Below, one piece after another: positions 1 through 64,000 of a stretch of 64,000 bases of DNA. The notes beneath the pieces are model-generated. The model saw nothing but the letters and a program-made list of their open reading frames with translations. It was not told where the DNA came from and did not search any database. The position numbers were made by a program, and so were the translations under genes. Position 1 is the first letter of the stretch. Each line of letters starts with the position of its first letter. The stretch is from Bradyrhizobium sp. NP1 (GTDB lineage: Bacteria; Pseudomonadota; Alphaproteobacteria; Rhizobiales; Xanthobacteraceae). The stretch lies in NCBI RefSeq assembly GCF_030378205.1, contig NZ_CP127385.1, positions 6,116,001 through 6,180,000 of the forward strand, in the 5' to 3' direction.

Positions 1-643
1 CCTGCTGCGCCGTTAGCTGCTGCAGAAAAACGTCGGATGTCAGAATGCTGGTTGCAATCACGCGAAGCGACTTCAATGAGGCTTCATGATAGGAAGGGTC
101 GGACGAGCAGCAGCAATCCTCGATCAACAGGGTGCGATAGCCGAGTTGGGCTGCGTCGCGGACGGAATGATCGACGGCTACGTTCGTCGCCACGCCTGTG
201 AGGGCAACGGTATCGATCCCGTGACCGATCAATATGCTCTGCAGGTCGGAGCCGTGAAAGACGCTCATCCGGCTGTGCTCGATAATGATATCCGACTTGG
301 CAGGCCCAAACTCCGGCACAACGGCAACGCCGCGAGAACCGCGGATGAACGCGTTATTGCGTTCGGTCACTGTGCGAAATAGGCCGTTGTTTTGAATCAG
401 ACCCGCGTAATTTGGCCAGAAGGCCGCATTGACGAAGACGACCAGCACGCCAGCCTTTCGCGCGGCGTCAAACACGCCCGCTGTTCGCGGAATGATGTTG
501 CTGGACTCGACATAGGCACGGAAAATATCACGCATGTCACCTCCGCCCACGACGTCTTCCTGCCAATGGATTCCGATGATGGCTGTTCTGCGCGCATCCA
601 TGCCGTTCAGCTCTTCGACTCTGTTGCGCAGCAAACGTTCCAT
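1..643 (-). CDS. Isochorismatase-fold hydrolase-like protein, catalytic triad replaced (partial, runs off left edge)
   Basis: The reading frame starts at an ATG at 643 and stays open for 214 codons to the window edge, so the C-terminus is missing. The fold is recognisable from IIGIHWQED near residue 22, RMSVFHGSDL near 125 and TGVATNVAVDHSVRDA near 149, in the order seen in isochorismatase-like cysteine hydrolases (maleamate amidases, nicotinamidases). The three catalytic positions are changed: the usual Asp of the DxQ motif is His26, the usual Lys region reads E122-H123, and the nucleophilic Cys after TNV is Ala156. It may be a non-catalytic relative or use other chemistry. It lies 41 bp downstream of the ring-cleavage dioxygenase gene on the same strand, probably in one operon. 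The family call is secure; the function is unknown. Confidence 0.8.
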   Translation of the reverse strand, partial: MERLLRNRVEELNGMDARRTAIIGIHWQEDVVGGGDMRDIFRAYVESSNIIPRTAGVFDAARKAGVLVVFVNAAFWPNYAGLIQNNGLFRTVTERNNAFIRGSRGVAVVPEFGPAKSDIIIEHSRMSVFHGSDLQSILIGHGIDTVALTGVATNVAVDHSVRDAAQLGYRTLLIEDCCCSSDPSYHEASLKSLRVIATSILTSDVFLQQLTAQQ

Positions 644-684
644 TGGCAGATCCCTTTCAAATTGCGAGGCAAAAAAGCGGCAGA

Positions 685-1623
685 TCAGTCGCGCGCCGGG
701 GACGCAGTCATGATTCCCATACCAGTGATCCACTCCTGGATGGGCTCATAGAACAGAACCCGGTTTTCCGTACGCCCCGCGCTCGTCACGGCCGCGAGAG
801 CGGCAATCCACGAACGCAGCTCGTGCGCGCCCGAACCGGCAATGGCGGTCACGGCGTCGTCCTCGGTGTTGTCCAATACGTCGAGGTTTCCCTTGGCGAA
901 GGCGGCCAGGACGTCGCGGTCCCATTCCGGGTTCAGCGGCCTGATCGGGATGCCGGGCTTCTTGTAGTCCAGCTGAAACACCTGGTTCTGACGCCCAACC
1001 CGCTCGGAATAATTTGGGGTTGCCCCGGTCGTCAGCCGCTCCCTCACCTGGGGATTGGCGGTCGCCAGCGTCGGCAACGGTGGATCATGCGCAAGGCCGC
1101 CCGAGCCAAGAAACAGAATGCGTTCCGGCCTGGAGCACGCCCACTCCCCTACAGTTCGGCCCAGCACGCGTGCCCGTTCGAACGAGGGCCGCGGCGCTGC
1201 GACACAATTGATGAAGATCGGGATCAGGCGGGTCAGCGGAAAGAAGCTCGACAAGAGTTCCACTGGTTGCGCGCCGCCATGATCGATCTTCATCTGATAG
1301 GATATGCCGACGTCGATGCCGGCCTTGATGCAGTACGCCGCGCAGTCCATGGCAGCGGCCTCGGGAATATCCAGGCGCCCGGGAGCCGTTCCGTAGTCGC
1401 CGATGGACTCGCCCTGGACACCGACACAGAACGGCGGGAGCAGATTATAGAAAAAGCCGTTCAGATGATCGGGAAAGAAAAGAACCGTCAAATCCGGCTT
1501 CATCTCCGCCGCAAGGCGATTTGCTGCGCGTACCGCCAAGTTGAACCGCTGCTCGACGTCGGCAGGCGCCCGCTTGCGATCCATCAATGGACTATGCGAA
1601 ATGCAAATCGCGCCGGTAATCAT
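685..1623 (-). CDS. mhpB: 2,3-dihydroxyphenylpropionate 1,2-dioxygenase-like class III extradiol dioxygenase (MhpB family)
   Basis: A 312-residue LigB-superfamily protein. It closely resembles E. coli MhpB, as I recall that sequence, in length and motifs: ISHSPL at the start, FPDHLNGFFYNLLPPF near residue 50, KIDHGGAQP near 112 and FLGSGGLAHDPP near 171. His115 and His179 coincide with the catalytic histidines of MhpB. MhpB-type enzymes use Fe(II) and O2 to open 2,3-dihydroxyphenylpropionate next to the diol. The start at 1623 was chosen because a GGAG motif precedes it and because MITGAICISHSPL matches the usual family N-terminus; a longer open frame reaches 1707. It sits between the hydratase and isochorismatase-like genes, all on the minus strand. 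The exact substrate is inferred. Confidence 0.88.
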   Translation of the reverse strand: MITGAICISHSPLMDRKRAPADVEQRFNLAVRAANRLAAEMKPDLTVLFFPDHLNGFFYNLLPPFCVGVQGESIGDYGTAPGRLDIPEAAAMDCAAYCIKAGIDVGISYQMKIDHGGAQPVELLSSFFPLTRLIPIFINCVAAPRPSFERARVLGRTVGEWACSRPERILFLGSGGLAHDPPLPTLATANPQVRERLTTGATPNYSERVGRQNQVFQLDYKKPGIPIRPLNPEWDRDVLAAFAKGNLDVLDNTEDDAVTAIAGSGAHELRSWIAALAAVTSAGRTENRVLFYEPIQEWITGMGIMTASPARD

Positions 1624-1752
1624 GAGCCCACTCCAATTTATGCGGACGATATGAACCGCCGGACGGATCAGCAACGGCGGATTGCAGAGTGTTCGACCTA
1701 CAAACACGATGAGTGATCGGCAGCAGGAACCGCGAATGCCGCATCACTGCGC

Positions 1753-2535
1753 TCAGGTGAAGGACACTGCGATCGACCCGAGCGGCCCGTAATCGGCGTG
1801 TATGACGTCGCCAGCCGCTACGGAGACCGGCCGGGTGAACGAGCCGGCGAGCACGATTTCTCCTGCCTCGAGCCTCGCGCCCAACGCCGCCAACTTGTTG
1901 ACAAGCCACGCCACGCCGGCCGCGGGATGCCCGAGCACCGCCGCGGACACTCCCGACTCTTCGATCACTCCGTTCTTCGAAAGGGTCGCCCCGATCCACC
2001 GGATGTCCACGTCCATCGGACGGATCGTGCGGCCACCGATCACCATTGCGGCAGCCGCCGCATTGTCCGCGATCGTATCGGTAACCGCACGCGGAACCTC
2101 GGTTCGATAGTCGATGATCTCGAGGGCCGGGACGATGAAGTCCGTCGCCTTCATGACGTCGTATAAGCGGGCGTTGGGTCCCTCAAGCGGATTGCCCAGC
2201 ACAAATGCCAGCTCGACCTCGAGGCGCGGCGCGCGGAAGCGGTTTGCCGGCACCTGCGCGCCATCATTGTAGATCATGTCGTCCAGGAGATGGCCGTAGT
2301 CAGGCTCGGCAATGTTCGACGCCATTTGCATGGCGCGGGAGGTCAGCCCGATCTTATGACCCACGACCCGGCTGCCTTGCGCCACGCGCGCATCGGCCCA
2401 AAGTCGCTGGATCGCATATGCATCCTCCAACTCGATATTCGGAAACGTCCGGCTCAATTGCGGAATGACCCCGCGTTCCCGCTCCGCACGAATCAAATCC
2501 GCAGCGCCGCGCCGCCGCTCCTCTTCGCTCAACAT
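1753..2535 (-). CDS. hpaH: 2-oxo-hept-4-ene-1,7-dioate / 2-hydroxypentadienoate hydratase (HpaH/MhpD family)
   Basis: This 260-residue protein belongs to the fumarylacetoacetase-like hydratase/decarboxylase group. The motifs GHKIGLTS near residue 59, EPDYGHLLDDM near 77, PRLEVELAFVL near 103 and DNAAAAAMVIGG match HpaH more closely than MhpD. Glu106, Glu108 and Glu139 fall at the divalent-metal ligand positions of HpaH. The family adds water to a dienoate produced after meta-cleavage and C-C bond hydrolysis, giving a 4-hydroxy-2-oxo acid for an aldolase. No aldolase or acylating aldehyde dehydrogenase is seen in the window; they may lie beyond the left edge or elsewhere in the genome. It lies between the GST and dioxygenase genes on the minus strand. 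Confidence 0.88.
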   Translation of the reverse strand: MLSEEERRRGAADLIRAERERGVIPQLSRTFPNIELEDAYAIQRLWADARVAQGSRVVGHKIGLTSRAMQMASNIAEPDYGHLLDDMIYNDGAQVPANRFRAPRLEVELAFVLGNPLEGPNARLYDVMKATDFIVPALEIIDYRTEVPRAVTDTIADNAAAAAMVIGGRTIRPMDVDIRWIGATLSKNGVIEESGVSAAVLGHPAAGVAWLVNKLAALGARLEAGEIVLAGSFTRPVSVAAGDVIHADYGPLGSIAVSFT

Positions 2536-2592
2536 CCGAAAAATCTCCTGTTCGTTCGAAGCCGGAGGCGGCTCGAACCGGGGCCACCAATC

Positions 2593-3387
2593 CTAGCCAG
2601 CAAGTATTGCTGCGAAGGCATGCTCGCCGTCTGCGCGGTTCTTCTCGTAAAGCGCAGCCGCTCCGTCGCCGATCCAGCGGCTCACGCCTTGTTGTACCGA
2701 AGGCCGATTGATCACCCGCTCAGCCCACTCGGCCACGCGCGGATACCGCCCGAACAGCAAACCAAGCCCAAACATCTTGAAGCGAATGAGGTATGGCGCG
2801 AAACCCACGTCGGCCAGCGAGAATGCCTCTCCCGCTAGCCACGGCGCCCCGGCGAGGGCCGCGTCGAAATCCGCGAAAAGCTTGGCGCACCGTTGAGCAG
2901 CCGGAGCGAAGTAAGGAGAGTGGACGCCCTTGTCCAAGTTTGCTTTTGACCGCTCTCGGCGATCGGTCTGTGGTATTCCCGCGACCCATCTTGCTTGATC
3001 GGCCGCGGAGCGCGCCAGCAATTCGTGCCGGACGGCTATACAGAACGACAAAGTCCCGACGGCGGCGTGCACGCCTTCGTCGAGCTGCTTGGTCCAGAGC
3101 CGCATCCTGGCACGATCCCATGCATGCGGCGGCTTGAGGGGCGGATCCGGCCACCGATCGTCAAGGTACTCGCAGATTACCGTCGACTCGATCAGCGGGC
3201 GCCCGTCTTGCACGATCGTCGGTACGACGGCATTTGGGTTGAGCCTGAGATAGTCCGGCTTCTGCGCATCGCCGCCTCGCAGGTTGAGAAGGACACTGGT
3301 CCAGTCGACGTTCTTCTCAGCAAGGACGATACGTACCTTGGCAGCGCAGACAGACATCTCGCTATGGTAGAGGGTAAGAGCAGCCAT
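2593..3387 (-). CDS. Glutathione S-transferase family protein
   Basis: A 264-residue protein with a thioredoxin-fold N-terminal domain (residues about 3-80, LTLYHSEMSVCAAKVRIVLAEK followed by the glutathione-site stretch NPNAVVPTIVQDG and IESTVICEYLDD) and an all-helical C-terminal domain (LAGEAFSLADVGFAPYL near 195). GSTs in ring-degradation operons often carry out glutathione-dependent isomerisation or dehalogenation, or protect against reactive intermediates; which applies here cannot be read from the sequence. It is the first gene of the minus-strand set GST-hydratase-dioxygenase-isochorismatase-like, and its start faces the IclR regulator, so the 78-bp gap between them probably holds the operon promoter and the regulator's binding site. 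Confidence 0.85.
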   Translation of the reverse strand: MAALTLYHSEMSVCAAKVRIVLAEKNVDWTSVLLNLRGGDAQKPDYLRLNPNAVVPTIVQDGRPLIESTVICEYLDDRWPDPPLKPPHAWDRARMRLWTKQLDEGVHAAVGTLSFCIAVRHELLARSAADQARWVAGIPQTDRRERSKANLDKGVHSPYFAPAAQRCAKLFADFDAALAGAPWLAGEAFSLADVGFAPYLIRFKMFGLGLLFGRYPRVAEWAERVINRPSVQQGVSRWIGDGAAALYEKNRADGEHAFAAILAG

Positions 3388-3414
3388 TGTCTCGATCGCA
3401 CCTTATGGCAGGAT

Positions 3415-3424
3415 TGATCGATCA
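3415..3424. promoter_or_regulatory. Candidate regulator palindrome TGATCGATCA
   Basis: A perfect 10-bp palindrome lies in the 78-bp gap between the divergent GST and IclR-family genes, where an IclR regulator would be expected to bind. IclR-type sites are often 12-15 bp imperfect palindromes, so this is only a candidate; GATC-rich palindromes also arise by chance. Confidence 0.3.
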
Positions 3425-3465
3425 CGTATCGAGTTGAAGCCCGCCCAGCAATCGGCTATTGCACG

Positions 3466-4317
3466 TTGTTCGTGGAGCGAACCATCGGACCGGCCGTGGC
3501 CAAAGATCGTCAGCCCTATCAATCAGTGTACGCCCTTGAGCGCGGCCTGAGAATTATCGAGATACTCAGCCAAAAGGGATGGACCAGGCCAGGCAAATTG
3601 GCCGGCCTCACGTCGATCGATAGATCGTCGACCTATCGCCTTCTCAGTACGCTGATCGGCGCCGGTTATGTCGTCAAGCGAGACTCGGACGGCTCTTACG
3701 CACTCAGCTCAAAGATCGGCTTGCTCGCCGACGGGTTCATCCAAACCGATCTCGCGGCGCAAATTGCGGCACCGTTTCTCGAGCAACTTACGAGCGAAAT
3801 TTCGTGGCCCAGCGATTTCGCGGGTTTGATCGGCGGCGAGATCGTCATCCTCGAGTCCACTCACCGGGTGAGTCCGCTGTCGATACACCGGGCAATGGTC
3901 GGAAAGCGCCGATCGCTGGTCAACTCATCGCTGGGTCAGGCGATTCTGAGCGTTCTTCGGAAGGAAGAGCTTGAAACGGTTCTCAGCCTTGTGACCCGAC
4001 AGGGGGGACCTGATGCCGGCGTCGCGAGCAGCCGATCCGTCATCGGCCAGATTGTTCGCGACGTCAGGCAACGCGGTTACGCCGCGGCGGTGGGCGCCGA
4101 GGAAGGTAAACGCGTGGGCGCCATCGCGCTGCCCGTGCGCGCTCCCAACGCCGTGATAGGGGCGATCAATATCATCTTTTTTCACAGCGCCATGACGACA
4201 AACGAGGCCGCGGAGCGCTATCTTCCACAACTGCGAAAATGTGCAAACGATATCGCCAAGGCGCTCGCAAGCGCACCAGCACTTCATCACGCCGGCCATT
4301 CGCTTGACGAGACCTGA
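3466..4317 (+). CDS. IclR-family transcriptional regulator (MhpR-like)
   Basis: The protein has an N-terminal winged helix-turn-helix (residues about 20-75, VYALERGLRIIEILSQ and SSTYRLLSTLIGAGYVVK) followed by an IclR effector-binding domain (about 90-270). The pattern of a one-word ERGL start and IDRSSTYRLL helix is like MhpR, the activator of E. coli 3-hydroxyphenylpropionate degradation, which agrees with the MhpB-like gene next door. Transcription is divergent from the GST-led operon and convergent with the reductase gene (5-bp gap). The start is uncertain: TTG at 3466 gives 283 residues, and GTG at 3496 gives 273 residues beginning VAKDRQPYQ. It probably senses a phenylpropionoid-type pathway intermediate. 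Confidence 0.88.
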   Translation: MFVERTIGPAVAKDRQPYQSVYALERGLRIIEILSQKGWTRPGKLAGLTSIDRSSTYRLLSTLIGAGYVVKRDSDGSYALSSKIGLLADGFIQTDLAAQIAAPFLEQLTSEISWPSDFAGLIGGEIVILESTHRVSPLSIHRAMVGKRRSLVNSSLGQAILSVLRKEELETVLSLVTRQGGPDAGVASSRSVIGQIVRDVRQRGYAAAVGAEEGKRVGAIALPVRAPNAVIGAINIIFFHSAMTTNEAAERYLPQLRKCANDIAKALASAPALHHAGHSLDET

Positions 4318-4322
4318 TCTGA

Positions 4323-5279
4323 TCAGAGGTCAAGGACGAGCTCTTCGGATTTCGATCCCGAACAGCACACCATGATGGTGTTGTTGGCCGCTCGCTCGGC
4401 CGGAGTGAGGACCGAGTCGCGATGATCAGGTACGCCCGCCAGCACTTTCGTTTCGCACGTGCCACAAATGCCTTCGGTGCAGGAGTGGTCGACCGATACG
4501 CCGGCCGTTTTCAAAGCGTCGAGGATCGAGCCCCCCTGCGGAATGGTGAGCACCTTGCCGGTCTTGGCGAGCTTCACCTTGAACCCGCCCTGGGGCCGCA
4601 CCACCTCCTTTGGCGTGAAATACTCGACGTGCTTGCGTGAATCCTGAATTCCTGCTGCCGCTTTCTCGAACGCAACCATCAGCGGCAGCGGCCCGCAGCA
4701 GTAGAAATGAGCTCCTTGCGGCGCACGTGCGACGATCCTGCTCAGATCGAGATATTGACCGTTGCTTTCATCGTCGAGATGCAGGTGAATATTCGAACCG
4801 CGTGGCATCTCGTCGGCAAAGGCGACATCGGCACGCGAGCGGCACGCGTAGTGCAGCTCCCACGCCTTGCTCAGGCTCAACAGACGATGAGCCATGCTGA
4901 AGATCGGGGTTATTCCAATGCCGCCCGCGATCAGCACGGAATGCGGTGCATCCTCGTCCAGCGGAAAATGATTTCGGGGTGCGCTTATCGCGAGGACCGT
5001 TCCGACGCGAACGTCGGTGTGAATGTAGGCGGACCCACCCCGACTGTTGGCATCGCGCTTTATAGCAACCCTGTAATCGCCGGTCGGACGTCCTGCCAAG
5101 ATCAGCGAATACTGACGGATCAAGCCGTTCGGCAGGAGAAGATCGATATGCGCTCCCGCCTCCGCGAACGGCAAGTGATTCCGGTTTAGGGAGCGCAGGG
5201 TGTAAGCCCGGATATCGCGTCCGCACTCCTCGATTTCGGCAACCTGCACGTCGATCGGCCCGCTATGGTCAATGCTCAT
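4323..5279 (-). CDS. PDR/VanB-family oxidoreductase (FMN and plant-type 2Fe-2S)
   Basis: A 318-residue class IA oxygenase reductase. Domain order is flavin-binding (RQYS at 55-58), NAD(H)-binding (GGIGITP at 119-125, CGPLPLM at 195-201) and a C-terminal plant-type ferredoxin domain with Cys267, Cys272, Cys275 and a Cys at 305 or 306 (CTEGICGTC near 267). This is the architecture of phthalate dioxygenase reductase and VanB, which pass electrons from NADH to a Rieske oxygenase. No Rieske oxygenase alpha subunit is visible in this window. It starts 9 bp after coxL, so it is probably transcribed with the hydroxylase genes; it may serve an oxygenase outside the window or a different acceptor. Confidence 0.88.
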   Translation of the reverse strand: MSIDHSGPIDVQVAEIEECGRDIRAYTLRSLNRNHLPFAEAGAHIDLLLPNGLIRQYSLILAGRPTGDYRVAIKRDANSRGGSAYIHTDVRVGTVLAISAPRNHFPLDEDAPHSVLIAGGIGITPIFSMAHRLLSLSKAWELHYACRSRADVAFADEMPRGSNIHLHLDDESNGQYLDLSRIVARAPQGAHFYCCGPLPLMVAFEKAAAGIQDSRKHVEYFTPKEVVRPQGGFKVKLAKTGKVLTIPQGGSILDALKTAGVSVDHSCTEGICGTCETKVLAGVPDHRDSVLTPAERAANNTIMVCCSGSKSEELVLDL

Positions 5280-5288
5280 TGTCTTAGC

Positions 5289-7604
5289 TCACGAATCCTG
5301 AAATTGACCCAAGGCCCGCAGGACATTGTCGGGCCTCAGCGGCAACCGAAACAATTGTTCCTGGAGCTCGACTTCCCTTGGCCCTATGGCGCGCCTGACC
5401 GCATTCACGATCGCCGGCGGCGCAGCGATGGTTCCTCCCTCTCCTACTCCACGGATCCCCAGCGGATTTGTCGTTGCCTTCGTTTCGAGGTGATCAATCC
5501 GAATTTCAGGTGTTTCCGGCGCAGAGATGAGCAGGTAATCGGCGAGTGAACCGGTCAAGAGCTGCCCCTCTTCGTCATGAACAAATTCTGAGAACAGCGT
5601 GCAGCCGATTCCTTCGGCAGCGCCGCCCACGATCTGGCCTTCCACGACTTTGGGAACGAGCATGCGGCCGGCGTCATGAACGACGACATAATCCACGACT
5701 GAGCAGCCGCCGGTTCTCTCGTCCACGGCGACCTTTGCAGCGTGAACCGAGAGTGCCATCGTAACCGTGTTCTTGTTGTCGAACACGTATGTATCTTCGA
5801 GCGCGGCGACATCTCCTGAAAAGAGCAGACCGTTCGGCTGGCAGGCCTGGGCTATGTCCCGCAGCGAGAGTGCCGTTGCCGTTCCGTCGGCACGCACAAC
5901 CAGGCCGTCGCTTATGTTCAGCATTTCGGGGACGCATTGGAGGAGCTGGGCAGCTCCGGCCAAAATTTTTCTCCGCACCTTGGCTGCCGCCCCGGCGACG
6001 GCGTTCCCGCCCATCACGGCGCCGCGGCTCGCGAACGTGCCTCTGCCAAAGCCGAGCAGATCGGTATCGCCCAACCTCACGACCACATATCGCGGGCTGA
6101 CGCCGAGCGTCTCCGCACAGATGTCACGTAGTGCCGTCACCTGCCCCTGACCTTGCGACGTCAAGCCGCAGTCAACGTGCACGACACCGGAACCGTCCAC
6201 GCGCACTCTTGCCGTTTCAAAATTGATCAGACCGGTGGCTTCGAGCCCGCAGGCCATACCCCAGGCGATGCGCTCTCCACGAGGCCCCTGCTCGACCTTC
6301 TCGTGGTAGCCGCTCGTCAGCATGGCCCTTTGAATCATGGCAGGAAAGTCGCCGCTTTCGAATATGCCCTTCGATCCCCCATAGCTGATCGACGGGTCGT
6401 AGGGCATATCCTGCGGACGAACGATGTTCCGATCGCGGATTTCGGCCGCGGAGATTCCAACGTCAGCAGCTATGAGATCCAACAAGCACTCCAAGGGAAA
6501 GGTCGCCTCGGGCTGCCCTGCGCCACGACAGGTGGCAAGCGGCGTCTTGTTGGTTCCGACGCAGAACACGTCTACGGCAACGTTCGGGATCTTGTAAGGG
6601 CCGCAGCAATGTGCCGCGGCGACCTCCGCCGTGATAATGCCACTGGTGAACACGTAGGCGCCTATGTCGACGACGAGCCGACCCCGTAGCGCCTCGACCC
6701 TTCCGGAATCGTCGTAACCAAGCTCCAGCGCAGTCTCGATCCCGCGCGACTGCGTCGTCGCTTGCATGTGCTCAAGCCGATCCTCGATCCATTTCACCGG
6801 ACGGCCGATCAAACGGCTGGCGTACGAGATCAGCACCTCCTCGTGATACGGCCGCGACTTGGCGCCGAAACCGCCGCCAACGCTTTCCGCTCTGACCCGC
6901 ACGCTCTGTTCGGGGAGCTGGAGGATTTCCGCGAGATTCGCGCGCACGGCATAGTGCGTTTGGGTGGACGTCCAGATCGTCAAGGCTTCCTGCGCATGGT
7001 CGTAATTGGCGACGCAACCGCGCGTCTCCAGCGGCATCCCCCCTTGCCGATGGAAATAGAAACGACGCTCCATTCGTCGCGCCGAGCGGCCAAGCGCAAC
7101 ATCAGCGTCGCCAATGCTGTGCCGGAACTGCGCTGCCACGTTCCCGGGCCACTCCGAATGTAACGGCTCCGATCCTGGGGAGACGCCCTGCCCGGCCTTG
7201 GCAACAGCCTCCATCGGCTCGTAATCCACCTCTATCAGTTCCGCCAAATCCTCGGCCCGATACCGATCTTCTGCCACGACAAGAGCAACTGCCTCTCCGA
7301 CGTAGCGAACCACGTCCACGGCGAGGAAGGTCGGCAATACCTTGCGTATGCTCGGGTGCCAGTACCGCGCAGCCAGTCTCTTTTCGATAAAGGGAAGATC
7401 CTTGGCCGTCAGGATCAGGATTGCTCCAGCCTTCTGCGCTGGTTCGGTGTCGATTGATTTGATGCGCGCGTGCGCGATCGGACTGCGCACGAAGACGGCC
7501 TGAGCCATTCGGTCCATGTGAATATCGTCGACAAACGACCCGCGGCCGGTCAGGAGCGAATAGTCTTCTGCTCGTAAAAGTCGCGCCTTGTTGTTCTCGT
7601 ACAT
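5289..7604 (-). CDS. Molybdenum hydroxylase large subunit (xanthine dehydrogenase/CoxL family)
   Basis: A 771-residue molybdopterin-cytosine-dinucleotide-type subunit with the aldehyde oxidase/xanthine dehydrogenase a/b hammerhead domain near residues 15-130, VGGGFGAK near 245 and the end motif RGVGEGG, whose Glu is the catalytic base in this family. The CoxL active-site signature AYxCSFR of true CO dehydrogenase is absent, since the corresponding stretch reads TCRGAGQPEATF; it is therefore a hydroxylase for an organic, probably N-heteroaromatic or aldehyde, substrate rather than CO. Translation is coupled to the FAD subunit: the coxM stop overlaps this start (TGATG), and a GTG at 7607 is an alternative start. 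The following gene encodes a flavin-iron-sulfur reductase. Confidence 0.88.
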   Translation of the reverse strand: MYENNKARLLRAEDYSLLTGRGSFVDDIHMDRMAQAVFVRSPIAHARIKSIDTEPAQKAGAILILTAKDLPFIEKRLAARYWHPSIRKVLPTFLAVDVVRYVGEAVALVVAEDRYRAEDLAELIEVDYEPMEAVAKAGQGVSPGSEPLHSEWPGNVAAQFRHSIGDADVALGRSARRMERRFYFHRQGGMPLETRGCVANYDHAQEALTIWTSTQTHYAVRANLAEILQLPEQSVRVRAESVGGGFGAKSRPYHEEVLISYASRLIGRPVKWIEDRLEHMQATTQSRGIETALELGYDDSGRVEALRGRLVVDIGAYVFTSGIITAEVAAAHCCGPYKIPNVAVDVFCVGTNKTPLATCRGAGQPEATFPLECLLDLIAADVGISAAEIRDRNIVRPQDMPYDPSISYGGSKGIFESGDFPAMIQRAMLTSGYHEKVEQGPRGERIAWGMACGLEATGLINFETARVRVDGSGVVHVDCGLTSQGQGQVTALRDICAETLGVSPRYVVVRLGDTDLLGFGRGTFASRGAVMGGNAVAGAAAKVRRKILAGAAQLLQCVPEMLNISDGLVVRADGTATALSLRDIAQACQPNGLLFSGDVAALEDTYVFDNKNTVTMALSVHAAKVAVDERTGGCSVVDYVVVHDAGRMLVPKVVEGQIVGGAAEGIGCTLFSEFVHDEEGQLLTGSLADYLLISAPETPEIRIDHLETKATTNPLGIRGVGEGGTIAAPPAIVNAVRRAIGPREVELQEQLFRLPLRPDNVLRALGQFQDS

Positions 7605-8449
7605 CACGCAAAGACCTCGCGCAGGGATTCGAGCAGAAAGATCGACGCGACGTGACGCCGATATGCGCCGTCGGCGTTGAGGTCCGACATCGGTTCTATT
7701 CGCTCCAGCTCGGCACGAGCCAGATCGGTGGCTATCGCTGTGTCAAAGCCGGATCTCGAGAAGCGGCGACTCAGTTCACTGCAGAAGAAAGGAACAGACG
7801 CTACGCCACCGACGGCCACCAACAGGCTGGACTCACCTGCGGACCGTTGAACGGCCGTGCTCACGATCGCGAAATCGCCTTCACGCCTCGCATATTCGCG
7901 AAAGACAACTTTGGCGTCTGGCGGGGATCTCGGAATCATGATCTCGGTGATGATCTCGCCGGCCCCGATCGCCGTCGTCATCGCGTCAATGAAGAACTCG
8001 TGTGCCTCGATCACTCTCTCGCCGTTGACGCTCTGGAGCCGCAGCCGCGCGTTTAGCGTGACCATTGCCAGGGCCAGCTCTGCCGAGGGATCAGCGTGCG
8101 CCAGGCTTCCGCCTATCGTTCCACGGCTGCGCGTCTGGAAATGACCGACATGCTTCAGAGCGACAACTACGAGTGGGGCGTGCTGCCTGACCTGCGCATC
8201 GTCCAGTATGACGGCCTGCCGCGTCATCGCCCCCACGCGCAAGAAGTCCGACTGAAGCGCGATTCCCGAAAGTTCCGGAACGACGTTCAGATCGACCAGC
8301 ATCGATGGTCGCGCCATCCGCAAGTTCATCATCGGGACCAGACTTTGTCCTCCCGCTAAGGGCCGGGCTTCGTCACCATGGTAATGGAGAAGTTCGAGGG
8401 CCTCCCCGAGCGTGGACGGACGCACATACCTGAAGGGCGACGGCTTCAA
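7604..8449 (-). CDS. Molybdenum hydroxylase FAD subunit (CoxM family)
   Basis: The protein has the FAD-binding motifs of the medium subunit, AGGQSLVPMMNLRMA near residue 33 and TIGGSLAHADPSAE near 110, and the CO-dehydrogenase flavoprotein C-terminal domain. The start is set at a TTG at 8449: it overlaps the coxS stop as TTGA, a GGAG lies 8 nt upstream, and the resulting N-terminus (MKPSPFRYVRPSTLGEA) is typical of the family, whereas the upstream extension to 8503 lies inside coxS. The subunit carries electrons from the iron-sulfur subunit to the acceptor. The three cox-like genes are translationally coupled. Confidence 0.88.
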   Translation of the reverse strand: MKPSPFRYVRPSTLGEALELLHYHGDEARPLAGGQSLVPMMNLRMARPSMLVDLNVVPELSGIALQSDFLRVGAMTRQAVILDDAQVRQHAPLVVVALKHVGHFQTRSRGTIGGSLAHADPSAELALAMVTLNARLRLQSVNGERVIEAHEFFIDAMTTAIGAGEIITEIMIPRSPPDAKVVFREYARREGDFAIVSTAVQRSAGESSLLVAVGGVASVPFFCSELSRRFSRSGFDTAIATDLARAELERIEPMSDLNADGAYRRHVASIFLLESLREVFA

Positions 8450-8919
8450 GGCCTCAACTCCAGAATGGCGTCGACGATTCCCTGGTAACCCGTGCAACGA
8501 CAAAGATTTCCGGACAGCAGCTCCCTTGCCTCCTCGGCATCAGCAGGCCAAATCTCCTTTTCCAGAGCCGCCGTAAGCGTCATCAAAACGCCTGGCGTAC
8601 AGAAGCCGCACTGCAGCGCATGACACCGGCTAAACGCCAATTGCAATGGCGTCAGTTCGTGATTCTTCGCCAGGCTCTCGACAGTCCGCACCTCCCGCCC
8701 ATCGATCTGGGCAGCAAACATCAGGCACGAGCGCACGGCCTCGTCATCCACGATGACCGTGCAGGCGCCGCATACACCGATTTCGCAACCGACATGCGTT
8801 CCCGTCAGCCGCATCTCGTGCCGAAGGAAATCCGCCAGCAGCATTCGCGGTTCGACGTTTGCTTCGACGGCTTGGCCGTTGACGATGCATTTGATCTGTA
8901 CGGAATCAGCCCTATCCAC
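8446..8919 (-). CDS. Molybdenum hydroxylase 2Fe-2S subunit (CoxS family)
   Basis: A 157-residue protein, the normal length for CoxS/QorS, starting at a GTG at 8919 that is preceded by GGAG at 7-nt spacing. The open frame continues upstream to 9129 but that part has no family similarity. Two 2Fe-2S clusters are indicated by Cys45, 50, 53 and 65 (CEIGVCGAC near 45) and Cys104, 107, 140 and 142 (CGFCTPG, NLCRC). It is the first gene of the S-M-L-reductase group and is divergent from the M20-like gene, with 209 bp between the two starts. Confidence 0.9.
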   Translation of the reverse strand: MDRADSVQIKCIVNGQAVEANVEPRMLLADFLRHEMRLTGTHVGCEIGVCGACTVIVDDEAVRSCLMFAAQIDGREVRTVESLAKNHELTPLQLAFSRCHALQCGFCTPGVLMTLTAALEKEIWPADAEEARELLSGNLCRCTGYQGIVDAILELRP

Positions 8920-8976
8920 CTTGATGTCTCCGCGAAGAATGGCGCAGGCTGTTTTGATAGCCGTAGCCGCAAATGC

Positions 8977-8995
8977 TTCCCCACGGCTTGGGGAA
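8977..8995. promoter_or_regulatory. Inverted repeat TTCCCC-N7-GGGGAA in the divergent cox/M20 control region
   Basis: This is a perfect 6-bp inverted repeat with a 7-bp spacer, the most regular element in the 209-bp gap between the divergent coxS-like and M20-like genes. It is suited to binding a dimeric regulator that controls both transcripts, but the regulator is unknown. Confidence 0.35.
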
Positions 8996-9128
8996 CCACA
9001 AGACGATCGATAGCATCGTTCGCACCTCGAACACCGTTCAGAATTGAGCGGACCAGGCCCGATAGGCCCGTATTCTTCCGTACCGTGATAATACATCGCT
9101 ATCAAATCCACGCCTTGCGAGGACTTCA

Positions 9129-10448
9129 ATGAGTGCTGAAAAACACGTCGACTGGTTTGAAGAAAGAGTCAGAAGCGCACAGGCGGCGTTCGATCGGGAC
9201 ACATTCAAGAGCCTGATCGACAGGATGGTCAGCATCCCCAGTCCGACCGGCGAAGAGAAGCAGCTGGCCACTTTCCTCGCCGAATTCATGAGCTCTCATG
9301 GACTGAAGGGTGAGGTGCAGGACATCTCAGATTCGCAAGCCAACGCGCTCGGACGTCTTGCGTCAAAGATCAAGGATGGACCGTCCCTGCTGATTTACGG
9401 CGGCATCGACACGCATATCGGCTACGGCGAGGACGAGAACCGATGGATTGCGGTCCCCTATCCTCAAATTCTCCAGCCCCAAGCGGTCTGGAACGGGGAT
9501 GAGATCAGCGGGCTCTGCGCGGAAAATCCCAAGGGGTACGCTGCCTGTGCGGTTATGGCGGCCGTCAGCATCGCGAAGGCTGGGATCGAATTGCGGGGCG
9601 ACATCACGGTCGGGCTGGGCGCCGGCGGCATGCCGGCGCTATCGCGGCCCGGCTGGTCCAATCACTTCATCGGACACGGTCTTGGCGCCCTGTTCATGCT
9701 GCAACGCGGCGTCCGTCCCGATTACTGCATCTTCTGCAAGCCGCGCTGGTCGGTGTCATGGGAGGAAGTCGGGATCTGCATCTTCAAAATTATCGTCAAG
9801 GGCGGCATCTCATATGTCGGCACGCGTCACGCGGTCGCGGACTATCCGAACCCAATTCCAAAGCTTCCCCGCGTCATCGATGCACTAGAGGCATGGTTCA
9901 AGACGTACACAAAGAGGCATGCCCGAGGGACCATTGTCCCACAGGGCGGGCTGGCCTCCATAAACAGCGGAAGCTCTTATGCGCCGATCACCTCGACGGG
10001 GCGTGTCGAGCTTCTGGTCGACCTACGACCGCCTCCGGAGCTGTCGCCGGCGCAGGTGCAACGAGAGCTTCAGGAATGCCTGAACAAGATCAGGCGCGAC
10101 CATCCCGACATCGACACTGAACTCGAACTGGTTCTGGCCATGCCTGGCGCGGCCACACCAAAGGAAAACTGGATCGTGCAATCGATGATCCGCGCCTGGG
10201 AGGCTATCGAGCAGCGCCCTCACCAGGATCCTCAGAACTTCAGCGGCTACACGGATGCTTCGGCAATCCGCAAGTGGGGTATTCCGACGGCTCGCCTCGG
10301 CGTTCCACCCCGCGCGCGTCCTTCCGATCCGCAGGACACAATGCCGATGAACCGCTTCCATGTCGATGATGCCCAACGCCTGGTCAACGTGATCATCCGC
10401 TCAGCGATCGACACCTGCATGCGTCCGTTCGAGGAGACGTGCCAGTGA
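9129..10448 (+). CDS. M20-family hydrolase-like protein with altered metal-site residues
   Basis: The 439-residue protein has the length and layout of M20 amidohydrolases (ArgE/DapE/ACY1): catalytic start near residue 25, a central lid domain near 215-330, and a C-terminal catalytic half with GYTDASAIRKWGIPTARLG and NRFHVDD. The metal-ligand motifs are altered. The HxD motif reads G92-I-D94, the bridging Asp before KG is Asn133, and the Glu-Glu pair reads G166-G167; only the late His seems kept. It could have lost peptidase-type catalysis or act by another mechanism. Its stop overlaps the start of the C-C hydrolase gene (GTGA), so the two are translated together. In a pathway for an N-heterocycle, a lactam or amide hydrolase would be expected; that is inference only. 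Confidence 0.78.
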   Translation: MSAEKHVDWFEERVRSAQAAFDRDTFKSLIDRMVSIPSPTGEEKQLATFLAEFMSSHGLKGEVQDISDSQANALGRLASKIKDGPSLLIYGGIDTHIGYGEDENRWIAVPYPQILQPQAVWNGDEISGLCAENPKGYAACAVMAAVSIAKAGIELRGDITVGLGAGGMPALSRPGWSNHFIGHGLGALFMLQRGVRPDYCIFCKPRWSVSWEEVGICIFKIIVKGGISYVGTRHAVADYPNPIPKLPRVIDALEAWFKTYTKRHARGTIVPQGGLASINSGSSYAPITSTGRVELLVDLRPPPELSPAQVQRELQECLNKIRRDHPDIDTELELVLAMPGAATPKENWIVQSMIRAWEAIEQRPHQDPQNFSGYTDASAIRKWGIPTARLGVPPRARPSDPQDTMPMNRFHVDDAQRLVNVIIRSAIDTCMRPFEETCQ

Positions 10449-11317
10449 TCGCAACAGATGACATGGCGCCGCTCGATGACGCGGGGACCAGCAGATACGT
10501 GACGATTGACGGCAGCCGGGTCCACTACAACCTGGTCGAATGCTCAGGACCATCGGGCATTCCCATCATCCTGACTCATGGCGGTGGCCCAGGCGCAACG
10601 AGCTGGAACAACTTTCTTTACAACGCTCGTGCGCTTTCGAGCCGGTATAGCTGCTACTTCTATGACCTGCCAGGTTTCGGCGCCTCGGAGGCCGTGCAGA
10701 TCAGCGGCCCCGTGCATTCCTGGTACGCCGAAAAGTTTTTGAAGTTCATGGATGCGCTCAAGATCGAACGGGCCCATCTCGTCAATCAGTCCTATGGCGG
10801 GGCCATGGCCATCAAGGTGGCAGCAATGGCGCCGTCACGCGTCGATCATCTCGTCATCACCGGCTCGCGGCCTGTTCTCGGCAGTCTTATCGCTCCGGCT
10901 TCAACGAGCCGTGGCAAGCTGGCGCTGCAGCGATACTATTCCGGCGAGAACGGTCCGACGCCGGAGCAGATGCGATTTCTGCTGGCTGAGTTGGAATTCC
11001 ACAACCCGGACAGAATCACGGACCTGAACGTCAAGCTCCGATACGAGACGAGCATCACACCGAACGTGCGTGACTTTCTGTCTCAACCTGTCAAGCGAGG
11101 CCAGCCTGAGAGCCTGTTCGAGGAATTTCGCAATGTGAAGGCACGAACCCTCATCATCCACGGCCTGCACGATGCGTTCGGCAGCGTCGACGTCCCCCTC
11201 ACGATGGTCAATCAATTCGCCGACGCCCGACTCCACCTCGTCGCGAGCGCGGGACATCACGTCCAAACGGAATGCCCGACAGAATACAATCCGGTGGTTC
11301 TCGGATTTCTACCGTGA
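10445..11317 (+). CDS. mhpC: Alpha/beta hydrolase, meta-cleavage product C-C hydrolase type (MhpC/BphD family)
   Basis: The protein has a lid-containing alpha/beta-hydrolase fold of about 290 residues. The oxyanion-hole stretch THGGGPGATSWNNF near residue 44 is typical of MhpC/BphD. The nucleophile elbow is N-Q-S-Y-G, giving Ser116; the acid is in HGLHDAFG and the base in AGHHVQ near the C-terminus. This family hydrolyses the ring-fission product to 2-hydroxypentadienoate plus a carboxylic acid (succinate in the MhpC reaction). The start is placed at GTG 10445, which overlaps the M20-like stop and has GAGGAG 9 nt upstream; a GTG at 10439 is possible. Confidence 0.87.
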   Translation: MIATDDMAPLDDAGTSRYVTIDGSRVHYNLVECSGPSGIPIILTHGGGPGATSWNNFLYNARALSSRYSCYFYDLPGFGASEAVQISGPVHSWYAEKFLKFMDALKIERAHLVNQSYGGAMAIKVAAMAPSRVDHLVITGSRPVLGSLIAPASTSRGKLALQRYYSGENGPTPEQMRFLLAELEFHNPDRITDLNVKLRYETSITPNVRDFLSQPVKRGQPESLFEEFRNVKARTLIIHGLHDAFGSVDVPLTMVNQFADARLHLVASAGHHVQTECPTEYNPVVLGFLP

Positions 11318-11323
11318 CGGCTG

Positions 11324-11351
11324 TGCCGGTCGCCGTATCCAACGACCGGCA
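11324..11351. terminator. Hairpin between convergent genes
   Basis: A 9-bp perfect stem, TGCCGGTCG and CGACCGGCA with a 10-nt loop, lies in the 40-bp gap between the converging C-C hydrolase and dadA-like genes. There is no long T tract on either side, so termination efficiency is uncertain. Confidence 0.5.
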
Positions 11352-11357
11352 AGCTTA

Positions 11358-12587
11358 TCACCGCCCACGCAAACCAACTTCAACCGCGTCCGCAATCATG
11401 CCAGCGGTTGCCGCAGAGAGCGTCCAGCCCAGGTGGCCATGGCCGGTGTTGTAAAAGACACCCGGCCTTCGCCCCGCACCAACGCGCGGCAGCATGCTTG
11501 GCGTCATCGGACGCAGTCCGGACCACGGAACCACTCGCGCTGTTGATACGTCTGGAAACAGCTTGCGGGTCCAGTCCACGAGAGGACGTACCCGGTCGGC
11601 GCGAATATCGCGATTGAAGCCATTAAACTCCGCTGTTCCGGCGACACGGAAGCGGCCGGAGCCGAGCCGACTGGTTACGATCTTTGCATCGTCGTCGAGC
11701 AGACTGACCCATGGTGCAGCATCCCGGCTCTTGGCGTCGTCGAGGTTCACCGTGATCGAATAGCCCTTCACGGGGTAGATATTGATCCGATCGCCCAATG
11801 TAGCCGCAAGCCGCCTGCTCGCCACGCCTGCGCAAACCACGACTGCGTCGGTGGCGATCTCCTCCGTTTTGCCTTGAGCCGTCAACCATTGCAGGCGCAC
11901 GCCGGCTTCCGACACGCTGACGTGCTGGATCGACGATTCATAAAAGAAATGGGCTCCTCGGCGCGCACAGACTGCGGCAAGGCCGCGCGTGAATTTGTGA
12001 ATGTCGCCGGTTGCATCGGAAGGCGTGAAGAATCCGCCATAGAAGTCGCCATGCAATGTCGGTTCGAGACCCCTGATCTCCTCCGCCGTGACGGGGTGAC
12101 GTTCGAGACCACCTTCGCCAAGTAGCCCATTGACCCTTTTTGCATGCTCGAAGCCGGTGCGACTCCAATAGACGTGCAGAATGCCGCGCTTTTCCAGATC
12201 GAACTCAAGATTCTCTCTCTCTGCAATCGCAAACAGTGTGCGGCGGGCTTCGAGCGCCAGCCGGACCGTTGAGATCGTATTGCGGCGATAGCGCGGAATC
12301 TGGGCAATGAACTCGCCGAGCCAGGAGTATTTGTGCCAGCTGGGCTTGAGATTGACGAGCAGCGGCGCGTCCTTCCTGAAAAGCCATTTGATGCCTTTCA
12401 GCAACGTCGAAGGATGGTTCCACACCTCCGCGTTGCTGGTCGAAAGTTGCCCACCGTTCGCAAATGATGTCTCCATCGCCGCATAACGTTCTCGTTCGAA
12501 TACCGTGACGGAGTGCCCCTTCTCAAGAAGGGCATAGGCGGATGTAACGCCCGTAACTCCGGCGCCGATGACTGCTACATGTGCCAT
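11358..12587 (-). CDS. dadA: FAD-dependent D-amino acid dehydrogenase/oxidase family protein (DadA-like)
   Basis: A 409-residue DAO-family flavoprotein beginning with the Rossmann motif VIGAGVTGVTSAYALLEKG, with FANGGQLSTSNAEVW near residue 42 and a C-terminal GLRPMTPSMLPRVG and GHGHLGWTLSAATA. This is the DadA pattern of respiratory deaminases that convert D-amino acids (in some relatives glycine or sarcosine) to keto acids and ammonia. GGAG stands 6 nt before the ATG. The upstream tandem glycine riboswitch is the main clue to its role: expression responds to glycine, so glycine or a D-amino acid linked to glycine metabolism is a likely substrate. It interrupts the cox-type catabolic cluster and may have no part in it. 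Confidence 0.87.
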   Translation of the reverse strand: MAHVAVIGAGVTGVTSAYALLEKGHSVTVFERERYAAMETSFANGGQLSTSNAEVWNHPSTLLKGIKWLFRKDAPLLVNLKPSWHKYSWLGEFIAQIPRYRRNTISTVRLALEARRTLFAIAERENLEFDLEKRGILHVYWSRTGFEHAKRVNGLLGEGGLERHPVTAEEIRGLEPTLHGDFYGGFFTPSDATGDIHKFTRGLAAVCARRGAHFFYESSIQHVSVSEAGVRLQWLTAQGKTEEIATDAVVVCAGVASRRLAATLGDRINIYPVKGYSITVNLDDAKSRDAAPWVSLLDDDAKIVTSRLGSGRFRVAGTAEFNGFNRDIRADRVRPLVDWTRKLFPDVSTARVVPWSGLRPMTPSMLPRVGAGRRPGVFYNTGHGHLGWTLSAATAGMIADAVEVGLRGR

Positions 12588-12636
12588 GCAATGCTCCCGC
12601 AGAAAGATGGAAGAGATCGGGATTGCCGATCGATGA

Positions 12637-12813
12637 CCCCATCTGTCGCGGTACCTGAGAGCTTGACCGCGCTGCGAGGCGCGGATGTCCCCTTCGGTGG
12701 ACGCGTGGAAGCGCCTCTCTCCAGATCGTCAAGCCAAACGGTCCTTGTGCCTGAGAGTTTCCGGGGTGGTTGCTCCGTCGGCGCTGACGCTCAGTGAGGC
12801 GTCAGTCTCTCCC
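12637..12813 (-). ncRNA. Tandem glycine riboswitch
   Basis: On the minus strand two glycine aptamers follow each other upstream of the dadA-like gene. Aptamer 1 (12813 to about 12735) opens GGGAGAGACTGAC and closes CTCTCAGGCACAAGGACCG. Aptamer 2 (about 12722 to 12637) opens CTGGAGAGAGGCGC, contains CCACCGAAGGGGACATCC, and closes CTCTCAGGTACCGCGACAG. The paired GGAGAG and CTCTCAGG cores and the CCGAAGGGG junction are the hallmark of the Rfam glycine family. The tandem arrangement and its distance of about 50 nt from the start codon suggest the usual ON switch in high glycine. Confidence 0.92.
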
Positions 12814-12994
12814 GCATGGCCTTATCAGACCCAACCTGCATCGCATGAGGCTGCCCTGCTTCGCATCAAGCTTTAAGAGATTGTTCGTGCAACGAACGAG
12901 CGCGACAGGCTGTTGGACTTCTGCCCGTCGATCCTCGATCGCTGTCGAAGGGGCATATTACGAAGCTTCGCAAACCTTGGGACGACCGACGACG

Positions 12995-13435
12995 ATGGTA
13001 TTAAGTGGCGAAGTCAAACTCAATGCATCACGCGATCTGCTTTGGAAAATGCTATTCGACCCAGACATTCTCAAGGTTTGCATTCCCGGTTGTGAGGCAT
13101 TGGAAAAGATCGACGATTCGACCTTTCAGGCTGTTGCAAAAATCAAAGTTGGGCCGGTCGCGGCGCGGTTCAAGGGTAAGGTGAGCCTAGAAGATCTGGA
13201 TCCACCGAGCGGATGCAAAATCGTCGGTCAAGGCGAAGGAGGCGTTGCGGGTTTCGCCAAGGGCGGAGCAACCGTTACTCTCGCGGAAGACGATGGTGGC
13301 ACCTTGCTAACGTATAGCGTGGAGGCGCAGATCGGAGGCAAGCTTGCCCAACTCGGGCAGCGATTAATCAGTGGGACCGCGAAGAAGTTAGCAGACGAGT
13401 TTTTTTTAGGCTTTGCCAAAGCGGCGCAAAAATAG
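12995..13435 (+). CDS. coxG: CoxG/SRPBCC-family protein (carbon monoxide dehydrogenase subunit G-like)
   Basis: A 146-residue protein starting MVLSGEVKLNASRDLLWKMLFDPDILKVCIPGCE-type sequence, with FKGKVSLEDL and GEGGVAGFAKGGATV, all characteristic of the CoxG family of SRPBCC proteins. CoxG homologues are found with molybdenum hydroxylases; in aerobic CO dehydrogenase CoxG is linked to anchoring and quinone coupling. The long membrane-anchoring C-terminal tail of CoxG is missing here; the protein ends at FFLGFAKAAQK. It probably belongs functionally to the cox-like genes at 5.3-8.9 kb, but is separated from them by four kilobases and lies on the opposite strand. The ATG at 12995 is internal to a longer open frame from 12794. 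Confidence 0.85.
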   Translation: MVLSGEVKLNASRDLLWKMLFDPDILKVCIPGCEALEKIDDSTFQAVAKIKVGPVAARFKGKVSLEDLDPPSGCKIVGQGEGGVAGFAKGGATVTLAEDDGGTLLTYSVEAQIGGKLAQLGQRLISGTAKKLADEFFLGFAKAAQK

Positions 13436-13541
13436 CGTCATTCAGACGAATTGAACCAGTTCGGAATCCGCCGTGCTGTCAGCGGGCCGGCCTCCCAGCC
13501 GGTGAATGGCAGCAACGCCACAGGCGTTTCCTCCCTAGACT

Positions 13542-13577
13542 GCCCGGGGTTCAAAGCGAACTCCGGGCTCTTTTTTG
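13542..13577 (+). terminator. Rho-independent terminator
   Basis: GCCCGGGG and CTCCGGGC arms around a loop of about 12 nt are followed by CTTTTTTG. It lies about 107 bp after the coxG-like stop and is the clearest intrinsic terminator of the island. Confidence 0.8.
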
Positions 13578-13739
13578 CGGCGGAACACCCGCTCGGAAAG
13601 CGGAAGTCGCCAACGTCAGGAAGCCGAACCTTGAATGTTGACCGCACCAGTTTCGCACCAGAAACGACCTCAACAGAACGCGACGAACGCGATCAAATTC
13701 AAACCAAACGCAGCAAAATCAACGATACTGGTCGATATT

Positions 13740-13790
13740 CAGCCGCTCATAATGGTCTGGTTGCAAGTTCGAGCCCTGCCGGCTGGCTAG
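13740..13790 (+). other. tRNA 3'-half-like segment, possible attachment-site remnant
   Basis: GCTCATAA resembles an anticodon loop, and 15 nt later a T-arm-like stretch, GCAAG-TTCGAGC-CCTGC, pairs with one mismatch. No D arm or 5' acceptor stem precedes it, so it is not a working tRNA gene. It stands directly before the truncated integrase, where a relic of an attachment site or of a recombination event would be expected. It shares only the T-loop core GTTCGAGCCCTG with the nearby tRNA-Lys gene. The rest of 13436-13817 holds the coxG terminator and no gene that I can support. Confidence 0.3.
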
Positions 13791-13817
13791 TGAAATCCGC
13801 CGACTGTCGAATGCGGG

Positions 13818-14516
13818 TTGGCGTCACCTCGCTCCGATACGCCGCGCAAAGCGGACTACGTCTGGACAACGATCGCGCGCGTTCTGTCGGTTGCGAAGGA
13901 TCGCGGTAAGATCGCTGTGAACGTCTGCGAGCGCGGTGGCCGGCTTTACGAACCTGATCGGTCGGAGGTCGTATGGACCGCCGAGGACATACGCGCTTTC
14001 TGCGATGTGGCGTCCGTCGAGTTGCAGGCCGCTCTCCTGCTTGCGCTATGGACAGGCCAGCGCCAGGGAGACCTGCTTCGGTTAACCTGGACCGACTACG
14101 ATGGTACGTACATTCGCATGCGTCAGTCGAAGGGACACAGCGGCAAAGGCCGGCGCCGCGTAACCATTCCGGTGGGCCCGCCACTGAAAGCGGCGCTTGA
14201 TGCTGGTTTGAAGGAGAAGCGCTCGGCTGTGACCATCCTGGTAAACTCGTTCGGCCGGCCATGGACGGAAGATGGTTTCAGGACCAGCTGGGACAAGGCG
14301 TTCAGGAAAACGTCGCTTAAGGACCTGCACTTCCATGATCTGCGCGGCACTGCTGTCACGCGTCTGGCGCTGTCGAATTGCTCAGTTCCGGAGATCGCCT
14401 CGATCACCGGCCATTCGATGAAGACGGTGGAGGAGATCCTGGACGCACACTACCTTGGTGGCCGCCTCGAACTCGCGGAGTCAGCGATCAAGAAGTTGGG
14501 CCAGGTATACGGGTAG
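13818..14516 (+). pseudogene. Tyrosine recombinase/integrase, N-terminally truncated
   Basis: Only about 230 residues remain, beginning at the end of the core-binding domain (ADYVWTTIARVLSVAKDRG) and containing the complete catalytic domain: Arg in ALWTGQRQGDLLRLTW, HDLRG, GHSMKTVEE and the nucleophilic Tyr in DAHYLGG. The first 100 or so residues of a normal phage-type integrase are missing, and the segment upstream contains the tRNA-like remnant instead. It points toward the tRNA-Lys gene 235 bp away, the usual arrangement for an element integrated at a tRNA 3' end. The remaining gap of 14517-14750 shows no gene. Confidence 0.8.
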
Positions 14517-14750
14517 GAACCCCAATGAGTTTGGGATGTGGATCGATTCCAGGTGAAGGCGTCCTCGGTCGCCAAGGCTTCTGCGTGGGAGAATGCTCCA
14601 CGCCGCCGGGAATGAGCTAGCCGCTGTGGTAACGCGCAGCCATCCCGCCAATCGGGAAGAAGGCGCACAGACGACGAACAAAATTCTCAAACCGGACGTC
14701 AAACCGAAAGGTCCGTTCTGAGACTTAGCGTTGTAAGTGCTTGAAAAGCT

Positions 14751-14826
<76 letters not shown>

Positions 14827-14938
14827 GGAACTGTGCCGGAAGGGCCTTTGCAAGAGCCGGTCGTTTAGCAAAGCGATCCCGCGATGTCCAGCAAAGCGGG
14901 ACCAGTTTTCCCATGCTTCCGGCTCCCCGCGCAACGGT

Positions 14939-14966
14939 AAAGCCGCCGGGGTTTCCGGCGGCTTTT
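14939..14966 (-). terminator. GC-rich hairpin terminator after the LTXXQ gene
   Basis: AAAGCCGCCGG and CCGGCGGCTTTT form a perfect stem around a loop of five or six bases. It has A and T tracts on both sides, so it could act in either direction. It lies 33 bp past the stop of the LTXXQ-protein gene and before the tRNA gene. Confidence 0.7.
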
Positions 14967-14998
14967 CCAGGGGGTTACGGACCTCGCGCCCGGCGCGG

Positions 14999-15532
14999 TC
15001 AGAGCCGCTCGCCGCGGCCGCCGTCTTTCTCGCCATCGCCGCGGTCCCAGCCGCCGCGCTCCATCCAGCGGTGCCGCCAGCCTTCACCACCGAACCGGCC
15101 GCGGGTGAGCATCGAAAGCCGCCGCTTCTGGCCCTCGTCCAGCGTCTTGTACAGGGGGTCGGCGGCGTCCGCGATCTTGCGCATCGCCGCGGCGGAAGCC
15201 GTCATGTCGTCGGCGCGCTGGCGCAGCCGCGCCACCGGATCCTCCGCCTTCTGGTCCTGGGCGTCATCGGTGGCCTTCATCCGGGCATTGGCCCGGTCGA
15301 GCCGCAGCTTGGCGAAATCCCGCACCGCGCCTTCGACCGGCGGCCACAATTTCTCCTGATCGGCGTTCAGCTTCAGACCGGCATGGACCGCGGCGATCCG
15401 CGCGTCGACGAAGGCTGCCCGGTCCTCCGCGCTGAAGTGGTGATGGTGGAACCAGGGCCGGTGCTGGGCATAGACCGCGGTCGAGCCGGCAATGGCCAGG
15501 GCGGCAATGGCGGCGATGGTGAATTTCCTCAT
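14999..15532 (-). CDS. LTXXQ/Spy-like periplasmic protein
   Basis: A 177-residue secreted protein with signal peptide MRKFTIAAIAALAIAGSTAV, cleaved after VYA-Q, and a His-rich segment (HRPWFHHHH). The helical region LKLNADQEKLWPPVEGAVRDFAKLR carries the LTxxQ-type repeat of the Spy/CpxP-related family, and a second copy appears as YKTLDEGQKRRLSML. Family members are periplasmic and are linked to metal or envelope stress. The C-terminus is rich in Gly, Arg and Asp. The start at 15532 has GGAGG at a 5-nt spacing; the frame is open further upstream to 15589 but with no similarity. Confidence 0.82.
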   Translation of the reverse strand: MRKFTIAAIAALAIAGSTAVYAQHRPWFHHHHFSAEDRAAFVDARIAAVHAGLKLNADQEKLWPPVEGAVRDFAKLRLDRANARMKATDDAQDQKAEDPVARLRQRADDMTASAAAMRKIADAADPLYKTLDEGQKRRLSMLTRGRFGGEGWRHRWMERGGWDRGDGEKDGGRGERL

Positions 15533-15652
15533 ACGAACCTCCGTCGGAAAAGGTCGGCCGATGATGGACGCACACCAGGACGCTCTCAACTTACAGTTTG
15601 GACAGGGCGCGCCCTCTTACCGAAATGTAATGCCGCGTCGTTCATCGAATAT

Positions 15653-16939
15653 TCAGATCATGCCGAGCAGCCGCGGCAGCCACAGCGAGATTTCCGGCAC
15701 ATAGGTGATCATGCCGAGGAACACCAGCATGGCGCACAGCCACGGCAGCACCGCGATGGTGATCTCGCTGATCCCCATCTTGGCGATACTCGAGGCGATG
15801 TAGAGATTGAGGCCGACAGGCGGATGGCACAGCCCGACCTCGGTATTGACGATCATGAGGATGCCGAGATGCACCGGGTGCACGCCGAGCTTGGTCGCGA
15901 GCGGATAGAGGATCGGCGCCATGATCAGCAGGATCGATGACGGGTCCATCACGTTGCCGGCGAGCAGCAGGATGACGTTGACGACCAGAAGGAACATCCA
16001 GATCGAGAAATTCTTGTCGATGATCCAGGCCGCCATGGTCTGCGGGATCTGTTCATGCGTCATCAGGAACGAGAACAGCACCGCGTTGGTGATGATGTAG
16101 AGCAGCATCGAGCTCATGCTCGCCGCCTGCAGCAGCACCTTCGGCACGTCGGTAAGCTTCAGCTCCTTGTAGATGAAGACGGTGATGCAGAACGCATAGA
16201 CCGCGGCGACTGCGGCCGCTTCCGTCGGCGTGAAGACGCCGCCATAGATGCCGCCCAGCACGATGCCGATCAGCAGCAGGCCCCACAGGCTTTCGCGAAA
16301 CGCCTTGAACTGCTGGCCGATGGTCGCCCGCTTCATCCGCGGATAGCCGTTGCGCCAGGCCACGAACCAGGTCACGGCGGCGAGCATCAGCGCGAGGATG
16401 ATGCCGGGCACGATGCCCGCCATGAACAGCGCCCCGATCGAGGTGTTGGTGGAGACGCCGTAGAGCACCAGGATGATCGAGGGCGGCACCAGGATGCCGA
16501 GCGCGCCCGACGTCGAAATCACGCCGACGCCGAAACGCTTGGGATAGCCGTACTCCACCATCGCCGGCATCATGATCGAGCCGATCGCGACCACGGTCGC
16601 GACGCTCGAGCCCGAGATCGCGGCGAACATCGCGCAGGCCGCGACGCCGGCGAGCCCGAGGCCGCCCGGCAGATGGCCGACCAGCGAGGTGGTGAACGCG
16701 ATCATGCGCCGCGCCACCCCGCCCCGGGTCAGGAAGGTGCCGGCGAGGATGAAGAACGGGATCGCCATGATCCCGAAATTGTCGAGGCCGGAAAACAGCT
16801 TCAGGCCGACGCTCTCGATAGGCACTTCCGTCATCGTGAACAGGAAGGTGAGCACGGTCAGGCCGAGCGAGATCGAGATCGGCATGCCCGTCAGCATCAG
16901 GGCAAACAAGAGGCCGAAGATCAGGGCCGCACTCATCAC
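15653..16939 (-). CDS. dctM: TRAP transporter large permease subunit (DctM)
   Basis: A 428-residue integral membrane protein with about 12 hydrophobic segments, opening MMSAALIFGLLFALMLTGMP, which is the DctM signature. GSSVATVVAIGSIMMPAM and GILVPPSIILVLYGV are typical for the family. It forms the Na+-driven permease with DctQ and takes substrate from the DctP binding protein. The start overlaps the dctQ stop by 4 nt (ATGA). The three genes run dctP-dctQ-dctM on the minus strand. The C4-dicarboxylate label is generic; the substrate is unknown. Confidence 0.93.
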   Translation of the reverse strand: MMSAALIFGLLFALMLTGMPISISLGLTVLTFLFTMTEVPIESVGLKLFSGLDNFGIMAIPFFILAGTFLTRGGVARRMIAFTTSLVGHLPGGLGLAGVAACAMFAAISGSSVATVVAIGSIMMPAMVEYGYPKRFGVGVISTSGALGILVPPSIILVLYGVSTNTSIGALFMAGIVPGIILALMLAAVTWFVAWRNGYPRMKRATIGQQFKAFRESLWGLLLIGIVLGGIYGGVFTPTEAAAVAAVYAFCITVFIYKELKLTDVPKVLLQAASMSSMLLYIITNAVLFSFLMTHEQIPQTMAAWIIDKNFSIWMFLLVVNVILLLAGNVMDPSSILLIMAPILYPLATKLGVHPVHLGILMIVNTEVGLCHPPVGLNLYIASSIAKMGISEITIAVLPWLCAMLVFLGMITYVPEISLWLPRLLGMI

Positions 16940-17508
16940 GCTTCTCCGAGCGCGATCGGCGCGTTCTTGCTTGTTTCGATGCCCTCGACATGCGTGGCAT
17001 CATGATGCGGCAGCTCGTCGGTCCAGAAGTAGGCCCACATCACCTGCAAAAAGCGGAAGCACATCAGATAGGAGCCGAGCGGAATGCAGGCATAGACCAG
17101 CCAGCTCGGCAGTTCGAGGTCGGGCGACACCTGGTCGGTGTGCATCAGCTCGATCACGAACTTGGCGCCCATGGTGCCGACGATCGCGGTGAACAGCGCG
17201 CCACCCGCGAGCCCGAACAGGATGGTAGCCTTGCGCCAGCGGTCGTTGAGGCGGTTGATCAGGACGTCGACGCCGACATGGATGCCGGTGCGCACGCCGT
17301 AGGCCGCGCCGAACTTGGCCATCCAGATGAACATGTAGATGCACAGTTCCTGCGACCAGGCGAGGTTGATCTGGAACAGGATCGGATAGAGCAACGGCAC
17401 GTCCACCAGGAAACGGTGGGCCACGGCGATGAAGGTGATCACGGTCGCGGCGCCCATCAGGGACGCGATGATGATCTCCTCCAGCCGGTCGAGAATGCGC
17501 AACAGCAT
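16936..17508 (-). CDS. dctQ: TRAP transporter small permease subunit (DctQ)
   Basis: A 190-residue membrane protein with four predicted hydrophobic segments (ASLMGAATVITFIAVAHRF near the N-terminus, then NLAWSQELCIYMFIWMAKF, the ILFGLAGGALFTAIVGTMG region and a segment near residue 140). The combination W-S-Q-E and IWMAKFGAAYGVR is common in DctQ. It lies between the binding-protein and large-permease genes and is translationally coupled to the latter. The C-terminal tail is longer and more acidic/His-containing than usual. Confidence 0.9.
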   Translation of the reverse strand: MLLRILDRLEEIIIASLMGAATVITFIAVAHRFLVDVPLLYPILFQINLAWSQELCIYMFIWMAKFGAAYGVRTGIHVGVDVLINRLNDRWRKATILFGLAGGALFTAIVGTMGAKFVIELMHTDQVSPDLELPSWLVYACIPLGSYLMCFRFLQVMWAYFWTDELPHHDATHVEGIETSKNAPIALGEA

Positions 17509-17588
17509 GCGTGTCCCCTACGCCAGCCGGGCGGTTGCGAGCCGCCCGACCATGTCCCCTCTTTTCGCGAATTCGACGCGCGCTGGCC

Positions 17589-18593
17589 CTAGTTCATCGG
17601 ACCTCGGCCGGTCTCCTTCAGGAATTCGTCGATCAGGGGCTGGCCGACGCGCGAGGCGACATCCTTGTAGACCGGCATCATCGCCTTGCGCATCGCCTCG
17701 TCCTGTTCGGGCGAAAGCGAAATGATCTCGGTCTTGCCGGCCTTCTTGATCGCATCCAGCGCGTCGTCGTTTTCCTTCGCCGACTGGTTGTTGCCGTACT
17801 CGGTGGCTTCCTTCATCGCTTTGGCGAGCTGGTCGCGAACGTCGCCCGGCAGGCCGTCCCAGAACTTCTTGTTCACGACCACGACGTAGCCGATATAGCC
17901 GTGGTTGGTGACGGTGGCGTATTTCTGCACCTCGTGCATCTTCTGGGTGTAGATGTTGGACCAGGTGTTCTCCTGCCCGTCGACGACGCCGGTCTGCAGC
18001 GCCTGGTAGACTTCGGAAAACGCCATCACCTGCGGAATCGCGCCGAGCGCGCGGAACTGCGCTTCCAGCACCTTCGACGACTGGATGCGGAATTTCAGGC
18101 CCTTGTAGTCGGCCGGCGAAAGCAGCTTCTTGTTGGCGCTCATCTGCTTGAAGCCGTTGTCCCAATAGGCCAGTCCCGTCATGCCCTTCGAGTCCAGGAG
18201 CTTGAGCAGCTTGGCGCCGAGCGGGCCATCGGTCACCTTGCGCAGCGTCTTGAGGTCCGGAAGGATGTAGGGCAGATCGAACACCTCGAATTCCCTGATG
18301 CCGATCGGGCCGAATTTCGAATTCGACGGCGCGAGCATCTGCACGGCCCCGAGCTGCAGCGCCTCGAGCTCTTCCTTGTCCTTGTACAGCGTGGAGTTCG
18401 GATAGACTTCGACCTTGACCTTGCCGTTGGTGTACTTCTCAGCCAGCTCCTTGAACTTGTCGGCCGCCTTGCCCTTCGGCGTGTCTGCGGCGACGACATG
18501 GCTGAACTTGATCACGATGGGCGTCTGCGCCGACGCCGGTCCGATCAGGGTGAGCGCCGCAATCGAAGCAGCAGCCAGGATCAATCTTCGCAT
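17589..18593 (-). CDS. dctP: TRAP transporter substrate-binding protein (DctP)
   Basis: A 334-residue periplasmic receptor with signal peptide MRRLILAAASIAALTLIGPASA and the DctP motifs IKFSHVVAADTPKGKAADKF, YPNSTLYKDKEELEALQLGAVQM and QALQTGVVDGQENTWSNIYTQK. The conserved Arg of the substrate carboxylate clamp in this family is probably in GLKFRIQSSKV near residue 147. First gene of the dctPQM set, with 80 bp to dctQ. The substrate is probably an organic acid but cannot be named. Confidence 0.93.
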   Translation of the reverse strand: MRRLILAAASIAALTLIGPASAQTPIVIKFSHVVAADTPKGKAADKFKELAEKYTNGKVKVEVYPNSTLYKDKEELEALQLGAVQMLAPSNSKFGPIGIREFEVFDLPYILPDLKTLRKVTDGPLGAKLLKLLDSKGMTGLAYWDNGFKQMSANKKLLSPADYKGLKFRIQSSKVLEAQFRALGAIPQVMAFSEVYQALQTGVVDGQENTWSNIYTQKMHEVQKYATVTNHGYIGYVVVVNKKFWDGLPGDVRDQLAKAMKEATEYGNNQSAKENDDALDAIKKAGKTEIISLSPEQDEAMRKAMMPVYKDVASRVGQPLIDEFLKETGRGPMN

Positions 18594-18775
18594 GGTTCCT
18601 CCCGCGTAAGCGAGACGTGCGCCTAAAGCCGGCGCCGCCCCCGGTGTTCTCAGTCACCTGCACCAATACAGAGAAGCCGCCGGGAATGCCATTGCCCCTT
18701 TAGCAGGGGTGTTTTCGTCCCTTGCTGCAACGCAAAACGCGGCGCTGGCGGGCGCCGCGTCCTGATTTCCAACTT

Positions 18776-18865
18776 CGTAGGTTGGGCAAAGGCGCGACTG
18801 CGCCGTGCCCACCATCTCGCGTTGACCGGCAATGGTGGGCACGCTTTCGCTTTGCCCACCCTACG
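18776..18865. repeat. Palindromic interspersed repeat, family R1 (GTGGGCA type)
   Basis: CGTAGGTTGGGCAAAGGCGC ... GCGCCGTGCCCACC and, inverted, GGTGGGCACGCTTTCGCTTTGCCCACCCTACG-type sequence form a large imperfect hairpin in the 315-bp gap between dctP and leuA. A second copy lies at 49993-50087. No gene is seen in 18594-18908; I recall such elements as common in Bradyrhizobium intergenic DNA. Confidence 0.75.
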
Positions 18866-18908
18866 CAACAATGGTTTCAATCGCGCCCCGGATTGATGGC
18901 TCGCGCGA

Positions 18909-20474
<1,566 letters not shown>

Positions 20475-20511
20475 TGCTGAAAACTTCCTTTGGGTCGTGC
20501 GCCTTAGTTCA

Positions 20512-20588
20512 CTGGGCGCTGAAGGGTTTGTGATCTCGTCGAACCCCCTGAGTGCCCAGGCGCGACGCGCCCAGACGGCCCTCAGGGG
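20512..20588 (-). promoter_or_regulatory. leuA attenuator: mutually exclusive RNA pairings
   Basis: Downstream of the Leu codons of the leader peptide, four segments can pair in two exclusive ways in the minus-strand RNA. CCCCTGA (20588-20582, including the leader stop) pairs with TCAGGGG (20551-20545), and CTGGGCGC (20574-20567) pairs with GCGCCCAG (20519-20512). The two helices interlock, so only one can form. No U-rich terminator follows, so control may act on translation or by Rho rather than by an intrinsic terminator. Confidence 0.6.
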
Positions 20589-20698
20589 CCGATAAGAAGC
20601 AGAAGCCCGCCAATCAGGAGGGTGGACGCAGCCGGAATCGCGGGGGCGGCTTCGGCCGTCCCACCCCAAATTCCGATCTTTTCGCTGCGAATCAGCAT
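20582..20698 (-). CDS. leuA leader peptide (Leu-rich, 38 aa)
   Basis: An ATG at 20698 opens a 38-residue frame that begins MLIRSEKIGIWGG and ends STLLIGGLLLLIGP, with six Leu codons (CTC, CTG, CTT, CTG, CTT, CTT) in the last 13 codons, followed by the stop inside a regulatory stem. Leader peptides of this kind upstream of leuA are known in alphaproteobacteria, where a ribosome stalled at Leu codons changes RNA folding. AAGGG lies 8 nt upstream of the ATG. Confidence 0.75.
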   Translation of the reverse strand: MLIRSEKIGIWGGTAEAAPAIPAASTLLIGGLLLLIGP

Positions 20699-20857
20699 CT
20701 TCCGAACCCTTTTGGAGCGAAATCCTCGGTCAAAACCGTTACCGGTTGGTTGCCGGGATGCTTGCCCCGACGTCGTTCTAGACGAGAAAAGGCCAAAACC
20801 GCAACGCCAAAAGAAGGGCAGTGGCGCTGACCTAACGTCCACAAGTAAGCCGGCCGG

Positions 20858-21211
20858 TCAACCGGATGGGGTCGCTTTGGCGACCGAAAATTTCAGCGGA
20901 TGGCCGGCCTGCTCAGCACAGACTTTCGCACGGCTCGCCAAGTCACGGGCGTGCGTCTCCGCATAGACGCCGCAACTGGCTTGCCCATCGTGATGAGCTT
21001 CGAGCATGATTTTGATCGCTTCGTCGCGAGACTTTCCAAAGACGCGCTCCAAGACGTTTACCACAAAGTCCATCGGGGTAACGTCATCGTTGAAGACGAG
21101 CACTTCCAGCATTCTCGATCTCCGAAGGGCTGCATCGGTCAAATGGTGTGGCCAACCGCCACAAACAAGCGGAGCCGGCTTGCTTCGGAGCTCCGCGCAG
21201 CTGTTGGACAT
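20858..21211 (-). CDS. clpS: ATP-dependent Clp protease adaptor ClpS
   Basis: A 117-residue protein whose C-terminal 85 residues carry the ClpS core: LVFNDDVTPMDFVVNVL, GKSRDEAIKIMLEAHHDG and CGVYAETHARDLASR. ClpS delivers N-degron substrates to ClpAP. The acidic NDD and the MLxAH-type stretch are the residues that recognise destabilising N-terminal residues and bind ClpA. The N-terminal 30 residues (SNSCAELRSKPAPLVCGG) are unlike the usual extension. clpA is not adjacent, so this may be the second ClpS paralogue that many rhizobia have. The exact start is uncertain. Confidence 0.88.
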   Translation of the reverse strand: MSNSCAELRSKPAPLVCGGWPHHLTDAALRRSRMLEVLVFNDDVTPMDFVVNVLERVFGKSRDEAIKIMLEAHHDGQASCGVYAETHARDLASRAKVCAEQAGHPLKFSVAKATPSG

Positions 21212-21236
21212 AGGTCCGCCTTCCCGCGGCGCGTTT

Positions 21237-21640
21237 CACCCGGGTTGTGCATCAGGTCCCTCCTCAAAAGGAGGGCGCAGGGAAAGCCGGGTGCCGACTG
21301 CACCCGCAGCCTCGTATGCGAAGTGAGAAAAGCATACGAGTTAGTCACCACAGGTTCAGCCAGATCAACGCCGGCTCTCCCCGCACGAATGGTTTTAACG
21401 GTTTCCTTCGCGCTCTCCCCGGTGACCGGGCTTTCTTGCCACCGTCATCAGCGAGAGCTTGTCTCTCGCGAACTTGGCATCAGCGTCGGGATGCCAGGAC
21501 CACACGACTTCACCGTCCGCAGATCAGCGCATTCGTCTTGTACGCCGCCCGCGTCCATCGCATCCCGCGCTCAACGTTCGTGACGATGCGCAACGCCCCT
21601 CTTGGCGAGTGCGGGACGCGCCGATTGAAGCCACTGATTT
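21237..21640. repeat. Non-coding repeat-like element of Bradyrhizobium type
   Basis: Most of the 561-bp gap between clpS and the pilus-domain gene is filled by a sequence open in several frames but with no family similarity. It contains the perfect hairpin CCCTCCT-CAAA-AGGAGGG (about 21258) and phrases such as AAAGCCGGGTGCCGACTGCA and GTGACCGGGCTTTC. I recall very similar stretches scattered through Bradyrhizobium genomes and often annotated as short hypothetical proteins; I treat it as an ancient interspersed element rather than a gene. Confidence 0.45.
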
Positions 21641-21747
21641 GCCCGACAAACCAAGCGGAATATTTTTCGCTTAAGGACTGGACGACCCAAATCGGCTTGA
21701 TGCGCTTCACGTATTTCGATTTTGCGCGCACGTACCCCGGGCTAGCA

Positions 21748-21766
21748 GAATGTTGGAATCGGACCA
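21748..21766. repeat. Short interspersed repeat, family R4
   Basis: GAATGTTGGAATCGGACCA is the complement of the unit TGGTCCGATTCCAACATTC seen at 42072 and, in part, at 42585. It abuts the 3' end of the pilus-domain gene. Confidence 0.6.
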
Positions 21767-21772
21767 TTGGCG

Positions 21773-22165
21773 TCAGCCGAGCCGCGCTCGGTCCGGTCCG
21801 TGTGGCTGCGGTGTGAACCGCTGATCCGAGTTTCCCGCCGAAGCCGCCGCATCGCACCCGCCCGCTGCCGGCGCGCCACAGACTGAAACCCGGATATTGT
21901 CGATCACGATGCCGCGCGCGTCGATGAAAACGAGATTGGTGGCGCCGGGATTGAGCGGCTCGACCAGCACGGATCGATCGTCATCCGTGCGCACGTTGAC
22001 GATGTGCGGATCGCCCACCAGCACGGTTTCGAAACTCTGATCCAGCATAAGCCGCGATGCCGTGCCGACCCTGAGCACGACCGCGCGGTCACCGCCCGGC
22101 GCGCTGACGTTCGCAATCAGAAGCAGGATCGCTGCGACGACAAGCTCGCGGAAGACCGCTTTCAT
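21773..22165 (-). CDS. Secreted pilus-assembly N-terminal domain protein (CpaC/secretin N-domain-like)
   Basis: A 130-residue protein with a signal peptide (MKAVFRELVVAAILLLIANVSA). Its mature part matches the N-terminal domain of type II/III secretins and CpaC: VLRVGTASRLMLDQSFETVLVGDPHIVNV, VEPLNPGATNLVFID and GIVIDNIRVSV. It ends with a Gly/Ala-rich tail and lacks the secretin channel, so it is a stand-alone N-domain protein. No pilus genes are adjacent. The ATG at 22165 was preferred to the one at 22225 because it starts the signal peptide. The terminal 20 residues could be disrupted by the R4 repeat next to the stop. Confidence 0.75.
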   Translation of the reverse strand: MKAVFRELVVAAILLLIANVSAPGGDRAVVLRVGTASRLMLDQSFETVLVGDPHIVNVRTDDDRSVLVEPLNPGATNLVFIDARGIVIDNIRVSVCGAPAAGGCDAAASAGNSDQRFTPQPHGPDRARLG

Positions 22166-22345
22166 GGCTGGACCGCTCGATCGTTGGATTCGCTCGGCGC
22201 GAAATCGATCGACACGAATGATCACACAACCCGGCCGGTCCGCGTGTGGGCTGGCTCACATCGAGCCGGGCAATTGACGGCCACGGCCGCCTGCGCTCGT
22301 GCCACTCTGCAACACGTCAGACCAAACGCGCCGGCGGGCCAACGA

Positions 22346-22939
22346 TCAGAAGCAAAGGCTCAGCAGCTTGAGGTGGCATTCGCCGGCAGCCGCCTCGCGC
22401 TTCACCTCGCGCTTGACGACGCGCGGCTGCTTATCGACGACTGCGACCAGCGGCTCCTTGTCTTTCCGGCCCTTGATCCCCTTCGGCTGCTTCGGTTCGT
22501 AGTCGCCGGCAATCACCATTGCCCAATAGGTGCGGCGGCCCCTCGGGTCCCTGGCGCTGGCAATGCCGACGCGCGAGGCGTTGCGGAGCAGGAGGTTCTT
22601 GCGGTGCCCGCTCGAATTGATCCACTGGTCGAGCGTTTTCGGAAAATTCTCGTAGCCGTAGGCGATGTTCTCGGCGGCGGTGCCGGCGCGCGCCGGCGCG
22701 ATCCGGGACGAGAACGAGCCGAGCACGCTGTGATCGAGCTTGTCGCTTGCCGCCATCGCCTTGGCCTGCTCCATCGCAATGCGATCGAGCGTGGCATCGC
22801 GCGTGACGCGTCCCTCGCCATGCTGGAGGCGAAAGCCCGAGATCAGCTCGGCGGGTGATGATTCGGCGGCAAACGCGGAAGGCGCGGCAAGCGCGAGCCA
22901 GAACCCCAGCATCAATGCCGCAGTGACCGGACGTGTCAT
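22346..22939 (-). CDS. CAP (SCP/PR-1)-domain secreted protein
   Basis: A 197-residue protein with signal peptide MTRPVTAALMLGFWLALAAPSAFA, followed by a CAP domain with ISGFRLQHGEGRVTRDATLDRIAMEQA, HSVLG, ENIAYGYENFPKTLDQWINSSGHRKNLLLRNASRVG and TYWAMVIAGDY, the conserved His, Glu and His of the CAP cavity being visible. The basic tail (RKDKEPLVAVVDKQPRVVKR) ends in a Cys-containing AGECHLKLLSLCF. CAP proteins are extracytoplasmic and of varied, mostly unknown function in bacteria. Divergent from the MFS exporter gene. The start at 22939 begins the signal peptide. Confidence 0.85.
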   Translation of the reverse strand: MTRPVTAALMLGFWLALAAPSAFAAESSPAELISGFRLQHGEGRVTRDATLDRIAMEQAKAMAASDKLDHSVLGSFSSRIAPARAGTAAENIAYGYENFPKTLDQWINSSGHRKNLLLRNASRVGIASARDPRGRRTYWAMVIAGDYEPKQPKGIKGRKDKEPLVAVVDKQPRVVKREVKREAAAGECHLKLLSLCF

Positions 22940-23185
22940 CGCCCCAACTCTATGATCCCCAAGGAGGGCCCCCACCCTGGGGCCCCGACCCAGCTTTTGG
23001 GCCGACAATGCAGGCCTTTCGATGGCTACCGCCCGCGAGCGTGCGGCAGCGGTCCCTCGCCGCCCGACACCACCTGCGTACCAAGGCCGACCTGCCATCC
23101 AGAAACGAAGGTTGTGCATTGCAATATCGACGCTAAAACTCCTTTCAAATCAAATCCAAGAAGCAGTTGCGGAAGTTTCATCCAC

Positions 23186-24445
23186 GTGGCCGACATCAAT
23201 GCCGACGTCCCGATCCAGGTAGAGGTACCTCGACACCGCCCGATGGGATTCACCGAATTCGTCGTCGTGATCGCAGCGATCATGGCGCTGAATCCCCTGG
23301 CCATGGACATGATGCTGCCGGCGCTGCCGAACATCGGCGCGAGCTTTCACATCGATCTGGCCAACCGCCTGCAAGAAGTGCTGTCCGCGTTCCTGATCGG
23401 CTTCGGCGTCGGCCAGTTCATCATCGGACCCCTGTCGGATTCCTTTGGCCGCCGCCCGGTGCTGCTCGGCGGCATGGTGCTCTACGCGATCGCCAGTGTG
23501 CTGGCGGTGGCGGCGCCGACCTTCGAGACATTGCTGCTGGCGCGCGCGCTGGAGGGGCTCGGCACCTCGGCCACCCGCGTCATCGCGACCTCGATCGTGC
23601 GCGACTGCTATGCCGGCCGCCGCATGGCGAGCGTGGTGTCGCTCGCGATGATGGTGTTCATCGCGGTGCCCGTGCTCGCGCCCTCGTTCGGCCAGGCCGT
23701 GATGCTGATCACGCATTGGCGCGGCATCTTCGTGGCGCTGATGGCCTATGGCCTGGTGGCGCTGGTCTGGAGCTTCCTGCGGTTGCCGGAGACGCTGCCG
23801 GCTTCGGAGCGGAAGGCATTCTCGCTCTCCGAAGTGATCGACGCCTACCGGCAGACCGTGACGAACCGGCAGACGCTCGGCTATGCGGTGGCCGCCGGCG
23901 GCGTCCAGGGCGCGCTGTTCGCCTTCGTCTTCTGTTCGCAGCAGGTGTTCACCGGCATCTACAAGCTCGGACCCTATTTCCCCCTCGCCTTCGCCGCGGT
24001 GGCGATCGGCGTCGCCATCGCCGGCTTCCTGAACGCAAGGGTCGTCGGCCGCCTCGGCATGCGCGTGATGTCGCACAGCGCGCTGGTCGGCTTCCTCGCC
24101 GTCGCCGTGACCATGTTCGTGGCGGCGAAGCTTGGCGCGCTGCCGCTGGGATTGTTCATGGCGCTTGCGGCGCTGATGATGTTCGCCTTCGGGCTGATGG
24201 TTGCGAATTTCACGGCGCTGGCGATGGAGCCGCAGGGCCATATCGCGGGCACGGCGTCGTCGCTGTACGGAACGATCACCACGCTGTTAGGCATCGGGAT
24301 CGGCGCCACGATCGGGCAGGACTACGATGGCACGCTGCTGCCGTTCGCCACCGGTTTCCTGCTCTGCACGCTGGCGACGCTCGCGGTTGTCGCGATCACG
24401 GAAAAGGGGCGGCTGTTTCGGCCACATCCGCAGCCGAAGGCGTGA
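23186..24445 (+). CDS. Bcr/CflA-type MFS drug-efflux transporter
   Basis: A 12-helix major facilitator protein of about 419 residues with LNPLAMDMMLPALPNIG in the first helix, GFGVGQFIIGPLSDSFGRRPVLLGG (motif A), and ALEGLGTSATRVIATSIVRD, as in the Bcr/CflA branch. It is expected to export small toxic molecules at the inner membrane using the proton gradient. The start is uncertain: GTG at 23186 gives VADINADVPIQVEVPRHRPMGF, which I judge more like relatives than the later ATG at 23243; the frame is open back to 22952. It converges with the PPK2 gene, which ends 4 bp after it. Confidence 0.87.
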   Translation: MADINADVPIQVEVPRHRPMGFTEFVVVIAAIMALNPLAMDMMLPALPNIGASFHIDLANRLQEVLSAFLIGFGVGQFIIGPLSDSFGRRPVLLGGMVLYAIASVLAVAAPTFETLLLARALEGLGTSATRVIATSIVRDCYAGRRMASVVSLAMMVFIAVPVLAPSFGQAVMLITHWRGIFVALMAYGLVALVWSFLRLPETLPASERKAFSLSEVIDAYRQTVTNRQTLGYAVAAGGVQGALFAFVFCSQQVFTGIYKLGPYFPLAFAAVAIGVAIAGFLNARVVGRLGMRVMSHSALVGFLAVAVTMFVAAKLGALPLGLFMALAALMMFAFGLMVANFTALAMEPQGHIAGTASSLYGTITTLLGIGIGATIGQDYDGTLLPFATGFLLCTLATLAVVAITEKGRLFRPHPQPKA

Positions 24446-24449
24446 GCCG

Positions 24450-25388
24450 CTACTCCAGTTTGCCCTTCTGCTTCTTCGGCTTGCGCACGGGCTTGCCCTC
24501 GTGCTCCAGCGCCTCGCGCACGGCCTTGAACTCCTCGAGCGAGGCCTTGTCGACGCGGGGATAGCGCAGGTTGAGGCCTTCCAGCGCCCGCACGATGGTG
24601 GCGCCGATCACCAGGCGCGCGAACCATTTGTGATCGGCCGGCACCACGTGCCACGGCGCCACCGCGCTCGACGTGTGGCGGACGATATCCTGATAGACCG
24701 CCTGATAGCGATCCCAGCGCGCGCGCTCGGTGACATCGTCCATCGAAAACTTCCAATTCTTCGAGGGCTCGTCGAGCCGGCCGAGGAAGCGCTTGCGCTG
24801 CTCCTCCTTCGACAGGTTGAGGAAAAATTTCAGGACAATGGTGCCCTGGCGGCTCAGATAGCGCTCGAATGACGTGATGTCCTCGAAGCGCTCGCGCCAG
24901 ATGGCGTGGGTCATCAGTTTCGACGGGATCTTCTCCTTCGCCAGCAGTTCGGGATGCACGCGCGTTACCAGGCACTCCTCGTAATAGGAGCGGTTGAAGA
25001 TGCCGATATGCCCGCGCTCGGGCAATGCGAGCACATTGCGCCAGAGGAAATCGTGGCTGAGCTCCCTGGTCGACGGCGCCTTGAACGGGGTCACCTCGCA
25101 ACCCTGCGGATTGACACCTTCGAAGATCGCCTTGATCGCGCTGTCCTTGCCGGCCGCATCCATGCCCTGCAGGACCACGAGCACCGCCCAGCGGTCCTGG
25201 GCGTAGAGCTTGTCCTGGAAATCGGTGAGGCGCGTGCGCAGCGCGTCCAGAAGCTTGTAGCCCTCCTCCTTGTCGAGCCCGCCCTTCTCGGCGGTCTTGT
25301 GGGACCGCAGGTGGAATTCGCCGCTGCCGTCGACGCGGAACGGCAGGATGAAGCGGTCGAGATCGGTCGACGAGGGTTTCTTGCTCAT
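24450..25388 (-). CDS. ppk2: Polyphosphate kinase 2 family protein (PPK2)
   Basis: A 312-residue single-domain PPK2 protein. The P-loop is GMDAAGKDSAIKAIFEGVNPQG near residue 72, followed by RGHIGIFNRSYYEECLVTRVHPE with the conserved Arg and Asn, the lid lysine/arginine region EEQRKRFLGRLDEPSKNWKFSMDD and RWDRYQAVYQDIVRHTS. PPK2 enzymes transfer phosphate between polyphosphate and nucleoside mono- or diphosphates; the length and the single domain suggest class I or III, which cannot be separated by eye. The start at 25388 (MSKKPSSTDLDRF) is supported by family length; the frame is open upstream. Confidence 0.88.
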   Translation of the reverse strand: MSKKPSSTDLDRFILPFRVDGSGEFHLRSHKTAEKGGLDKEEGYKLLDALRTRLTDFQDKLYAQDRWAVLVVLQGMDAAGKDSAIKAIFEGVNPQGCEVTPFKAPSTRELSHDFLWRNVLALPERGHIGIFNRSYYEECLVTRVHPELLAKEKIPSKLMTHAIWRERFEDITSFERYLSRQGTIVLKFFLNLSKEEQRKRFLGRLDEPSKNWKFSMDDVTERARWDRYQAVYQDIVRHTSSAVAPWHVVPADHKWFARLVIGATIVRALEGLNLRYPRVDKASLEEFKAVREALEHEGKPVRKPKKQKGKLE

Positions 25389-25452
25389 GGGTGACGGTCC
25401 GCATTCCCAGACAGGTCGTCGTAGCGCGCTGAAGCGCAAAGTCTTGCCGCAT

Positions 25453-25547
25453 CGTCATTGCGAGCGCAAGCGAAGCAATCCAGCAAAATCTCGCGGCGAC
25501 AATAGAAGGCTGGATTACTTCGGAGCTCACGCTCCTCGCAATGACGG
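25453..25547. repeat. Palindromic repeat, family R2 (CGTCATTGCGAG type), copy 1
   Basis: CGTCATTGCGAGCG...GAAGCAATCCA and the reversed TGGATTACTTCGG...CGCTCCTCGCAATGACG form a long hairpin next to the 3' end of the GIY-YIG gene. This is a well-known kind of intergenic palindrome in Bradyrhizobium. The other full copy is on the other side of the gene. Confidence 0.8.
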
Positions 25548-25553
25548 ATGCGA

Positions 25554-25841
25554 CTAGGCCAGTGTATCGAAAAGATCATTCCATTCCGGGTTCAGACTTT
25601 CGATCAAAGCGAGTTTCTTGGCTCGACTACCAGCCTTGATCTGCTTTTCGCGCGTGATCGCATCGATCATGCTCGCGTGCGTCTCGTACCAGATCAACAG
25701 CTTGCAGTCATATTTCGAGGAAAATCCCTTGATCAGACCCTCGCGGTGCTCGAAGGCGCGGCGCGGCAGATTGGACGTCACGCCCGTATAGATCGTGCCG
25801 TTGCGACGATTTGCCATCATGTAAACGCACGGCTGCTTCAT
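25554..25841 (-). CDS. GIY-YIG domain small nuclease-like protein (UPF0213 type)
   Basis: A 95-residue protein beginning MKQPCVYMMANRRNGTIYTGVTSN, which carries the GIY-YIG pattern (V-Y-M ... I-Y-T-G) and the conserved Arg in LPRRAFEHR; Glu appears in TREKQIKAG. The family is common in Bradyrhizobium, often near short repeats. It lies between two copies of palindrome family R2, which may be incidental or may reflect a mobile repeat-gene unit. The stop codon is 6 bp from copy 1. No homing element or intron is visible. Confidence 0.82.
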   Translation of the reverse strand: MKQPCVYMMANRRNGTIYTGVTSNLPRRAFEHREGLIKGFSSKYDCKLLIWYETHASMIDAITREKQIKAGSRAKKLALIESLNPEWNDLFDTLA

Positions 25842-25867
25842 GGCAAAAGACACTAGACCAACCACTT

Positions 25868-25989
25868 CGTCATTGCGAGCCAGCGGATCGCGCGAACGCG
25901 CCCGATGATAGGCTCCGCGAAGCAATCCACGAATCCCGATGCGACAACGGTCTGGATTGCTTCGTCGCTGACGCTCCTCGCAATGACGG
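25868..25989. repeat. Palindromic repeat, family R2, copy 2
   Basis: CGTCATTGCGAGCCAGCGG...GAAGCAATCCACGAATCC and its complement GGATTGCTTCGTCGC...CTCCTCGCAATGACG make an extended hairpin between the GIY-YIG and NUDIX genes. A shorter, degraded piece of the same family is at about 42674-42720. Confidence 0.8.
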
Positions 25990-25992
25990 CGG

Positions 25993-26694
25993 CTAGCTGC
26001 CCAACTGCTGCTCGATGAAGGCGGTGACGAAGCGCGGCATCGCCGGCGTGAGATCGGAGATCGATCGCACCAGAAGGATCGCGGCAAGCTCCGGATGCGA
26101 TTGCCGCGCGAGATTGGCTTCGATCCGGGCACGCAAGGCCTCGCCAGGCGTGTCGACGTCGAGCAGACGGATCATCGCGACATAGGCGCTGCTTTCGATG
26201 CAGTGCCAATGCGCCGCCGCGCGGTACTCCGCAGATGTCAGCCCGGTCTCCTCCTCGGTCTCCCTGGCGACGCTGCCGGCGATATCGAGCCGGCCATCCC
26301 TGATATCGTCAGGGTCGGGCGTTCCGGACGGGAAATAGACGCGACCGGCGTTCGCCGTGTGTTTTCCCATCTCGCCCAGCACGAAAGCGCCGTCGCTGCC
26401 GCGCAGCGCGCCCATGCCGAAACCGTTGAAGACGCCAGCGTCGGCGAAGCCCCAGTCGCGCCAGGCGAGGAAGCTCGCGAAATCGGTCTCGAAATAGTCC
26501 GCGGCAAAGCGTGCGCCGTCGAAGACCGGATTGCGCCCGAGCAGCACACGTCCGTTCCAGAGCTTTGGCCGCTCGCGCTGCTTCTCGGCGAAATGCGCGT
26601 CGATCTCGGCGCTGCGCTCGCGGGCGAACGGCCAGGCCCAGGGCGTGATGCGCAGGTCGAGCGTCGTGACGCGGTGAATGCGCAGGTCAGTCAT
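25993..26694 (-). CDS. NUDIX hydrolase
   Basis: A 233-residue protein with the NUDIX box in the centre, GRLDIAGSVARETEEETGL near residue 130, in the pattern GX5EX7REUXEEXGU with the first Glu position replaced (LDIAG). REteEETGL keeps the metal-binding Glu residues. The N-terminal part (RITPWAWPFARERSAEIDAHFAEK) is of the kind found in NUDIX proteins of alphaproteobacteria with unknown nucleotide substrate. It lies 29 bp upstream of nothing obvious on its own strand; the following R2 repeat separates it from the GIY-YIG gene. Confidence 0.82.
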   Translation of the reverse strand: MTDLRIHRVTTLDLRITPWAWPFARERSAEIDAHFAEKQRERPKLWNGRVLLGRNPVFDGARFAADYFETDFASFLAWRDWGFADAGVFNGFGMGALRGSDGAFVLGEMGKHTANAGRVYFPSGTPDPDDIRDGRLDIAGSVARETEEETGLTSAEYRAAAHWHCIESSAYVAMIRLLDVDTPGEALRARIEANLARQSHPELAAILLVRSISDLTPAMPRFVTAFIEQQLGS

Positions 26695-26723
26695 CGCGTG
26701 CCCGCGCTTGCACTGCCGGCGCG

Positions 26724-27752
26724 CTATTTCGCATTCAGCCCCGTCGTCTTCTTGGCCTGATCGACGAAGCGATTGGTGAACGTCTTGCTGACATCGACAT
26801 TGGCCTTGGCGACGTCGGGCGAGCCTTCGCTGAACACGGCGAGCACCGCGTCGGCGCCCTTGGGATCCATCTTGCCGGTTTCCGAATACATCGGGATCGT
26901 GTTCTTCAGCGCCGCGAGATAGAGCGCCTTGTCCTTGCCGACCAGCTCATCCGGCATCTTCGCCATGATCTCTTCCGGCGAATGCGAATGGATCCAGGAA
27001 AGCGTGGCCAGGATCGCACCGGTGAGCGCCTGCGCCTCCTTCTCGTGAGCTTTGACCCAGGCCGCGGTTGAATAGAGCGCGCCGCCCGGATATTCGCCGC
27101 CGAAGGTCGCAAGCGTATCGTGCTGCGTGCGCGTGTCGGAGAGGATACGCAGGTCCGGATGGCTGCCCTGCAGCACGGTGACGGAGGGATCGAGCATCAC
27201 GGCCGCGTCGATCTCGCCCTGCTCCATCGCGGCCACGGCGGTGGCGCCAAGCCCGACGCCGATCACCGCGGCGCTGGTGGGCTCGAGCCCGTTCTTCTTC
27301 AGGAGATATTTGAGAAAGAAATCGGTCGAGGAGCCCGGCGCGCTGACGCCGACCTTCTTGCCGGCGAGGTCCTTGACCGACTTGATCTCGCTCGTGTGCC
27401 TGGGCGACACCACCAGCACCAGCCCGGGATAGCGGTCGTAGACCACAAAGGACACGAGCTCCTGCTTCTTGGCGGCGAGGTTGACGCAATGGTCGAAATA
27501 GCCCGACACCACGTCGGCGCTGCCGCCGAGCACGGCTCTCAGCGCATCCGAGCCGCCCTTGAGGTCGACGAGTTCGACGGCGAGCCCCGCCTTGTCGTAT
27601 TCGCCGAGCTGCTTTGCGAGCACCGTCGGCAGATAGCAGAGGCACGCGCCGCCGCCGACCGCGATGGTGATCTTGCTCTGCGCGGCCGCCAGACCCGAGG
27701 TCAGCGCCAGCGCAAGCAGGGTTCCGGCGAGCCGGCCAAACAGCTTTTTCAT
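26724..27752 (-). CDS. ABC transporter substrate-binding protein (SsuA/TauA/NMT1-like)
   Basis: A 342-residue periplasmic receptor of the nitrate/sulfonate/thiamine-precursor group. Signal peptide MKKLFGRLAGTLLALALTSGLAAA; then ITIAVGGGACLCYLPTVLAKQLGEYDKAGLAVELVDL-type start, DLKGGSDALRAVLGGSADVV, and VGVSAPGSSTDFFLKYLLKKNGLEP. Two Cys (C-L-C near residue 37) in the ligand-binding part are unusual for the family. GGAGG precedes the ATG at 27752 by 5 nt. It is the last gene of the minus-strand operon ATPase-PEBP-permease-receptor. The ligand is unknown. Confidence 0.87.
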   Translation of the reverse strand: MKKLFGRLAGTLLALALTSGLAAAQSKITIAVGGGACLCYLPTVLAKQLGEYDKAGLAVELVDLKGGSDALRAVLGGSADVVSGYFDHCVNLAAKKQELVSFVVYDRYPGLVLVVSPRHTSEIKSVKDLAGKKVGVSAPGSSTDFFLKYLLKKNGLEPTSAAVIGVGLGATAVAAMEQGEIDAAVMLDPSVTVLQGSHPDLRILSDTRTQHDTLATFGGEYPGGALYSTAAWVKAHEKEAQALTGAILATLSWIHSHSPEEIMAKMPDELVGKDKALYLAALKNTIPMYSETGKMDPKGADAVLAVFSEGSPDVAKANVDVSKTFTNRFVDQAKKTTGLNAK

Positions 27753-27898
27753 GGTTTCCTCCATCGTTGCCGGCCACGATAGAGCAGCGCGACGGGCTTG
27801 AGAAGGCGGCTATCTCTCCGTCGTCCCGGCCGAGTAAACGAAGCGAGCGAGAGCCAGGACGACGGCGCGATAACCGACTGTTTGCCATGCCTGCAGGA

Positions 27899-28687
27899 TT
27901 ATCCGCGGACATCCGCGGGCGCCGGCCGCCATACCAGAAGCCTGCGCTCGACCAGCGTCACCACCATGTCGATCAGGATGACGAAGACCGAGAGCACGAA
28001 CATGCCGGCGAACACGCCGGCGACGTCGAATATGCCTTCGGCCTGCTGGATCAGGTAACCGAGCCCTGCCGCGGAACCCAGATATTCACCGACCACAGCG
28101 CCGACCACCGCGAAGCCGACCGAGGTGTGCAGCGAGGAGAACATCCAGGACAGCGCCGAGGGCCAATAGACATGCCGCATCAACTGCCGCTCGTTCATGC
28201 CGAGCATGCGGCCGTTGTCGAGCACCGTGGTCGAGACCTCCTTGACGCCCTGATAGACGTTGAAGAACACGATGAAGAACACCAGCGTCACGCCGAGCGC
28301 GACCTTGGACCAGATGCCGAGGCCCAGCCACAGCGTGAAGATCGGCGCCAGCACCACGCGCGGCAGCGCGTTGGCCATCTTGACATAGGGGTCGAACACG
28401 GCGGCGACCGTCGGCTGGCGCGCGAACCAGAAGCCGACCGCGACGCCGCCGAGCGAGCCGAGCACGAAGGCGAGGATGGATTCCCACAGCGTGATCGCGA
28501 GATGCTTCCAGATCACGCCGGAGGAGAACCATTTGACGACCTGGCTTGCGACATCGACCGGGTTGGAGAAGAAGAACGGCGGCAACCAGACCTTGCCGAG
28601 CACCGGCACGGTGGCGAGGAACTGCCACAGCGCGATCGCGACGATCGCGACCAGCACCTGCAGCGCCAACAATCCGATCCGCGACAT
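27899..28687 (-). CDS. ABC transporter permease (SsuC/TauC type)
   Basis: A 262-residue membrane protein with about six hydrophobic segments: LLALQVLVAIVAIALWQFLATV at the N-terminus, then ESILAFVLGSLGGVAVGFWFA, and ALPRVVLAPIFTLWLGLGIWSKVALG. The EAA-loop region, VGEYLGSAAGLGYLIQQAEG, matches binding-protein-dependent permeases of the sulfonate/nitrate group. It follows the PEBP gene by 30 bp and precedes the receptor by 146 bp, and is part of the same minus-strand operon. Confidence 0.88.
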   Translation of the reverse strand: MSRIGLLALQVLVAIVAIALWQFLATVPVLGKVWLPPFFFSNPVDVASQVVKWFSSGVIWKHLAITLWESILAFVLGSLGGVAVGFWFARQPTVAAVFDPYVKMANALPRVVLAPIFTLWLGLGIWSKVALGVTLVFFIVFFNVYQGVKEVSTTVLDNGRMLGMNERQLMRHVYWPSALSWMFSSLHTSVGFAVVGAVVGEYLGSAAGLGYLIQQAEGIFDVAGVFAGMFVLSVFVILIDMVVTLVERRLLVWRPAPADVRG

Positions 28688-28717
28688 TTCTTCTCCCCCG
28701 CCCCGGCCGCCAACGCT

Positions 28718-29281
28718 TTACGGCTTCGAGAAGGTGCCGATCAGGCCGGTCGCGCCCTTGGCGTGGCCGTCGAGCGCCTTGATCACCTCGTCGCGCGTCA
28801 TGCCGGGCTTGAGCGCGGCAGGCTCGAGATCGGTTGCGATCAGCGTGAAGGTGTAGTGGTGCGGCGCCCCGGGCGGCGTGCAGGGCCCGGAATAGGTCGC
28901 CAACTTCATGGTGCTCTCGCCGCCGACATATTTGTCGCTCGGCTTGGAGACCTCGCCCTCGGCAAAGCCCTTGACGGAAGCTGGAATGCCGTAAGCGACC
29001 CAGTGGCTGACGCCGCCGGGCGGACGGCCCTCGGGATCGAACATCAACAGCGCGAAGCTCTTGGTGCCCTCGGGCGGGTTCGACCAGTTCAGTGCCGGCG
29101 AGACGTTCTCGCCGACGCAGTTCGGATTCGACTTGTTGCTGCCGGCGCTCTTGGTCGGAATCCGCTCGCCGTCCTTGAAGGCGGGCGAGGACAGCGTGAA
29201 TACGCCTTGCGCGTGCGCAGCCGTCGCGCCGCCAAATGCGGCAAGCATCACGGCGCCGGCCAGAATAGAACCTCGAAACAT
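28718..29281 (-). CDS. YbhB/YbcL-type phosphatidylethanolamine-binding (PEBP) family protein, secreted
   Basis: A 187-residue protein with signal peptide MFRGSILAGAVMLAAFGGATAAHA. The PEBP signature is complete: SPALNWSNPPEGTKSFALLMFDPEGRPPGG, HWVAYGIPASV, GPCTPPGAPHHYTFTLIATD. Bacterial YbhB-like proteins bind small phosphate- or carboxylate-containing ligands; no reaction is established. Its place between the ATPase and the permease genes of an ABC importer is unusual and suggests it shares regulation or ligand with the importer. GGAGAG precedes the start at 29281. Confidence 0.87.
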   Translation of the reverse strand: MFRGSILAGAVMLAAFGGATAAHAQGVFTLSSPAFKDGERIPTKSAGSNKSNPNCVGENVSPALNWSNPPEGTKSFALLMFDPEGRPPGGVSHWVAYGIPASVKGFAEGEVSKPSDKYVGGESTMKLATYSGPCTPPGAPHHYTFTLIATDLEPAALKPGMTRDEVIKALDGHAKGATGLIGTFSKP

Positions 29282-29352
29282 GACCTCTCCTGTTCTTGTT
29301 TTGCGTTTGATGTCGTCACGATGACCCGCGTCAGTGGGGGGCGCGGAACGGC

Positions 29353-30174
29353 TCAGCCTACCCCGGACTGAGCGTATCCCTTCAACACTTCCGCTTTGAG
29401 AACACTCCATATTTCACGGTGAAGTGAGTGGAATTCGGGGGTGAGCCGGACCTCGAAAATGTCGCGGGGCCGCTTCAGCGGCACGCGCCAGTCGCCGATG
29501 ATGCGCGCCGACGGTCCTGCCGACATGATGACGACGCGGTCGGCGAGCGCGATCGCCTCCTCCAGGTCATGGGTGACGAACAGCACCGCCTTGCGGTCGG
29601 CGCCCCACAATTCCAGCAGCAGGTTGCCCATGATCTGCCGGGTCTGCGCGTCCAGCGGGCCGAACGGCTCGTCCATCAGGAGAATCTTGGGGTCGCGGAT
29701 CAGGACCTGCGCGAGCCCAACGCGCTTGCGCTGGCCGCCGGAGAGCATATGCGGATAGCGGCCCGCGAAGCCGCCGAGCCCGACCGAATCCAGAAAGGCC
29801 TGCGCGCGCCCCTGCGCCTCGATCTGCGGCACGCCCGCGATCTCGAGGCCGATCGCGACATTGTCGAGCGCGGTCTTCCAGGGAAACAGCGCATCGGCCT
29901 GGAACAGGTAGCCGGCGTCGCGGTTGAGCCCCGCGAGCGGCTTGCCGAAGATCCGCGCCATTCCCGAGACGGGCCGCAGCAGGCCGGCCGCGAGGTTGAG
30001 CAGCGTCGACTTTCCGCAGCCGGTGGGGCCGACGATGGCGACGAACTCGCCGTCGGCCACGCCAAGCTGCGCCTTTTCGACCGCCGTGTAGCGGCGCCCG
30101 TCCGCCAGCCGGAAGGCGACCGTCGCGTCGTCAAGCGCGACCGCCGTCGCCCTGTCCTGATCGTCTGCTCCCAT
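29353..30174 (-). CDS. ABC transporter ATP-binding protein (SsuB/TauB type)
   Basis: A 273-residue ATPase: Walker A GPTGCGKSTLLNLAAGLL near residue 50, Q-loop in YLFQADALFPWKTALDN, signature LSGGQRKRVGLAQ, Walker B ILLMDEPFGPLD, and the H-loop FVTHDLEEAIALADRVVIM. FPW in the Q-loop region is usual for the nitrate/sulfonate/taurine group. It is the first gene of the minus-strand transport operon and faces the glycine-betaine-type system across 95 bp, where promoters of both operons must lie. Confidence 0.92.
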   Translation of the reverse strand: MGADDQDRATAVALDDATVAFRLADGRRYTAVEKAQLGVADGEFVAIVGPTGCGKSTLLNLAAGLLRPVSGMARIFGKPLAGLNRDAGYLFQADALFPWKTALDNVAIGLEIAGVPQIEAQGRAQAFLDSVGLGGFAGRYPHMLSGGQRKRVGLAQVLIRDPKILLMDEPFGPLDAQTRQIMGNLLLELWGADRKAVLFVTHDLEEAIALADRVVIMSAGPSARIIGDWRVPLKRPRDIFEVRLTPEFHSLHREIWSVLKAEVLKGYAQSGVG

Positions 30175-30269
30175 CCGGCGATGGCTTAGCCGCTTGCGCG
30201 GACAAGTTCAATCGAGCGCCGCAACGTGCTAGGGGGTGGGATTGCCTCTCGCGCGCGAGCCCCGACCGC

Positions 30270-31067
30270 ATGCCTCCCGCCCCCCTGATCGCCTACGCCC
30301 ATGCCGGCAAGCGCTTTGCCGGGCGCAACGGCACCGAGGTGGTCGCGGTCGACGACGTCTCGCTCGACGTCGCGGAAGGCGAATTCCTCGCCATCGTCGG
30401 CGGCTCCGGCTCCGGCAAGACCACGCTCTTGCGGCTCGCCAACCGCCTGATCGAGGCGGACCAAGGCACGATCACGGTCGAGGGCAGCGACGTGCGCAGC
30501 GTCGATGCGGTTCAGCTTCGCCGCCGCATCGGCACCGTGTTCCAGAACGGCGGGCTGTTTCCGCATATGAGCGTGGCCGACAATATCGCAATCACGCCAA
30601 GACTGCTCGGCTGGCCGAGGGGCGAGATCGCAGCGCGCGTCGACGAACTGATCGAACTGGTGCGGCTCGACGGCAGCACCCATCGCGACCGCCTGCCGCG
30701 GGAGCTGTCCGGCGGCGAACGCCAGCGCGTCGGCGTGGCGCGCGCGCTCGCGGCGAAACCGCGCATCGTGCTGATGGACGAGCCGTTCGGCGCGCTCGAT
30801 CCCTTGACGCGCGATGCGCTCGGCGATGATTTTCGCGCGCTGCATGACAAGCTCAGGCTCACCACGGTCATGATCACCCACGACATGACCGAGGCGATCC
30901 TGCTCGCCGACCGCATCGCAGTGATGCGAAAGGGCCGGCTGCTGGCGCAAGGCGCAGCCGCCGAGCTCTCCACAAGCGACGAGCCCTACGTCCTCGAGCT
31001 CCTGCGCACGCCGCGGCGCCAGGCCGAGCGGCTCGGCGGCCTGCTGCCGCGGGACGGCGCGACATGA
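30270..31067 (+). CDS. Osmoprotectant/glycine-betaine-type ABC transporter ATPase (OpuCA-like)
   Basis: A 265-residue ATPase with Walker A GGSGSGKTTLLRLANRLIEAD, Q-loop TVFQNGGLFPHMSV, signature LSGGERQRVGVARAL and Walker B IVLMDEPFGALDPLTRDALGDDF. The NRLI(E) after Walker A and FPHMSV are typical for OpuCA/OpuAA/ProV-like ATPases. No C-terminal CBS domains are present, unlike OpuCA of Gram-positive bacteria. The stop overlaps the permease-receptor start (ATGA), so the two proteins are translationally coupled. Confidence 0.9.
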   Translation: MPPAPLIAYAHAGKRFAGRNGTEVVAVDDVSLDVAEGEFLAIVGGSGSGKTTLLRLANRLIEADQGTITVEGSDVRSVDAVQLRRRIGTVFQNGGLFPHMSVADNIAITPRLLGWPRGEIAARVDELIELVRLDGSTHRDRLPRELSGGERQRVGVARALAAKPRIVLMDEPFGALDPLTRDALGDDFRALHDKLRLTTVMITHDMTEAILLADRIAVMRKGRLLAQGAAAELSTSDEPYVLELLRTPRRQAERLGGLLPRDGAT

Positions 31068-32617
31068 GTCTGCTTTCCGACCCGCGGTTTTCCGAGGCGC
31101 TGGCGCATCTGCCCGATTATCTCGGCAGCCATCTGCGCGTCAGCCTGGCCGCGCTCGCGCTCGGACTCGCGGTCAGCCTGCCGCTTGCGATCATCGCGCG
31201 CAACCATGCGTTGGCCCGCGGCGCGCTGCTCGGGCTTGCCAGCATCGTGCAGACGGTGCCGGGGCTCGCGCTGCTCGCGCTGTTCTATCCGCTGCTGCTG
31301 GCGATTGCGGCGCTGACGCTGGCCTGGTTCGGCTTTGCCTTTTCCGCCTTCGGCTTCCTGCCCGCGGTGCTGGCGCTCGCGCTCTATTCCATGCTGCCGG
31401 TGCTGCGCAACACCATCACCGGGCTTGCCGGCGTCGACGGCGAAATTCTCGACGCCGCGCGCGGCGTCGGCATGACGCCGACCCAGTCGCTGTTTTCGGT
31501 CGAGCTGCCGCTGGCGCTGCCCGTGATCATGGCCGGCATCCGCACCGCCGCGGTCTGGGTGATCGGCACCGCGACGCTGTCGACGCCGATCGGGCAGACC
31601 AGCCTCGGCAACTACATCTTTGCAGGGCTACAGACCCAGAACTGGGTACTGGTGCTGTTCGGCTGCGTCGCCGCGGCAATCCTCGCGCTCGCCGTCGACC
31701 AGCTGCTCGCGCTGATCGAGACCGGATTGCAGCGCCAGAGCCGGCTGCGCACCGCATTCGGCGGACTAGGCATCGCGGCGCTGGTTCTGGCCACGCTGGT
31801 GCCGTCGCTGGCGCGGCCGTCTGCCGGCTATGTGGTCGGGGCGAAAACCTTCACCGAGCAATATGTGCTGTCCGCGCTGATCGCCGAGCGGCTGCGCGCG
31901 GCGGGGCTGACCACGACCAGCCGCCAGGGGCTCGGCTCCAACGTGATCTTCGAGGCGCTCGCCGGCAACGACATCGACGTCTATGTCGACTATTCCGGCA
32001 CGCTGTGGGCGAACCAGTTCCACCACAGCGATGTCCGGCCACGCGACGAACTGCTCGCCGAGCTGAAGGACACGCTCGCAAAACAGAAGATCACGCTGTT
32101 CGGCGAGCTCGGCTTCGAGAACGCCTACGCGCTCGTGATGCCGAAGAAGCGCGCCGAGGCGCTCGGCATCCGCTCGATCGCCGACCTCGCCGCGCATGCT
32201 CCGACGCTGTCGATCGCCGGCGACTATGAATTCTTCTCGCGGCCCGAATGGGCCGGCCTGCAAAAATCCTACGGCCTCGCCTTCCGCACGCAGCGGCAGA
32301 TGCAGCCGGACTTCATGTATGCGGCCGTCGCCTCCGGCGAGGTCGACGTGATCGCGGGCTATACCTCGGACGGCCTGATCGCCAAATACGATCTCGTCGT
32401 GCTCGACGATATCAGGCGCGCGATCCCGCCCTATGACGCGATCCTGTTGCTGGCGCCGAGGCGCGCGCAGGACGAAGCGTTGCAGGCGGCGTTGCGGCCA
32501 CTGCTCGGCAAGATCGACATCGCGGCCATGCGCGAGGCGAATTTGCGCGCCAGCGGCAACGGAACGTCGCCCGATGCGGTCGCGCGCCGGCTGTGGGAGA
32601 ATATCGCGAGCCACTAG
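31064..32617 (+). CDS. Fused permease-substrate-binding protein of a glycine betaine/choline-type ABC importer
   Basis: A 517-residue chimaera. Residues about 1-240 form a ProW/OpuCB-type permease with several hydrophobic segments (LGLASIVQTVPGLALLALFYPLL, GVGMTPTQSLFSVELPLALPVIMAGIRTAAV). Residues about 255-517 form an OpuCC/ProX-type receptor (YVVGAKTFTEQYVLSALIAERLRAAGL, YVDYSGTLWANQFH, VASGEVDVIAGYTSDGLIAKYDLVVLDD). The receptor is anchored to the membrane by the last permease helix and faces the periplasm. Such fusions are known for this family. The ligand is a quaternary amine by homology only. Confidence 0.9.
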   Translation: MSLLSDPRFSEALAHLPDYLGSHLRVSLAALALGLAVSLPLAIIARNHALARGALLGLASIVQTVPGLALLALFYPLLLAIAALTLAWFGFAFSAFGFLPAVLALALYSMLPVLRNTITGLAGVDGEILDAARGVGMTPTQSLFSVELPLALPVIMAGIRTAAVWVIGTATLSTPIGQTSLGNYIFAGLQTQNWVLVLFGCVAAAILALAVDQLLALIETGLQRQSRLRTAFGGLGIAALVLATLVPSLARPSAGYVVGAKTFTEQYVLSALIAERLRAAGLTTTSRQGLGSNVIFEALAGNDIDVYVDYSGTLWANQFHHSDVRPRDELLAELKDTLAKQKITLFGELGFENAYALVMPKKRAEALGIRSIADLAAHAPTLSIAGDYEFFSRPEWAGLQKSYGLAFRTQRQMQPDFMYAAVASGEVDVIAGYTSDGLIAKYDLVVLDDIRRAIPPYDAILLLAPRRAQDEALQAALRPLLGKIDIAAMREANLRASGNGTSPDAVARRLWENIASH

Positions 32618-32773
32618 AAAGAGCGCGGCGAGAAAACAAGAAGTCCGAGGGCTGGATGAATGGAACTCGATGAGATGTTTCGCATTTTGCGGCATAGGTA
32701 ACCCTTGCGCGCCGGCTTCGCCGAGCGCACTCTTGCGGAGCGTTTTTCACAAGAACTTACGGAGGATGCGCCC

Positions 32774-33367
32774 ATGCCGCGGGTCAAGCACGCTTCGAAG
32801 CAGAAACGCACAACCAAAGCCGCCACCGTGAAGGTGCTAGGTGCCGCCGGACTGGGTCTTTCGCTGGCGAGCAGTGCATCCGCATCCACGATGCCCACTG
32901 CCGGTATCCCGCAATCTGACAATACCTCGCCAAGTCAGCGCTTCGTTCTTGGCGAAGAAGAAATGGCCGATGTCAGTCTGGCCACGTTCCATCTCTTCGA
33001 TAGAGAAAACTTTGGCAGCGGCGTGCGGCTAGCGCGCGGCGGATGCGGTGGTTGTGGGTGCGGCCATGGTGGCGGCGGGTGCGGCGGCTGCGGCCATGCT
33101 GGCGGCGGTTGTGGCCATGTTGGCGGCGGTTGTGGCCATGTTGGCGGCGGGTGCGCCGGCTTCCGTGGTTGCGGTGGTGGCGCGTTTGTTGGCTGCCGAG
33201 GTTGCGGTGGCTTCCGTGGTTGCCGTGGCTTCCGTGGTTGCGGTTGCGGCGGCTGCGGGTTCGGTATCTGGTTCGATGACGACATCGGGTTCGGTGGCTG
33301 GGGGTACGGTGGCTACGGTGGCTGGGGGGCCTGCTGCGCATCCTGGGGAGCGTGCCGCTTGTGCTAA
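32774..33367 (+). CDS. Gly/Cys-rich protein with leader-like N-terminus, candidate modified-peptide precursor
   Basis: A 197-residue protein of two parts. Residues 1-88 are a soluble region with a hydrophobic stretch (VLGAAGLGLSLASSASAS near 21-38) and the acidic stretch LGEEEMADVSLATFHLFDRE near 59. Residues 89-197 consist mostly of Gly, with 19 Cys in motifs GCGGCG, GCGHVGG and GCRGCGG and some Arg, Phe and Trp. At the DNA level part of it is a tandem 21-bp repeat (about 33064-33150). GGAGG lies 8 nt before the ATG. The leader plus repeat-rich core layout resembles precursors of ribosomally made, modified peptides, but no modifying enzyme is visible nearby. It might also be a metal-binding or cell-surface protein. 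Confidence 0.8.
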   Translation: MPRVKHASKQKRTTKAATVKVLGAAGLGLSLASSASASTMPTAGIPQSDNTSPSQRFVLGEEEMADVSLATFHLFDRENFGSGVRLARGGCGGCGCGHGGGGCGGCGHAGGGCGHVGGGCGHVGGGCAGFRGCGGGAFVGCRGCGGFRGCRGFRGCGCGGCGFGIWFDDDIGFGGWGYGGYGGWGACCASWGACRLC

Positions 33368-33404
33368 GTCCCACGACCATAAGCTGCGATCAGCCTCTCG
33401 CTGG

Positions 33405-33647
33405 TTGCGAGCAAGTGTCGTCGCAATCTTGCTGGCGAGTTTTCCCGCCTTCGTGAGCGCGCAGGTGAACTGCGAGGCGATACCTCACGGACCGGCGCGC
33501 ACCGATTGCTACCTCGGCCTAAGTCAGTTCTATCGGGGACAATCGGATCTTGCCGCTGCCAGAGCGCGCGCGCAGTCAGACGCCGCGTGGTATCGGGCAA
33601 TCACCGGAACAGATCCTCCAAAACATAAATCGCATCGGCGACGATAA
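33405..33647 (+). CDS. Small secreted protein of unknown function
   Basis: From a TTG at 33405 an 80-residue frame begins MRASVVAILLASFPAFVSAQ, a good signal peptide, followed by VNCEAIPHGPARTDCYLGLSQFYRGQSDLAAARARAQSDAAWYRA and a basic end. Two Cys residues 12 apart (NCEAIP, TDCYLGL) suggest a disulfide. I recall similar short proteins in Bradyrhizobium but no function. The gene lies 37 bp after the Gly/Cys-rich gene on the same strand and may be co-transcribed with it. No clear ribosome-binding site precedes the TTG, so the start is weak; the frame is open upstream inside the previous gene in another reading frame. Confidence 0.55.
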   Translation: MRASVVAILLASFPAFVSAQVNCEAIPHGPARTDCYLGLSQFYRGQSDLAAARARAQSDAAWYRAITGTDPPKHKSHRRR

Positions 33648-33687
33648 CGGTCAGGACAGTGTTTGCACGAAAATGAGGAAGTCTACT

Positions 33688-34065
33688 ATGTGGTTGTCTA
33701 AAGTCGCCGCTTTTGCGCTTATCGTTGAAGCTACAGGCTCAATGTCCGCGTCTCCAGCGCTGGCCGCTTCTGACTGTCCAAAATTGGCAGAACTGGCGGA
33801 TTGGGGCCAGAACGCGACCGCCGACATTAGCGTCGCGTCCGGAGGAAGTTGCCTATTTCCGATCACGACGCGCGGCACGGTGAGTAGCTCAGATATTTTA
33901 GAAAGGCCAACACACGGCAAGTTGAAAAAGCTCAACCTAACTACTTACGAATACAAGGCGAAGGCTAGATATAAGGGGAGCGACACTTTTGCCATCAAAG
34001 CAGTGGGACAGGGGCCGACGGCTTCTGGTACGTCGGTAATTACTGTGCACGCGACGATCAAATAG
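33688..34065 (+). CDS. Secreted protein of unknown function with Ig-like C-terminal part
   Basis: A 125-residue protein with a signal peptide ([26 protein letters not shown]) and a mature part that reads like one beta-sandwich domain: [55 protein letters not shown]. The pattern of a short strand, PTHGKL, YxYKAxxxYKGxDxF is that of cadherin-like/Ig repeats that follow long spacers in surface proteins. The ATG at 33688 has GAGGAAG 6 nt upstream, while the earlier ATG at 33673 has none. Its base composition is less GC-rich than its neighbours, suggesting transfer. Confidence 0.65.
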
Positions 34066-34076
34066 CGTTTCTCGTG

Positions 34077-34928
34077 TCCATTGAAAGCCTTGATGCGCAG
34101 GCCGGAGTTTCCGGCGAATAGCGATCCGTTCGCCTCGTCCACCGTAACCCGGGCGAAGTTCATGGCCGGGGAGCCGATAAAGCCGGGGACGAACCTGTTG
34201 GCCGGCTGGTTGTACAACTCCAGCGGCTCCCCCACCTGCTGCACCGCGCCGTCCTTCATGACGACGACCCGGTCACCCAGCGTCGTGGCCTCAAAGCGCA
34301 GCGGCGAGTCGTTGCTTGAAGCCGACTCGCCGCCCGCCACCAGATGACGCCTGCCAAGCACCGCGTTAGCGGCACGCAGGTTTTTTTCGTTAAAGATCGA
34401 GTGCGTGAGGGCAATTGTCTGCGGGTAAGTTGACGCGTCCCAGCTAATGTCCGGCGGGATGCCGTAGAACTCGTCGAAGCCGTGCGCGGTCGGCAAGCTC
34501 TGCGGCGCGCTCCCAAGGTGCCACTTTCCAAAAATCGCGGTGGCATAGCCAACACTCTTGAACAACTCACCCATGGTGAAGGCGCTAGCGGGAAGTGTAT
34601 AGGGGCTTCCCTCGATGGCGATCAGCGACAGACCATTGCGGATCGAGTATTGTCCGGTCATAAGCGCCGCACGGGAGGGGGTGCACGCTGATTCCACCAG
34701 GAATTGTGTGAGACGCAATCCCTCTTGAGCCAGCGCATCAATGCGCGGCGTCGGAGCCCCACGCAACTCGCCGCCGCCATATGACCCAAGGTCGCCGTAG
34801 CCGACGTTGTCGGCGAGAATGAAAACAACGTTGGGCTTATTGCTTTGTTGCGCAAAGGCAGTCGCCGATCCCATCAAAGCAAGTAGCGTCGCCGCCGAAG
34901 TGATGCGCATTAGGGCTGTGATTTTCAT
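34077..34928 (-). pseudogene. Chimeric remnant: sulfatase N-terminus joined in frame to an UgpC/MalK C-terminus
   Basis: The frame begins with a signal peptide ([26 protein letters not shown]) and the sulfatase start [23 protein letters not shown], includes the formylglycine motif CTPSR (near residue 83) and reaches the [11 protein letters not shown] region, after which the sulfatase ends at about one third of its normal length. From 34292 the frame continues as [46 protein letters not shown] sequence, which is the end of the ATPase domain and the start of the TOBE domain of an sn-glycerol-3-phosphate/maltose ABC ATPase, on to about 34077. The open frame runs on into unrelated sequence to 33945. 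It is almost certainly a deletion product. Confidence 0.72.
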
Positions 34929-35334
34929 GGCGGTAACTCCTAGGCCGTACTCGGTTGGAAACGTTGCCGCTGCATTCAATTGCCTCAAGCAATTGATGAC
35001 GCCGTGAGGTGGTGGTGTTGGACCGTCATCGTCCCGTGGATTGATGTCCGCTGCGCAGCGGTCGATCGCGACTGAGTCCAACCAGCAGCAGTCGGTCCAT
35101 GTCCGCTATGCGTTTTCGGCAAGAACGTAACATTGCGCTCTATGTCCGAGATGGGTCACTAACAGACGTGCCCAGTCCCGGCCTTTGAGGTCCGCTTTAC
35201 CTCCACAACGGATACGTCGGCACGCGAGTGGCTGTTGCATCGCGATGTCGAGCCGCGATTTCCGATTTTCGACGAGAGTACTCGTGAGGGTAGTGCTAAT
35301 CTCAAATAGCAGCGGGCCAGCCGGAGTTTGAGCT
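34929..35334. other. Intergenic stretch with no supported gene
   Basis: About 406 bp separate the sulfatase remnant from the first DUF1254 gene. No coding frame with family similarity, tRNA or clear terminator is visible. It contains promoter-proximal sequence for both divergent genes; GGAG stands at an 8-nt distance before the ATG of the DUF1254 gene. Confidence 0.5.
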
Positions 35335-36741
35335 ATGAAAGGATCAATTCTTTCAGCACTCGCGCTAATCTGCACAATAACGTCGTCGCACGGGCAGAAC
35401 CTCTCCGCAGACGACCTTGCGCGCCGCACCCTCGAGCGCCGGGCCGTCGAGGCTGTGATCTGGGGGATGCCCGCGGTCAATACCGACCTCATGTACCAGG
35501 AGATGCTTAAGCTCGGCGGCAAGCCCAACCAGATTGTTTACTGGTCTGGTCTGCTCGACTGGCGCAACCAGACCCTGACTCCCAACCCCGACGTCATCTA
35601 CTTCATGGCCTTCTTCAACACGAAGGATGGGCCGGTGGTGATCGAGATTCCGCCGGCCGGCGATGGCGTCATCAACGGCAGCATCATGGACCCCTGGCAG
35701 GCCGCATTGGAGGATGTCGGCCCGGCCGGCGCGGACAAGGGCGCGGGCGGCAAATATCTGATCGCGCCGCCGGGCCATCAGGGCGCGGCGCCCGATGGCT
35801 TTATCGTTCTGCCGTCCGGCAATTATCAGGGCTATGCCTTGCTCCGTTCGATCCTGAAGAGCGGCGGCGACGCCGACGTCAAGGCCGCTGTCGCCTACGG
35901 CATGCGGATCAAGATTTATCCGCTCAGCCAGGCGGCCAATCCGCCCGAGACCGTGTTCATCGACGCCATCGGCGCCGCCTACGATTCGACGATCCCCTAT
36001 GACTTGCGATTCTTCCAATCGCTCGACCGCTTTGTGCAACAGGAGCCATGGCTTATCCGCGACAAGGTGATGATCGATCAGTTGAAGTCGATCGGCATCG
36101 AGAAGGGCAAGCCGTTCAGTCCCGACGAAGATACCCAGCGCATCCTCAATGCAGCGGCGGCCGAGGCCCATGCGTGGCTCGACCTGAAATACGAAACCAT
36201 GTTCTCGCCCTATTACGAAGGGCGCAGGTGGGTCTTTCCCATCGCGCCGGATGTGATTGGAGGTCTTCAGACCCAATTTGCGAATCCGGATAGCTATCCC
36301 GTCGATGGCCGCGGTGTCACCTATACGATGGCGTTCTTCAGCACCAAGCATTCGGGGATCGGCCAGTATTACCTAATGACCATCAAGGACAAGGACGGAC
36401 AGAATTTCTCCGGCGCGAACACCTATCGTCTGACTGTGCCAGCGAACGCGCCAGTCAGGCAATACTGGTCAGCGACGGTCTATGACCGCGCAACGCATGC
36501 TCTCATTCGCGACATGGTCCGCGCGGGCCGTTCATCACAAAGTCCTGGACTGCAAACCAACGCTGACGGCTCAGTCGATATTTGGTTTGGACCGAAGGCT
36601 GCGGCGGACAATGAGGCCAACTGGGTGCCGACCAGAGCGAACGGGCAATTCGAAGTCTTGTTTCGCTTCTATGGTCCCGAGAAGCCGGTTTTCGACAAAA
36701 CGTGGAAGCTGCCGGATATCGAGCGGATCGCAGCTCACTAA
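35335..36741 (+). CDS. DUF1254/DUF1214 domain secreted protein
   Basis: A 468-residue protein with a short signal peptide (MKGSILSALALICTITSSHG) followed by the DUF1254 domain (WGMPAVNTDLMYQEMLKLGGKPNQIVYWSGLLDWRNQTLTPNPDVIY) and the C-terminal DUF1214 domain (NTYRLTVPANAPVRQYWSATVYDRATHALIRDM and DGSVDIWFGPKAA). Proteins of this group are common, periplasmic and without an established biochemical function. The next gene encodes a paralogue of the same architecture 17 bp downstream, so the two are a tandem pair and probably an operon. Confidence 0.9.
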   Translation: MKGSILSALALICTITSSHGQNLSADDLARRTLERRAVEAVIWGMPAVNTDLMYQEMLKLGGKPNQIVYWSGLLDWRNQTLTPNPDVIYFMAFFNTKDGPVVIEIPPAGDGVINGSIMDPWQAALEDVGPAGADKGAGGKYLIAPPGHQGAAPDGFIVLPSGNYQGYALLRSILKSGGDADVKAAVAYGMRIKIYPLSQAANPPETVFIDAIGAAYDSTIPYDLRFFQSLDRFVQQEPWLIRDKVMIDQLKSIGIEKGKPFSPDEDTQRILNAAAAEAHAWLDLKYETMFSPYYEGRRWVFPIAPDVIGGLQTQFANPDSYPVDGRGVTYTMAFFSTKHSGIGQYYLMTIKDKDGQNFSGANTYRLTVPANAPVRQYWSATVYDRATHALIRDMVRAGRSSQSPGLQTNADGSVDIWFGPKAAADNEANWVPTRANGQFEVLFRFYGPEKPVFDKTWKLPDIERIAAH

Positions 36742-36758
36742 TTGGAGGAGAAGGGTGC

Positions 36759-38267
36759 ATGAGAACCAATCGTCGAGAAATGCTCTCGTTGTTGGCCGGC
36801 GCCGCCCCTGCTGCTCTTGGAACGGTCTCTGTCGTCGGCATAACAAGCCCCAGCCGCGCTCAGGAAGCGAGGCGCGTAGCGACGACCGGCCAAGACCAAG
36901 TGCAGGGGATCGAGACACGCATCGGCAGGCTCGAATTCACCCACGACTTCGCGAACGGCTATCCAACCGACGCGACGATTGAGAAGCTTTACGACGAGCG
37001 CGATTTTCAGCGCGCTTGCCAGGCCTATCTCTGGTCTCTTCCGGCAGTCTCGTTCGCGTCGTGGCAGCGCGGTGTGACGAAGGACCTCGGTGCAAAGAAC
37101 GGACAGATCGTCGCAATTCTGTCTATCGAGGCCAGGCGCGGCATCTTGACCGCCAATGCCACGACACCGTACTACCTCGGGTTCGCCGATCTCTCGACAG
37201 GGCCGCTGGTCATGGTGATTCCGCCGCGCGGTGTGCAAGGTGGGATCAGTGACGCCTGGCAACAAACCATTCCGGGCACCGAATCCCCGGGCACATACCT
37301 TGTGTTGGCACCAGGGCAGAACGCGCCAAACGACGTCACAGGCTACACCGTGCGCCAGTCCCCAACCTTCAACATTTTTCTCGGTGCGCGCCTGACTGAT
37401 GCCGAACCGGATAGAGCGAAGGAAGCGCTGGCGCAGTTACAGATGTACCCTTACGCCCAGCATGACAATCCGCCGAAGATGGACATTCTGGACGCAGGCA
37501 CCAAGACGTGGAGTGGGCTGCCGTCGCGCGGGATGGAATATTGGCAGCGGGTCAATGAAGTGATTCAGGCCGAGCCGATTGAGACGCGCGACATCTTCTT
37601 TCACGCGATGTTGCGGCCGCTCGGCCTGGAAAAGGGCAAACCCTTCAAGCCGGACGTGCGGCAGACGAAAATTCTGACCGATGCCGCGTTCGTTGGCGAG
37701 GCAATGGCAAAAGCCAATTCGGCGGATCGCCGATTCAAAGATGGGAGGTATCGATCCGACGCGCACTGGGACTTTGCGTTGCTGCTGGACGCTGACGATC
37801 CCGACTCCTTCTGGAACCTGCTCGACGAACGCGCGTCCTGGTTCTACGAGGCCGTGGGCGCGGGCGCGGCGATGGCGCCCAAGCAACCTGGACCTTCGTC
37901 CGCGTATCTCAGTGCGTACAAGGATAAGGCCGGTGAGTGGTTGGATGGCGGCAGGTCGTATCGCCTACGCGTTCCGCCCAATCCGCCGATCAAGCTGTTC
38001 TGGTCAGTCACACTCTACGACGTCGATACGCGGGCACTGATCCTGAACGAGCAGAAGATTGCCGATCGCTCCTCGCGCATGGACCTGCGCAAGAACGAGG
38101 ACGGTTCGGTGGATATCTATTGCGGACCCAAGGCGCCGGCCGGCTTCGAGAAGAACTGGATCCCGACCATCCCCGGCAAGAACTGGTTTGCGTATTTCCG
38201 GTTCTACCAGCCGACCGAGGCCTACTTCGATCGGTCCTGGCCGCTACGAGACTTTGAGCAACTTTAG
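36759..38267 (+). CDS. DUF1254/DUF1214 domain protein with Tat-like signal
   Basis: A 502-residue paralogue of the preceding protein. The N-terminus MRTNRREMLSLLAGAAPAALG has a twin-arginine motif (N-R-R-E-M-L) and hydrophobic segment, so export by Tat is likely. It shares SYRLRVPPNPPIKLFWSVTLYDVDTRALI and DGSVDIYCGPKAPAGFEKNWIPT with its neighbour, and YLWSLPAVSFASWQRGV replaces the WGMPAVN stretch. The AGGAG-like sequence TTGGAGGAGAAGGG precedes the ATG. The twin gene order suggests the two proteins act together. Confidence 0.9.
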   Translation: MRTNRREMLSLLAGAAPAALGTVSVVGITSPSRAQEARRVATTGQDQVQGIETRIGRLEFTHDFANGYPTDATIEKLYDERDFQRACQAYLWSLPAVSFASWQRGVTKDLGAKNGQIVAILSIEARRGILTANATTPYYLGFADLSTGPLVMVIPPRGVQGGISDAWQQTIPGTESPGTYLVLAPGQNAPNDVTGYTVRQSPTFNIFLGARLTDAEPDRAKEALAQLQMYPYAQHDNPPKMDILDAGTKTWSGLPSRGMEYWQRVNEVIQAEPIETRDIFFHAMLRPLGLEKGKPFKPDVRQTKILTDAAFVGEAMAKANSADRRFKDGRYRSDAHWDFALLLDADDPDSFWNLLDERASWFYEAVGAGAAMAPKQPGPSSAYLSAYKDKAGEWLDGGRSYRLRVPPNPPIKLFWSVTLYDVDTRALILNEQKIADRSSRMDLRKNEDGSVDIYCGPKAPAGFEKNWIPTIPGKNWFAYFRFYQPTEAYFDRSWPLRDFEQL

Positions 38268-38623
38268 ACCGAGCACAACGCGCCCTCCGAACCCGCCTAT
38301 TGCACAAATGCGAGGTGCCAAGGCTCGCTGAGCATTGATGAAGGCGTCGTTGGCATGGGCCATCGTTCCGGCGCCCCGCGCCTTGCAGAAGGCCGCTGTT
38401 GCTGCGGTGCATGAGTCCGCAAGTGGCACATAGCGTCATTTCGCTGCGCTGCCGACATAACGGACTCTGGCACGCCGTTCGCCCGGCAAATTTATGAGTT
38501 CACGGCCTTAGTGTCCTCTCGGACCTGACATTCGCAAAACAGCGTGGCCCGCTGAATGATGCGAAGTTCGGGTCCGGGACACCGGCTCACACCGGCTGGA
38601 TTGGCGCGGCCGCCCGGGCTAAC
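38268..38623. other. Intergenic region with R4-type repeat fragment
   Basis: The 356 bp between the second DUF1254 gene and the Bug receptor gene carry no supported gene. At 38528-38582 is a copy of repeat family R4: ACATTCGC..., then GTGGCCCGCTGAATGATGCG and AAGTTCGGGTCCGGGACAC, which matches 42135-42175 in order and spacing with a few changes. Confidence 0.6.
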
Positions 38624-39622
38624 GTGAAGACCATGGGATTTGCCGATCGCCTCCTCCGCTCTTCTTTCGTCATCACATGTGCCGCGCTCGCGACAGCTTT
38701 GCCGCAGCGAGCGCATGCGGAAGTCAGCTATCCCACGCATTCGGTGCGCATCGTCGTCCCCTTTGCGGCCGGCGGGGTCGCCGACATCACGGCGCGGATC
38801 GTTGCGGAAAAGCTCGGCGACAGGCTCGGCCAGCGCTTCTATGTCGAGAACCAGCCCGGCGCCGGCGGGATTGCCGCCGCGCGCACGGTGATCTCCTCGC
38901 CGCCGGACGGCCACACGCTGGCGCTGCTGACGAACGGAACGGCGGTCAGCGTGTCCCTGTTCAGGAAGCTGCCGTTCGATCCGCTCAAGGACTTTGCCGC
39001 CGTCTCGAGCCTCGGCTTCTTCGACTTCATCTTCGCCACATCGGCCAATTCCGGCTTCAGGATGCTCGCCGATTTCGTCGCGGCCGCCAAGGCGAAACCC
39101 GGCACGCTCAATGTCGGCACCATCAATGTCGGCAGCACGCAAAACCTCTCCGCCGAGCTGTTCAAGACGGCGGCCGGCATCAACTTCGCCATCATCCCCT
39201 ATCGCGGCACGCCGGACATCCAGGTCGCGCTGCTGCAGGGTGACGTGACGCTGATGATCGACAGCTACTCCGCGATGATGGGCAACCTCGCCGACGGCAA
39301 GCTGCGCGCGCTCGCCTCATCCGGCGGGCGACGATCGGAGGCAACGCCGCAGATCGCGACCGCGCAGGAGAATGGCGTCAACGGCTACGACGTCGTGTCC
39401 TGGAACGCGCTGTTCGCGCCGGCCGGCACGCCGCCCGAGATCGTGGACAGGCTGAATGCCGCGCTGCGCGAGATTCTCGCCGATCCCGAGGTCAAGAAGC
39501 GGCTGCTCGGGCTCGGCATCGAGGCGCGCGGCAGCACGCCGCAGGAGATTTCGGACCGGCTGAAATCCGACATCGACAAGTGGCAGGCGGTGATCGAGAA
39601 GGCGGGCATTCAAAAACAATAG
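38624..39622 (+). CDS. Tripartite tricarboxylate transporter receptor (Bug/TctC family)
   Basis: A 332-residue periplasmic binding protein. Signal peptide SSFVITCAALATALPQRAHA; then YPTHSVRIVVPFAAGGVADITARIVAEKL, ENQPGAGGIAAARTVISSPPDGHTLALLTNG and YRGTPDIQVALLQGDVTLMIDSY, all diagnostic for Bug proteins. Bug receptors bind carboxylates and aromatic acids. With ligI and a dehydrogenase downstream, an aromatic acid ligand is likely. No TctA/TctB membrane genes are adjacent, as is usual for Bug proteins. The start is GTG at 38624 or ATG at 38633. Confidence 0.9.
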   Translation: MKTMGFADRLLRSSFVITCAALATALPQRAHAEVSYPTHSVRIVVPFAAGGVADITARIVAEKLGDRLGQRFYVENQPGAGGIAAARTVISSPPDGHTLALLTNGTAVSVSLFRKLPFDPLKDFAAVSSLGFFDFIFATSANSGFRMLADFVAAAKAKPGTLNVGTINVGSTQNLSAELFKTAAGINFAIIPYRGTPDIQVALLQGDVTLMIDSYSAMMGNLADGKLRALASSGGRRSEATPQIATAQENGVNGYDVVSWNALFAPAGTPPEIVDRLNAALREILADPEVKKRLLGLGIEARGSTPQEISDRLKSDIDKWQAVIEKAGIQKQ

Positions 39623-39653
39623 GCGCGAGATCGCGCCAAGGGAGAGAAGTGCA

Positions 39654-40595
39654 ATGGCTGCGATACCGGACGATCCGAAATTCTGGCGCATCGGCCTCGT
39701 CGGCTATGGCGAGGTCGGCCGCATCCTCGGCGAGGACCTGCGCAGGCAGGGCATCGCGGTTCTCGCCTACGACATCAAGCTCGACGGCGGCGCTGGTGGC
39801 GCGCTGCGCAGCCATGCCGCCGAACACGGCGTGACGCTGTCGGCCTCGCATCGCGAGCTTGCCGCCTCGGCTGACTTCATCATTTCCGCGGTGACCGCGA
39901 GCCAGGCCGTGCCGGTGGCGCAGGCCATCGCGCCGGCCATCAGGCGTGGGGCCTTCTTCCTCGACTTCAACTCGGCCTCGCCCGGCGCCAAGCAGCGCGC
40001 GGCCCGGTTGATCGATGCGGCCGGCGGCCGCTATGTCGAGGGCGCGGTGATGACCTCGGTGCCGCCCCATCGCATCAAGGTGCCGCTGCTGCTCGGCGGC
40101 GCCAGCGCAGAGGCGCTCGCGCCCCTGCTCATCCAGCTCGGCTTCAATGCCAAGGTCGCCAGTCAAAAGCTCGGCATCGCCTCGGCAGTGAAGATGTGCC
40201 GCAGCATCATGATCAAGGGCCTGGAGGCGACCACCATCGAATGCTTCACCACCGCGCGCGCCTATGGCGTCGAGGATGCGGTGCTGGGCTCCCTGAAGGA
40301 GACCTTTCCCGGCATCGACTGGGAAAAGCAGGCCGCCTATTTCTTCCAGCGCGTGATCGAGCACGGCCGCCGCCGCGCCGAGGAGGTCCGCGAGGTCGCG
40401 GAAACGGTGCGCGAGACCGGCCTGATCCCATGGCAGGCCGAAGGCACCGCCGAGCGGCAGGCTTTTGTGGCCGATCTCGCCGACCAGGGCTGCTTCGGGT
40501 CGCGCCAGGACGAGGCGTTCGCGCGCAGTTCCGACTGGCGCATCGAGGCCGACCGCATCCTCGGCGCGGTCGCGCCGAAGAAGCAGGCGGGCTAG
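39654..40595 (+). CDS. NAD(P)-dependent dehydrogenase, 6PGDH-like with DUF1932 C-terminal domain
   Basis: A 313-residue beta-hydroxyacid-dehydrogenase-like protein with Rossmann motif GLVGYGEVGRILGEDLRRQG near residue 14 and DFNSASPGAKQRAARLI near 108. The C-terminal part (LGIASAVKMCRSIMIKGLEATTIECFTTARAYGVEDAVLGSL) is the DUF1932 domain, in which a Lys (VKMCRS) stands at the catalytic position. It lies 3 bp before ligI and 31 bp after the receptor gene. A role in protocatechuate/gallate-type aromatic acid degradation is inferred from context; the reaction is not known. Confidence 0.85.
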   Translation: MAAIPDDPKFWRIGLVGYGEVGRILGEDLRRQGIAVLAYDIKLDGGAGGALRSHAAEHGVTLSASHRELAASADFIISAVTASQAVPVAQAIAPAIRRGAFFLDFNSASPGAKQRAARLIDAAGGRYVEGAVMTSVPPHRIKVPLLLGGASAEALAPLLIQLGFNAKVASQKLGIASAVKMCRSIMIKGLEATTIECFTTARAYGVEDAVLGSLKETFPGIDWEKQAAYFFQRVIEHGRRRAEEVREVAETVRETGLIPWQAEGTAERQAFVADLADQGCFGSRQDEAFARSSDWRIEADRILGAVAPKKQAG

Positions 40596-40598
40596 CTT

Positions 40599-41516
40599 AT
40601 GCAGACATTCGAGAAGACGCCGGGCTGGCTCGACTGGTACGCCAATCCGTCAAAGCCGCGCTTCCAGGTGCCGCAAGGCGCGGTCGACGCGCATTGCCAC
40701 ATCTTCGGCCCCGCCGAAAGATTCCCCTACGCGCCCGAGCGCAAATACACGCCGTGCGACGCGAGCAAGGAGCAGCTCTTCGCGCTGCGCGACCATCTCG
40801 GTTTCGCGCGCAACGTCATCGTGCAGGCGACCTGCCATGGCGCCGACAACAGCGCGCTGGTCGACGCGCTCGTCCGTTCAGGTGGCCGGGCGCGCGGCAT
40901 CGCCACCGTGCGGCGCGACGTCAGCGACGCCGCGCTCGAGGCGCTGCATGACGCCGGCGTGCGCGGCGTCCGCTTCAACTTCATCAAGCGCCTGGTCGAT
41001 TTCACGCCGCGCGACGAGTTGATGGAGATCGCGGGCCGCATCGCCGGGCTCGGCTGGCACGCGGTGATCTATTTCGAGGCGGCGGACCTGCCTGAGCTCG
41101 AGGACTTCTTCACCGCGCTGCCGACCACCGTCGTCGTCGACCACATGGGCCGGCCCGACGTGGGCAAGCCGGCCGAGGCGCCGGAATTTTCGCGCTTCGT
41201 CGCCTTCATGCGCGACAACCCGAACGTCTGGTGCAAGGTGAGCTGTCCGGAGCGGCTGTCGCTGTCGGGCCCGGCGGCACTGAACGGCGAGCAAAATCCC
41301 TACCGCGACGTGGTGCCGTTCGCGCGCCGCATCGTCGAAGGCTTCCCCGGTCGCGTGCTGTGGGGCACCGACTGGCCGCATCCGAACCTCAGGGATCACA
41401 TGCCGGACGACGGCCTCTTGGTCGACTTCATCCCGCATATCGCGCGAACCGTCGAGCTGCAGCGCAAGCTGCTGGTCGACAACCCGATGCGGCTCTACTG
41501 GCCGGACGAGGCGTGA
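40599..41516 (+). CDS. ligI: 2-pyrone-4,6-dicarboxylate hydrolase (LigI)
   Basis: A 305-residue amidohydrolase-superfamily lactonase. VDAHCHIFGPAERFPYAPERKYTP near residue 29 carries the HxH motif, followed by LFALRDHLGFARNVIVQATCHGADN, VDHMGRPD, LWGTDWPHPNLRDHMPDDGLLVDFIP and VDNPMRLYWPDE, a close match to LigI of Sphingobium as I recall it. LigI opens 2-pyrone-4,6-dicarboxylate to 4-oxalomesaconate in the protocatechuate 4,5-cleavage pathway. The other genes of that pathway (ligAB, ligC, ligJ, ligK) are not in the window. Confidence 0.9.
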   Translation: MQTFEKTPGWLDWYANPSKPRFQVPQGAVDAHCHIFGPAERFPYAPERKYTPCDASKEQLFALRDHLGFARNVIVQATCHGADNSALVDALVRSGGRARGIATVRRDVSDAALEALHDAGVRGVRFNFIKRLVDFTPRDELMEIAGRIAGLGWHAVIYFEAADLPELEDFFTALPTTVVVDHMGRPDVGKPAEAPEFSRFVAFMRDNPNVWCKVSCPERLSLSGPAALNGEQNPYRDVVPFARRIVEGFPGRVLWGTDWPHPNLRDHMPDDGLLVDFIPHIARTVELQRKLLVDNPMRLYWPDEA

Positions 41517-41527
41517 GCCGTCATCTT

Positions 41528-42034
41528 CTAGGGCGCGGCTGCGCGCTTCCATGCGGTTCGCAGCGTCATACCGTTTGGGGTTCGGGGATTGTCGAATTTG
41601 AGCTCGTCCGAGGTCAGCAGAGTGATCGTTCGCTTCTGGTTGGGAATGGCCGCGACGTTCGCATAGGTGCTGGCAGAAAGGTTGACCACCATCGCCCTGG
41701 TGTTTTCGTCAATCGAGTATGTGCCGTAATACGCAATGCTGGACGCTACGATGCCTTGTGCTTCTTCAGCGGTGGCCTTGGCCCGGTCATTGGCCGCAAT
41801 CTTCGGAATCTCCGCGCGCGACTGAAAGAGCGAGAAATGGCCATCGTTTGAGAATATGATCACGCCCTTTGGGGAAGGACCGAAAGGTTCTCCCGTTTTG
41901 CCGTCGTCCATCTCACTGGTGACAGACACAAGAGTCCATGCGCCGACAATCTGTTCTTTAGCCGACTTCTGTTGAGCAGATGCGTCGCCTGACAGGGCGA
42001 GGCCAGGCCCGACGGTGACGGAAGCCTCGTGCAT
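41528..42034 (-). CDS. Lipocalin-like domain protein
   Basis: A 168-residue protein with the lipocalin-like (lipocalin_5) pattern IVGAWTLVSVTSEMDDGKTGEPFGPSPKGVIIFSNDGHFSLFQSRAEIPK, and YYGTYSIDENTRAMVVNLSASTYANVAAIPNQKRTI. Residues 8-22 (VGPGLALSGDASAQQ) look like the end of a signal peptide whose hydrophobic front is missing, so the N-terminus may have been damaged or the true start lost; the flanking R4 repeats begin only 38 bp upstream. GGAGAG stands before the ATG at 42034; a GTG at 42046 is in frame. Confidence 0.75.
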   Translation of the reverse strand: MHEASVTVGPGLALSGDASAQQKSAKEQIVGAWTLVSVTSEMDDGKTGEPFGPSPKGVIIFSNDGHFSLFQSRAEIPKIAANDRAKATAEEAQGIVASSIAYYGTYSIDENTRAMVVNLSASTYANVAAIPNQKRTITLLTSDELKFDNPRTPNGMTLRTAWKRAAAP

Positions 42035-42071
42035 GTATCTCTCCACGTTGAGATTCCAGAGATGTGCCCGC

Positions 42072-42175
42072 TAGTGGTCCGATTCCAACATTCGCATCCG
42101 GTCACGGCAGACTCTTTTGCGAATGTTGGAATCAGTGGCCCGCAAAATGATGCGAATTTCGGCTCCGGGACACTA
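42072..42175. repeat. Short interspersed repeat, family R4, compound copy
   Basis: CTAGTGGTCCGATTCCAACATTCGCA is followed after 23 bp by its complement GCGAATGTTGGAATC, giving a perfect 15-bp inverted repeat, then by GTGGCCCGCAAAATGATGCG and TTCGGCTCCGGGACAC. Parts recur at 21748, 38528 and 42585. It overlaps the stop of the rhodanese gene by 3 bp. Confidence 0.7.
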
Positions 42176-42553
42176 GGATTTCTCGACCTCGCCGCCGCTT
42201 GCAACCCAGTCCTTGAAGCCGCCGGCGTTGTAGACATGCTGATAGCCGAGATCCTTCAGCGTCTTGCCGGCGAGCGCGGCGCGCCCGCCCGAGCCGCAAT
42301 AGAGGATGACGGTCTTGTCCCTGGCAAAATTCTTGTCATGCGCGGGCGAGTCCGGATCGGCGCGAAATTCCAGCATGCCGCGCGAGACGTGCACGGCACC
42401 CTTGGCCTTGCCGCTCTGCTCGACTTCGGTCCCGTCGCGCACGTCGACCACAAGCGCATTGCCCTTCGCGATCATCTTGCGCGCCTCCTCGGGCGCGATC
42501 TTCGGCACCGCGGCATTCGCCGCTTCCAGCATCTGCTTCACACTTGTCGTCAT
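42173..42553 (-). CDS. Rhodanese-like domain protein
   Basis: A 126-residue single-domain rhodanese: ARKMIAKGNALVVDVRDGTEVEQSGKAKGAVHVSRG and the active-site loop CGSGGRAALAG near residue 86 with the catalytic Cys, then LKDLGYQHVYNAGGFKDWV. It is expected to carry sulfane sulfur, with the substrate unknown. It has the size of stand-alone GlpE-like proteins. R4 repeats lie immediately at both ends (42072-42175 and 42585-42608), so the gene could have moved with them. Confidence 0.88.
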   Translation of the reverse strand: MTTSVKQMLEAANAAVPKIAPEEARKMIAKGNALVVDVRDGTEVEQSGKAKGAVHVSRGMLEFRADPDSPAHDKNFARDKTVILYCGSGGRAALAGKTLKDLGYQHVYNAGGFKDWVASGGEVEKS

Positions 42554-42584
42554 GGAAGAACTCCTGTCCTGATCGCAGCGATCC

Positions 42585-42608
42585 TAGTGGTCCGATTCTA
42601 ACATTGCT
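42585..42608. repeat. Short interspersed repeat, family R4, partial copy
   Basis: TAGTGGTCCGATTCTAACATT repeats the left arm of the 42072 copy with one change. About 65 bp further on, 42674-42720 holds a degraded R2 palindrome (TCGTCATTGCGAGGAGCC ... GCGCGATGACGA). Confidence 0.6.
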
Positions 42609-42781
42609 CAGACGGGTAGCGAGCGTCAAATCCGCTCCACTAGCACAAGCGTGATGAAATCGAGATATGGCCACATCGTCATTGCGAGGAGCCAACGGGT
42701 CGCGCTGGCGCGCGATGACGAACAATCATACCGTCGCGCTCAAGATGGCCGGATGCTCTGGGCTCACGCGTGACGGAAACG

Positions 42782-44491
42782 TCACAACCCGCGGATCAGG
42801 CCGGCATCGATCAGGAGGCGGTTGAAGCGGCGCGCCTCGGCGCCGTCGCCGCAGGCGTAGAAGACGCCCTTGCAACGGAGCATGATCTGCTTCTGCTCGG
42901 CAAACGACGGATCGAGCGGGATGCCGGCAGCCTCCTGGACCACCAGCGGCAGATAGGCACCATCGATCGTGTCCATCATCGCCGGGCTCTTCACCGGCTC
43001 GAAATTGATGGCGTCGATGGCGTAATAGGTCGCGTAGTAGCGCGGGTCGTAAGTCTCGAGCTTTTTGCCAATGCCGGCCTCGTCGAGGCCGGGATCGAGC
43101 AGATGCGGCGAAAACTCCGGCTGATGGTCGCCATAGCGCACGATCAGGAAGGGCTGGCCGGGAAACCGCTTCTTCAGCCCCGCCAGGAACGCCTTGTAGT
43201 CCTCGGCGCTGATCGCCTGCCGCCGCAGATATTCGTCGACCACCCGCCTGTTGCCGGTCGGCCGCCACGACGGCAGCAGGTCTGGCCGGAACCGCGTCTC
43301 CCAGGGGAAATGATTGGCCGCGAGATAGACGAAGGTGAACAAGGGCGAGGCCGGCGAATGGTCCGCCATCAGCTTCAGCGCCTTGTCGTAGAAGAAGCTG
43401 TCGGGCTCGACGTCGCGCGCACCGAGATCATGCGCGTCGTAAAAGTGCTCGATCCCGGTCGTGGTCTGGAAGCTGCGCGCGCTCATGAAGCCGCCGAACG
43501 CGGGATAGAGCGAGACGGTCTGATAGCCGCAGCGGCGCAGCGACAGCGGCAGGCCGCGCTCGACCCGGTTCGATGCGATGCGGGTGACGAAATAGGCGAA
43601 GCGGCCGAACGAGCGCGAGGACAGCCCGGCGAGCACGTTGTATTCGGTGAACCAGCTCGGACCGCCATTGCTCTCGGCGAGGAAGGTGCGCTCCTTGCCG
43701 TCAAACGACTTGAAGTGGCTGCCGTAACCCGCGGGCACCCTGACGCCTTCGGCGGCGCGGATGTCGAAGCTCGACTCGTCATGGATCATGATGATGTTCG
43801 GCCGGCGGCCGGCCGGATGGCAGGAATCGAGCAGCGGCACGTTGAGCCGCTCCTTCACCACCGCATCCGATTCCATGAAGCCGTAATGCACGAAATCGTA
43901 CGCCGCGGTCACGCCGGAGCGCGCGAATTTCGACAGGTAGCCGTCGTCGTAATAGCCGCGCCAGTCCTCGTCCGGCCAGGCCAGCGCATGGCCGGCGAGC
44001 GCCGCGAGGCACGCAAGGCCGAACGCCGCGGCCGGCAGGCGGCGGATGCGGAACGGATCGAGCCACCACAGCGCATACATCAGGGGGATGGTGACGAGGC
44101 CGGCCGCGATCACCGACCAGCGCAGGTCGGGAAAGATGGTGAACAGGAAGGAAGCCGTGTCGCGGTCGATCACCATCAGGTCGACGAAGTTCGCGGTCAT
44201 CTGCACGACGTCGTGCTTGAGCCGCGACAGCAGCACCAGCACCACGACGAGCGTGAGCGACAGGGCGCCCGACAGCGCCGGCCGCCGCAACAGCGTGATC
44301 CAGAACGCGTTCAGGATTGCCCAGGACAAGAGGAAGCAGGTGCGCGAGCCGAAATCGGTCTCGGTCCACATCATCAGGACCGCCGCCGCCAGATGCGGCA
44401 GCGCCACCGCCGACAACCTGGCGAGCCCGATCGAGCCGGCGCGGGCGAGGACCGCGGTCGCCGAAAAGTTCGGATTTGGCGCGGGCGCCAT
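42782..44491 (-). CDS. Membrane-anchored sulfatase-fold phosphotransferase-like protein
   Basis: A 569-residue protein. The N-terminal third has about five hydrophobic segments (for example LARLSAVALPHLAAAVLMMW, LSLTLVVVLVLLSRL, WSVIAAGLVTIPLMYALWWL). The periplasmic C-terminal two thirds have the alkaline-phosphatase/sulfatase fold: PNIIMIHDESSFD with the nucleophile region, GGPSWFTEYNVLAGLSSRSFGRF, YLAANHFPWE and RYGDHQPEFSPHLLD with metal ligands. This layout is that of lipoteichoic-acid-synthase-like and phosphoethanolamine-transferase-like enzymes, which modify lipids or glycans with phospho groups. The actual donor and acceptor are unknown. The ATG at 44491 was preferred to an upstream extension to 44608 that has no similarity. 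Confidence 0.82.
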   Translation of the reverse strand: MAPAPNPNFSATAVLARAGSIGLARLSAVALPHLAAAVLMMWTETDFGSRTCFLLSWAILNAFWITLLRRPALSGALSLTLVVVLVLLSRLKHDVVQMTANFVDLMVIDRDTASFLFTIFPDLRWSVIAAGLVTIPLMYALWWLDPFRIRRLPAAAFGLACLAALAGHALAWPDEDWRGYYDDGYLSKFARSGVTAAYDFVHYGFMESDAVVKERLNVPLLDSCHPAGRRPNIIMIHDESSFDIRAAEGVRVPAGYGSHFKSFDGKERTFLAESNGGPSWFTEYNVLAGLSSRSFGRFAYFVTRIASNRVERGLPLSLRRCGYQTVSLYPAFGGFMSARSFQTTTGIEHFYDAHDLGARDVEPDSFFYDKALKLMADHSPASPLFTFVYLAANHFPWETRFRPDLLPSWRPTGNRRVVDEYLRRQAISAEDYKAFLAGLKKRFPGQPFLIVRYGDHQPEFSPHLLDPGLDEAGIGKKLETYDPRYYATYYAIDAINFEPVKSPAMMDTIDGAYLPLVVQEAAGIPLDPSFAEQKQIMLRCKGVFYACGDGAEARRFNRLLIDAGLIRGL

Positions 44492-44681
44492 GGACCTGAA
44501 CGCAACACTGCCCGGCGCGGTGATAAAGTCTTTCCCTGGCGGCTGCCGGGAGACGCACGCCGCAGCCGGCGGATGCCGCGTGTCATAAAACTGTAATTGA
44601 AGCGTCATGAACCCGCAATGAATTGCCGGCCCGGCGACGCTTTTCGGCTGCGACCTTTTCGGCTCGCGAGCGACCGCCCGG

Positions 44682-45344
44682 TCAGGCCGGCCGGCGTATG
44701 CCGGCGATGAAGAGGTCGATCACCGCCTCGGCGGTCCGCTCGACCTCGCTGTCCGCGACGCCCCAGCGCGGGAAATGGCCGTCGATCTTCATTCTGGCAA
44801 AGCCGTAGACCAGCGCGCGGGCGGCGATCAGGAGCGGCTTCAGCTCGCCGGTGCGCAAGCTGCCGGCCGCCAAAGCCTGCGCCAGCGTCGCCTCGACCGT
44901 GGCGATCAGATCGGCATTGTCGCGCGACAGCGCCGCGGCGGCATCATGGTTAAAATGGCGGCCGCTGGAGATGATCTCGAAATGCGCCGGGTTGCGCATG
45001 GCCCAGCGCAAGTAGGCCAGGCCAAAGCTGCGGAAACGGCGCAGCGGATCGTCGGTTGCGGCCTCGCCGAGCGCGCGATCGATCTCGGCCCGGAACCGCC
45101 GCTGCGCCTCTTCCGCGACCGCCGTCATCAGCGCCTCGCGGCTGGCGAAATGCCGGAACGGCGCGCCCGGCGAGACGCCGGCGCGGCGCGCGGCCTCGCG
45201 CACGCTGACCTTTTCCGGCCCGCCCTCCTCCGCCAATCGCAGCGCGGCGTCGATCAGCGCGTGCCGGAGGTCGCCATGGTGATAGGGCTTCGGCTGGGCC
45301 TTGGGGCGCGCGGCGCGCGGTTTGGGGCGTGTCGATGCGGGCAT
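44682..45344 (-). CDS. TetR-family transcriptional regulator
   Basis: A 220-residue regulator with the helix-turn-helix VSVREAARRAGVSPGAPFRHFASREALMTAVAEEA near residue 47, preceded by an Ala/Lys/Pro-rich tail (RPKPRAARPKAQPKPYHHGD), and a TetR C-terminal ligand-binding domain (AYLRWAMRNPAHFEIISSGRHFN). It is divergent from the haem-type membrane protein gene. The intergenic region of 107 bp has two copies of TGTAA-N7-TTACA, which are the probable operators for both genes. The ligand is unknown. Confidence 0.9.
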   Translation of the reverse strand: MPASTRPKPRAARPKAQPKPYHHGDLRHALIDAALRLAEEGGPEKVSVREAARRAGVSPGAPFRHFASREALMTAVAEEAQRRFRAEIDRALGEAATDDPLRRFRSFGLAYLRWAMRNPAHFEIISSGRHFNHDAAAALSRDNADLIATVEATLAQALAAGSLRTGELKPLLIAARALVYGFARMKIDGHFPRWGVADSEVERTAEAVIDLFIAGIRRPA

Positions 45345-45374
45345 GGAGGCGGTCTAGCATCACCGCCTCGTGAA

Positions 45375-45391
45375 TGTAAGCGCCGATTACA
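45375..45391. promoter_or_regulatory. Candidate TetR operator 1, TGTAA-N7-TTACA
   Basis: TGTAA-GCGCCGA-TTACA lies between the divergent tetR and membrane-protein genes, 30 bp from the tetR start. A second copy of the same form begins 43 bp away, about four helical turns. Confidence 0.65.
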
Positions 45392-45415
45392 CGGATTGAC
45401 CGGCGCGCCGCGACA

Positions 45416-45436
45416 GATGTAACTGATGATTACATC
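45416..45436. promoter_or_regulatory. Candidate TetR operator 2, GATGTAA-N7-TTACATC
   Basis: Seven-bp perfect arms GATGTAA and TTACATC around CTGATGA, 15 bp before the start of the membrane-protein gene. Its core TGTAA-N7-TTACA is the same as in operator 1. Confidence 0.7.
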
Positions 45437-45451
45437 ACACGGAGGCGCAGC

Positions 45452-46075
45452 ATGGCGATGCATCGGCAGAACTGGTTCGAGGGCTGGCGGCTGTTCGGCG
45501 TGCTGACGCTGATCCTGATGCTGCTGTGCGTCTGGATCGCCGGCATGCGCGGCTTCGAGGCCGAAGGGATACGGATGGTGATCCGCTTCACCGCGCGGAC
45601 CTCGCTCGTGCTGTTCTGCCTTGCGTTTGCCGCCGCGGCGCTGGCGCGGCTCTGGCCCAATGGCTGGACCCGGTGGCTGCGCCGCAACCGGCGCTATCTG
45701 GGCGTGACGTTCGCCGCTTCCCACGGGCTGCACGCGATCGCCATCGTCGTGTTCGCGCGGCTCGATCCGGCCGGCTTTGCCGCCGCGACCAACCTCGCCT
45801 CCTACGTCTTCGGCGGGATCGGCTATGCCTTCATCGTCGCGATGGCCGCGACTTCGTTCGACCGCACCGCGGCGGCGATCGGACCGCGCGCCTTCCGCAC
45901 GCTGCACCTGGTCGGCGGCTACTATCTGCTCGCGCAGTTCACGGTCTCGTTCGGCAAGCGGATCCCGGAGATGCCGCTCTATGGCCTGTTCCTGATCCTG
46001 CCGCTCGCCGTGCTGGCGCTGCGCATGATCGCGATGGCGGCCGGACCGAAGCCGCGGGCGGTCGGTGCGGGATAG
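45452..46075 (+). CDS. Six-helix membrane protein of ferric-reductase-like type
   Basis: A 207-residue protein with about six hydrophobic segments: LFGVLTLILMLLCVWIAGM, TSLVLFCLAFAAAALARLW, YLGVTFAASHGLHAIAIVVFARL, NLASYVFGGIGYAFIVAMAATSF, AFRTLHLVGGYYLLAQFTVSF and LYGLFLILPLAVLALRMIAM. His residues in SHGLHAIAI and LHLVGGYYLL fall where the ferric reductase/MsrQ-type family binds haem. A role in transmembrane electron transfer is a guess from this. GGAGG lies 8 nt upstream of the ATG, and it is probably repressed by the divergent TetR protein. Confidence 0.75.
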   Translation: MAMHRQNWFEGWRLFGVLTLILMLLCVWIAGMRGFEAEGIRMVIRFTARTSLVLFCLAFAAAALARLWPNGWTRWLRRNRRYLGVTFAASHGLHAIAIVVFARLDPAGFAAATNLASYVFGGIGYAFIVAMAATSFDRTAAAIGPRAFRTLHLVGGYYLLAQFTVSFGKRIPEMPLYGLFLILPLAVLALRMIAMAAGPKPRAVGAG

Positions 46076-46092
46076 CGCAGGGCGCGGTTGAT

Positions 46093-46338
46093 CTAGTCCC
46101 CGATCACCAGGTGAAACGTCCGCCCCAGCCGGCGGTGCAAGGTGATGACCGCGCGGTCGACGTCGCTGATCAGGCTGTCGCCGAGGACGACGGACGGGAT
46201 TTCCCAGTTGCGACCGCCCCGCCCGCCCGGCAGCGCCTGCACGGCGGGAACCCGTGCGGTCTCGCAACCCGGCTCGCGGCGCAGCGCCTCGTCGGCGAGC
46301 GCGGCGAGTTCGGCCGAGGTCTTGCCAATGCTCGCCAT
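46093..46338 (-). CDS. Small protein of unknown function
   Basis: An 81-residue protein (MASIGKTSAELAALADEALRREPGCETARVPAVQALPGG...) with a start 2 bp past the stop of the SDR gene, so it is probably co-transcribed. The C-terminal part, VVLGDSLISDVDRAVITLHRRLGRTFHLVIGD, is amphipathic. No recognised family; I recall similar small proteins in Bradyrhizobium without function. Confidence 0.65.
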   Translation of the reverse strand: MASIGKTSAELAALADEALRREPGCETARVPAVQALPGGRGGRNWEIPSVVLGDSLISDVDRAVITLHRRLGRTFHLVIGD

Positions 46339-46340
46339 TC

Positions 46341-47201
46341 TTACCCCTTCGCTGGCGGCATCAGGCCGAGGCGTTTGGCGATGATCTTGTCGACCATGCG
46401 CTTGGGCAGCCATTGCGTCACCAAATGCCGCATCGGGTCGGGCGCGATCTGGTAGCGTACCTTCGGGCGCGACAAGGTCAGCGCGTCCAGCACGCGCTCG
46501 GCGATCCGCTCCGGCGGCAGGCCAATCGAATCGAGATGCCGCATGTAAGCGCCGACCTTCTGCAGGGCTGGCAGATAAGGCGAGTTCTGGTAGCGCGCGG
46601 TGTCGACCGCCTCCTGGCCCTTGCTCCAGATCGGCGTCTTCACCGGGCCGGGCGCCACGATGATCACGTCGATGCCGAACAGCATCAGCTCGCGGCGCAG
46701 GCTTTCGGACAGGCCCTCGATCGCGTGCTTGGAGGCGGCATAGGCCGGCGTCAGCGGATTGCCGTTCTTGCCGGCGACCGATGAGATCATCACGATCCGG
46801 CCCTTGGGTCCGGTCAGCGACGGATCGGCGCCGAGCAGCGGCGTGAAAGCCTGGGTCGCGATGATGGGGCCGATCACGTTGACCTCCATCTGGCGGCGGA
46901 ATTCGTCGACGGCGAGCTCCAGCACGGGGCCGGCGACCGCGATCCCGGCATTGTTGACGAGACCGGCAAGCGTCTCGCCATTGAGCGCGGCGCGGACCTC
47001 GCGCGCGGCGGCCAGCACCGCCGCTTCATCGGTGACGTCGAACAGCAGCGCGGTGAAATTGGCGCCGAACTCGCCTTTCAGCCGCTCGGCGTCGGCCGGC
47101 TTGCGGACGCTGCCGAACACGCGAAAGCCCCGCTGCAACAGCAATTTTGCGGTAGCCCAGCCAATGCCGGTCGAAGCACCTGTGACGACGACGGATTTCA
47201 T
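46341..47201 (-). CDS. Short-chain dehydrogenase/reductase
   Basis: A 286-residue classical SDR: TGASTGIGWATAKLLLQRG near residue 7, NNAGIAVAGPV near 87 and the catalytic ISSVAGKNGNPLTPAYAASKHAIEGL (Ser, Tyr-x-x-x-Lys). The substrate is not deducible; the pattern is that of steroid/retinol-type SDRs of bacteria. GGAAGGG precedes the ATG at 47201; the longer frame to 47288 has no similarity. The small gene at 46338 follows directly. Confidence 0.9.
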   Translation of the reverse strand: MKSVVVTGASTGIGWATAKLLLQRGFRVFGSVRKPADAERLKGEFGANFTALLFDVTDEAAVLAAAREVRAALNGETLAGLVNNAGIAVAGPVLELAVDEFRRQMEVNVIGPIIATQAFTPLLGADPSLTGPKGRIVMISSVAGKNGNPLTPAYAASKHAIEGLSESLRRELMLFGIDVIIVAPGPVKTPIWSKGQEAVDTARYQNSPYLPALQKVGAYMRHLDSIGLPPERIAERVLDALTLSRPKVRYQIAPDPMRHLVTQWLPKRMVDKIIAKRLGLMPPAKG

Positions 47202-47691
47202 GGTGAACCCTTCCCGTTCCGCGTTGCCCGATGATGCAATGAGAGCCGGCAGAGGCGCAATCGCGCCGCGTCGCGTTCCGCCATTCAAGAATCTGGATGA
47301 GATGTCAGTTCTTCATGCGCAGGGCTGACCGCGACCCAACCAAGGAGTGTCGAACTGGCGCAGAAGATGGATGAGAGATTCGCGCTTCGAATCTGAAGTC
47401 GCTGGGCTTTTGGCGAACGCAGACTGCGCGCGAAGAGCTTCACACCAAGAATGTGGTTGAAACCTCAGTTCTTCGCCCCTGCGCCGCCCGCGCGCCGCGA
47501 TCGGGACGGCGACCACGCTTAAGAAGCTGCATCAAGCTCTCACGACAGAGTGACCGCCGCGGTCAGCGGACCATGACGGCGAAGGCTTAATTTTTGGTGT
47601 GCGCACGCGACATTCACGCCCTGCGTGCATCCGGTGACCGCTTCGCCCGCGACCATCCCCTCTTCTCGCTCGTCGCGCTTTTCCACTTGAC
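47202..47691. other. Intergenic region with a 38-bp imperfect direct repeat
   Basis: No gene is supported in about 490 bp. CAAGAATCTGGATGAGATGTC plus AGTTCTTCATGCGCAGG at 47286-47324 recurs at 47446-47483 as CAAGAATGTGGTTGAAACCTC plus AGTTCTTCGCCCCTGCG, 160 bp apart; each copy can fold by pairing CAAGAA with TTCTT. It may be a small decayed element. Confidence 0.45.
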
Positions 47692-47725
47692 CATAACATA
47701 TTGCTTATATAACTTACTTGTTATG
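47692..47725. promoter_or_regulatory. Candidate ArsR-family operator overlapping the arsR-like start codon
   Basis: CATAACA and TGTTATG form a 7-bp inverted repeat around 20 bp of A/T-rich sequence (TATTGCTTATATAACTTACT). The right arm contains the ATG of the ArsR-like gene, and the left arm and AT-rich centre overlap any promoter, which suits autorepression. Confidence 0.5.
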
Positions 47726-48076
47726 ATTGAGAGCAGGCGATCGATCGATCTGGACGCGGCGTTCCTGGCGCTGGCCGATCCCACGCGACGGGCGATCCTG
47801 GCGCGGCTCGCCAAGGGCGAGGCCACGGTGATGCAGCTCGCAAAACCGTTCGACATGAGCCAGCCCGCGATCTCCCGGCATCTCAAGGTGCTGGAGGGCG
47901 CGGGCCTGATCACGCGGCGCGCCGAGGGCACGCGCCGCCACTGCGCTTTGTCGCAGGCCGGCCTCGACAATATCGACCAGTGGCTGGTGATGCTGCGCAA
48001 GGCGCTGGCGCGAAACTACGAGCGGCTCGACGAGCTGTTGGACGCGATGGCGGCAGAGAAGGAGAGAAAGTCGTGA
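47723..48076 (+). CDS. ArsR-family transcriptional regulator
   Basis: A 117-residue winged-helix protein: FLALADPTRRAILARLAKGEATVMQLAKPFDMSQPAISRHLKVLEGAGLITRR. No Cys metal site is present, so it belongs to the subgroup paired with AHSA1/SRPBCC proteins rather than metal sensors. It overlaps the next gene by GTGA, so both are made together. It probably controls its own promoter through the palindrome around the start codon. Confidence 0.92.
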   Translation: MIESRRSIDLDAAFLALADPTRRAILARLAKGEATVMQLAKPFDMSQPAISRHLKVLEGAGLITRRAEGTRRHCALSQAGLDNIDQWLVMLRKALARNYERLDELLDAMAAEKERKS

Positions 48077-48537
48077 GTAAGTTGACGATCAAGACCGAAG
48101 GCGATCGTTTCGTGGTGGTGACCCGGCGCTTCGCGGCGCCGCCGGAAACGGTGTACCGCGCCCATACCGAGCCCGCGCTGCTGCAGAAATGGCTGCTGGG
48201 GCCGGAAGGATGGACCATGCCGGTCTGCATCAGCGAATTGAGGCCCGGCGGCAAGATCCGCTTCGAATGGAAGGGACCGGACGGCAGCGGCTTTCATCTC
48301 ACCGGCGAATATGTCGCCCTCGAACCCTTCAGCCGCATCGTCCATGTCGAGCGCATGCACATGCCCGACCCGACGCCCGACAACCATGTCGAGACGCGGT
48401 TCGACAAGGACGGCGCGGGCACGCTGCTGACCCTGCGGATGACGCTGCCCGATGCCGAGACCCGCGCCCGGATGCTGGAGACCGGCATGGAGCACGGCAT
48501 GGAGGCGAGCTACGCGCGGCTGGAGAAGCTGGTCTAG
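48073..48537 (+). CDS. AHSA1/SRPBCC-domain protein
   Basis: A 154-residue protein of the activator-of-Hsp90-homologue-1-like family: FAAPPETVYRAHTEPALLQKWLLGPEGWTMPVCISELRPGGKIRFEW and ETRFDKDGAGTLLTLRMTLPDAETRARMLETGMEHGMEASYARLEKL. The GTG start at 48073 overlaps the arsR stop. Pairs of ArsR regulator and AHSA1 protein are common in proteobacteria, with the AHSA1 domain likely binding a hydrophobic ligand. Specific role unknown. Confidence 0.9.
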   Translation: MSKLTIKTEGDRFVVVTRRFAAPPETVYRAHTEPALLQKWLLGPEGWTMPVCISELRPGGKIRFEWKGPDGSGFHLTGEYVALEPFSRIVHVERMHMPDPTPDNHVETRFDKDGAGTLLTLRMTLPDAETRARMLETGMEHGMEASYARLEKLV

Positions 48538-48550
48538 CAGCAAGACCATC

Positions 48551-48583
48551 CTCGCGCGCGATCGGTCCGCCCTCGCGCGCGAG
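48551..48583 (+). terminator. Strong GC hairpin after the ArsR-AHSA1 pair
   Basis: CTCGCGCGCG and CGCGCGCGAG form a perfect 10-bp stem with a 13-nt loop, 14 bp after the AHSA1 stop. There is no T tract, so it may stabilise the mRNA 3' end rather than terminate transcription. Between it and the DUF2336 gene at 48871 lie about 290 bp without a gene. Confidence 0.4.
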
Positions 48584-48870
48584 CGCCGCTTCGATCCGAC
48601 GATCGCACAGGCAATCCGGACTGCCGGGGTCGTCGCCCCGCCGCCAATAGTCCGATACCGTTCGATAGTCGTCCTGAAGAAATCCTTAAGCGACGCCCCC
48701 TCGCAGCGGCAAGGAAACCGCGAATTCGCAGGGAAAGCGCGCTGCGCCGGCCATGGCGCGAGGCAAACCGTTAAGGATGCGGCGCGGCTGCGCTGCCGCT
48801 TAACACTGGCGTAAGGCTGAAAGTGCGATGCTTTGCGCTTCCGTCATGCAACAACAACAGGCTGCCCAGG

Positions 48871-49956
48871 ATGGCGCAACAGCCGGCTCAATCGATCATC
48901 GCCGAACTCGAGGAAGCAGTCAGCGAAGGCACGCCGGCAAAGCGGGTCGAGACGCTGCGGCGGGTGACCGACCTCTTCCTCAACGACGCAGAACGCCTCA
49001 GCGACGACCAGGTCCAGGTCTTCGACGTCGTGCTGTGCCTCCTGATCGCGCGCGTGGAGACGCGCGCCAAGGCCGAGCTCAGCAGGCGCCTTGCGCCGAC
49101 CGACTATGCCCCGTTCGAGGTGATCCAGCACCTTGCGAGCGATGACGAGATCGCGGTCGCCAACGAGGTGCTTGCGCATTCGAGCCTGGTCTCGACCGAT
49201 ACGCTCGTCAAGGTCGCCAGCACCAAGGGACAGGAGCATCTGCTGGCGATTTCCGGCCGGGCGGACCTGCCCGAGCAGGTCACCGACGTGATCATCGATC
49301 GCGGCGAGCGCCGCGTCATCCGCAAGCTCGCCGGTAACGCCAGCGCGCATTTCTCCGAGGCCGGCTATTCCGGCATCATCGCCCGCGCCGGCGACGACGA
49401 TGAATTGACCGAGACGCTCGGCCTGCGCATCGACCTGCCCGCCAAGTTCCTGCGCGAACTGCTGCGGCGCGCCAAGGATGCGGTCCGGGCCCGGCTGCTG
49501 GCGCTGGCGCCGCCCGCCGTCGAGGAAGAGATCAGGCGCGTGCTGGACGATATCGCGCGCGAGAAAGCCGCACCGGCGCGCAGCTTCGGCGTGGCCGAGC
49601 AGCTCGTCAGGCTGATGCAGAAGCTGAACGAGCTCGATGACGCCGCCGTCTACAAGTTTGCGGAAGAGCGAAAGTTCAACGAGGTCGCCGCGGCGCTGGC
49701 GCTGATCAACGACGTGCCGACCGAGATGATGATGCGGCTGCTCGAGGGGATACGCTCCGACTTGCTGCTGATTCCGTGCCGCTCAGCCCGCCTCAACTGG
49801 CCCACCGTGGAGTCGATCCTGCGCCACCGGCCGATGCCGGTGCCGATCGACGAAGCGACGCTCGACGTGGCGCAGCGGGACTACCGCAAGCTGTCGATCG
49901 AGACCGCCCAGCGCACGGTGCGCTTCTGGCGGCTGCACGACCGGATCGAGAAATAA
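48871..49956 (+). CDS. DUF2336 domain protein
   Basis: A 361-residue, nearly all-helical, Leu/Ala/Arg/Glu-rich cytoplasmic protein: LFLNDAERLSDDQVQVFDVVLCLLIARVETRAKAELSRRLAP at the N-terminus is the DUF2336 signature, followed by HEAT-like helix pairs. The family is widespread in alphaproteobacteria and has no assigned function. The ATG at 48871 was chosen because similarity begins right after it; the frame is open from 48823. It is followed by an R1 repeat. Confidence 0.85.
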   Translation: MAQQPAQSIIAELEEAVSEGTPAKRVETLRRVTDLFLNDAERLSDDQVQVFDVVLCLLIARVETRAKAELSRRLAPTDYAPFEVIQHLASDDEIAVANEVLAHSSLVSTDTLVKVASTKGQEHLLAISGRADLPEQVTDVIIDRGERRVIRKLAGNASAHFSEAGYSGIIARAGDDDELTETLGLRIDLPAKFLRELLRRAKDAVRARLLALAPPAVEEEIRRVLDDIAREKAAPARSFGVAEQLVRLMQKLNELDDAAVYKFAEERKFNEVAAALALINDVPTEMMMRLLEGIRSDLLLIPCRSARLNWPTVESILRHRPMPVPIDEATLDVAQRDYRKLSIETAQRTVRFWRLHDRIEK

Positions 49957-49992
49957 CGGACGCGCGACCAAGCGCGCAGAAATCAGAAAAGC

Positions 49993-50087
49993 AGGGTGAG
50001 CAAAGGCGCTGTTGCGCCGTGCCCTCCGTCAATCAAACGAGCCTAAGCCCGTAAGGTGGGCACGCTTTCGCTTTGCCCACCCTACGA
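49993..50087. repeat. Palindromic interspersed repeat, family R1, second copy
   Basis: AGGGTGAGCAAAGGCGCTGTTG plus CGCCGTGCCC, and inverted GGTGGGCACGCTTTCGCTTT plus GCCCACCCTACG, match the copy at 18776-18865. It lies between the DUF2336 gene and the ilvC 3' region. Confidence 0.75.
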
Positions 50088-50096
50088 AGGGGCGTC

Positions 50097-50136
50097 TCAA
50101 TTCTTCGACTTGTCGACGAGCACGCCCTTCTTGATC
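50097..50136 (-). pseudogene. Duplicated 3' end of ilvC
   Basis: About 40 bp (minus-strand translation KKGVLVDKSKN-stop) repeat the last codons of ilvC ([15 protein letters not shown]) with three base changes and a different stop codon, TGA instead of TAG. The two copies are separated by about 50 bp containing CGATCGCG-rich sequence. It is a remnant of a partial duplication, or of recombination with another ilvC allele. Confidence 0.7.
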
Positions 50137-50185
50137 ATCGCGATCGCGCCTCGCGCGATCGCGCAACGGAAACGTGGATCAAGCC

Positions 50186-51283
<1,098 letters not shown>

Positions 51284-51338
51284 CTAGATCATTTTCCACC
51301 TCGGGGGAAACCCTGTTCTCGCATGGTGCGACACGGCG

Positions 51339-51944
51339 TCATGCGTCCATGAAGACGGGATAGAGGGAGGCGAGCAGGAGCAGCGCCATGATGATGTTGA
51401 AGGCCCGCACCGCCCGCCGCGAGCGCAGGACCGGCCGCAGCGAGGTGCCGAACAGCGCCCAGGCGGTGCAGGACAGCGCGCCCAGGATCAGGCTGAGCGA
51501 CACCTGGATCGCGATGTTCCAGGGAAAGGACGCGATCGCGGCGTAGGCGGTGATGGTGCCGATCACCATCACCCAGCCCTTGGCGTTGATCCACTGGAAC
51601 ATCGCGGCGCCCCAGAACGACATCGGTCCGCGGCCGTCCGGATCTCCGTCGGGCGCGACCGGCTCGGCCATCGCGATCACGGCCGCGAGGTAGACCAGGT
51701 AAACCACCCCGCCATATTTGAGGATGGTCTGCAGCACCGGATAGGCGATGAAGATGGTGCCGAGCCCGAGGCCCACCGCGCCGACCATGAAGGCAAAGCC
51801 GAACGTGATGCCGGCGATATGCGGCAGCGTCGGGCGGAAGCCGTAGGTCAGGCCCGAGGACAACAGCATGATGTTGTTCGGGCCCGGCGTGAAGAACATC
51901 ACGGTGGCGAAGATCACAAAGGCAAGCAGCAGCGAGTGCGACAT
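51339..51944 (-). CDS. LysE-family translocator
   Basis: A 201-residue membrane protein with the RhtB/LysE pattern: FATVMFFTPGPNNIMLLSSGLTYGFRPTLPHIAGITFGFAFMV at the N-terminus and FQWINAKGWVMVIGTITAYA near 116, with about six hydrophobic segments. The family exports amino acids. Its position among branched-chain amino acid genes suggests export of one of their products, or of threonine/homoserine-like compounds. The start at 51944 gives the standard N-terminus (MSHSLLLAFV). Confidence 0.9.
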   Translation of the reverse strand: MSHSLLLAFVIFATVMFFTPGPNNIMLLSSGLTYGFRPTLPHIAGITFGFAFMVGAVGLGLGTIFIAYPVLQTILKYGGVVYLVYLAAVIAMAEPVAPDGDPDGRGPMSFWGAAMFQWINAKGWVMVIGTITAYAAIASFPWNIAIQVSLSLILGALSCTAWALFGTSLRPVLRSRRAVRAFNIIMALLLLASLYPVFMDA

Positions 51945-51955
51945 TGGCGTCCCTC

Positions 51956-52831
51956 TCATGCAACCTTGGGCAGGCTCTGCGCCCGCCGCGCCAGCAGCAT
52001 CACCGCGATGCCGCCGATGACGGTGATCATGCCGACGAGCCTTAGCGGCCCGAACCGCTCGCCGAACGCGAGGCTGGAGGCCGCCGAGCCGACGAACGGC
52101 ACCAGAAGCCCGAACGGCACCACCTGCGCGGTCGGGTGGTCGCGCAGCAGCCGGCCCCACAGCCAGTAAGCGATGCTGGTGGAGATCGCGCCAAGGAACA
52201 GCACGCAGGCAAGACTCATGAGCGACATGTGGGTCAGCGCCTGCCAGGTCGGCGCTGCGCCGTCGGTGACAAGCGTGAGCGCCAATAGCGGCACGGCGGC
52301 GGCAAGACAGAGCCACGCGAACAGGTCGAACATCGGTGCGCCGCGCGCGCCCCGCAGCAGGATATTGCCGGTCGCAAAGCTGATCGGGCAGATCATCGCG
52401 ATCGCAAACGCGCTGAGGCTGAAATCATAGCCGACCGTGCCGCAGATCATCAGGAGCCCCGCCGCGGCAATGCCGATGCCGACGGTCTGCATCGGCGTCG
52501 GCCGCTCGCCGAAGATGAGCGCGGCGAACGCAATGGTGAACAGCGCCTGGCTCTGCACGATGACGGAGAACAGGCCCACCGGCACGCCGTGGGCGATCGC
52601 AAAGGCCTGCGCCAGGAACTGGCCGAGGAACAGGGTGAGGCTGATCGCGCCGAGCAGGCGCCAGGAGACATCGGGCTTGCGCACCAGCAGGCAGGGGACG
52701 GCCGCGACCGCAAAGCGCAGCGTCGTCAGCAGCGCCGGCGACAGCTCGTCCAGCGCGACGCGGGCCGCCACGAAGGCAAGCCCCCAGATGACCGCCACCA
52801 GGACGGCGATTGAGACATCGGCCGGCTTCAT
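51956..52831 (-). CDS. EamA-family (DMT) transporter
   Basis: A 291-residue protein with two EamA repeats and about ten hydrophobic segments: VLVAVIWGLAFVAARVALDELSPALLTTLRFAVAAVPC in repeat 1 and SLACVLFLGAISTSIAYWLWGRLLRDHPTAQVVPFGLLVPFVGSAASSLAFGERF in repeat 2. Members export amino acids or small metabolites. It overlaps none of its neighbours but is only 11 bp from the LysE-type gene, so two exporters stand together in the ilv cluster. Confidence 0.9.
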   Translation of the reverse strand: MKPADVSIAVLVAVIWGLAFVAARVALDELSPALLTTLRFAVAAVPCLLVRKPDVSWRLLGAISLTLFLGQFLAQAFAIAHGVPVGLFSVIVQSQALFTIAFAALIFGERPTPMQTVGIGIAAAGLLMICGTVGYDFSLSAFAIAMICPISFATGNILLRGARGAPMFDLFAWLCLAAAVPLLALTLVTDGAAPTWQALTHMSLMSLACVLFLGAISTSIAYWLWGRLLRDHPTAQVVPFGLLVPFVGSAASSLAFGERFGPLRLVGMITVIGGIAVMLLARRAQSLPKVA

Positions 52832-52844
52832 TGTTGTTGTTTTT

Positions 52845-53540
52845 CTAGCCCTGCTCGCCAGTCCCGGGTTTGCGGAGAAGATAGGTGCCGTGCAGCGGCG
52901 CGTGATAGTCCGCCTGCTCCAGCACGAAGCCGACCTCGGTCAGCATGCGCTCGATCACCCAGTCGAAGGTCGAGTATTCGTCGCGCATGTGGATCATGAC
53001 GCTGTCGCGGTCGAAATCGTGGTTCTTGATGCTGAAATCCGCCCACTGCTCGATGTCGCGCTCGGTCCCGTCGGGCATGCTGACGAACACGATGTCGCGC
53101 AGGTAGAAATTCGCGCCCGGCTTCAGCGCGGCAAAGATGCGCGACAGCGCCACCGCCTTCCAGAAGTCCGGCAGATGGTGCAGCGTGAACTCGCTGACGA
53201 TCAGATCGTAGGAATTCGGCTGATAGGCGAAGCTCAAGAGGCCCGCCGACTGGGTGCGGATCGGGGCCTTGCGGTCGCGCGCGTAGATCTCCGCAAGCTG
53301 CAGCACCGCCGGCGAGATGTCGATGGCGTCGACCTCGGCGCCCAGCAGCGCGGCTTCGGTTGCAAGCACGCCATTGCCGCAGCCGATATCGGCGACGCGC
53401 CAGCCGGGCTTGACCCCGAGCATGGTCAGCGCGGCGCGGGCGCGCTGGTCGCTGTCGTCGTGCCGGTCGTAGATCGAGGCGACGGCGGAATCGAGCCCGA
53501 TCCGCCGCCGTTCGTTGTAGTACCAGTCACGCGCCAGCAT
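52845..53540 (-). CDS. Class I SAM-dependent methyltransferase
   Basis: A 231-residue protein with the SAM-binding motif I VADIGCGNGVLATEAALLGAEVDAIDISPAVLQLAE near residue 49, YDLIVSEFTLHHLPDFWKAVALSRI (motifs IV-V) and PGANFYLRDIVFV. The N-terminal part LARDWYYNERRRIGLDSAVASIYDRHDDSDQRA is not specific. The substrate cannot be predicted. It starts 3 bp after ilvN, so it is in the operon, an unusual partner for branched-chain synthesis. Confidence 0.87.
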   Translation of the reverse strand: MLARDWYYNERRRIGLDSAVASIYDRHDDSDQRARAALTMLGVKPGWRVADIGCGNGVLATEAALLGAEVDAIDISPAVLQLAEIYARDRKAPIRTQSAGLLSFAYQPNSYDLIVSEFTLHHLPDFWKAVALSRIFAALKPGANFYLRDIVFVSMPDGTERDIEQWADFSIKNHDFDRDSVMIHMRDEYSTFDWVIERMLTEVGFVLEQADYHAPLHGTYLLRKPGTGEQG

Positions 53541-53543
53541 GGT

Positions 53544-54116
53544 TCACATCCCCTCGGGTCCTCGCGCGATCGCGGCAACGCCGGTACGCGAAACCTCGAC
53601 CAGCCCGATCGGGCGCATCAGATCGATGAACTGATTGATCTTGACGGTATTGCCGGTGATCTCGAACACAAAGCTTTCGGTGGTGGCATCGATGACGCGG
53701 GCGCGGAACGCATCCGCGAGCCGCAGCGCCTCGACCCGGTTGTCGCCGGTGCCGCGCACCTTGACCATCGCGAGCTCGCGCTCGATCGAGCGCCCGGTCA
53801 GCGTCATGTCGACGACGCGATAGACCGGGACCATGCGGTCGAGCTGGTGCTTGATCTGCTCGATCACCATCGGCGTGCCCGTGGTGACGATGGTGATGCG
53901 GGAGAGATGTTTCTGGCTCTCGGTTTCCGAGACCGTGAGGCTTTCGATGTTGTAGCCCCGGCCCGAGAACAGTCCGATCACGCGCGCGAGCACGCCGGGC
54001 TCGTTCTGCACCAGCACCGACAGCGTGTGCGCCTCGGTCGGATCGTGGCGATCCTCCAGGAAATAGGCCGATGCCGGCTGGTTCATCGTCGTCCCCGTTT
54101 GCTTGTCGTTCGTCAT
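53544..54116 (-). CDS. ilvN: Acetolactate synthase small (regulatory) subunit
   Basis: A 190-residue protein with the N-terminal ACT domain HTLSVLVQNEPGVLARVIGLFSGRGYNIESLTVSETE and a C-terminal domain (KVRGTGDNRVEALRLADAFRARVIDATTESFVFEITG), as in IlvH/IlvN, which brings valine inhibition to the catalytic subunit. The start at 54116 overlaps the threonine dehydratase stop by ATGA; an internal ATG at 54086 would give MNQPASAYFLEDRHDP. The large subunit gene is not next to it but one gene upstream. Confidence 0.95.
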   Translation of the reverse strand: MTNDKQTGTTMNQPASAYFLEDRHDPTEAHTLSVLVQNEPGVLARVIGLFSGRGYNIESLTVSETESQKHLSRITIVTTGTPMVIEQIKHQLDRMVPVYRVVDMTLTGRSIERELAMVKVRGTGDNRVEALRLADAFRARVIDATTESFVFEITGNTVKINQFIDLMRPIGLVEVSRTGVAAIARGPEGM

Positions 54117-55099
54117 GCCGCCTTCTCCCCGGCCGTGTCGACGCCCTCCGGCGCGACCCAGCGGCGAAACAGCTCGAAATCGATATTGCCGCCGGACAGG
54201 ATCAGGCCGACCCGCCGGCCCTGCAGCCTGTGCTTCTCCTGCAAGGCCGCGGCAAGCGCGGCCGCGCCTGCCCCCTCGGCAAGATTGTGCGTATCGGTCC
54301 AGTAGACGCGCATGGCGTCGGCGATCTCCTCGTCGGTCACCTGCACGATGCGCGAGGCGCCCTTCAGGATGATCGCGAGCGCCTGCGCGTCGGGATTGCG
54401 GGTCGCCATGCCATCGGCCAGCGTGTTGCTGCTGTTGGTGTTCACCACGCTGCGCGCCGCAAAGGACAGCGCGTAGGACGGCGCCAGCGTCGATTGCACG
54501 CCGACGATCTCGGTCGAAAGGCCGAGCAGGTCGCGCGCCAGGATGCAGCCGCAGATCCCCGAGCCCTGCCCGATCGGCACGTAGAGCACGTCGAGGTCGC
54601 GTGCGTTGCGCATCAGCTCGAGCGCGTAGGTCGCAACCCCGAGCACCAGATCGGGATGGAACGCCGGCACGATGTGCAGGCCGGCGCGCTCGGCGTGGCG
54701 ATAGGCTTCCTCGCGCGCGGCCTGGAAATCCTCGCCATGCTCGACGAGCTCGGCGCCGAAGGCGTGCATGGCCTGGTTCTTCTCGACCGAATTGCCATGC
54801 GGCACGTAGATCGTGACCGGCAGGCCATGGCGGTGCCCGGCGAAGGCCAGACTCTGGCCGTGATTGCCGCGCGTCGCCGAGATGATGCCGGCCACCCTGG
54901 GCTGCGCGCGCGTCAGGCGCTCGAGGTAGACGAGGCCGCCGCGCACCTTGAAGGCGCCGGTCGGGGTGTGGTTCTCGTGCTTGACCACGACGTCGGCGCC
55001 GAGCCGCCGCGCCAGCAGCGGCCAGGCATGCGCCGGCGTCGGCGGCATCGCCGCCGTGACGGTTTCGTGTGCGCGCTCGAGTTCGGCAAGATCAAACAT
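54113..55099 (-). CDS. Threonine dehydratase-like PLP enzyme (short form, no regulatory domain)
   Basis: A 328-residue fold-type II PLP enzyme with the lysine motif HTPTGAFKVRGGLVYLERL near residue 46 (Lys forms the Schiff base), TRGNHGQSLAFAG near 75, and PIGQGSGICGCILARDL for the phosphate-binding loop. The length and the lack of ACT-like C-terminal domains are those of the TdcB type. It would make 2-oxobutyrate from threonine for isoleucine. Its place between ilvB and ilvN fits that, but ilvA (long form) may also exist elsewhere, and related serine/threonine lyases cannot be excluded. Confidence 0.87.
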   Translation of the reverse strand: MFDLAELERAHETVTAAMPPTPAHAWPLLARRLGADVVVKHENHTPTGAFKVRGGLVYLERLTRAQPRVAGIISATRGNHGQSLAFAGHRHGLPVTIYVPHGNSVEKNQAMHAFGAELVEHGEDFQAAREEAYRHAERAGLHIVPAFHPDLVLGVATYALELMRNARDLDVLYVPIGQGSGICGCILARDLLGLSTEIVGVQSTLAPSYALSFAARSVVNTNSSNTLADGMATRNPDAQALAIILKGASRIVQVTDEEIADAMRVYWTDTHNLAEGAGAAALAAALQEKHRLQGRRVGLILSGGNIDFELFRRWVAPEGVDTAGEKAA

Positions 55100-55130
55100 C
55101 TTGGTTTTCCGTCGAGGCTCTCTCCCTCTT

Positions 55131-55230
55131 GTCATCCCCGCGAAAGCGGGGATCCAGTATTCCAGAGACGTCGGAAAAAGATCGAGACGCCGCGGCGTAC
55201 TGGATCGCCCGGTCAAGCCGGGCGATGACA
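55131..55230. repeat. Palindromic repeat, family R3, copy 1
   Basis: TCATCCCCGCGAAAGCGGGG then ATCCAGTATTCCAGAGACG and, inverted, GTACTGGATCGCCCGGTC and CGGGCGATGACA. It sits in the 153-bp gap between ilvB and the threonine dehydratase gene. A second copy is at 59907-60008. Confidence 0.8.
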
Positions 55231-55252
55231 GCGGAATTTGTGTCGCGCATCC

Positions 55253-57028
<1,776 letters not shown>

Positions 57029-57096
57029 GGCTTGCTCCGGATCCCGCTGTTGGCAGCGGTTCTTTCTGGTTTCTTCCTGGTTCTCGCTTGGGAAAT

Positions 57097-57119
57097 AAAA
57101 AAGGGCCCCAAGAGGCCCC
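57097..57119 (-). terminator. ilvB attenuator terminator
   Basis: In the minus-strand RNA GGGCC, TCTTGG and GGCCC make a short GC stem followed by TTTTTT, 69 nt before the ilvB start. Upstream, GCACGCCGCC (57169-57160) pairs with GGCGGTGTGC (57131-57122), with one G-U pair, around the inner hairpin GGATGGC-GCCATCC. This is the arrangement of a transcription attenuator behind a leader peptide. Confidence 0.8.
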
Positions 57120-57147
57120 ATGCACACCGCCTGGAATAAGGATGGCC

Positions 57148-57213
57148 TCAGCCATCCCGGGCGGCGTGCCTGGGTACGACGACGATAAGGATTTTGGTAA
57201 TAATATTACGCAT
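57148..57213 (-). CDS. ilvB leader peptide (Ile/Val-rich, 21 aa)
   Basis: The 21-residue frame MRNIITKILIVVVP... has four Ile, one Leu and three Val codons among residues 4-13 and ends with the stop inside the pause hairpin. GAGG lies 6 nt upstream of the ATG. Stalling of ribosomes at these codons when branched-chain aminoacyl-tRNA is scarce would alter folding of the downstream RNA and allow transcription into ilvB. Confidence 0.9.
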   Translation of the reverse strand: MRNIITKILIVVVPRHAARDG

Positions 57214-57244
57214 CCTGCGCCTCGGACTTCCCAAAGGTTGCGCG

Positions 57245-57272
57245 AACATAGCCCCCGTCGCCCGAATGTCAA
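57245..57272 (-). promoter_or_regulatory. ilvB sigma-70-type promoter
   Basis: On the minus strand TTGACA (57272-57267) is followed after a 16-bp spacer by TATGTT (57250-57245), placing the transcription start about 25 nt before the leader-peptide ATG. Confidence 0.65.
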
Positions 57273-57435
57273 GGCAAAGACGGGTGCGCCGCAACTTTAT
57301 GAAGCTTAGCGGGCTTCCCGGCCAAGGGCGAGTGCGAATTTGCGGCGGCAGCGCAAAACAGGCATGCCGTCGTAGCCGGCATGCGGTCAAGCTTGCGCAG
57401 ACTGCGTAAACTTGTCTGTGGTGCCGAAGTCGGCG

Positions 57436-58359
57436 CTAGAGAGCGCGATCGAGCCACCCCCGCGCCGCCTCCGGGCTCACCCATTCGAAGTCCGCCAGCT
57501 GATGCCGGAACCAGGTGAACTGCCGCTTGGCGTAGTGCCGCGTGTCGGCCTTTCCGATCGCCGTGGCCTCTTCGAGGGAGATCTCGCCGGCAAGATGCCG
57601 GATCAGCGCCGGCACGCCATGCGCCTTCATCGCCGGCAGCAGCGGATCGAGCCCGCGCGCTGCCAGCCGCTCCACTTCTTCCAGCGCGCCCGTCTTCAGC
57701 ATGGCGTCGAAGCGCGCGTCGATCCGCGCATAGAGCGGCTCGCGCTCGGGCGCGAGAAACAGCGCGCGGCTGCTGCCCGCAGGCAACAGCGGCGGCAGGC
57801 CCTCGCGATGCCAGTCGGTCAGCGACCGCCCGGTCGCTTCCACCACTTCGAGCGCGCGCGCGATCCGGGCGCGGTCGCGCGGGCGCAGCCGCACGGCGGT
57901 GGCCGGATCGATCGCCGAGAGCTCCCGGTGCAGCGCCTCGACACCGTCGCGTTCGAGCCGCGCCCGCACGCCATCGCGAATCGAAGGCGGGATCGGCGGC
58001 ACCGCCGAAAGCCCCGAGGTCAGCGCCTTGAAATAAAGCCCGGTGCCGCCGACAAAGACGGCCAGGCGGCCTTGCGCCCGCGCCTCCGCCAATGCGGTTT
58101 GCGCATCCGCCACGAAGGCGCCGGCGGAAAAGTTGATCGCGGCGTCGACATGGCCGTAAAGCCGGTGCGGAACGGCCGCCTCCTCCGCAGGCGTCGGCCG
58201 GGCGGACAGGACGCGCAGGTCCCGGTAGACCTGCATGGAATCGGCATTGATCACGACCCCGCCGGCCCTTTGCGCAAATTCGAGCGCCAGCGCCGACTTG
58301 CCGCTCGCGGTCGGCCCTGCGATAAGCACGGCTTCGACGCCATTGACCTGCAAATTCAC
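57436..58359 (-). CDS. miaA: tRNA dimethylallyltransferase
   Basis: A 307-residue enzyme that adds the isopentenyl group to A37 of tRNAs reading UNN codons. P-loop [17 protein letters not shown] near residue 12, [19 protein letters not shown] near 38, [14 protein letters not shown] near 103 and [15 protein letters not shown] near 273. The GTG at 58359 has GAGGG 7 nt upstream; there is no ATG near the family N-terminus (VEAVLIAGP). The start codons of miaA and serB are only 3 bp apart in opposite directions, so each gene's promoter and ribosome-binding site must lie inside the other gene. Confidence 0.93.
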
Positions 58360-58362
58360 CCG

Positions 58363-59268
<906 letters not shown>

Positions 59269-59425
59269 GGATCTATTCCCTGCTGCGGATCTATCGCGCC
59301 TTCTTCAGCGGGCGGACGATGCGCGACCGCCTTGAAGAACGGTCACGATCTGATGCCACGCTGTCTAAACGGCTGGAGGCCCGAGGCCGGTCAGCCGGCG
59401 TCCAACCGCAGCTCGGGAGCCAGCC

Positions 59426-59839
59426 ATGAAGCTTTCGCCGTTCCTGATTGTCGTTACCGCGGTCAACCTGGCCATTTTTTTGTTCACGCTTACGCATCTG
59501 CGGCCGGTCGCGGGCGAAGACGTCGCGCCGGTGCTGCGCGGGCGCGCGCTCCAGATCGTCGATGAACGCGGACAGGTGCGCGCCTCGATCAGCGTGCTGC
59601 CGGCGCAGGCGCAGCCGAATGGCGAGGCGTCGCCGGAGACGGTGCTGCTGCGGCTGATCACCGAGCAGGGTCGCCCGTCGGTCAAGATCAGCGCGACGGA
59701 AGAAGCCGCCGGCGTGATGGTGGCCGGCCCCTCGAGCACGAAAAACACCTACGCCATTCTGCAGGCGAAACGAACGGCCAGCTCGCTGACACTGAAGGAC
59801 GAAGACGGCGGACAGACGCTCGTCGAACCGACGAGGTGA
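59426..59839 (+). CDS. Membrane-anchored protein of unknown function
   Basis: A 137-residue protein with an N-terminal hydrophobic segment (LSPFLIVVTAVNLAIFLFTLTHL) and a periplasmic part of alternating strands: VLRGRALQIVDERGQVRASISVLPAQ, ETVLLRLITEQGRPSVKISATEEAAGVMVAGPSSTKNTYAILQAKR. The phrases RALQIVDERGQVRASISV and VLLRLITEQGRPSVKI read like one repeated beta-hairpin unit. I do not recognise a named family, but I recall similar proteins in Bradyrhizobium. It stands alone between serB and degP. GGGAG precedes the ATG. Confidence 0.65.
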   Translation: MKLSPFLIVVTAVNLAIFLFTLTHLRPVAGEDVAPVLRGRALQIVDERGQVRASISVLPAQAQPNGEASPETVLLRLITEQGRPSVKISATEEAAGVMVAGPSSTKNTYAILQAKRTASSLTLKDEDGGQTLVEPTR

Positions 59840-59906
59840 GGATGGTCTCACCCCCGCTCAATGCGCAAGCCTATGCGCGCGAGGAGTTTGTAAGCTAGCT
59901 CTGCCC

Positions 59907-60008
59907 GTCATCACCCGCGAATGCGGGTGATCCAGTATTCCAGAGACGGTGGTGATCGAGCCGCGCGGTCGCGGCGTACTGGATACCCCGCTTTCGCGGG
60001 GTATGACA
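59907..60008. repeat. Palindromic repeat, family R3, copy 2
   Basis: TCATCACCCGCGAATGCGGG and TGATCCAGTATTCCAGAGACG, then GCGTACTGGATACCCCGC and CGGGGTATGACA. It has the same middle part as copy 1 (55131-55230), with end stems of different sequence but kept pairing, and lies just after the degP gene. Confidence 0.8.
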
Positions 60009-60032
60009 GCAAGTTCGTCGAAGCGATCGGCT

Positions 60033-61541
60033 CTACTGCACGCTCAGCGCGACGAAGCGCAGCTCGCCGTCGGCGTTGGAGACGAGCAGCAGCGCGGATT
60101 TCTTGCCGTCCTTCTTGAGCTGGTCGATCCGCTTCTTGATGTCGGCCGCGCTCGCGACCGCCTCCTGCGCCACCTCGACGATGACGTCGCCGGCCGACAG
60201 CCGCTTCTCGGCGGCATCCGAGGTGCCGTCGACGCCGGTGATCAGCACGCCCTTGACGCTGTCCTTGATCTTGTAGCGGGTGCGCAGATCCTTGCTCAGC
60301 GGCGCGAGATCAAGCCCGAGCGCCTTCTGCGTCACCGGCTTGTCCGCTGGCTCGTCCTTGGCCTTGGCGGAAGCCGGCTGCGCCTTGTCGGGATCCTCGA
60401 GCCGGCCGAGCGTCACACGGTGCGTCTCCTCCTGGCCCTTGCGGATCACGACCACTTCGACTTCCTTGCCGACCGCGGTGTCGGCCACCACGCGCGAGAG
60501 GTCCTTCGGGTCCTTGACGTCCTTGCCGTCGAACTTGACGACGACGTCGCCGGGCTCGATGCCGGCGGGCTTCGCCGGCCCCTTGTCGTCGACACCGGCG
60601 ACCAGCGCGCCGCGTGGCGGCTTGATGTTCAGGCTTTCGGCGATCTCGTCGGTGACCTGCTGGATGCGCACGCCGAGCCAGCCGCGGCGCAATTCGCCGA
60701 ACTGGCGGAGCTGGTCGACCACGCCGGCGACCGTCTTCGACGGCACGGCGAAGCCGATGCCGATCGAGCCGCCGGAGGGCGAGATGATCAGGGTGTTGAC
60801 GCCGATCACCTCGCCGTCGAGGTTGAACAGCGGGCCGCCGGAATTGCCGCGATTGATGGCGGCATCGGTCTGGATGTAGCTGTCATACGGACCCGAGGAG
60901 ATGTCGCGGTTCTTCGCCGACACGATGCCGGCCGTCACCGTGCCGCCGAGGCTGAAGGGGTTGCCGATCGCGATCACCCAGTCGCCGAGCCTGAGCTTGT
61001 CGGAATCGCCGAACTTCACCGCGGTCAGCGGCCGCGGCGGGGTGAACTTGAGCACCGCGAGGTCGGTCTTCTTGTCGATGCCGACGATGTCGGCCTTGAT
61101 CTTGGTGCCGTCGTTCATGATCACGTTGATCTCGTCGGCATCGGCAATCACGTGATTGTTGGTGACGACGATTCCCGACGTGTCGATGATGAAGCCGGAA
61201 CCGAGCGAATTGGTCTTGCGCGGCGTGAGGTCGCCGCCGCCGCGGCCCTTGCCGCCCTGCCCGCCGCGGTTCTTGAAGAAGTCGTCGAAGAATTCCTCGA
61301 ACGGCGAGCCCGGCGGCAATTGCGGGATCGCGCCGCGGCCCTCGCCCTTGGCCTCCACCGTCTGCGAGGTCGAGATGTTGACGACCGCGTCGATCACCTT
61401 CTCGGCGACGTCGGCGATGTTGTCGGGGCCGCGTGCGGCCGCCGGCTGCGCCAGCAGCATTGCGCCGCCAAGGCAGAGCGCGGCGAGCCTTGTCCCGGCA
61501 AGCGGCACGCGACGCAGGCGATGGCTCGAGGCGGTGGTCAT
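60033..61541 (-). CDS. degP: Periplasmic serine protease/chaperone, DegP/HtrA family
   Basis: A 502-residue protein with a signal peptide (LRRVPLAGTRLAALCLGGAMLLAQPAAA), trypsin-like domain with His in NNHVIADADEI, Asp in KKTDLAVLKF and Ser in GNSGGPLF, and two PDZ domains (GWLGVRIQQVTDEIAESLN and the C-terminal LITGVDGTSDAAEKRLSAGDVIVEV). It digests or refolds damaged envelope proteins. A Gly-rich insert (GGQGGKGRGGGD) is before the protease core. Located after hflKC and the DUF2065 gene, a common arrangement in alphaproteobacteria. GGAG precedes the ATG at 61541. Confidence 0.94.
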   Translation of the reverse strand: MTTASSHRLRRVPLAGTRLAALCLGGAMLLAQPAAARGPDNIADVAEKVIDAVVNISTSQTVEAKGEGRGAIPQLPPGSPFEEFFDDFFKNRGGQGGKGRGGGDLTPRKTNSLGSGFIIDTSGIVVTNNHVIADADEINVIMNDGTKIKADIVGIDKKTDLAVLKFTPPRPLTAVKFGDSDKLRLGDWVIAIGNPFSLGGTVTAGIVSAKNRDISSGPYDSYIQTDAAINRGNSGGPLFNLDGEVIGVNTLIISPSGGSIGIGFAVPSKTVAGVVDQLRQFGELRRGWLGVRIQQVTDEIAESLNIKPPRGALVAGVDDKGPAKPAGIEPGDVVVKFDGKDVKDPKDLSRVVADTAVGKEVEVVVIRKGQEETHRVTLGRLEDPDKAQPASAKAKDEPADKPVTQKALGLDLAPLSKDLRTRYKIKDSVKGVLITGVDGTSDAAEKRLSAGDVIVEVAQEAVASAADIKKRIDQLKKDGKKSALLLVSNADGELRFVALSVQ

Positions 61542-61707
61542 ATCAACATCTCCAGAAGGGGCCGGGGCTCGACTGCGGCACAGTGCCCCCGAACAATGGG
61601 TGGTGCAAGGACCGGCGCACGGCAAATCATCGTCATCAATGCCGGTCAATGAGGCGAAAAACGGACGTCAGGCTGACTTGATTTCACGTTGACGTTTCAA
61701 CGCCGCT

Positions 61708-61914
61708 TCAGCCGTGGCGGCGGATCGCCCAGATCAGGACCAGGCCTGCGACTGCCGAGCCGATGCCGACCGCCCGCAGGATGTTGTCAGGCGTCGCCAT
61801 CGCGCTCTTCATGGCCTTGCGCATGAAGGCCGGGCTTGCCGCAAACAGCAGGCCCTCGATCACGAACAGGATTCCCACACCGATGAGGAACTCGGCGACC
61901 GCAATGGACCTCAT
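61708..61914 (-). CDS. DUF2065 family small membrane protein
   Basis: A 68-residue protein with two hydrophobic segments (FLIGVGILFVIEGLLFAASP and NILRAVGIGSAVAGLVLIWAI) and the family pattern EGLLFAASPAFMRKAMKSA. DUF2065 genes are typically located directly after hflC, as here (83 bp), and in front of degP. Function unknown; an accessory role in the HflKC system is plausible. GGAGG-like sequence GGGAGGTTCC precedes the start. Confidence 0.9.
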   Translation of the reverse strand: MRSIAVAEFLIGVGILFVIEGLLFAASPAFMRKAMKSAMATPDNILRAVGIGSAVAGLVLIWAIRRHG

Positions 61915-61997
61915 CGGTATGGAACCTCCCGCTTGATCGTTCTTGTTTTGCGGCAGAAGCGGCGCAGGTCCGCTTCAGCCGGTCGTCGTTTCAGCCG

Positions 61998-62921
61998 TCA
62001 CGGCTTCGGCGCGGCGGGCGCTGCCGCAGGCGCCGAGGCTGCCGCAGCTGGCCTGCCCGCGGGGTTGCCGAAATATTTGAAGAAGTCGGAGTCCGGCTTG
62101 ATCAGGAAGCGGGTGTCGTTCGCCTTGAGCCCGTTCTCGTAAGCCGTCATCGAGCGGTAGAAGGCGAAGAAGTCCGGGTCCTTGCTGTAGGCTTCGGCGA
62201 ACAGCCGGTTGCGCTCGGCGTCGCCTGCGCCTCGCACCTGCTCGGCGGTCGAGTTGGCTTCCGCCACGATGACGGTGGCCTCACGATCGGCGTTGGAGCG
62301 AATCTCCTGCGCCTTCTGCGCACCTTGCGCGCGGAACTCGGCGGCCTCGCGCTGCCGTTCGGTCTGCATGCGCTGATAGACCGCCTGGCTGTTCTGCTCC
62401 GGCAGGTCGGCGCGGCGGATGCGGACGTCGACCACCTGGATGCCGTAGGCGGCGGCCTCGCGGTCGAGCTGATCGCGGATCCGCGCCATCAGGGCCTCGC
62501 GCTCGTCGCGCACCACCTGGATGAAGGTGACCTCGCCGAGCACGCGGCGCAGCGCCGCGTTCAACAGCGTGGTCAGTTGCAGGTTGGCGGCCTGGACGGA
62601 ACCGACGCTCTGGTAGAACTTCAGCGCATCCTTGATGCGGTAGCGGGCGAAGGCATCGACCACCAGCCGCTTCTGATCCGACGCGATCACTTCCTGCGAC
62701 GGGTTTTCCAGATCGAGGATGCGCTTGTCGATCGAGATCACGCTGTCGATGAACGGCGCTTTGAAATGCAGGCCGGGATCGGTGACGGGCGGCCGCGGCT
62801 CGCCGAGCCGCACCACCAGCACCTGCTCGGTCATGCCGACGGTGAACACCGAGCTGTAGGCCACGATCGCAACCACAAACAGCACGAACAGCGTGACGAT
62901 TCCAGTAACCGGAGACCTCAT
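61998..62921 (-). CDS. hflC: Protease modulator HflC
   Basis: A 307-residue SPFH protein with one N-terminal membrane helix (GIVTLFVLFVVAIVAYSSVFTV), the SPFH domain (VGMTEQVLVVRLGEP, RILDLENPSQEVIASDQKRLVVDAFARYRI) and a long helical part (LPEQNSQAVYQRMQTERQREAAEFRAQGAQKAQEIRSNADREATVIVAEA). With HflK it forms a periplasmic cage that controls FtsH proteolysis. The C-terminal tail is Ala/Pro-rich. Its start overlaps the hflK stop by ATGA. Confidence 0.95.
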   Translation of the reverse strand: MRSPVTGIVTLFVLFVVAIVAYSSVFTVGMTEQVLVVRLGEPRPPVTDPGLHFKAPFIDSVISIDKRILDLENPSQEVIASDQKRLVVDAFARYRIKDALKFYQSVGSVQAANLQLTTLLNAALRRVLGEVTFIQVVRDEREALMARIRDQLDREAAAYGIQVVDVRIRRADLPEQNSQAVYQRMQTERQREAAEFRAQGAQKAQEIRSNADREATVIVAEANSTAEQVRGAGDAERNRLFAEAYSKDPDFFAFYRSMTAYENGLKANDTRFLIKPDSDFFKYFGNPAGRPAAAASAPAAAPAAPKP

Positions 62922-64000
62922 CGCGTGCCTCCGCCCTGCTGCTGCGGCTGGTTGGTCGAGCCGGTGGTGGCGCCACGCCGCGTCAGTTCGCTCAGCGGCA
63001 GATAGGGCACGACGCCCTGCCCGGCCGCGCCGCCGTCATAGATCAGCTTGTCGGAGCCGCCGAGGATGCGCTCCATGGTTTCGAGATAAATCCGCTCGCG
63101 CGTCACGTCGGGCGCCTTCTTGTATTCGTCGTAGACCTTCAGGAAGCGCGCGCTCTGGCCTCTCGCCTCGGCGACCGCCTGCTGCTTGTAGCCCTCGGCG
63201 ACCTGGAGGATCTGCGCGGCGCGACCCTTGGCGTCGGGCACAACGCGGTTGGCGTAGGTCTGCGCCTCGTTCTGCAGCCGCTCGAGGTCGGCGCGTGCCG
63301 CCTGGACGTCGCGGAAGGCGTCGATCACCTGCGCCGGCGGATCGACCTTCTGCATCTGCACCTGCTGCACGAGGATGCCCGAGCCGTAAGCGTCGAGGGT
63401 CTTCTGCATCAGTTCCTGCACGCCCTGCTCGGTGGAAGTGCGGGCGCCGGTGAGGATCGGCTGGATGTTGGAGCGGCCGATCACTTCGCGCATCGCGCTC
63501 TCGGCCACCGCCTTCACCGTGCCTTCGGGATTCTGGATGTTGAAGAGATAGGCGGCGACGCCGCTCGGCTTGATGCGCCAGAGCACGGTGAAATCGACGT
63601 CGACGATGTTCTCGTCGCCGGTCAGCATCAGGCTTTCCTCGGGCACGTCGCGCATGGTGCGGCCGCGCCGCGCCGGATCATCGATCAGCGTCATGCCGAT
63701 CGAGATGGTGTTGACGCGCAGCGCCTTGGGCAGCAGCACGGTCTCGATCGGATAAGGCAGGTGATAGTTCAGGCCCGGCTGCGCATCACGAACATACTGG
63801 CCGAAGCGCTGCACGATGCCGAGCTCTTCGGACTGCACGCGGTAGAAGCCGGACATCGCCCAGATCACCAGCGCGCCGGCGACGACCAGCGCGACGCCGA
63901 GGCCGGAGAAATGGCCGCCCGGCAGCAATTGCTGCAGCCGGTCCTGGCCGCGCCGCAATAAATCCTCGAGATCGGGCGGACGCGGCCCGCCCGGTTGCGG
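62918..64000 (-). CDS. hflK: Protease modulator HflK (partial, runs off right edge)
   Basis: The frame is open from the right edge: QPGGPRPPDLEDLLRRGQDRLQQLLPGG, typical of the HflK N-terminal tail, then a membrane helix (GLGVALVVAGALVIWAM) and the SPFH domain (FYRVQSEELGIVQRFGQYVRDAQPGLNYHLPYPIETV, RDVPEESLMLTGDENIVDVDFTVLWRI) and the helical arm (ADLERLQNEAQTYANRVVPDAKGRAAQILQVAEGYKQQAVAEA). About 361 codons are present and the Gly/Pro-rich start lies outside. A TTG at 63958 is internal, not the start. Confidence 0.95.
   Translation of the reverse strand, partial: PQPGGPRPPDLEDLLRRGQDRLQQLLPGGHFSGLGVALVVAGALVIWAMSGFYRVQSEELGIVQRFGQYVRDAQPGLNYHLPYPIETVLLPKALRVNTISIGMTLIDDPARRGRTMRDVPEESLMLTGDENIVDVDFTVLWRIKPSGVAAYLFNIQNPEGTVKAVAESAMREVIGRSNIQPILTGARTSTEQGVQELMQKTLDAYGSGILVQQVQMQKVDPPAQVIDAFRDVQAARADLERLQNEAQTYANRVVPDAKGRAAQILQVAEGYKQQAVAEARGQSARFLKVYDEYKKAPDVTRERIYLETMERILGGSDKLIYDGGAAGQGVVPYLPLSELTRRGATTGSTNQPQQQGGGTR

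Follow-up and report, generated by a model that had tools for sequence, protein, structure and literature searches.

The window analysed here, a 64-kb stretch of the Bradyrhizobium sp. NP1 genome, holds at its left end a gene cluster that extends ~8.4 kb beyond the left edge (negative positions below). The cluster brings together the following genes:

-8444..-7677, same orientation as the MhpB- and HpaH-type genes: HpaI/GarL-type class II pyruvate aldolase (308-316 bits, below the cut-offs of 369-407)
-3430..-2276, same orientation as the MhpB- and HpaH-type genes: Rieske oxygenase, carbazole-dioxygenase/2-oxoquinoline-8-monooxygenase superfamily
-2048..-699, same orientation as the operon left of the window: M20D amidohydrolase
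-19..733 (2..733 in the window), minus: isochorismatase-fold protein without the Asp-Lys-Cys triad
685-1707, minus: MhpB-type class III extradiol dioxygenase (NF009910; 8k04, 268 bits)
1753-2535, minus: HpaH-type 2-oxo-hept-4-ene-1,7-dioate hydratase family (TIGR02312)
2593-3387, minus: glutathione S-transferase family protein
3466-4317, plus: regulator of the IclR family (nearest models: PRK09834)
4323-5279, minus: FAD/NAD/[2Fe-2S] reductase with C-terminal ferredoxin (Fer2) domain (domain matches)
5289-7607, minus: Mo hydroxylase large subunit (best solved relative QorL)
7604-8503, minus: Mo hydroxylase medium (FAD) subunit
8446-9129, minus: Mo hydroxylase small (2x[2Fe-2S]) subunit
9129-10448, plus: M20L, a protein with the M20 fold that lacks most of the M20 metal-ligand positions and is a candidate C-N hydrolase
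10439-11317, plus: MhpC/BphD-type meta-cleavage-product hydrolase (abhydrolase domain; Ser, Asp and His motifs by eye)
12794-13435, plus: CoxG-type protein (PF06240; pathway membership uncertain)

An ORF and domain check located all the genes named in the initial annotation at their annotated positions, including the small, medium and large Mo hydroxylase subunits, the iron-sulfur flavin reductase and the glutathione S-transferase. The meta-cleavage genes described there are likewise present. The MhpB-type dioxygenase scores 321.9 bits against the 3-carboxyethylcatechol 2,3-dioxygenase model NF009910 (cut-off 291), placing it among the DHPP-type enzymes, and its alignment to 8k04 shows both catalytic His motifs conserved. 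The hydratase exceeds the cut-off of its HpaH model (378 bits against 351.5), while the 2-keto-4-pentenoate hydratase model PRK11342 (MhpD) gives 191 bits, short of its cut-off of 350. The MhpC-type gene overlaps that of M20L on the same strand (9129-11317). As for the regulator, described as MhpR-like, its assignment to the IclR family holds; its likeness to MhpR consists in PRK09834.1-3, presumably models of the MhpR family, being its top NCBIfam matches at 198 bits, below the cut-off of 269.

The Mo hydroxylase large subunit matched 42 solved proteins, of which quinoline 2-oxidoreductase was the best (421.6 bits), followed by 6-hydroxypseudooxynicotine dehydrogenase (409 bits); CO dehydrogenases scored 367 and 309 bits and aldehyde oxidases 180 bits or less. 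The catalytic Glu of the GVGEGG motif is present, and the position of the CO dehydrogenase active-site Cys is a gap in the alignment. The NCBIfam models speak against a Qor-type assignment: the top matches were aerobic CO dehydrogenase group 5 (591 bits, below the cut-off of 950) and glyceraldehyde dehydrogenase alpha (542 bits, below 790), and none of the matching models was for a quinoline oxidoreductase. A grouping with CO or aldehyde oxidases, which the initial annotation named as refuting its reading, therefore keeps some probability.

The annotation had placed the oxygenase, aldolase and aldehyde dehydrogenase of a route related to quinoline breakdown outside the window. The first two were indeed found, the Rieske gene lying 2.3 kb to the left and the aldolase gene further out, and these, with QorL as the closest solved relative, support the predicted class of pathway. 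The aldehyde dehydrogenase was not: none of 18 genomic matches falls within 6078001-6132000, and the nearest is ~0.25 Mb off. A search for an old yellow enzyme of the XenA type gave 10 OYE-family matches genome-wide, none of them in the cluster or within ~100 kb, the closest (5997095-5998069) lying ~110 kb to the left.

The closest solved relatives of the Rieske protein are carbazole 1,9a-dioxygenase (CarAa, 172 bits) and 2-oxo-1,2-dihydroquinoline 8-monooxygenase (OxoO, 127 bits). It shares 28-30% identity with OxoO-type proteins, and in the tree it belongs to a third clade, outside both the CarAa and the OxoO groups (L006 and both tblastn-derived L029 entries were omitted, the first L029 copy being restored by its own coordinates; L005 was omitted before trees were built and the same gene from L042/L043 used in its place). 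On identity and clade it is not an OxoO orthologue, although it could still function like OxoO. Its presumed partner is the reductase at 4323-5279, in which the ferredoxin domain is at the C-terminus; in the reductases next to OxoO-type genes it is at the N-terminus.

Both of the degenerate hydrolase-fold proteins that had been noticed in the window proved real. The isochorismatase-fold protein, likely a 220-residue form starting at ~643, belongs to a family with His, His and Ala at the positions of the Asp-Lys-Cys triad of isochorismatase-type cysteine hydrolases: H26 and H123 are found in 75 of 75 rows, the window's own included, and A156 in at least 95% (fragment P0193 omitted from the count). 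Among 296 genomes of the same family, this protein family was detected in its own genome alone (E 1e-40); a match in L008 was rejected as a member, its canonical-looking Asp, Lys and Cys marking another family. For M20L, the M20 fold was confirmed, and the best match among solved proteins, by both sequence and structure, was 5-nitroanthranilate aminohydrolase (5k8m), an enzyme that takes off an aromatic amino group with water. The M20 metal ligands are the His of HxD, the bridging Asp, the EE pair and a Glu. At the His position, the M20L family has P, G, A or N in 46 of 48 rows (one gap, one not printed), while N133 is present in all rows, G167 in 48/48 and K204 in 47/48 (one gap). The rows of L031 and L029 are truncated sequences, and the M20L tree omits L037 and L040. 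Both M20L and the aminohydrolase have Asn in place of the bridging Asp, followed two residues later by Lys; one His and two Glu positions retained by the aminohydrolase are, however, lost in M20L, so that the same chemistry in M20L would need another catalytic apparatus. As the canonical catalytic positions are also absent from homologues of both degenerate proteins, neither sequencing error nor decay at this locus accounts for their loss.

A scan of contigs for exact patterns with the single M20L protein found no relative, and a search with alignment A1 as the query returned 35 loci. Within 10 kb of M20L, 34 of these have a Rieske gene of the carbazole-dioxygenase/2-oxoquinoline-8-monooxygenase superfamily and 33 an MhpB/LigB-type gene; a reductase homologue occurs in 26. 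When contigs were matched by equal size, M20L and the Rieske gene shared a contig 10 times against 0.34 expected (best 120 of 650 M20L and best 120 of 946 Rieske matches). A Cupriavidus plasmid carries one member of the family directly 3' of a close OxoO homologue (863 bits) and a reductase, and M20L also follows OxoO-type genes in locus L029 and genome G017; the LigB protein of G017 matches the 3-carboxyethylcatechol models weakly (68 bits). The Cupriavidus and G017 members share just 33-36% identity with the window's M20L. Closer to home, the family was found in two of the 296 same-family genomes, its own and G017 (E 1e-60), and, beyond its own genome, in none of 265 genus and none of 398 phylum genomes (E 1e-80). 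The Rieske query gave five matches in the 296 genomes: two beside M20L, one in a car-like cluster, and two (G080 and G176; 44%) in whose surroundings no M20L or LigB was detected. The OxoO query gave none in the 398 phylum genomes and was uninformative. M20L belongs to a family, newly recognised here, that has lost most metal-ligand positions yet recurs alongside ring-degradation chemistry, and the finding of the same gene combination in several phyla suggests that an N-heteroaromatic route is widespread. Amidase, UbiD and TPP-enzyme neighbours differ from one locus to another, so the substrates are probably not the same across hosts.

Taken together, we consider a coumarin-type degradation route for some benzo-fused N-heteroaromatic to be the probable function of the island. 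From the families present, their gene order and their recurrence elsewhere, all observed directly, we infer each reaction of the following scheme, most conjecturally its third step and the substrate. The Mo hydroxylase would add an oxo group beside the ring nitrogen to give a lactam (step 1), and the Rieske oxygenase with its reductase would hydroxylate the benzo ring next to the nitrogen, giving an 8-hydroxy-2-oxo-quinoline-like product (step 2). M20L, a good candidate for the nitrogen-removal step, would act on the hydroxylated lactam, or on the 2-aminophenol formed when this lactam opens, to yield the corresponding catechol and ammonia, perhaps helped by the M20D protein or the isochorismatase-fold protein as amidohydrolase (step 3). 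Meta-cleavage by the MhpB-type dioxygenase (step 4), hydrolysis by the MhpC-type enzyme (step 5), hydration by the HpaH-type hydratase (step 6) and aldol cleavage by the HpaI/GarL-type aldolase (step 7) would follow. Weighing against this scheme are the ligand positions lost in M20L, the two Rieske matches with no M20L or LigB close by, the type of hydratase, the lack of an ene-reductase or aldehyde dehydrogenase in the vicinity, the NCBIfam matches of the large subunit, the clade of the Rieske protein and the domain order of its reductase, the low identity of the Cupriavidus and G017 M20L proteins and the weak LigB match in G017. Given the HpaH-type hydratase and the lack of a nearby ene-reductase, the substrate may be other than quinoline itself. 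In addition, a 4-hydroxy-2-oxovalerate aldolase in locus L010 takes the place of the HpaH-type arrangement seen here, so the ring fragment in the window's pathway may carry an extra carboxylate.

The 8-hydroxycoumarin pathway for quinoline in Pseudomonas putida 86 (Qor, OxoOR, XenA), whose gene cluster is reportedly the subject of Carl et al. 2004 (Gene), shares with the island the Mo hydroxylase, the Rieske and reductase superfamilies and a DHPP-type meta-cleavage set. It differs in the clade of the Rieske protein and in that the island has HpaH/HpaI-type lower genes and no XenA-type gene near. Excerpts of published accounts of quinoline breakdown mention no M20-type or isochorismatase-fold enzyme, and the excerpt of PMC9029321 names no enzyme for the step from 2,8-dihydroxyquinoline to 8-hydroxycoumarin and ammonium. 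Among the open-access papers listed in literature searches, no title or abstract opening gave an enzyme for the deamination step or named this M20 family in quinoline degradation. We tentatively propose, at somewhat less than even chances, that M20L supplies the C-N cleavage missing from the coumarin route. It would be a hydrolase that has the M20 fold but not the M20 metal site, and would convert 8-hydroxy-2-oxoquinolines (or ring-opened 2-aminophenols) to 8-hydroxycoumarin or 2,3-dihydroxycinnamate and ammonia. On this view the enzyme would occur in Pseudomonadota, Actinomycetota, Chloroflexota, Myxococcota and Vulcanimicrobiota (Eremiobacterota), where its Rieske and Mo partners would be interchangeable. 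Because the family occurs in operons with OxoO homologues and resembles an aromatic-amine hydrolase, the deamination step can now be tested directly. Should M20L prove active without the M20 metals, it would be an unusual kind of enzyme for breaking aromatic C-N bonds.

The alternative that survives best, though we think it unlikely, is that the substrate is not a quinoline but another N-heteroaromatic or amide-linked aromatic (e.g. an oxindole, a kynurenate-like compound or an N-acyl conjugate). Release of the aromatic acid, or opening of a different lactam, would then fall to M20D and the isochorismatase-fold protein, and the HpaH/HpaI enzymes would take a carboxylated ring fragment. The hydratase scores, an M20D gene in line with the operon and the variable neighbours among loci are consistent with this, while the position of M20L behind OxoO-type genes and QorL as nearest solved relative argue for the quinoline-like route. 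It is far less probable that the Rieske protein is a car-like angular dioxygenase, whose ring opening would yield a 3-substituted catechol for the MhpB- and MhpC-type enzymes. CarAa is its top solved relative, and the carbazole car operon (pCAR1, KA1) likewise combines a homotrimeric-type Rieske enzyme with an alpha/beta hydrolase and a meta-cleavage enzyme; however, the window's protein lies in a third clade and is not a CarAa orthologue, none of seven CarAa-type plasmid records, among them several copies of a single plasmid, yielded an M20L match, and car clusters are not known to include a Mo hydroxylase. The mhp operon for 3-phenylpropionate has in common with the island an IclR regulator, an MhpB-type dioxygenase and an MhpC-type hydrolase; the island differs in its HpaH/HpaI-type hydratase and aldolase and in Mo and Rieske genes that would act earlier in the route. 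An ordinary mhp-like cluster for phenylpropionate or hydroxycinnamate, with the Mo hydroxylase, M20L and Rieske genes as unrelated neighbours, is the least probable reading, for although the dioxygenase, hydrolase, regulator and hydratase resemble the classical set, the combination recurs in several phyla, M20L is linked to the Rieske gene well above expectation, and its gene overlaps that of the MhpC-type enzyme. We also considered the iad auxin pathway but discarded it, since that route uses a two-subunit Rieske enzyme and leads to anthranilate (PMC12633357).

At the right end of the 1..13435 span, a D-amino-acid dehydrogenase gene (11358-12587) lies between the MhpC-type and CoxG-type genes. 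In the G017 cluster, a CoxG homologue (28%) is found upstream of the first Mo hydroxylase.

The gene cluster continues beyond the left edge of the window, which spans positions 6116001-6180000 of a single 7.71-Mb contig (contig position = 6116000 + coordinate; coordinates below 1 lie to the left). Judging from strand and spacing, its genes likely form three transcription units, A, B and C.

Genes of the cluster and its surroundings, with NCBIfam scores in bits
3387 to -8444, minus strand: unit A, GST-HpaH-MhpB-isochorismatase-SDR-M20D-Rieske-MFS-BisC-type-aldolase
-858..-37, minus strand: SDR of unit A (PRK06125, 356, above the cut-off of 261)
-2048..-699, minus strand: M20D amidohydrolase of unit A (TIGR01891, 357, above the cut-off of 153.75)
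-3430..-2276, minus strand: Rieske oxygenase of unit A, with Rieske and Aromatic_hydrox (PF11723) domains
-5094..-3544, minus strand: MFS symporter of unit A (TIGR00883, 289, below cut-off)
-7487..-5169, minus strand: BisC-type S/N-oxide reductase of unit A (TIGR00509, 946, cut-off 1017.55)
-8444..-7677, minus strand: HpaI/GarL-type aldolase of unit A (PRK10558, 316, and HpaI, 311, both below cut-off)
3466-4317, divergent from unit A: IclR gene
9129 to 4323, minus strand: unit B, S-M-L-reductase
9129-11317, plus strand: unit C, M20L-MhpC, divergent from unit B
11358-12587, convergent with unit C: D-amino acid dehydrogenase (NF009074, 717, above the cut-off of 494)
13818-14516: phage-integrase-family gene of 232 codons, ending a stretch of lower G+C
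14751-14826: tRNA-Lys(CTT), adjoining the integrase-family gene

The initial annotation had placed an oxygenase, an aldolase and an aldehyde dehydrogenase outside the window. The Rieske oxygenase and HpaI/GarL-type aldolase genes were found there, and none of the 18 genomic matches to aldehyde dehydrogenase falls in 6078001-6132000. Of the scanned proteins of units A to C, the MhpB-type, HpaH-type, M20D and SDR ones exceed a curated NCBIfam cut-off and the others do not; the D-amino acid dehydrogenase next to them exceeds one too.

We then asked how often M20L, an M20-fold protein (9129-10448) without most M20 metal-ligand positions, recurs with such genes. A scan of genome_contigs with the M20L alignment gave 48 pattern matches and, out of these, 35 loci, whose neighbours were sought by tblastn with the island's proteins; the resulting counts are lower bounds, several loci being truncated. 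Rieske genes at about 40% identity or more accompany 33 of the 35 (locus L006 has just a stub of the gene where its contig ends, L029 holds Rieske genes of the 2-oxoquinoline 8-monooxygenase (OxoO) type, and L031 ends at M20L), as do LigB/MhpB-type genes (33/35; the exceptions, L006 and L029, both end near M20L). An alpha/beta hydrolase was matched by the MhpC query in 34, many at 23-31% identity, a reductase in 26 and Mo hydroxylase subunits in 13. For the LigB proteins of L028, L039 and L008 and the second of L016, the best models were 3-carboxyethylcatechol 2,3-dioxygenase, at 133-209 bits and below cut-off. As a rough chance yardstick, a random 20-kb stretch would rarely carry such a Rieske gene, since just five were matched in 296 same-family genomes.

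Linkage was also tested through identical contig sizes of at least 3000 bases, against controls in which sizes were jittered by up to 10% in 2000 runs. Among the best 120 matches each, M20L and Rieske genes (91 and 80 distinct sizes) shared 10, versus a mean of 0.34 and a maximum of 3. With all 76 isochorismatase matches, the best 120 M20L matches shared 3 (control mean 0.16) and the best 120 Rieske matches 0 (control 0.11). By this test, close M20L genes, that of B. brasilense included, appear to be linked to the isochorismatase-fold gene; those three contigs contribute no Rieske protein like the window's to the best 120 of 946 matches, which may reflect another exchange of partners. The M20L plasmid search gave 28 records, of which 20 rows and a tally by organism were covered. 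Of eight plasmid records with this Rieske type, one (OxoO) had M20L among the matches listed, and seven resembling carbazole 1,9a-dioxygenase (CarAa; 39-41%), several of them copies of one plasmid, had none among those listed.

The Rieske protein of unit A scores 172 bits against CarAa and 127 bits against OxoO. A tree of 42 rows places it with that of L039 (99/94), in a clade that contains the other M20L-associated Rieske proteins of Actinomycetota, Chloroflexota and Vulcanimicrobiota, as well as L049 and L050, both away from M20L. The OxoO-type and CarAa-type proteins make up a separate clade (both 100/100). Several long branches come together in this region, so fine placement is unsure. The five same-family matches lie beside M20L in the window's genome and in G017, in a car-like cluster in G114, and in other surroundings in G080 and G176; this Rieske clade is thus not always found with M20L.

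Three loci pair M20L with OxoO-type genes. On C. necator plasmid p1 (L041), a 449-aa protein matching OxoO over its full length (863 bits) is followed by a reductase with an N-terminal ferredoxin domain, an M20L 33% identical to the window's, and an amidase. L029 has OxoO-type genes (first copy best matched by 1z01, 367 bits) and an N-terminal-ferredoxin reductase, then an M20L with 57% identity to that of the window across 195 residues. In G017 the genes run in the sequence Mo hydroxylase, alpha/beta hydrolase, LigB (weak against 3-carboxyethylcatechol models, 68 bits), UbiD, OxoO-type, reductase, M20L, TPP enzyme, second Mo hydroxylase and BisC-type. The window's reductase, in contrast to those beside OxoO-type genes, has its ferredoxin domain at the C-terminus. 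This difference in layout, the weak LigB match of G017 and the Rieske genes located away from M20L count against the proposed pathway. In the M20L tree L029 nests in the window's group (12 rows, 100/100), and Cupriavidus and G017 branch deeply on long branches; in the Rieske tree these three stand together, apart from the window's (100/98). The M20L family has thus had partners from two or more Rieske lineages. The BisC-type enzymes of the window and G017 are 63% identical, the Rieske and M20L pairs just 30-36%. Separately, the Phytohabitans suffuscus locus encodes a second M20 protein (L038:3400-4662), with three metal-ligand positions kept; it lies about 5 kb from M20L, in the neighbourhood of Mo hydroxylase genes.

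The large Mo subunit has QorL, of quinoline 2-oxidoreductase, as its best solved relative (421.6 bits). In the alignment to solved structures it retains the Glu of GVGEGG, whereas the position of the CO dehydrogenase active-site Cys is gapped. Among NCBIfam models it scores highest with aerobic CODH group 5 (591 bits, against a cut-off of 950) and then with glyceraldehyde dehydrogenase alpha (542, against 790); the first large subunit of G017 likewise has these two at the top (735 and 610). A heteroaromatic substrate of the Mo enzyme is therefore likely rather than certain. For the pathway reading as a whole, the ranking among solved structures and the gene context continue to weigh in its favour despite the NCBIfam result.

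Ammonia release from a hydroxylated lactam requires lactam opening and hydrolysis of the aromatic amine. M20L is related to 5-nitroanthranilate aminohydrolase and occurs next to OxoO, which makes it a reasonable candidate for nitrogen removal. The amide-opening partner seems host-dependent: an amidase in Cupriavidus and G017, the M20D or isochorismatase-fold protein in the window's strain, while in actinobacteria a second alpha/beta hydrolase may serve. In the isochorismatase-fold family, His replaces both the catalytic Asp and the catalytic Lys in all 75 rows, counting that of the window; in at least 95% the Cys position is Ala and three adjacent Cys (177-179) are conserved. We can only guess that this protein (-19 to 733) works in a lactam or lactone step, and that the BisC-type enzyme, also in G017, reduces an N-oxide form of the substrate.

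The 8-hydroxycoumarin pathway converts 2,8-dihydroxyquinoline to 8-hydroxycoumarin and ammonium, and onward to 2,3-dihydroxyphenylpropionate and meta-cleavage (PMC9029321), with 8-hydroxycoumarin reduced by XenA (PMC5519977; PMC7913881). The ten old yellow enzymes of this genome all lie about 110 kb away or further. The molecule name of 8k04, a solved MhpB-type enzyme, has both 2,3-dihydroxyphenylpropionate and 2,3-dihydroxycinnamate, so this route may manage without an ene-reductase. Because a C7 diacid suits the HpaH-type hydratase and the HpaI/GarL-type aldolase better than 2-hydroxypentadienoate does, we do not claim quinoline itself as the substrate. The initial annotation's gene observations were confirmed and its pathway class, a coumarin-type route for a benzo-fused N-heteroaromatic, is supported by independent context; nitrogen removal by M20L as the third step, and the substrate, are predicted.

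Measured in blocks of 2 kb, G+C is 0.54-0.62 between -38 kb and about 14 kb and 0.59-0.70 further right, a gradual step, with the cluster near the right end of the lower stretch. The integrase gene and tRNA-Lys(CTT), with higher G+C to their right, probably mark where an integrated island ends on this side (13818-14826). M20L was found in one of 265 genus genomes searched, the window's own, which together with the low G+C up to this boundary fits acquisition. Further left lie branched-chain-type ABC transporter genes (-17054 to -12357; a substrate-binding protein, two ATPases and two permeases, named by eye), possibly for aromatic substrate uptake. A second aromatic-degradation set at -31987 to -22653 (L002:6013-15347), comprising a LigXa-type Rieske oxygenase, an intradiol dioxygenase, an iron-containing, maleylacetate-reductase-like alcohol dehydrogenase, an FAD monooxygenase and a glyoxalase-fold protein, has the appearance of a hydroxyquinol route.
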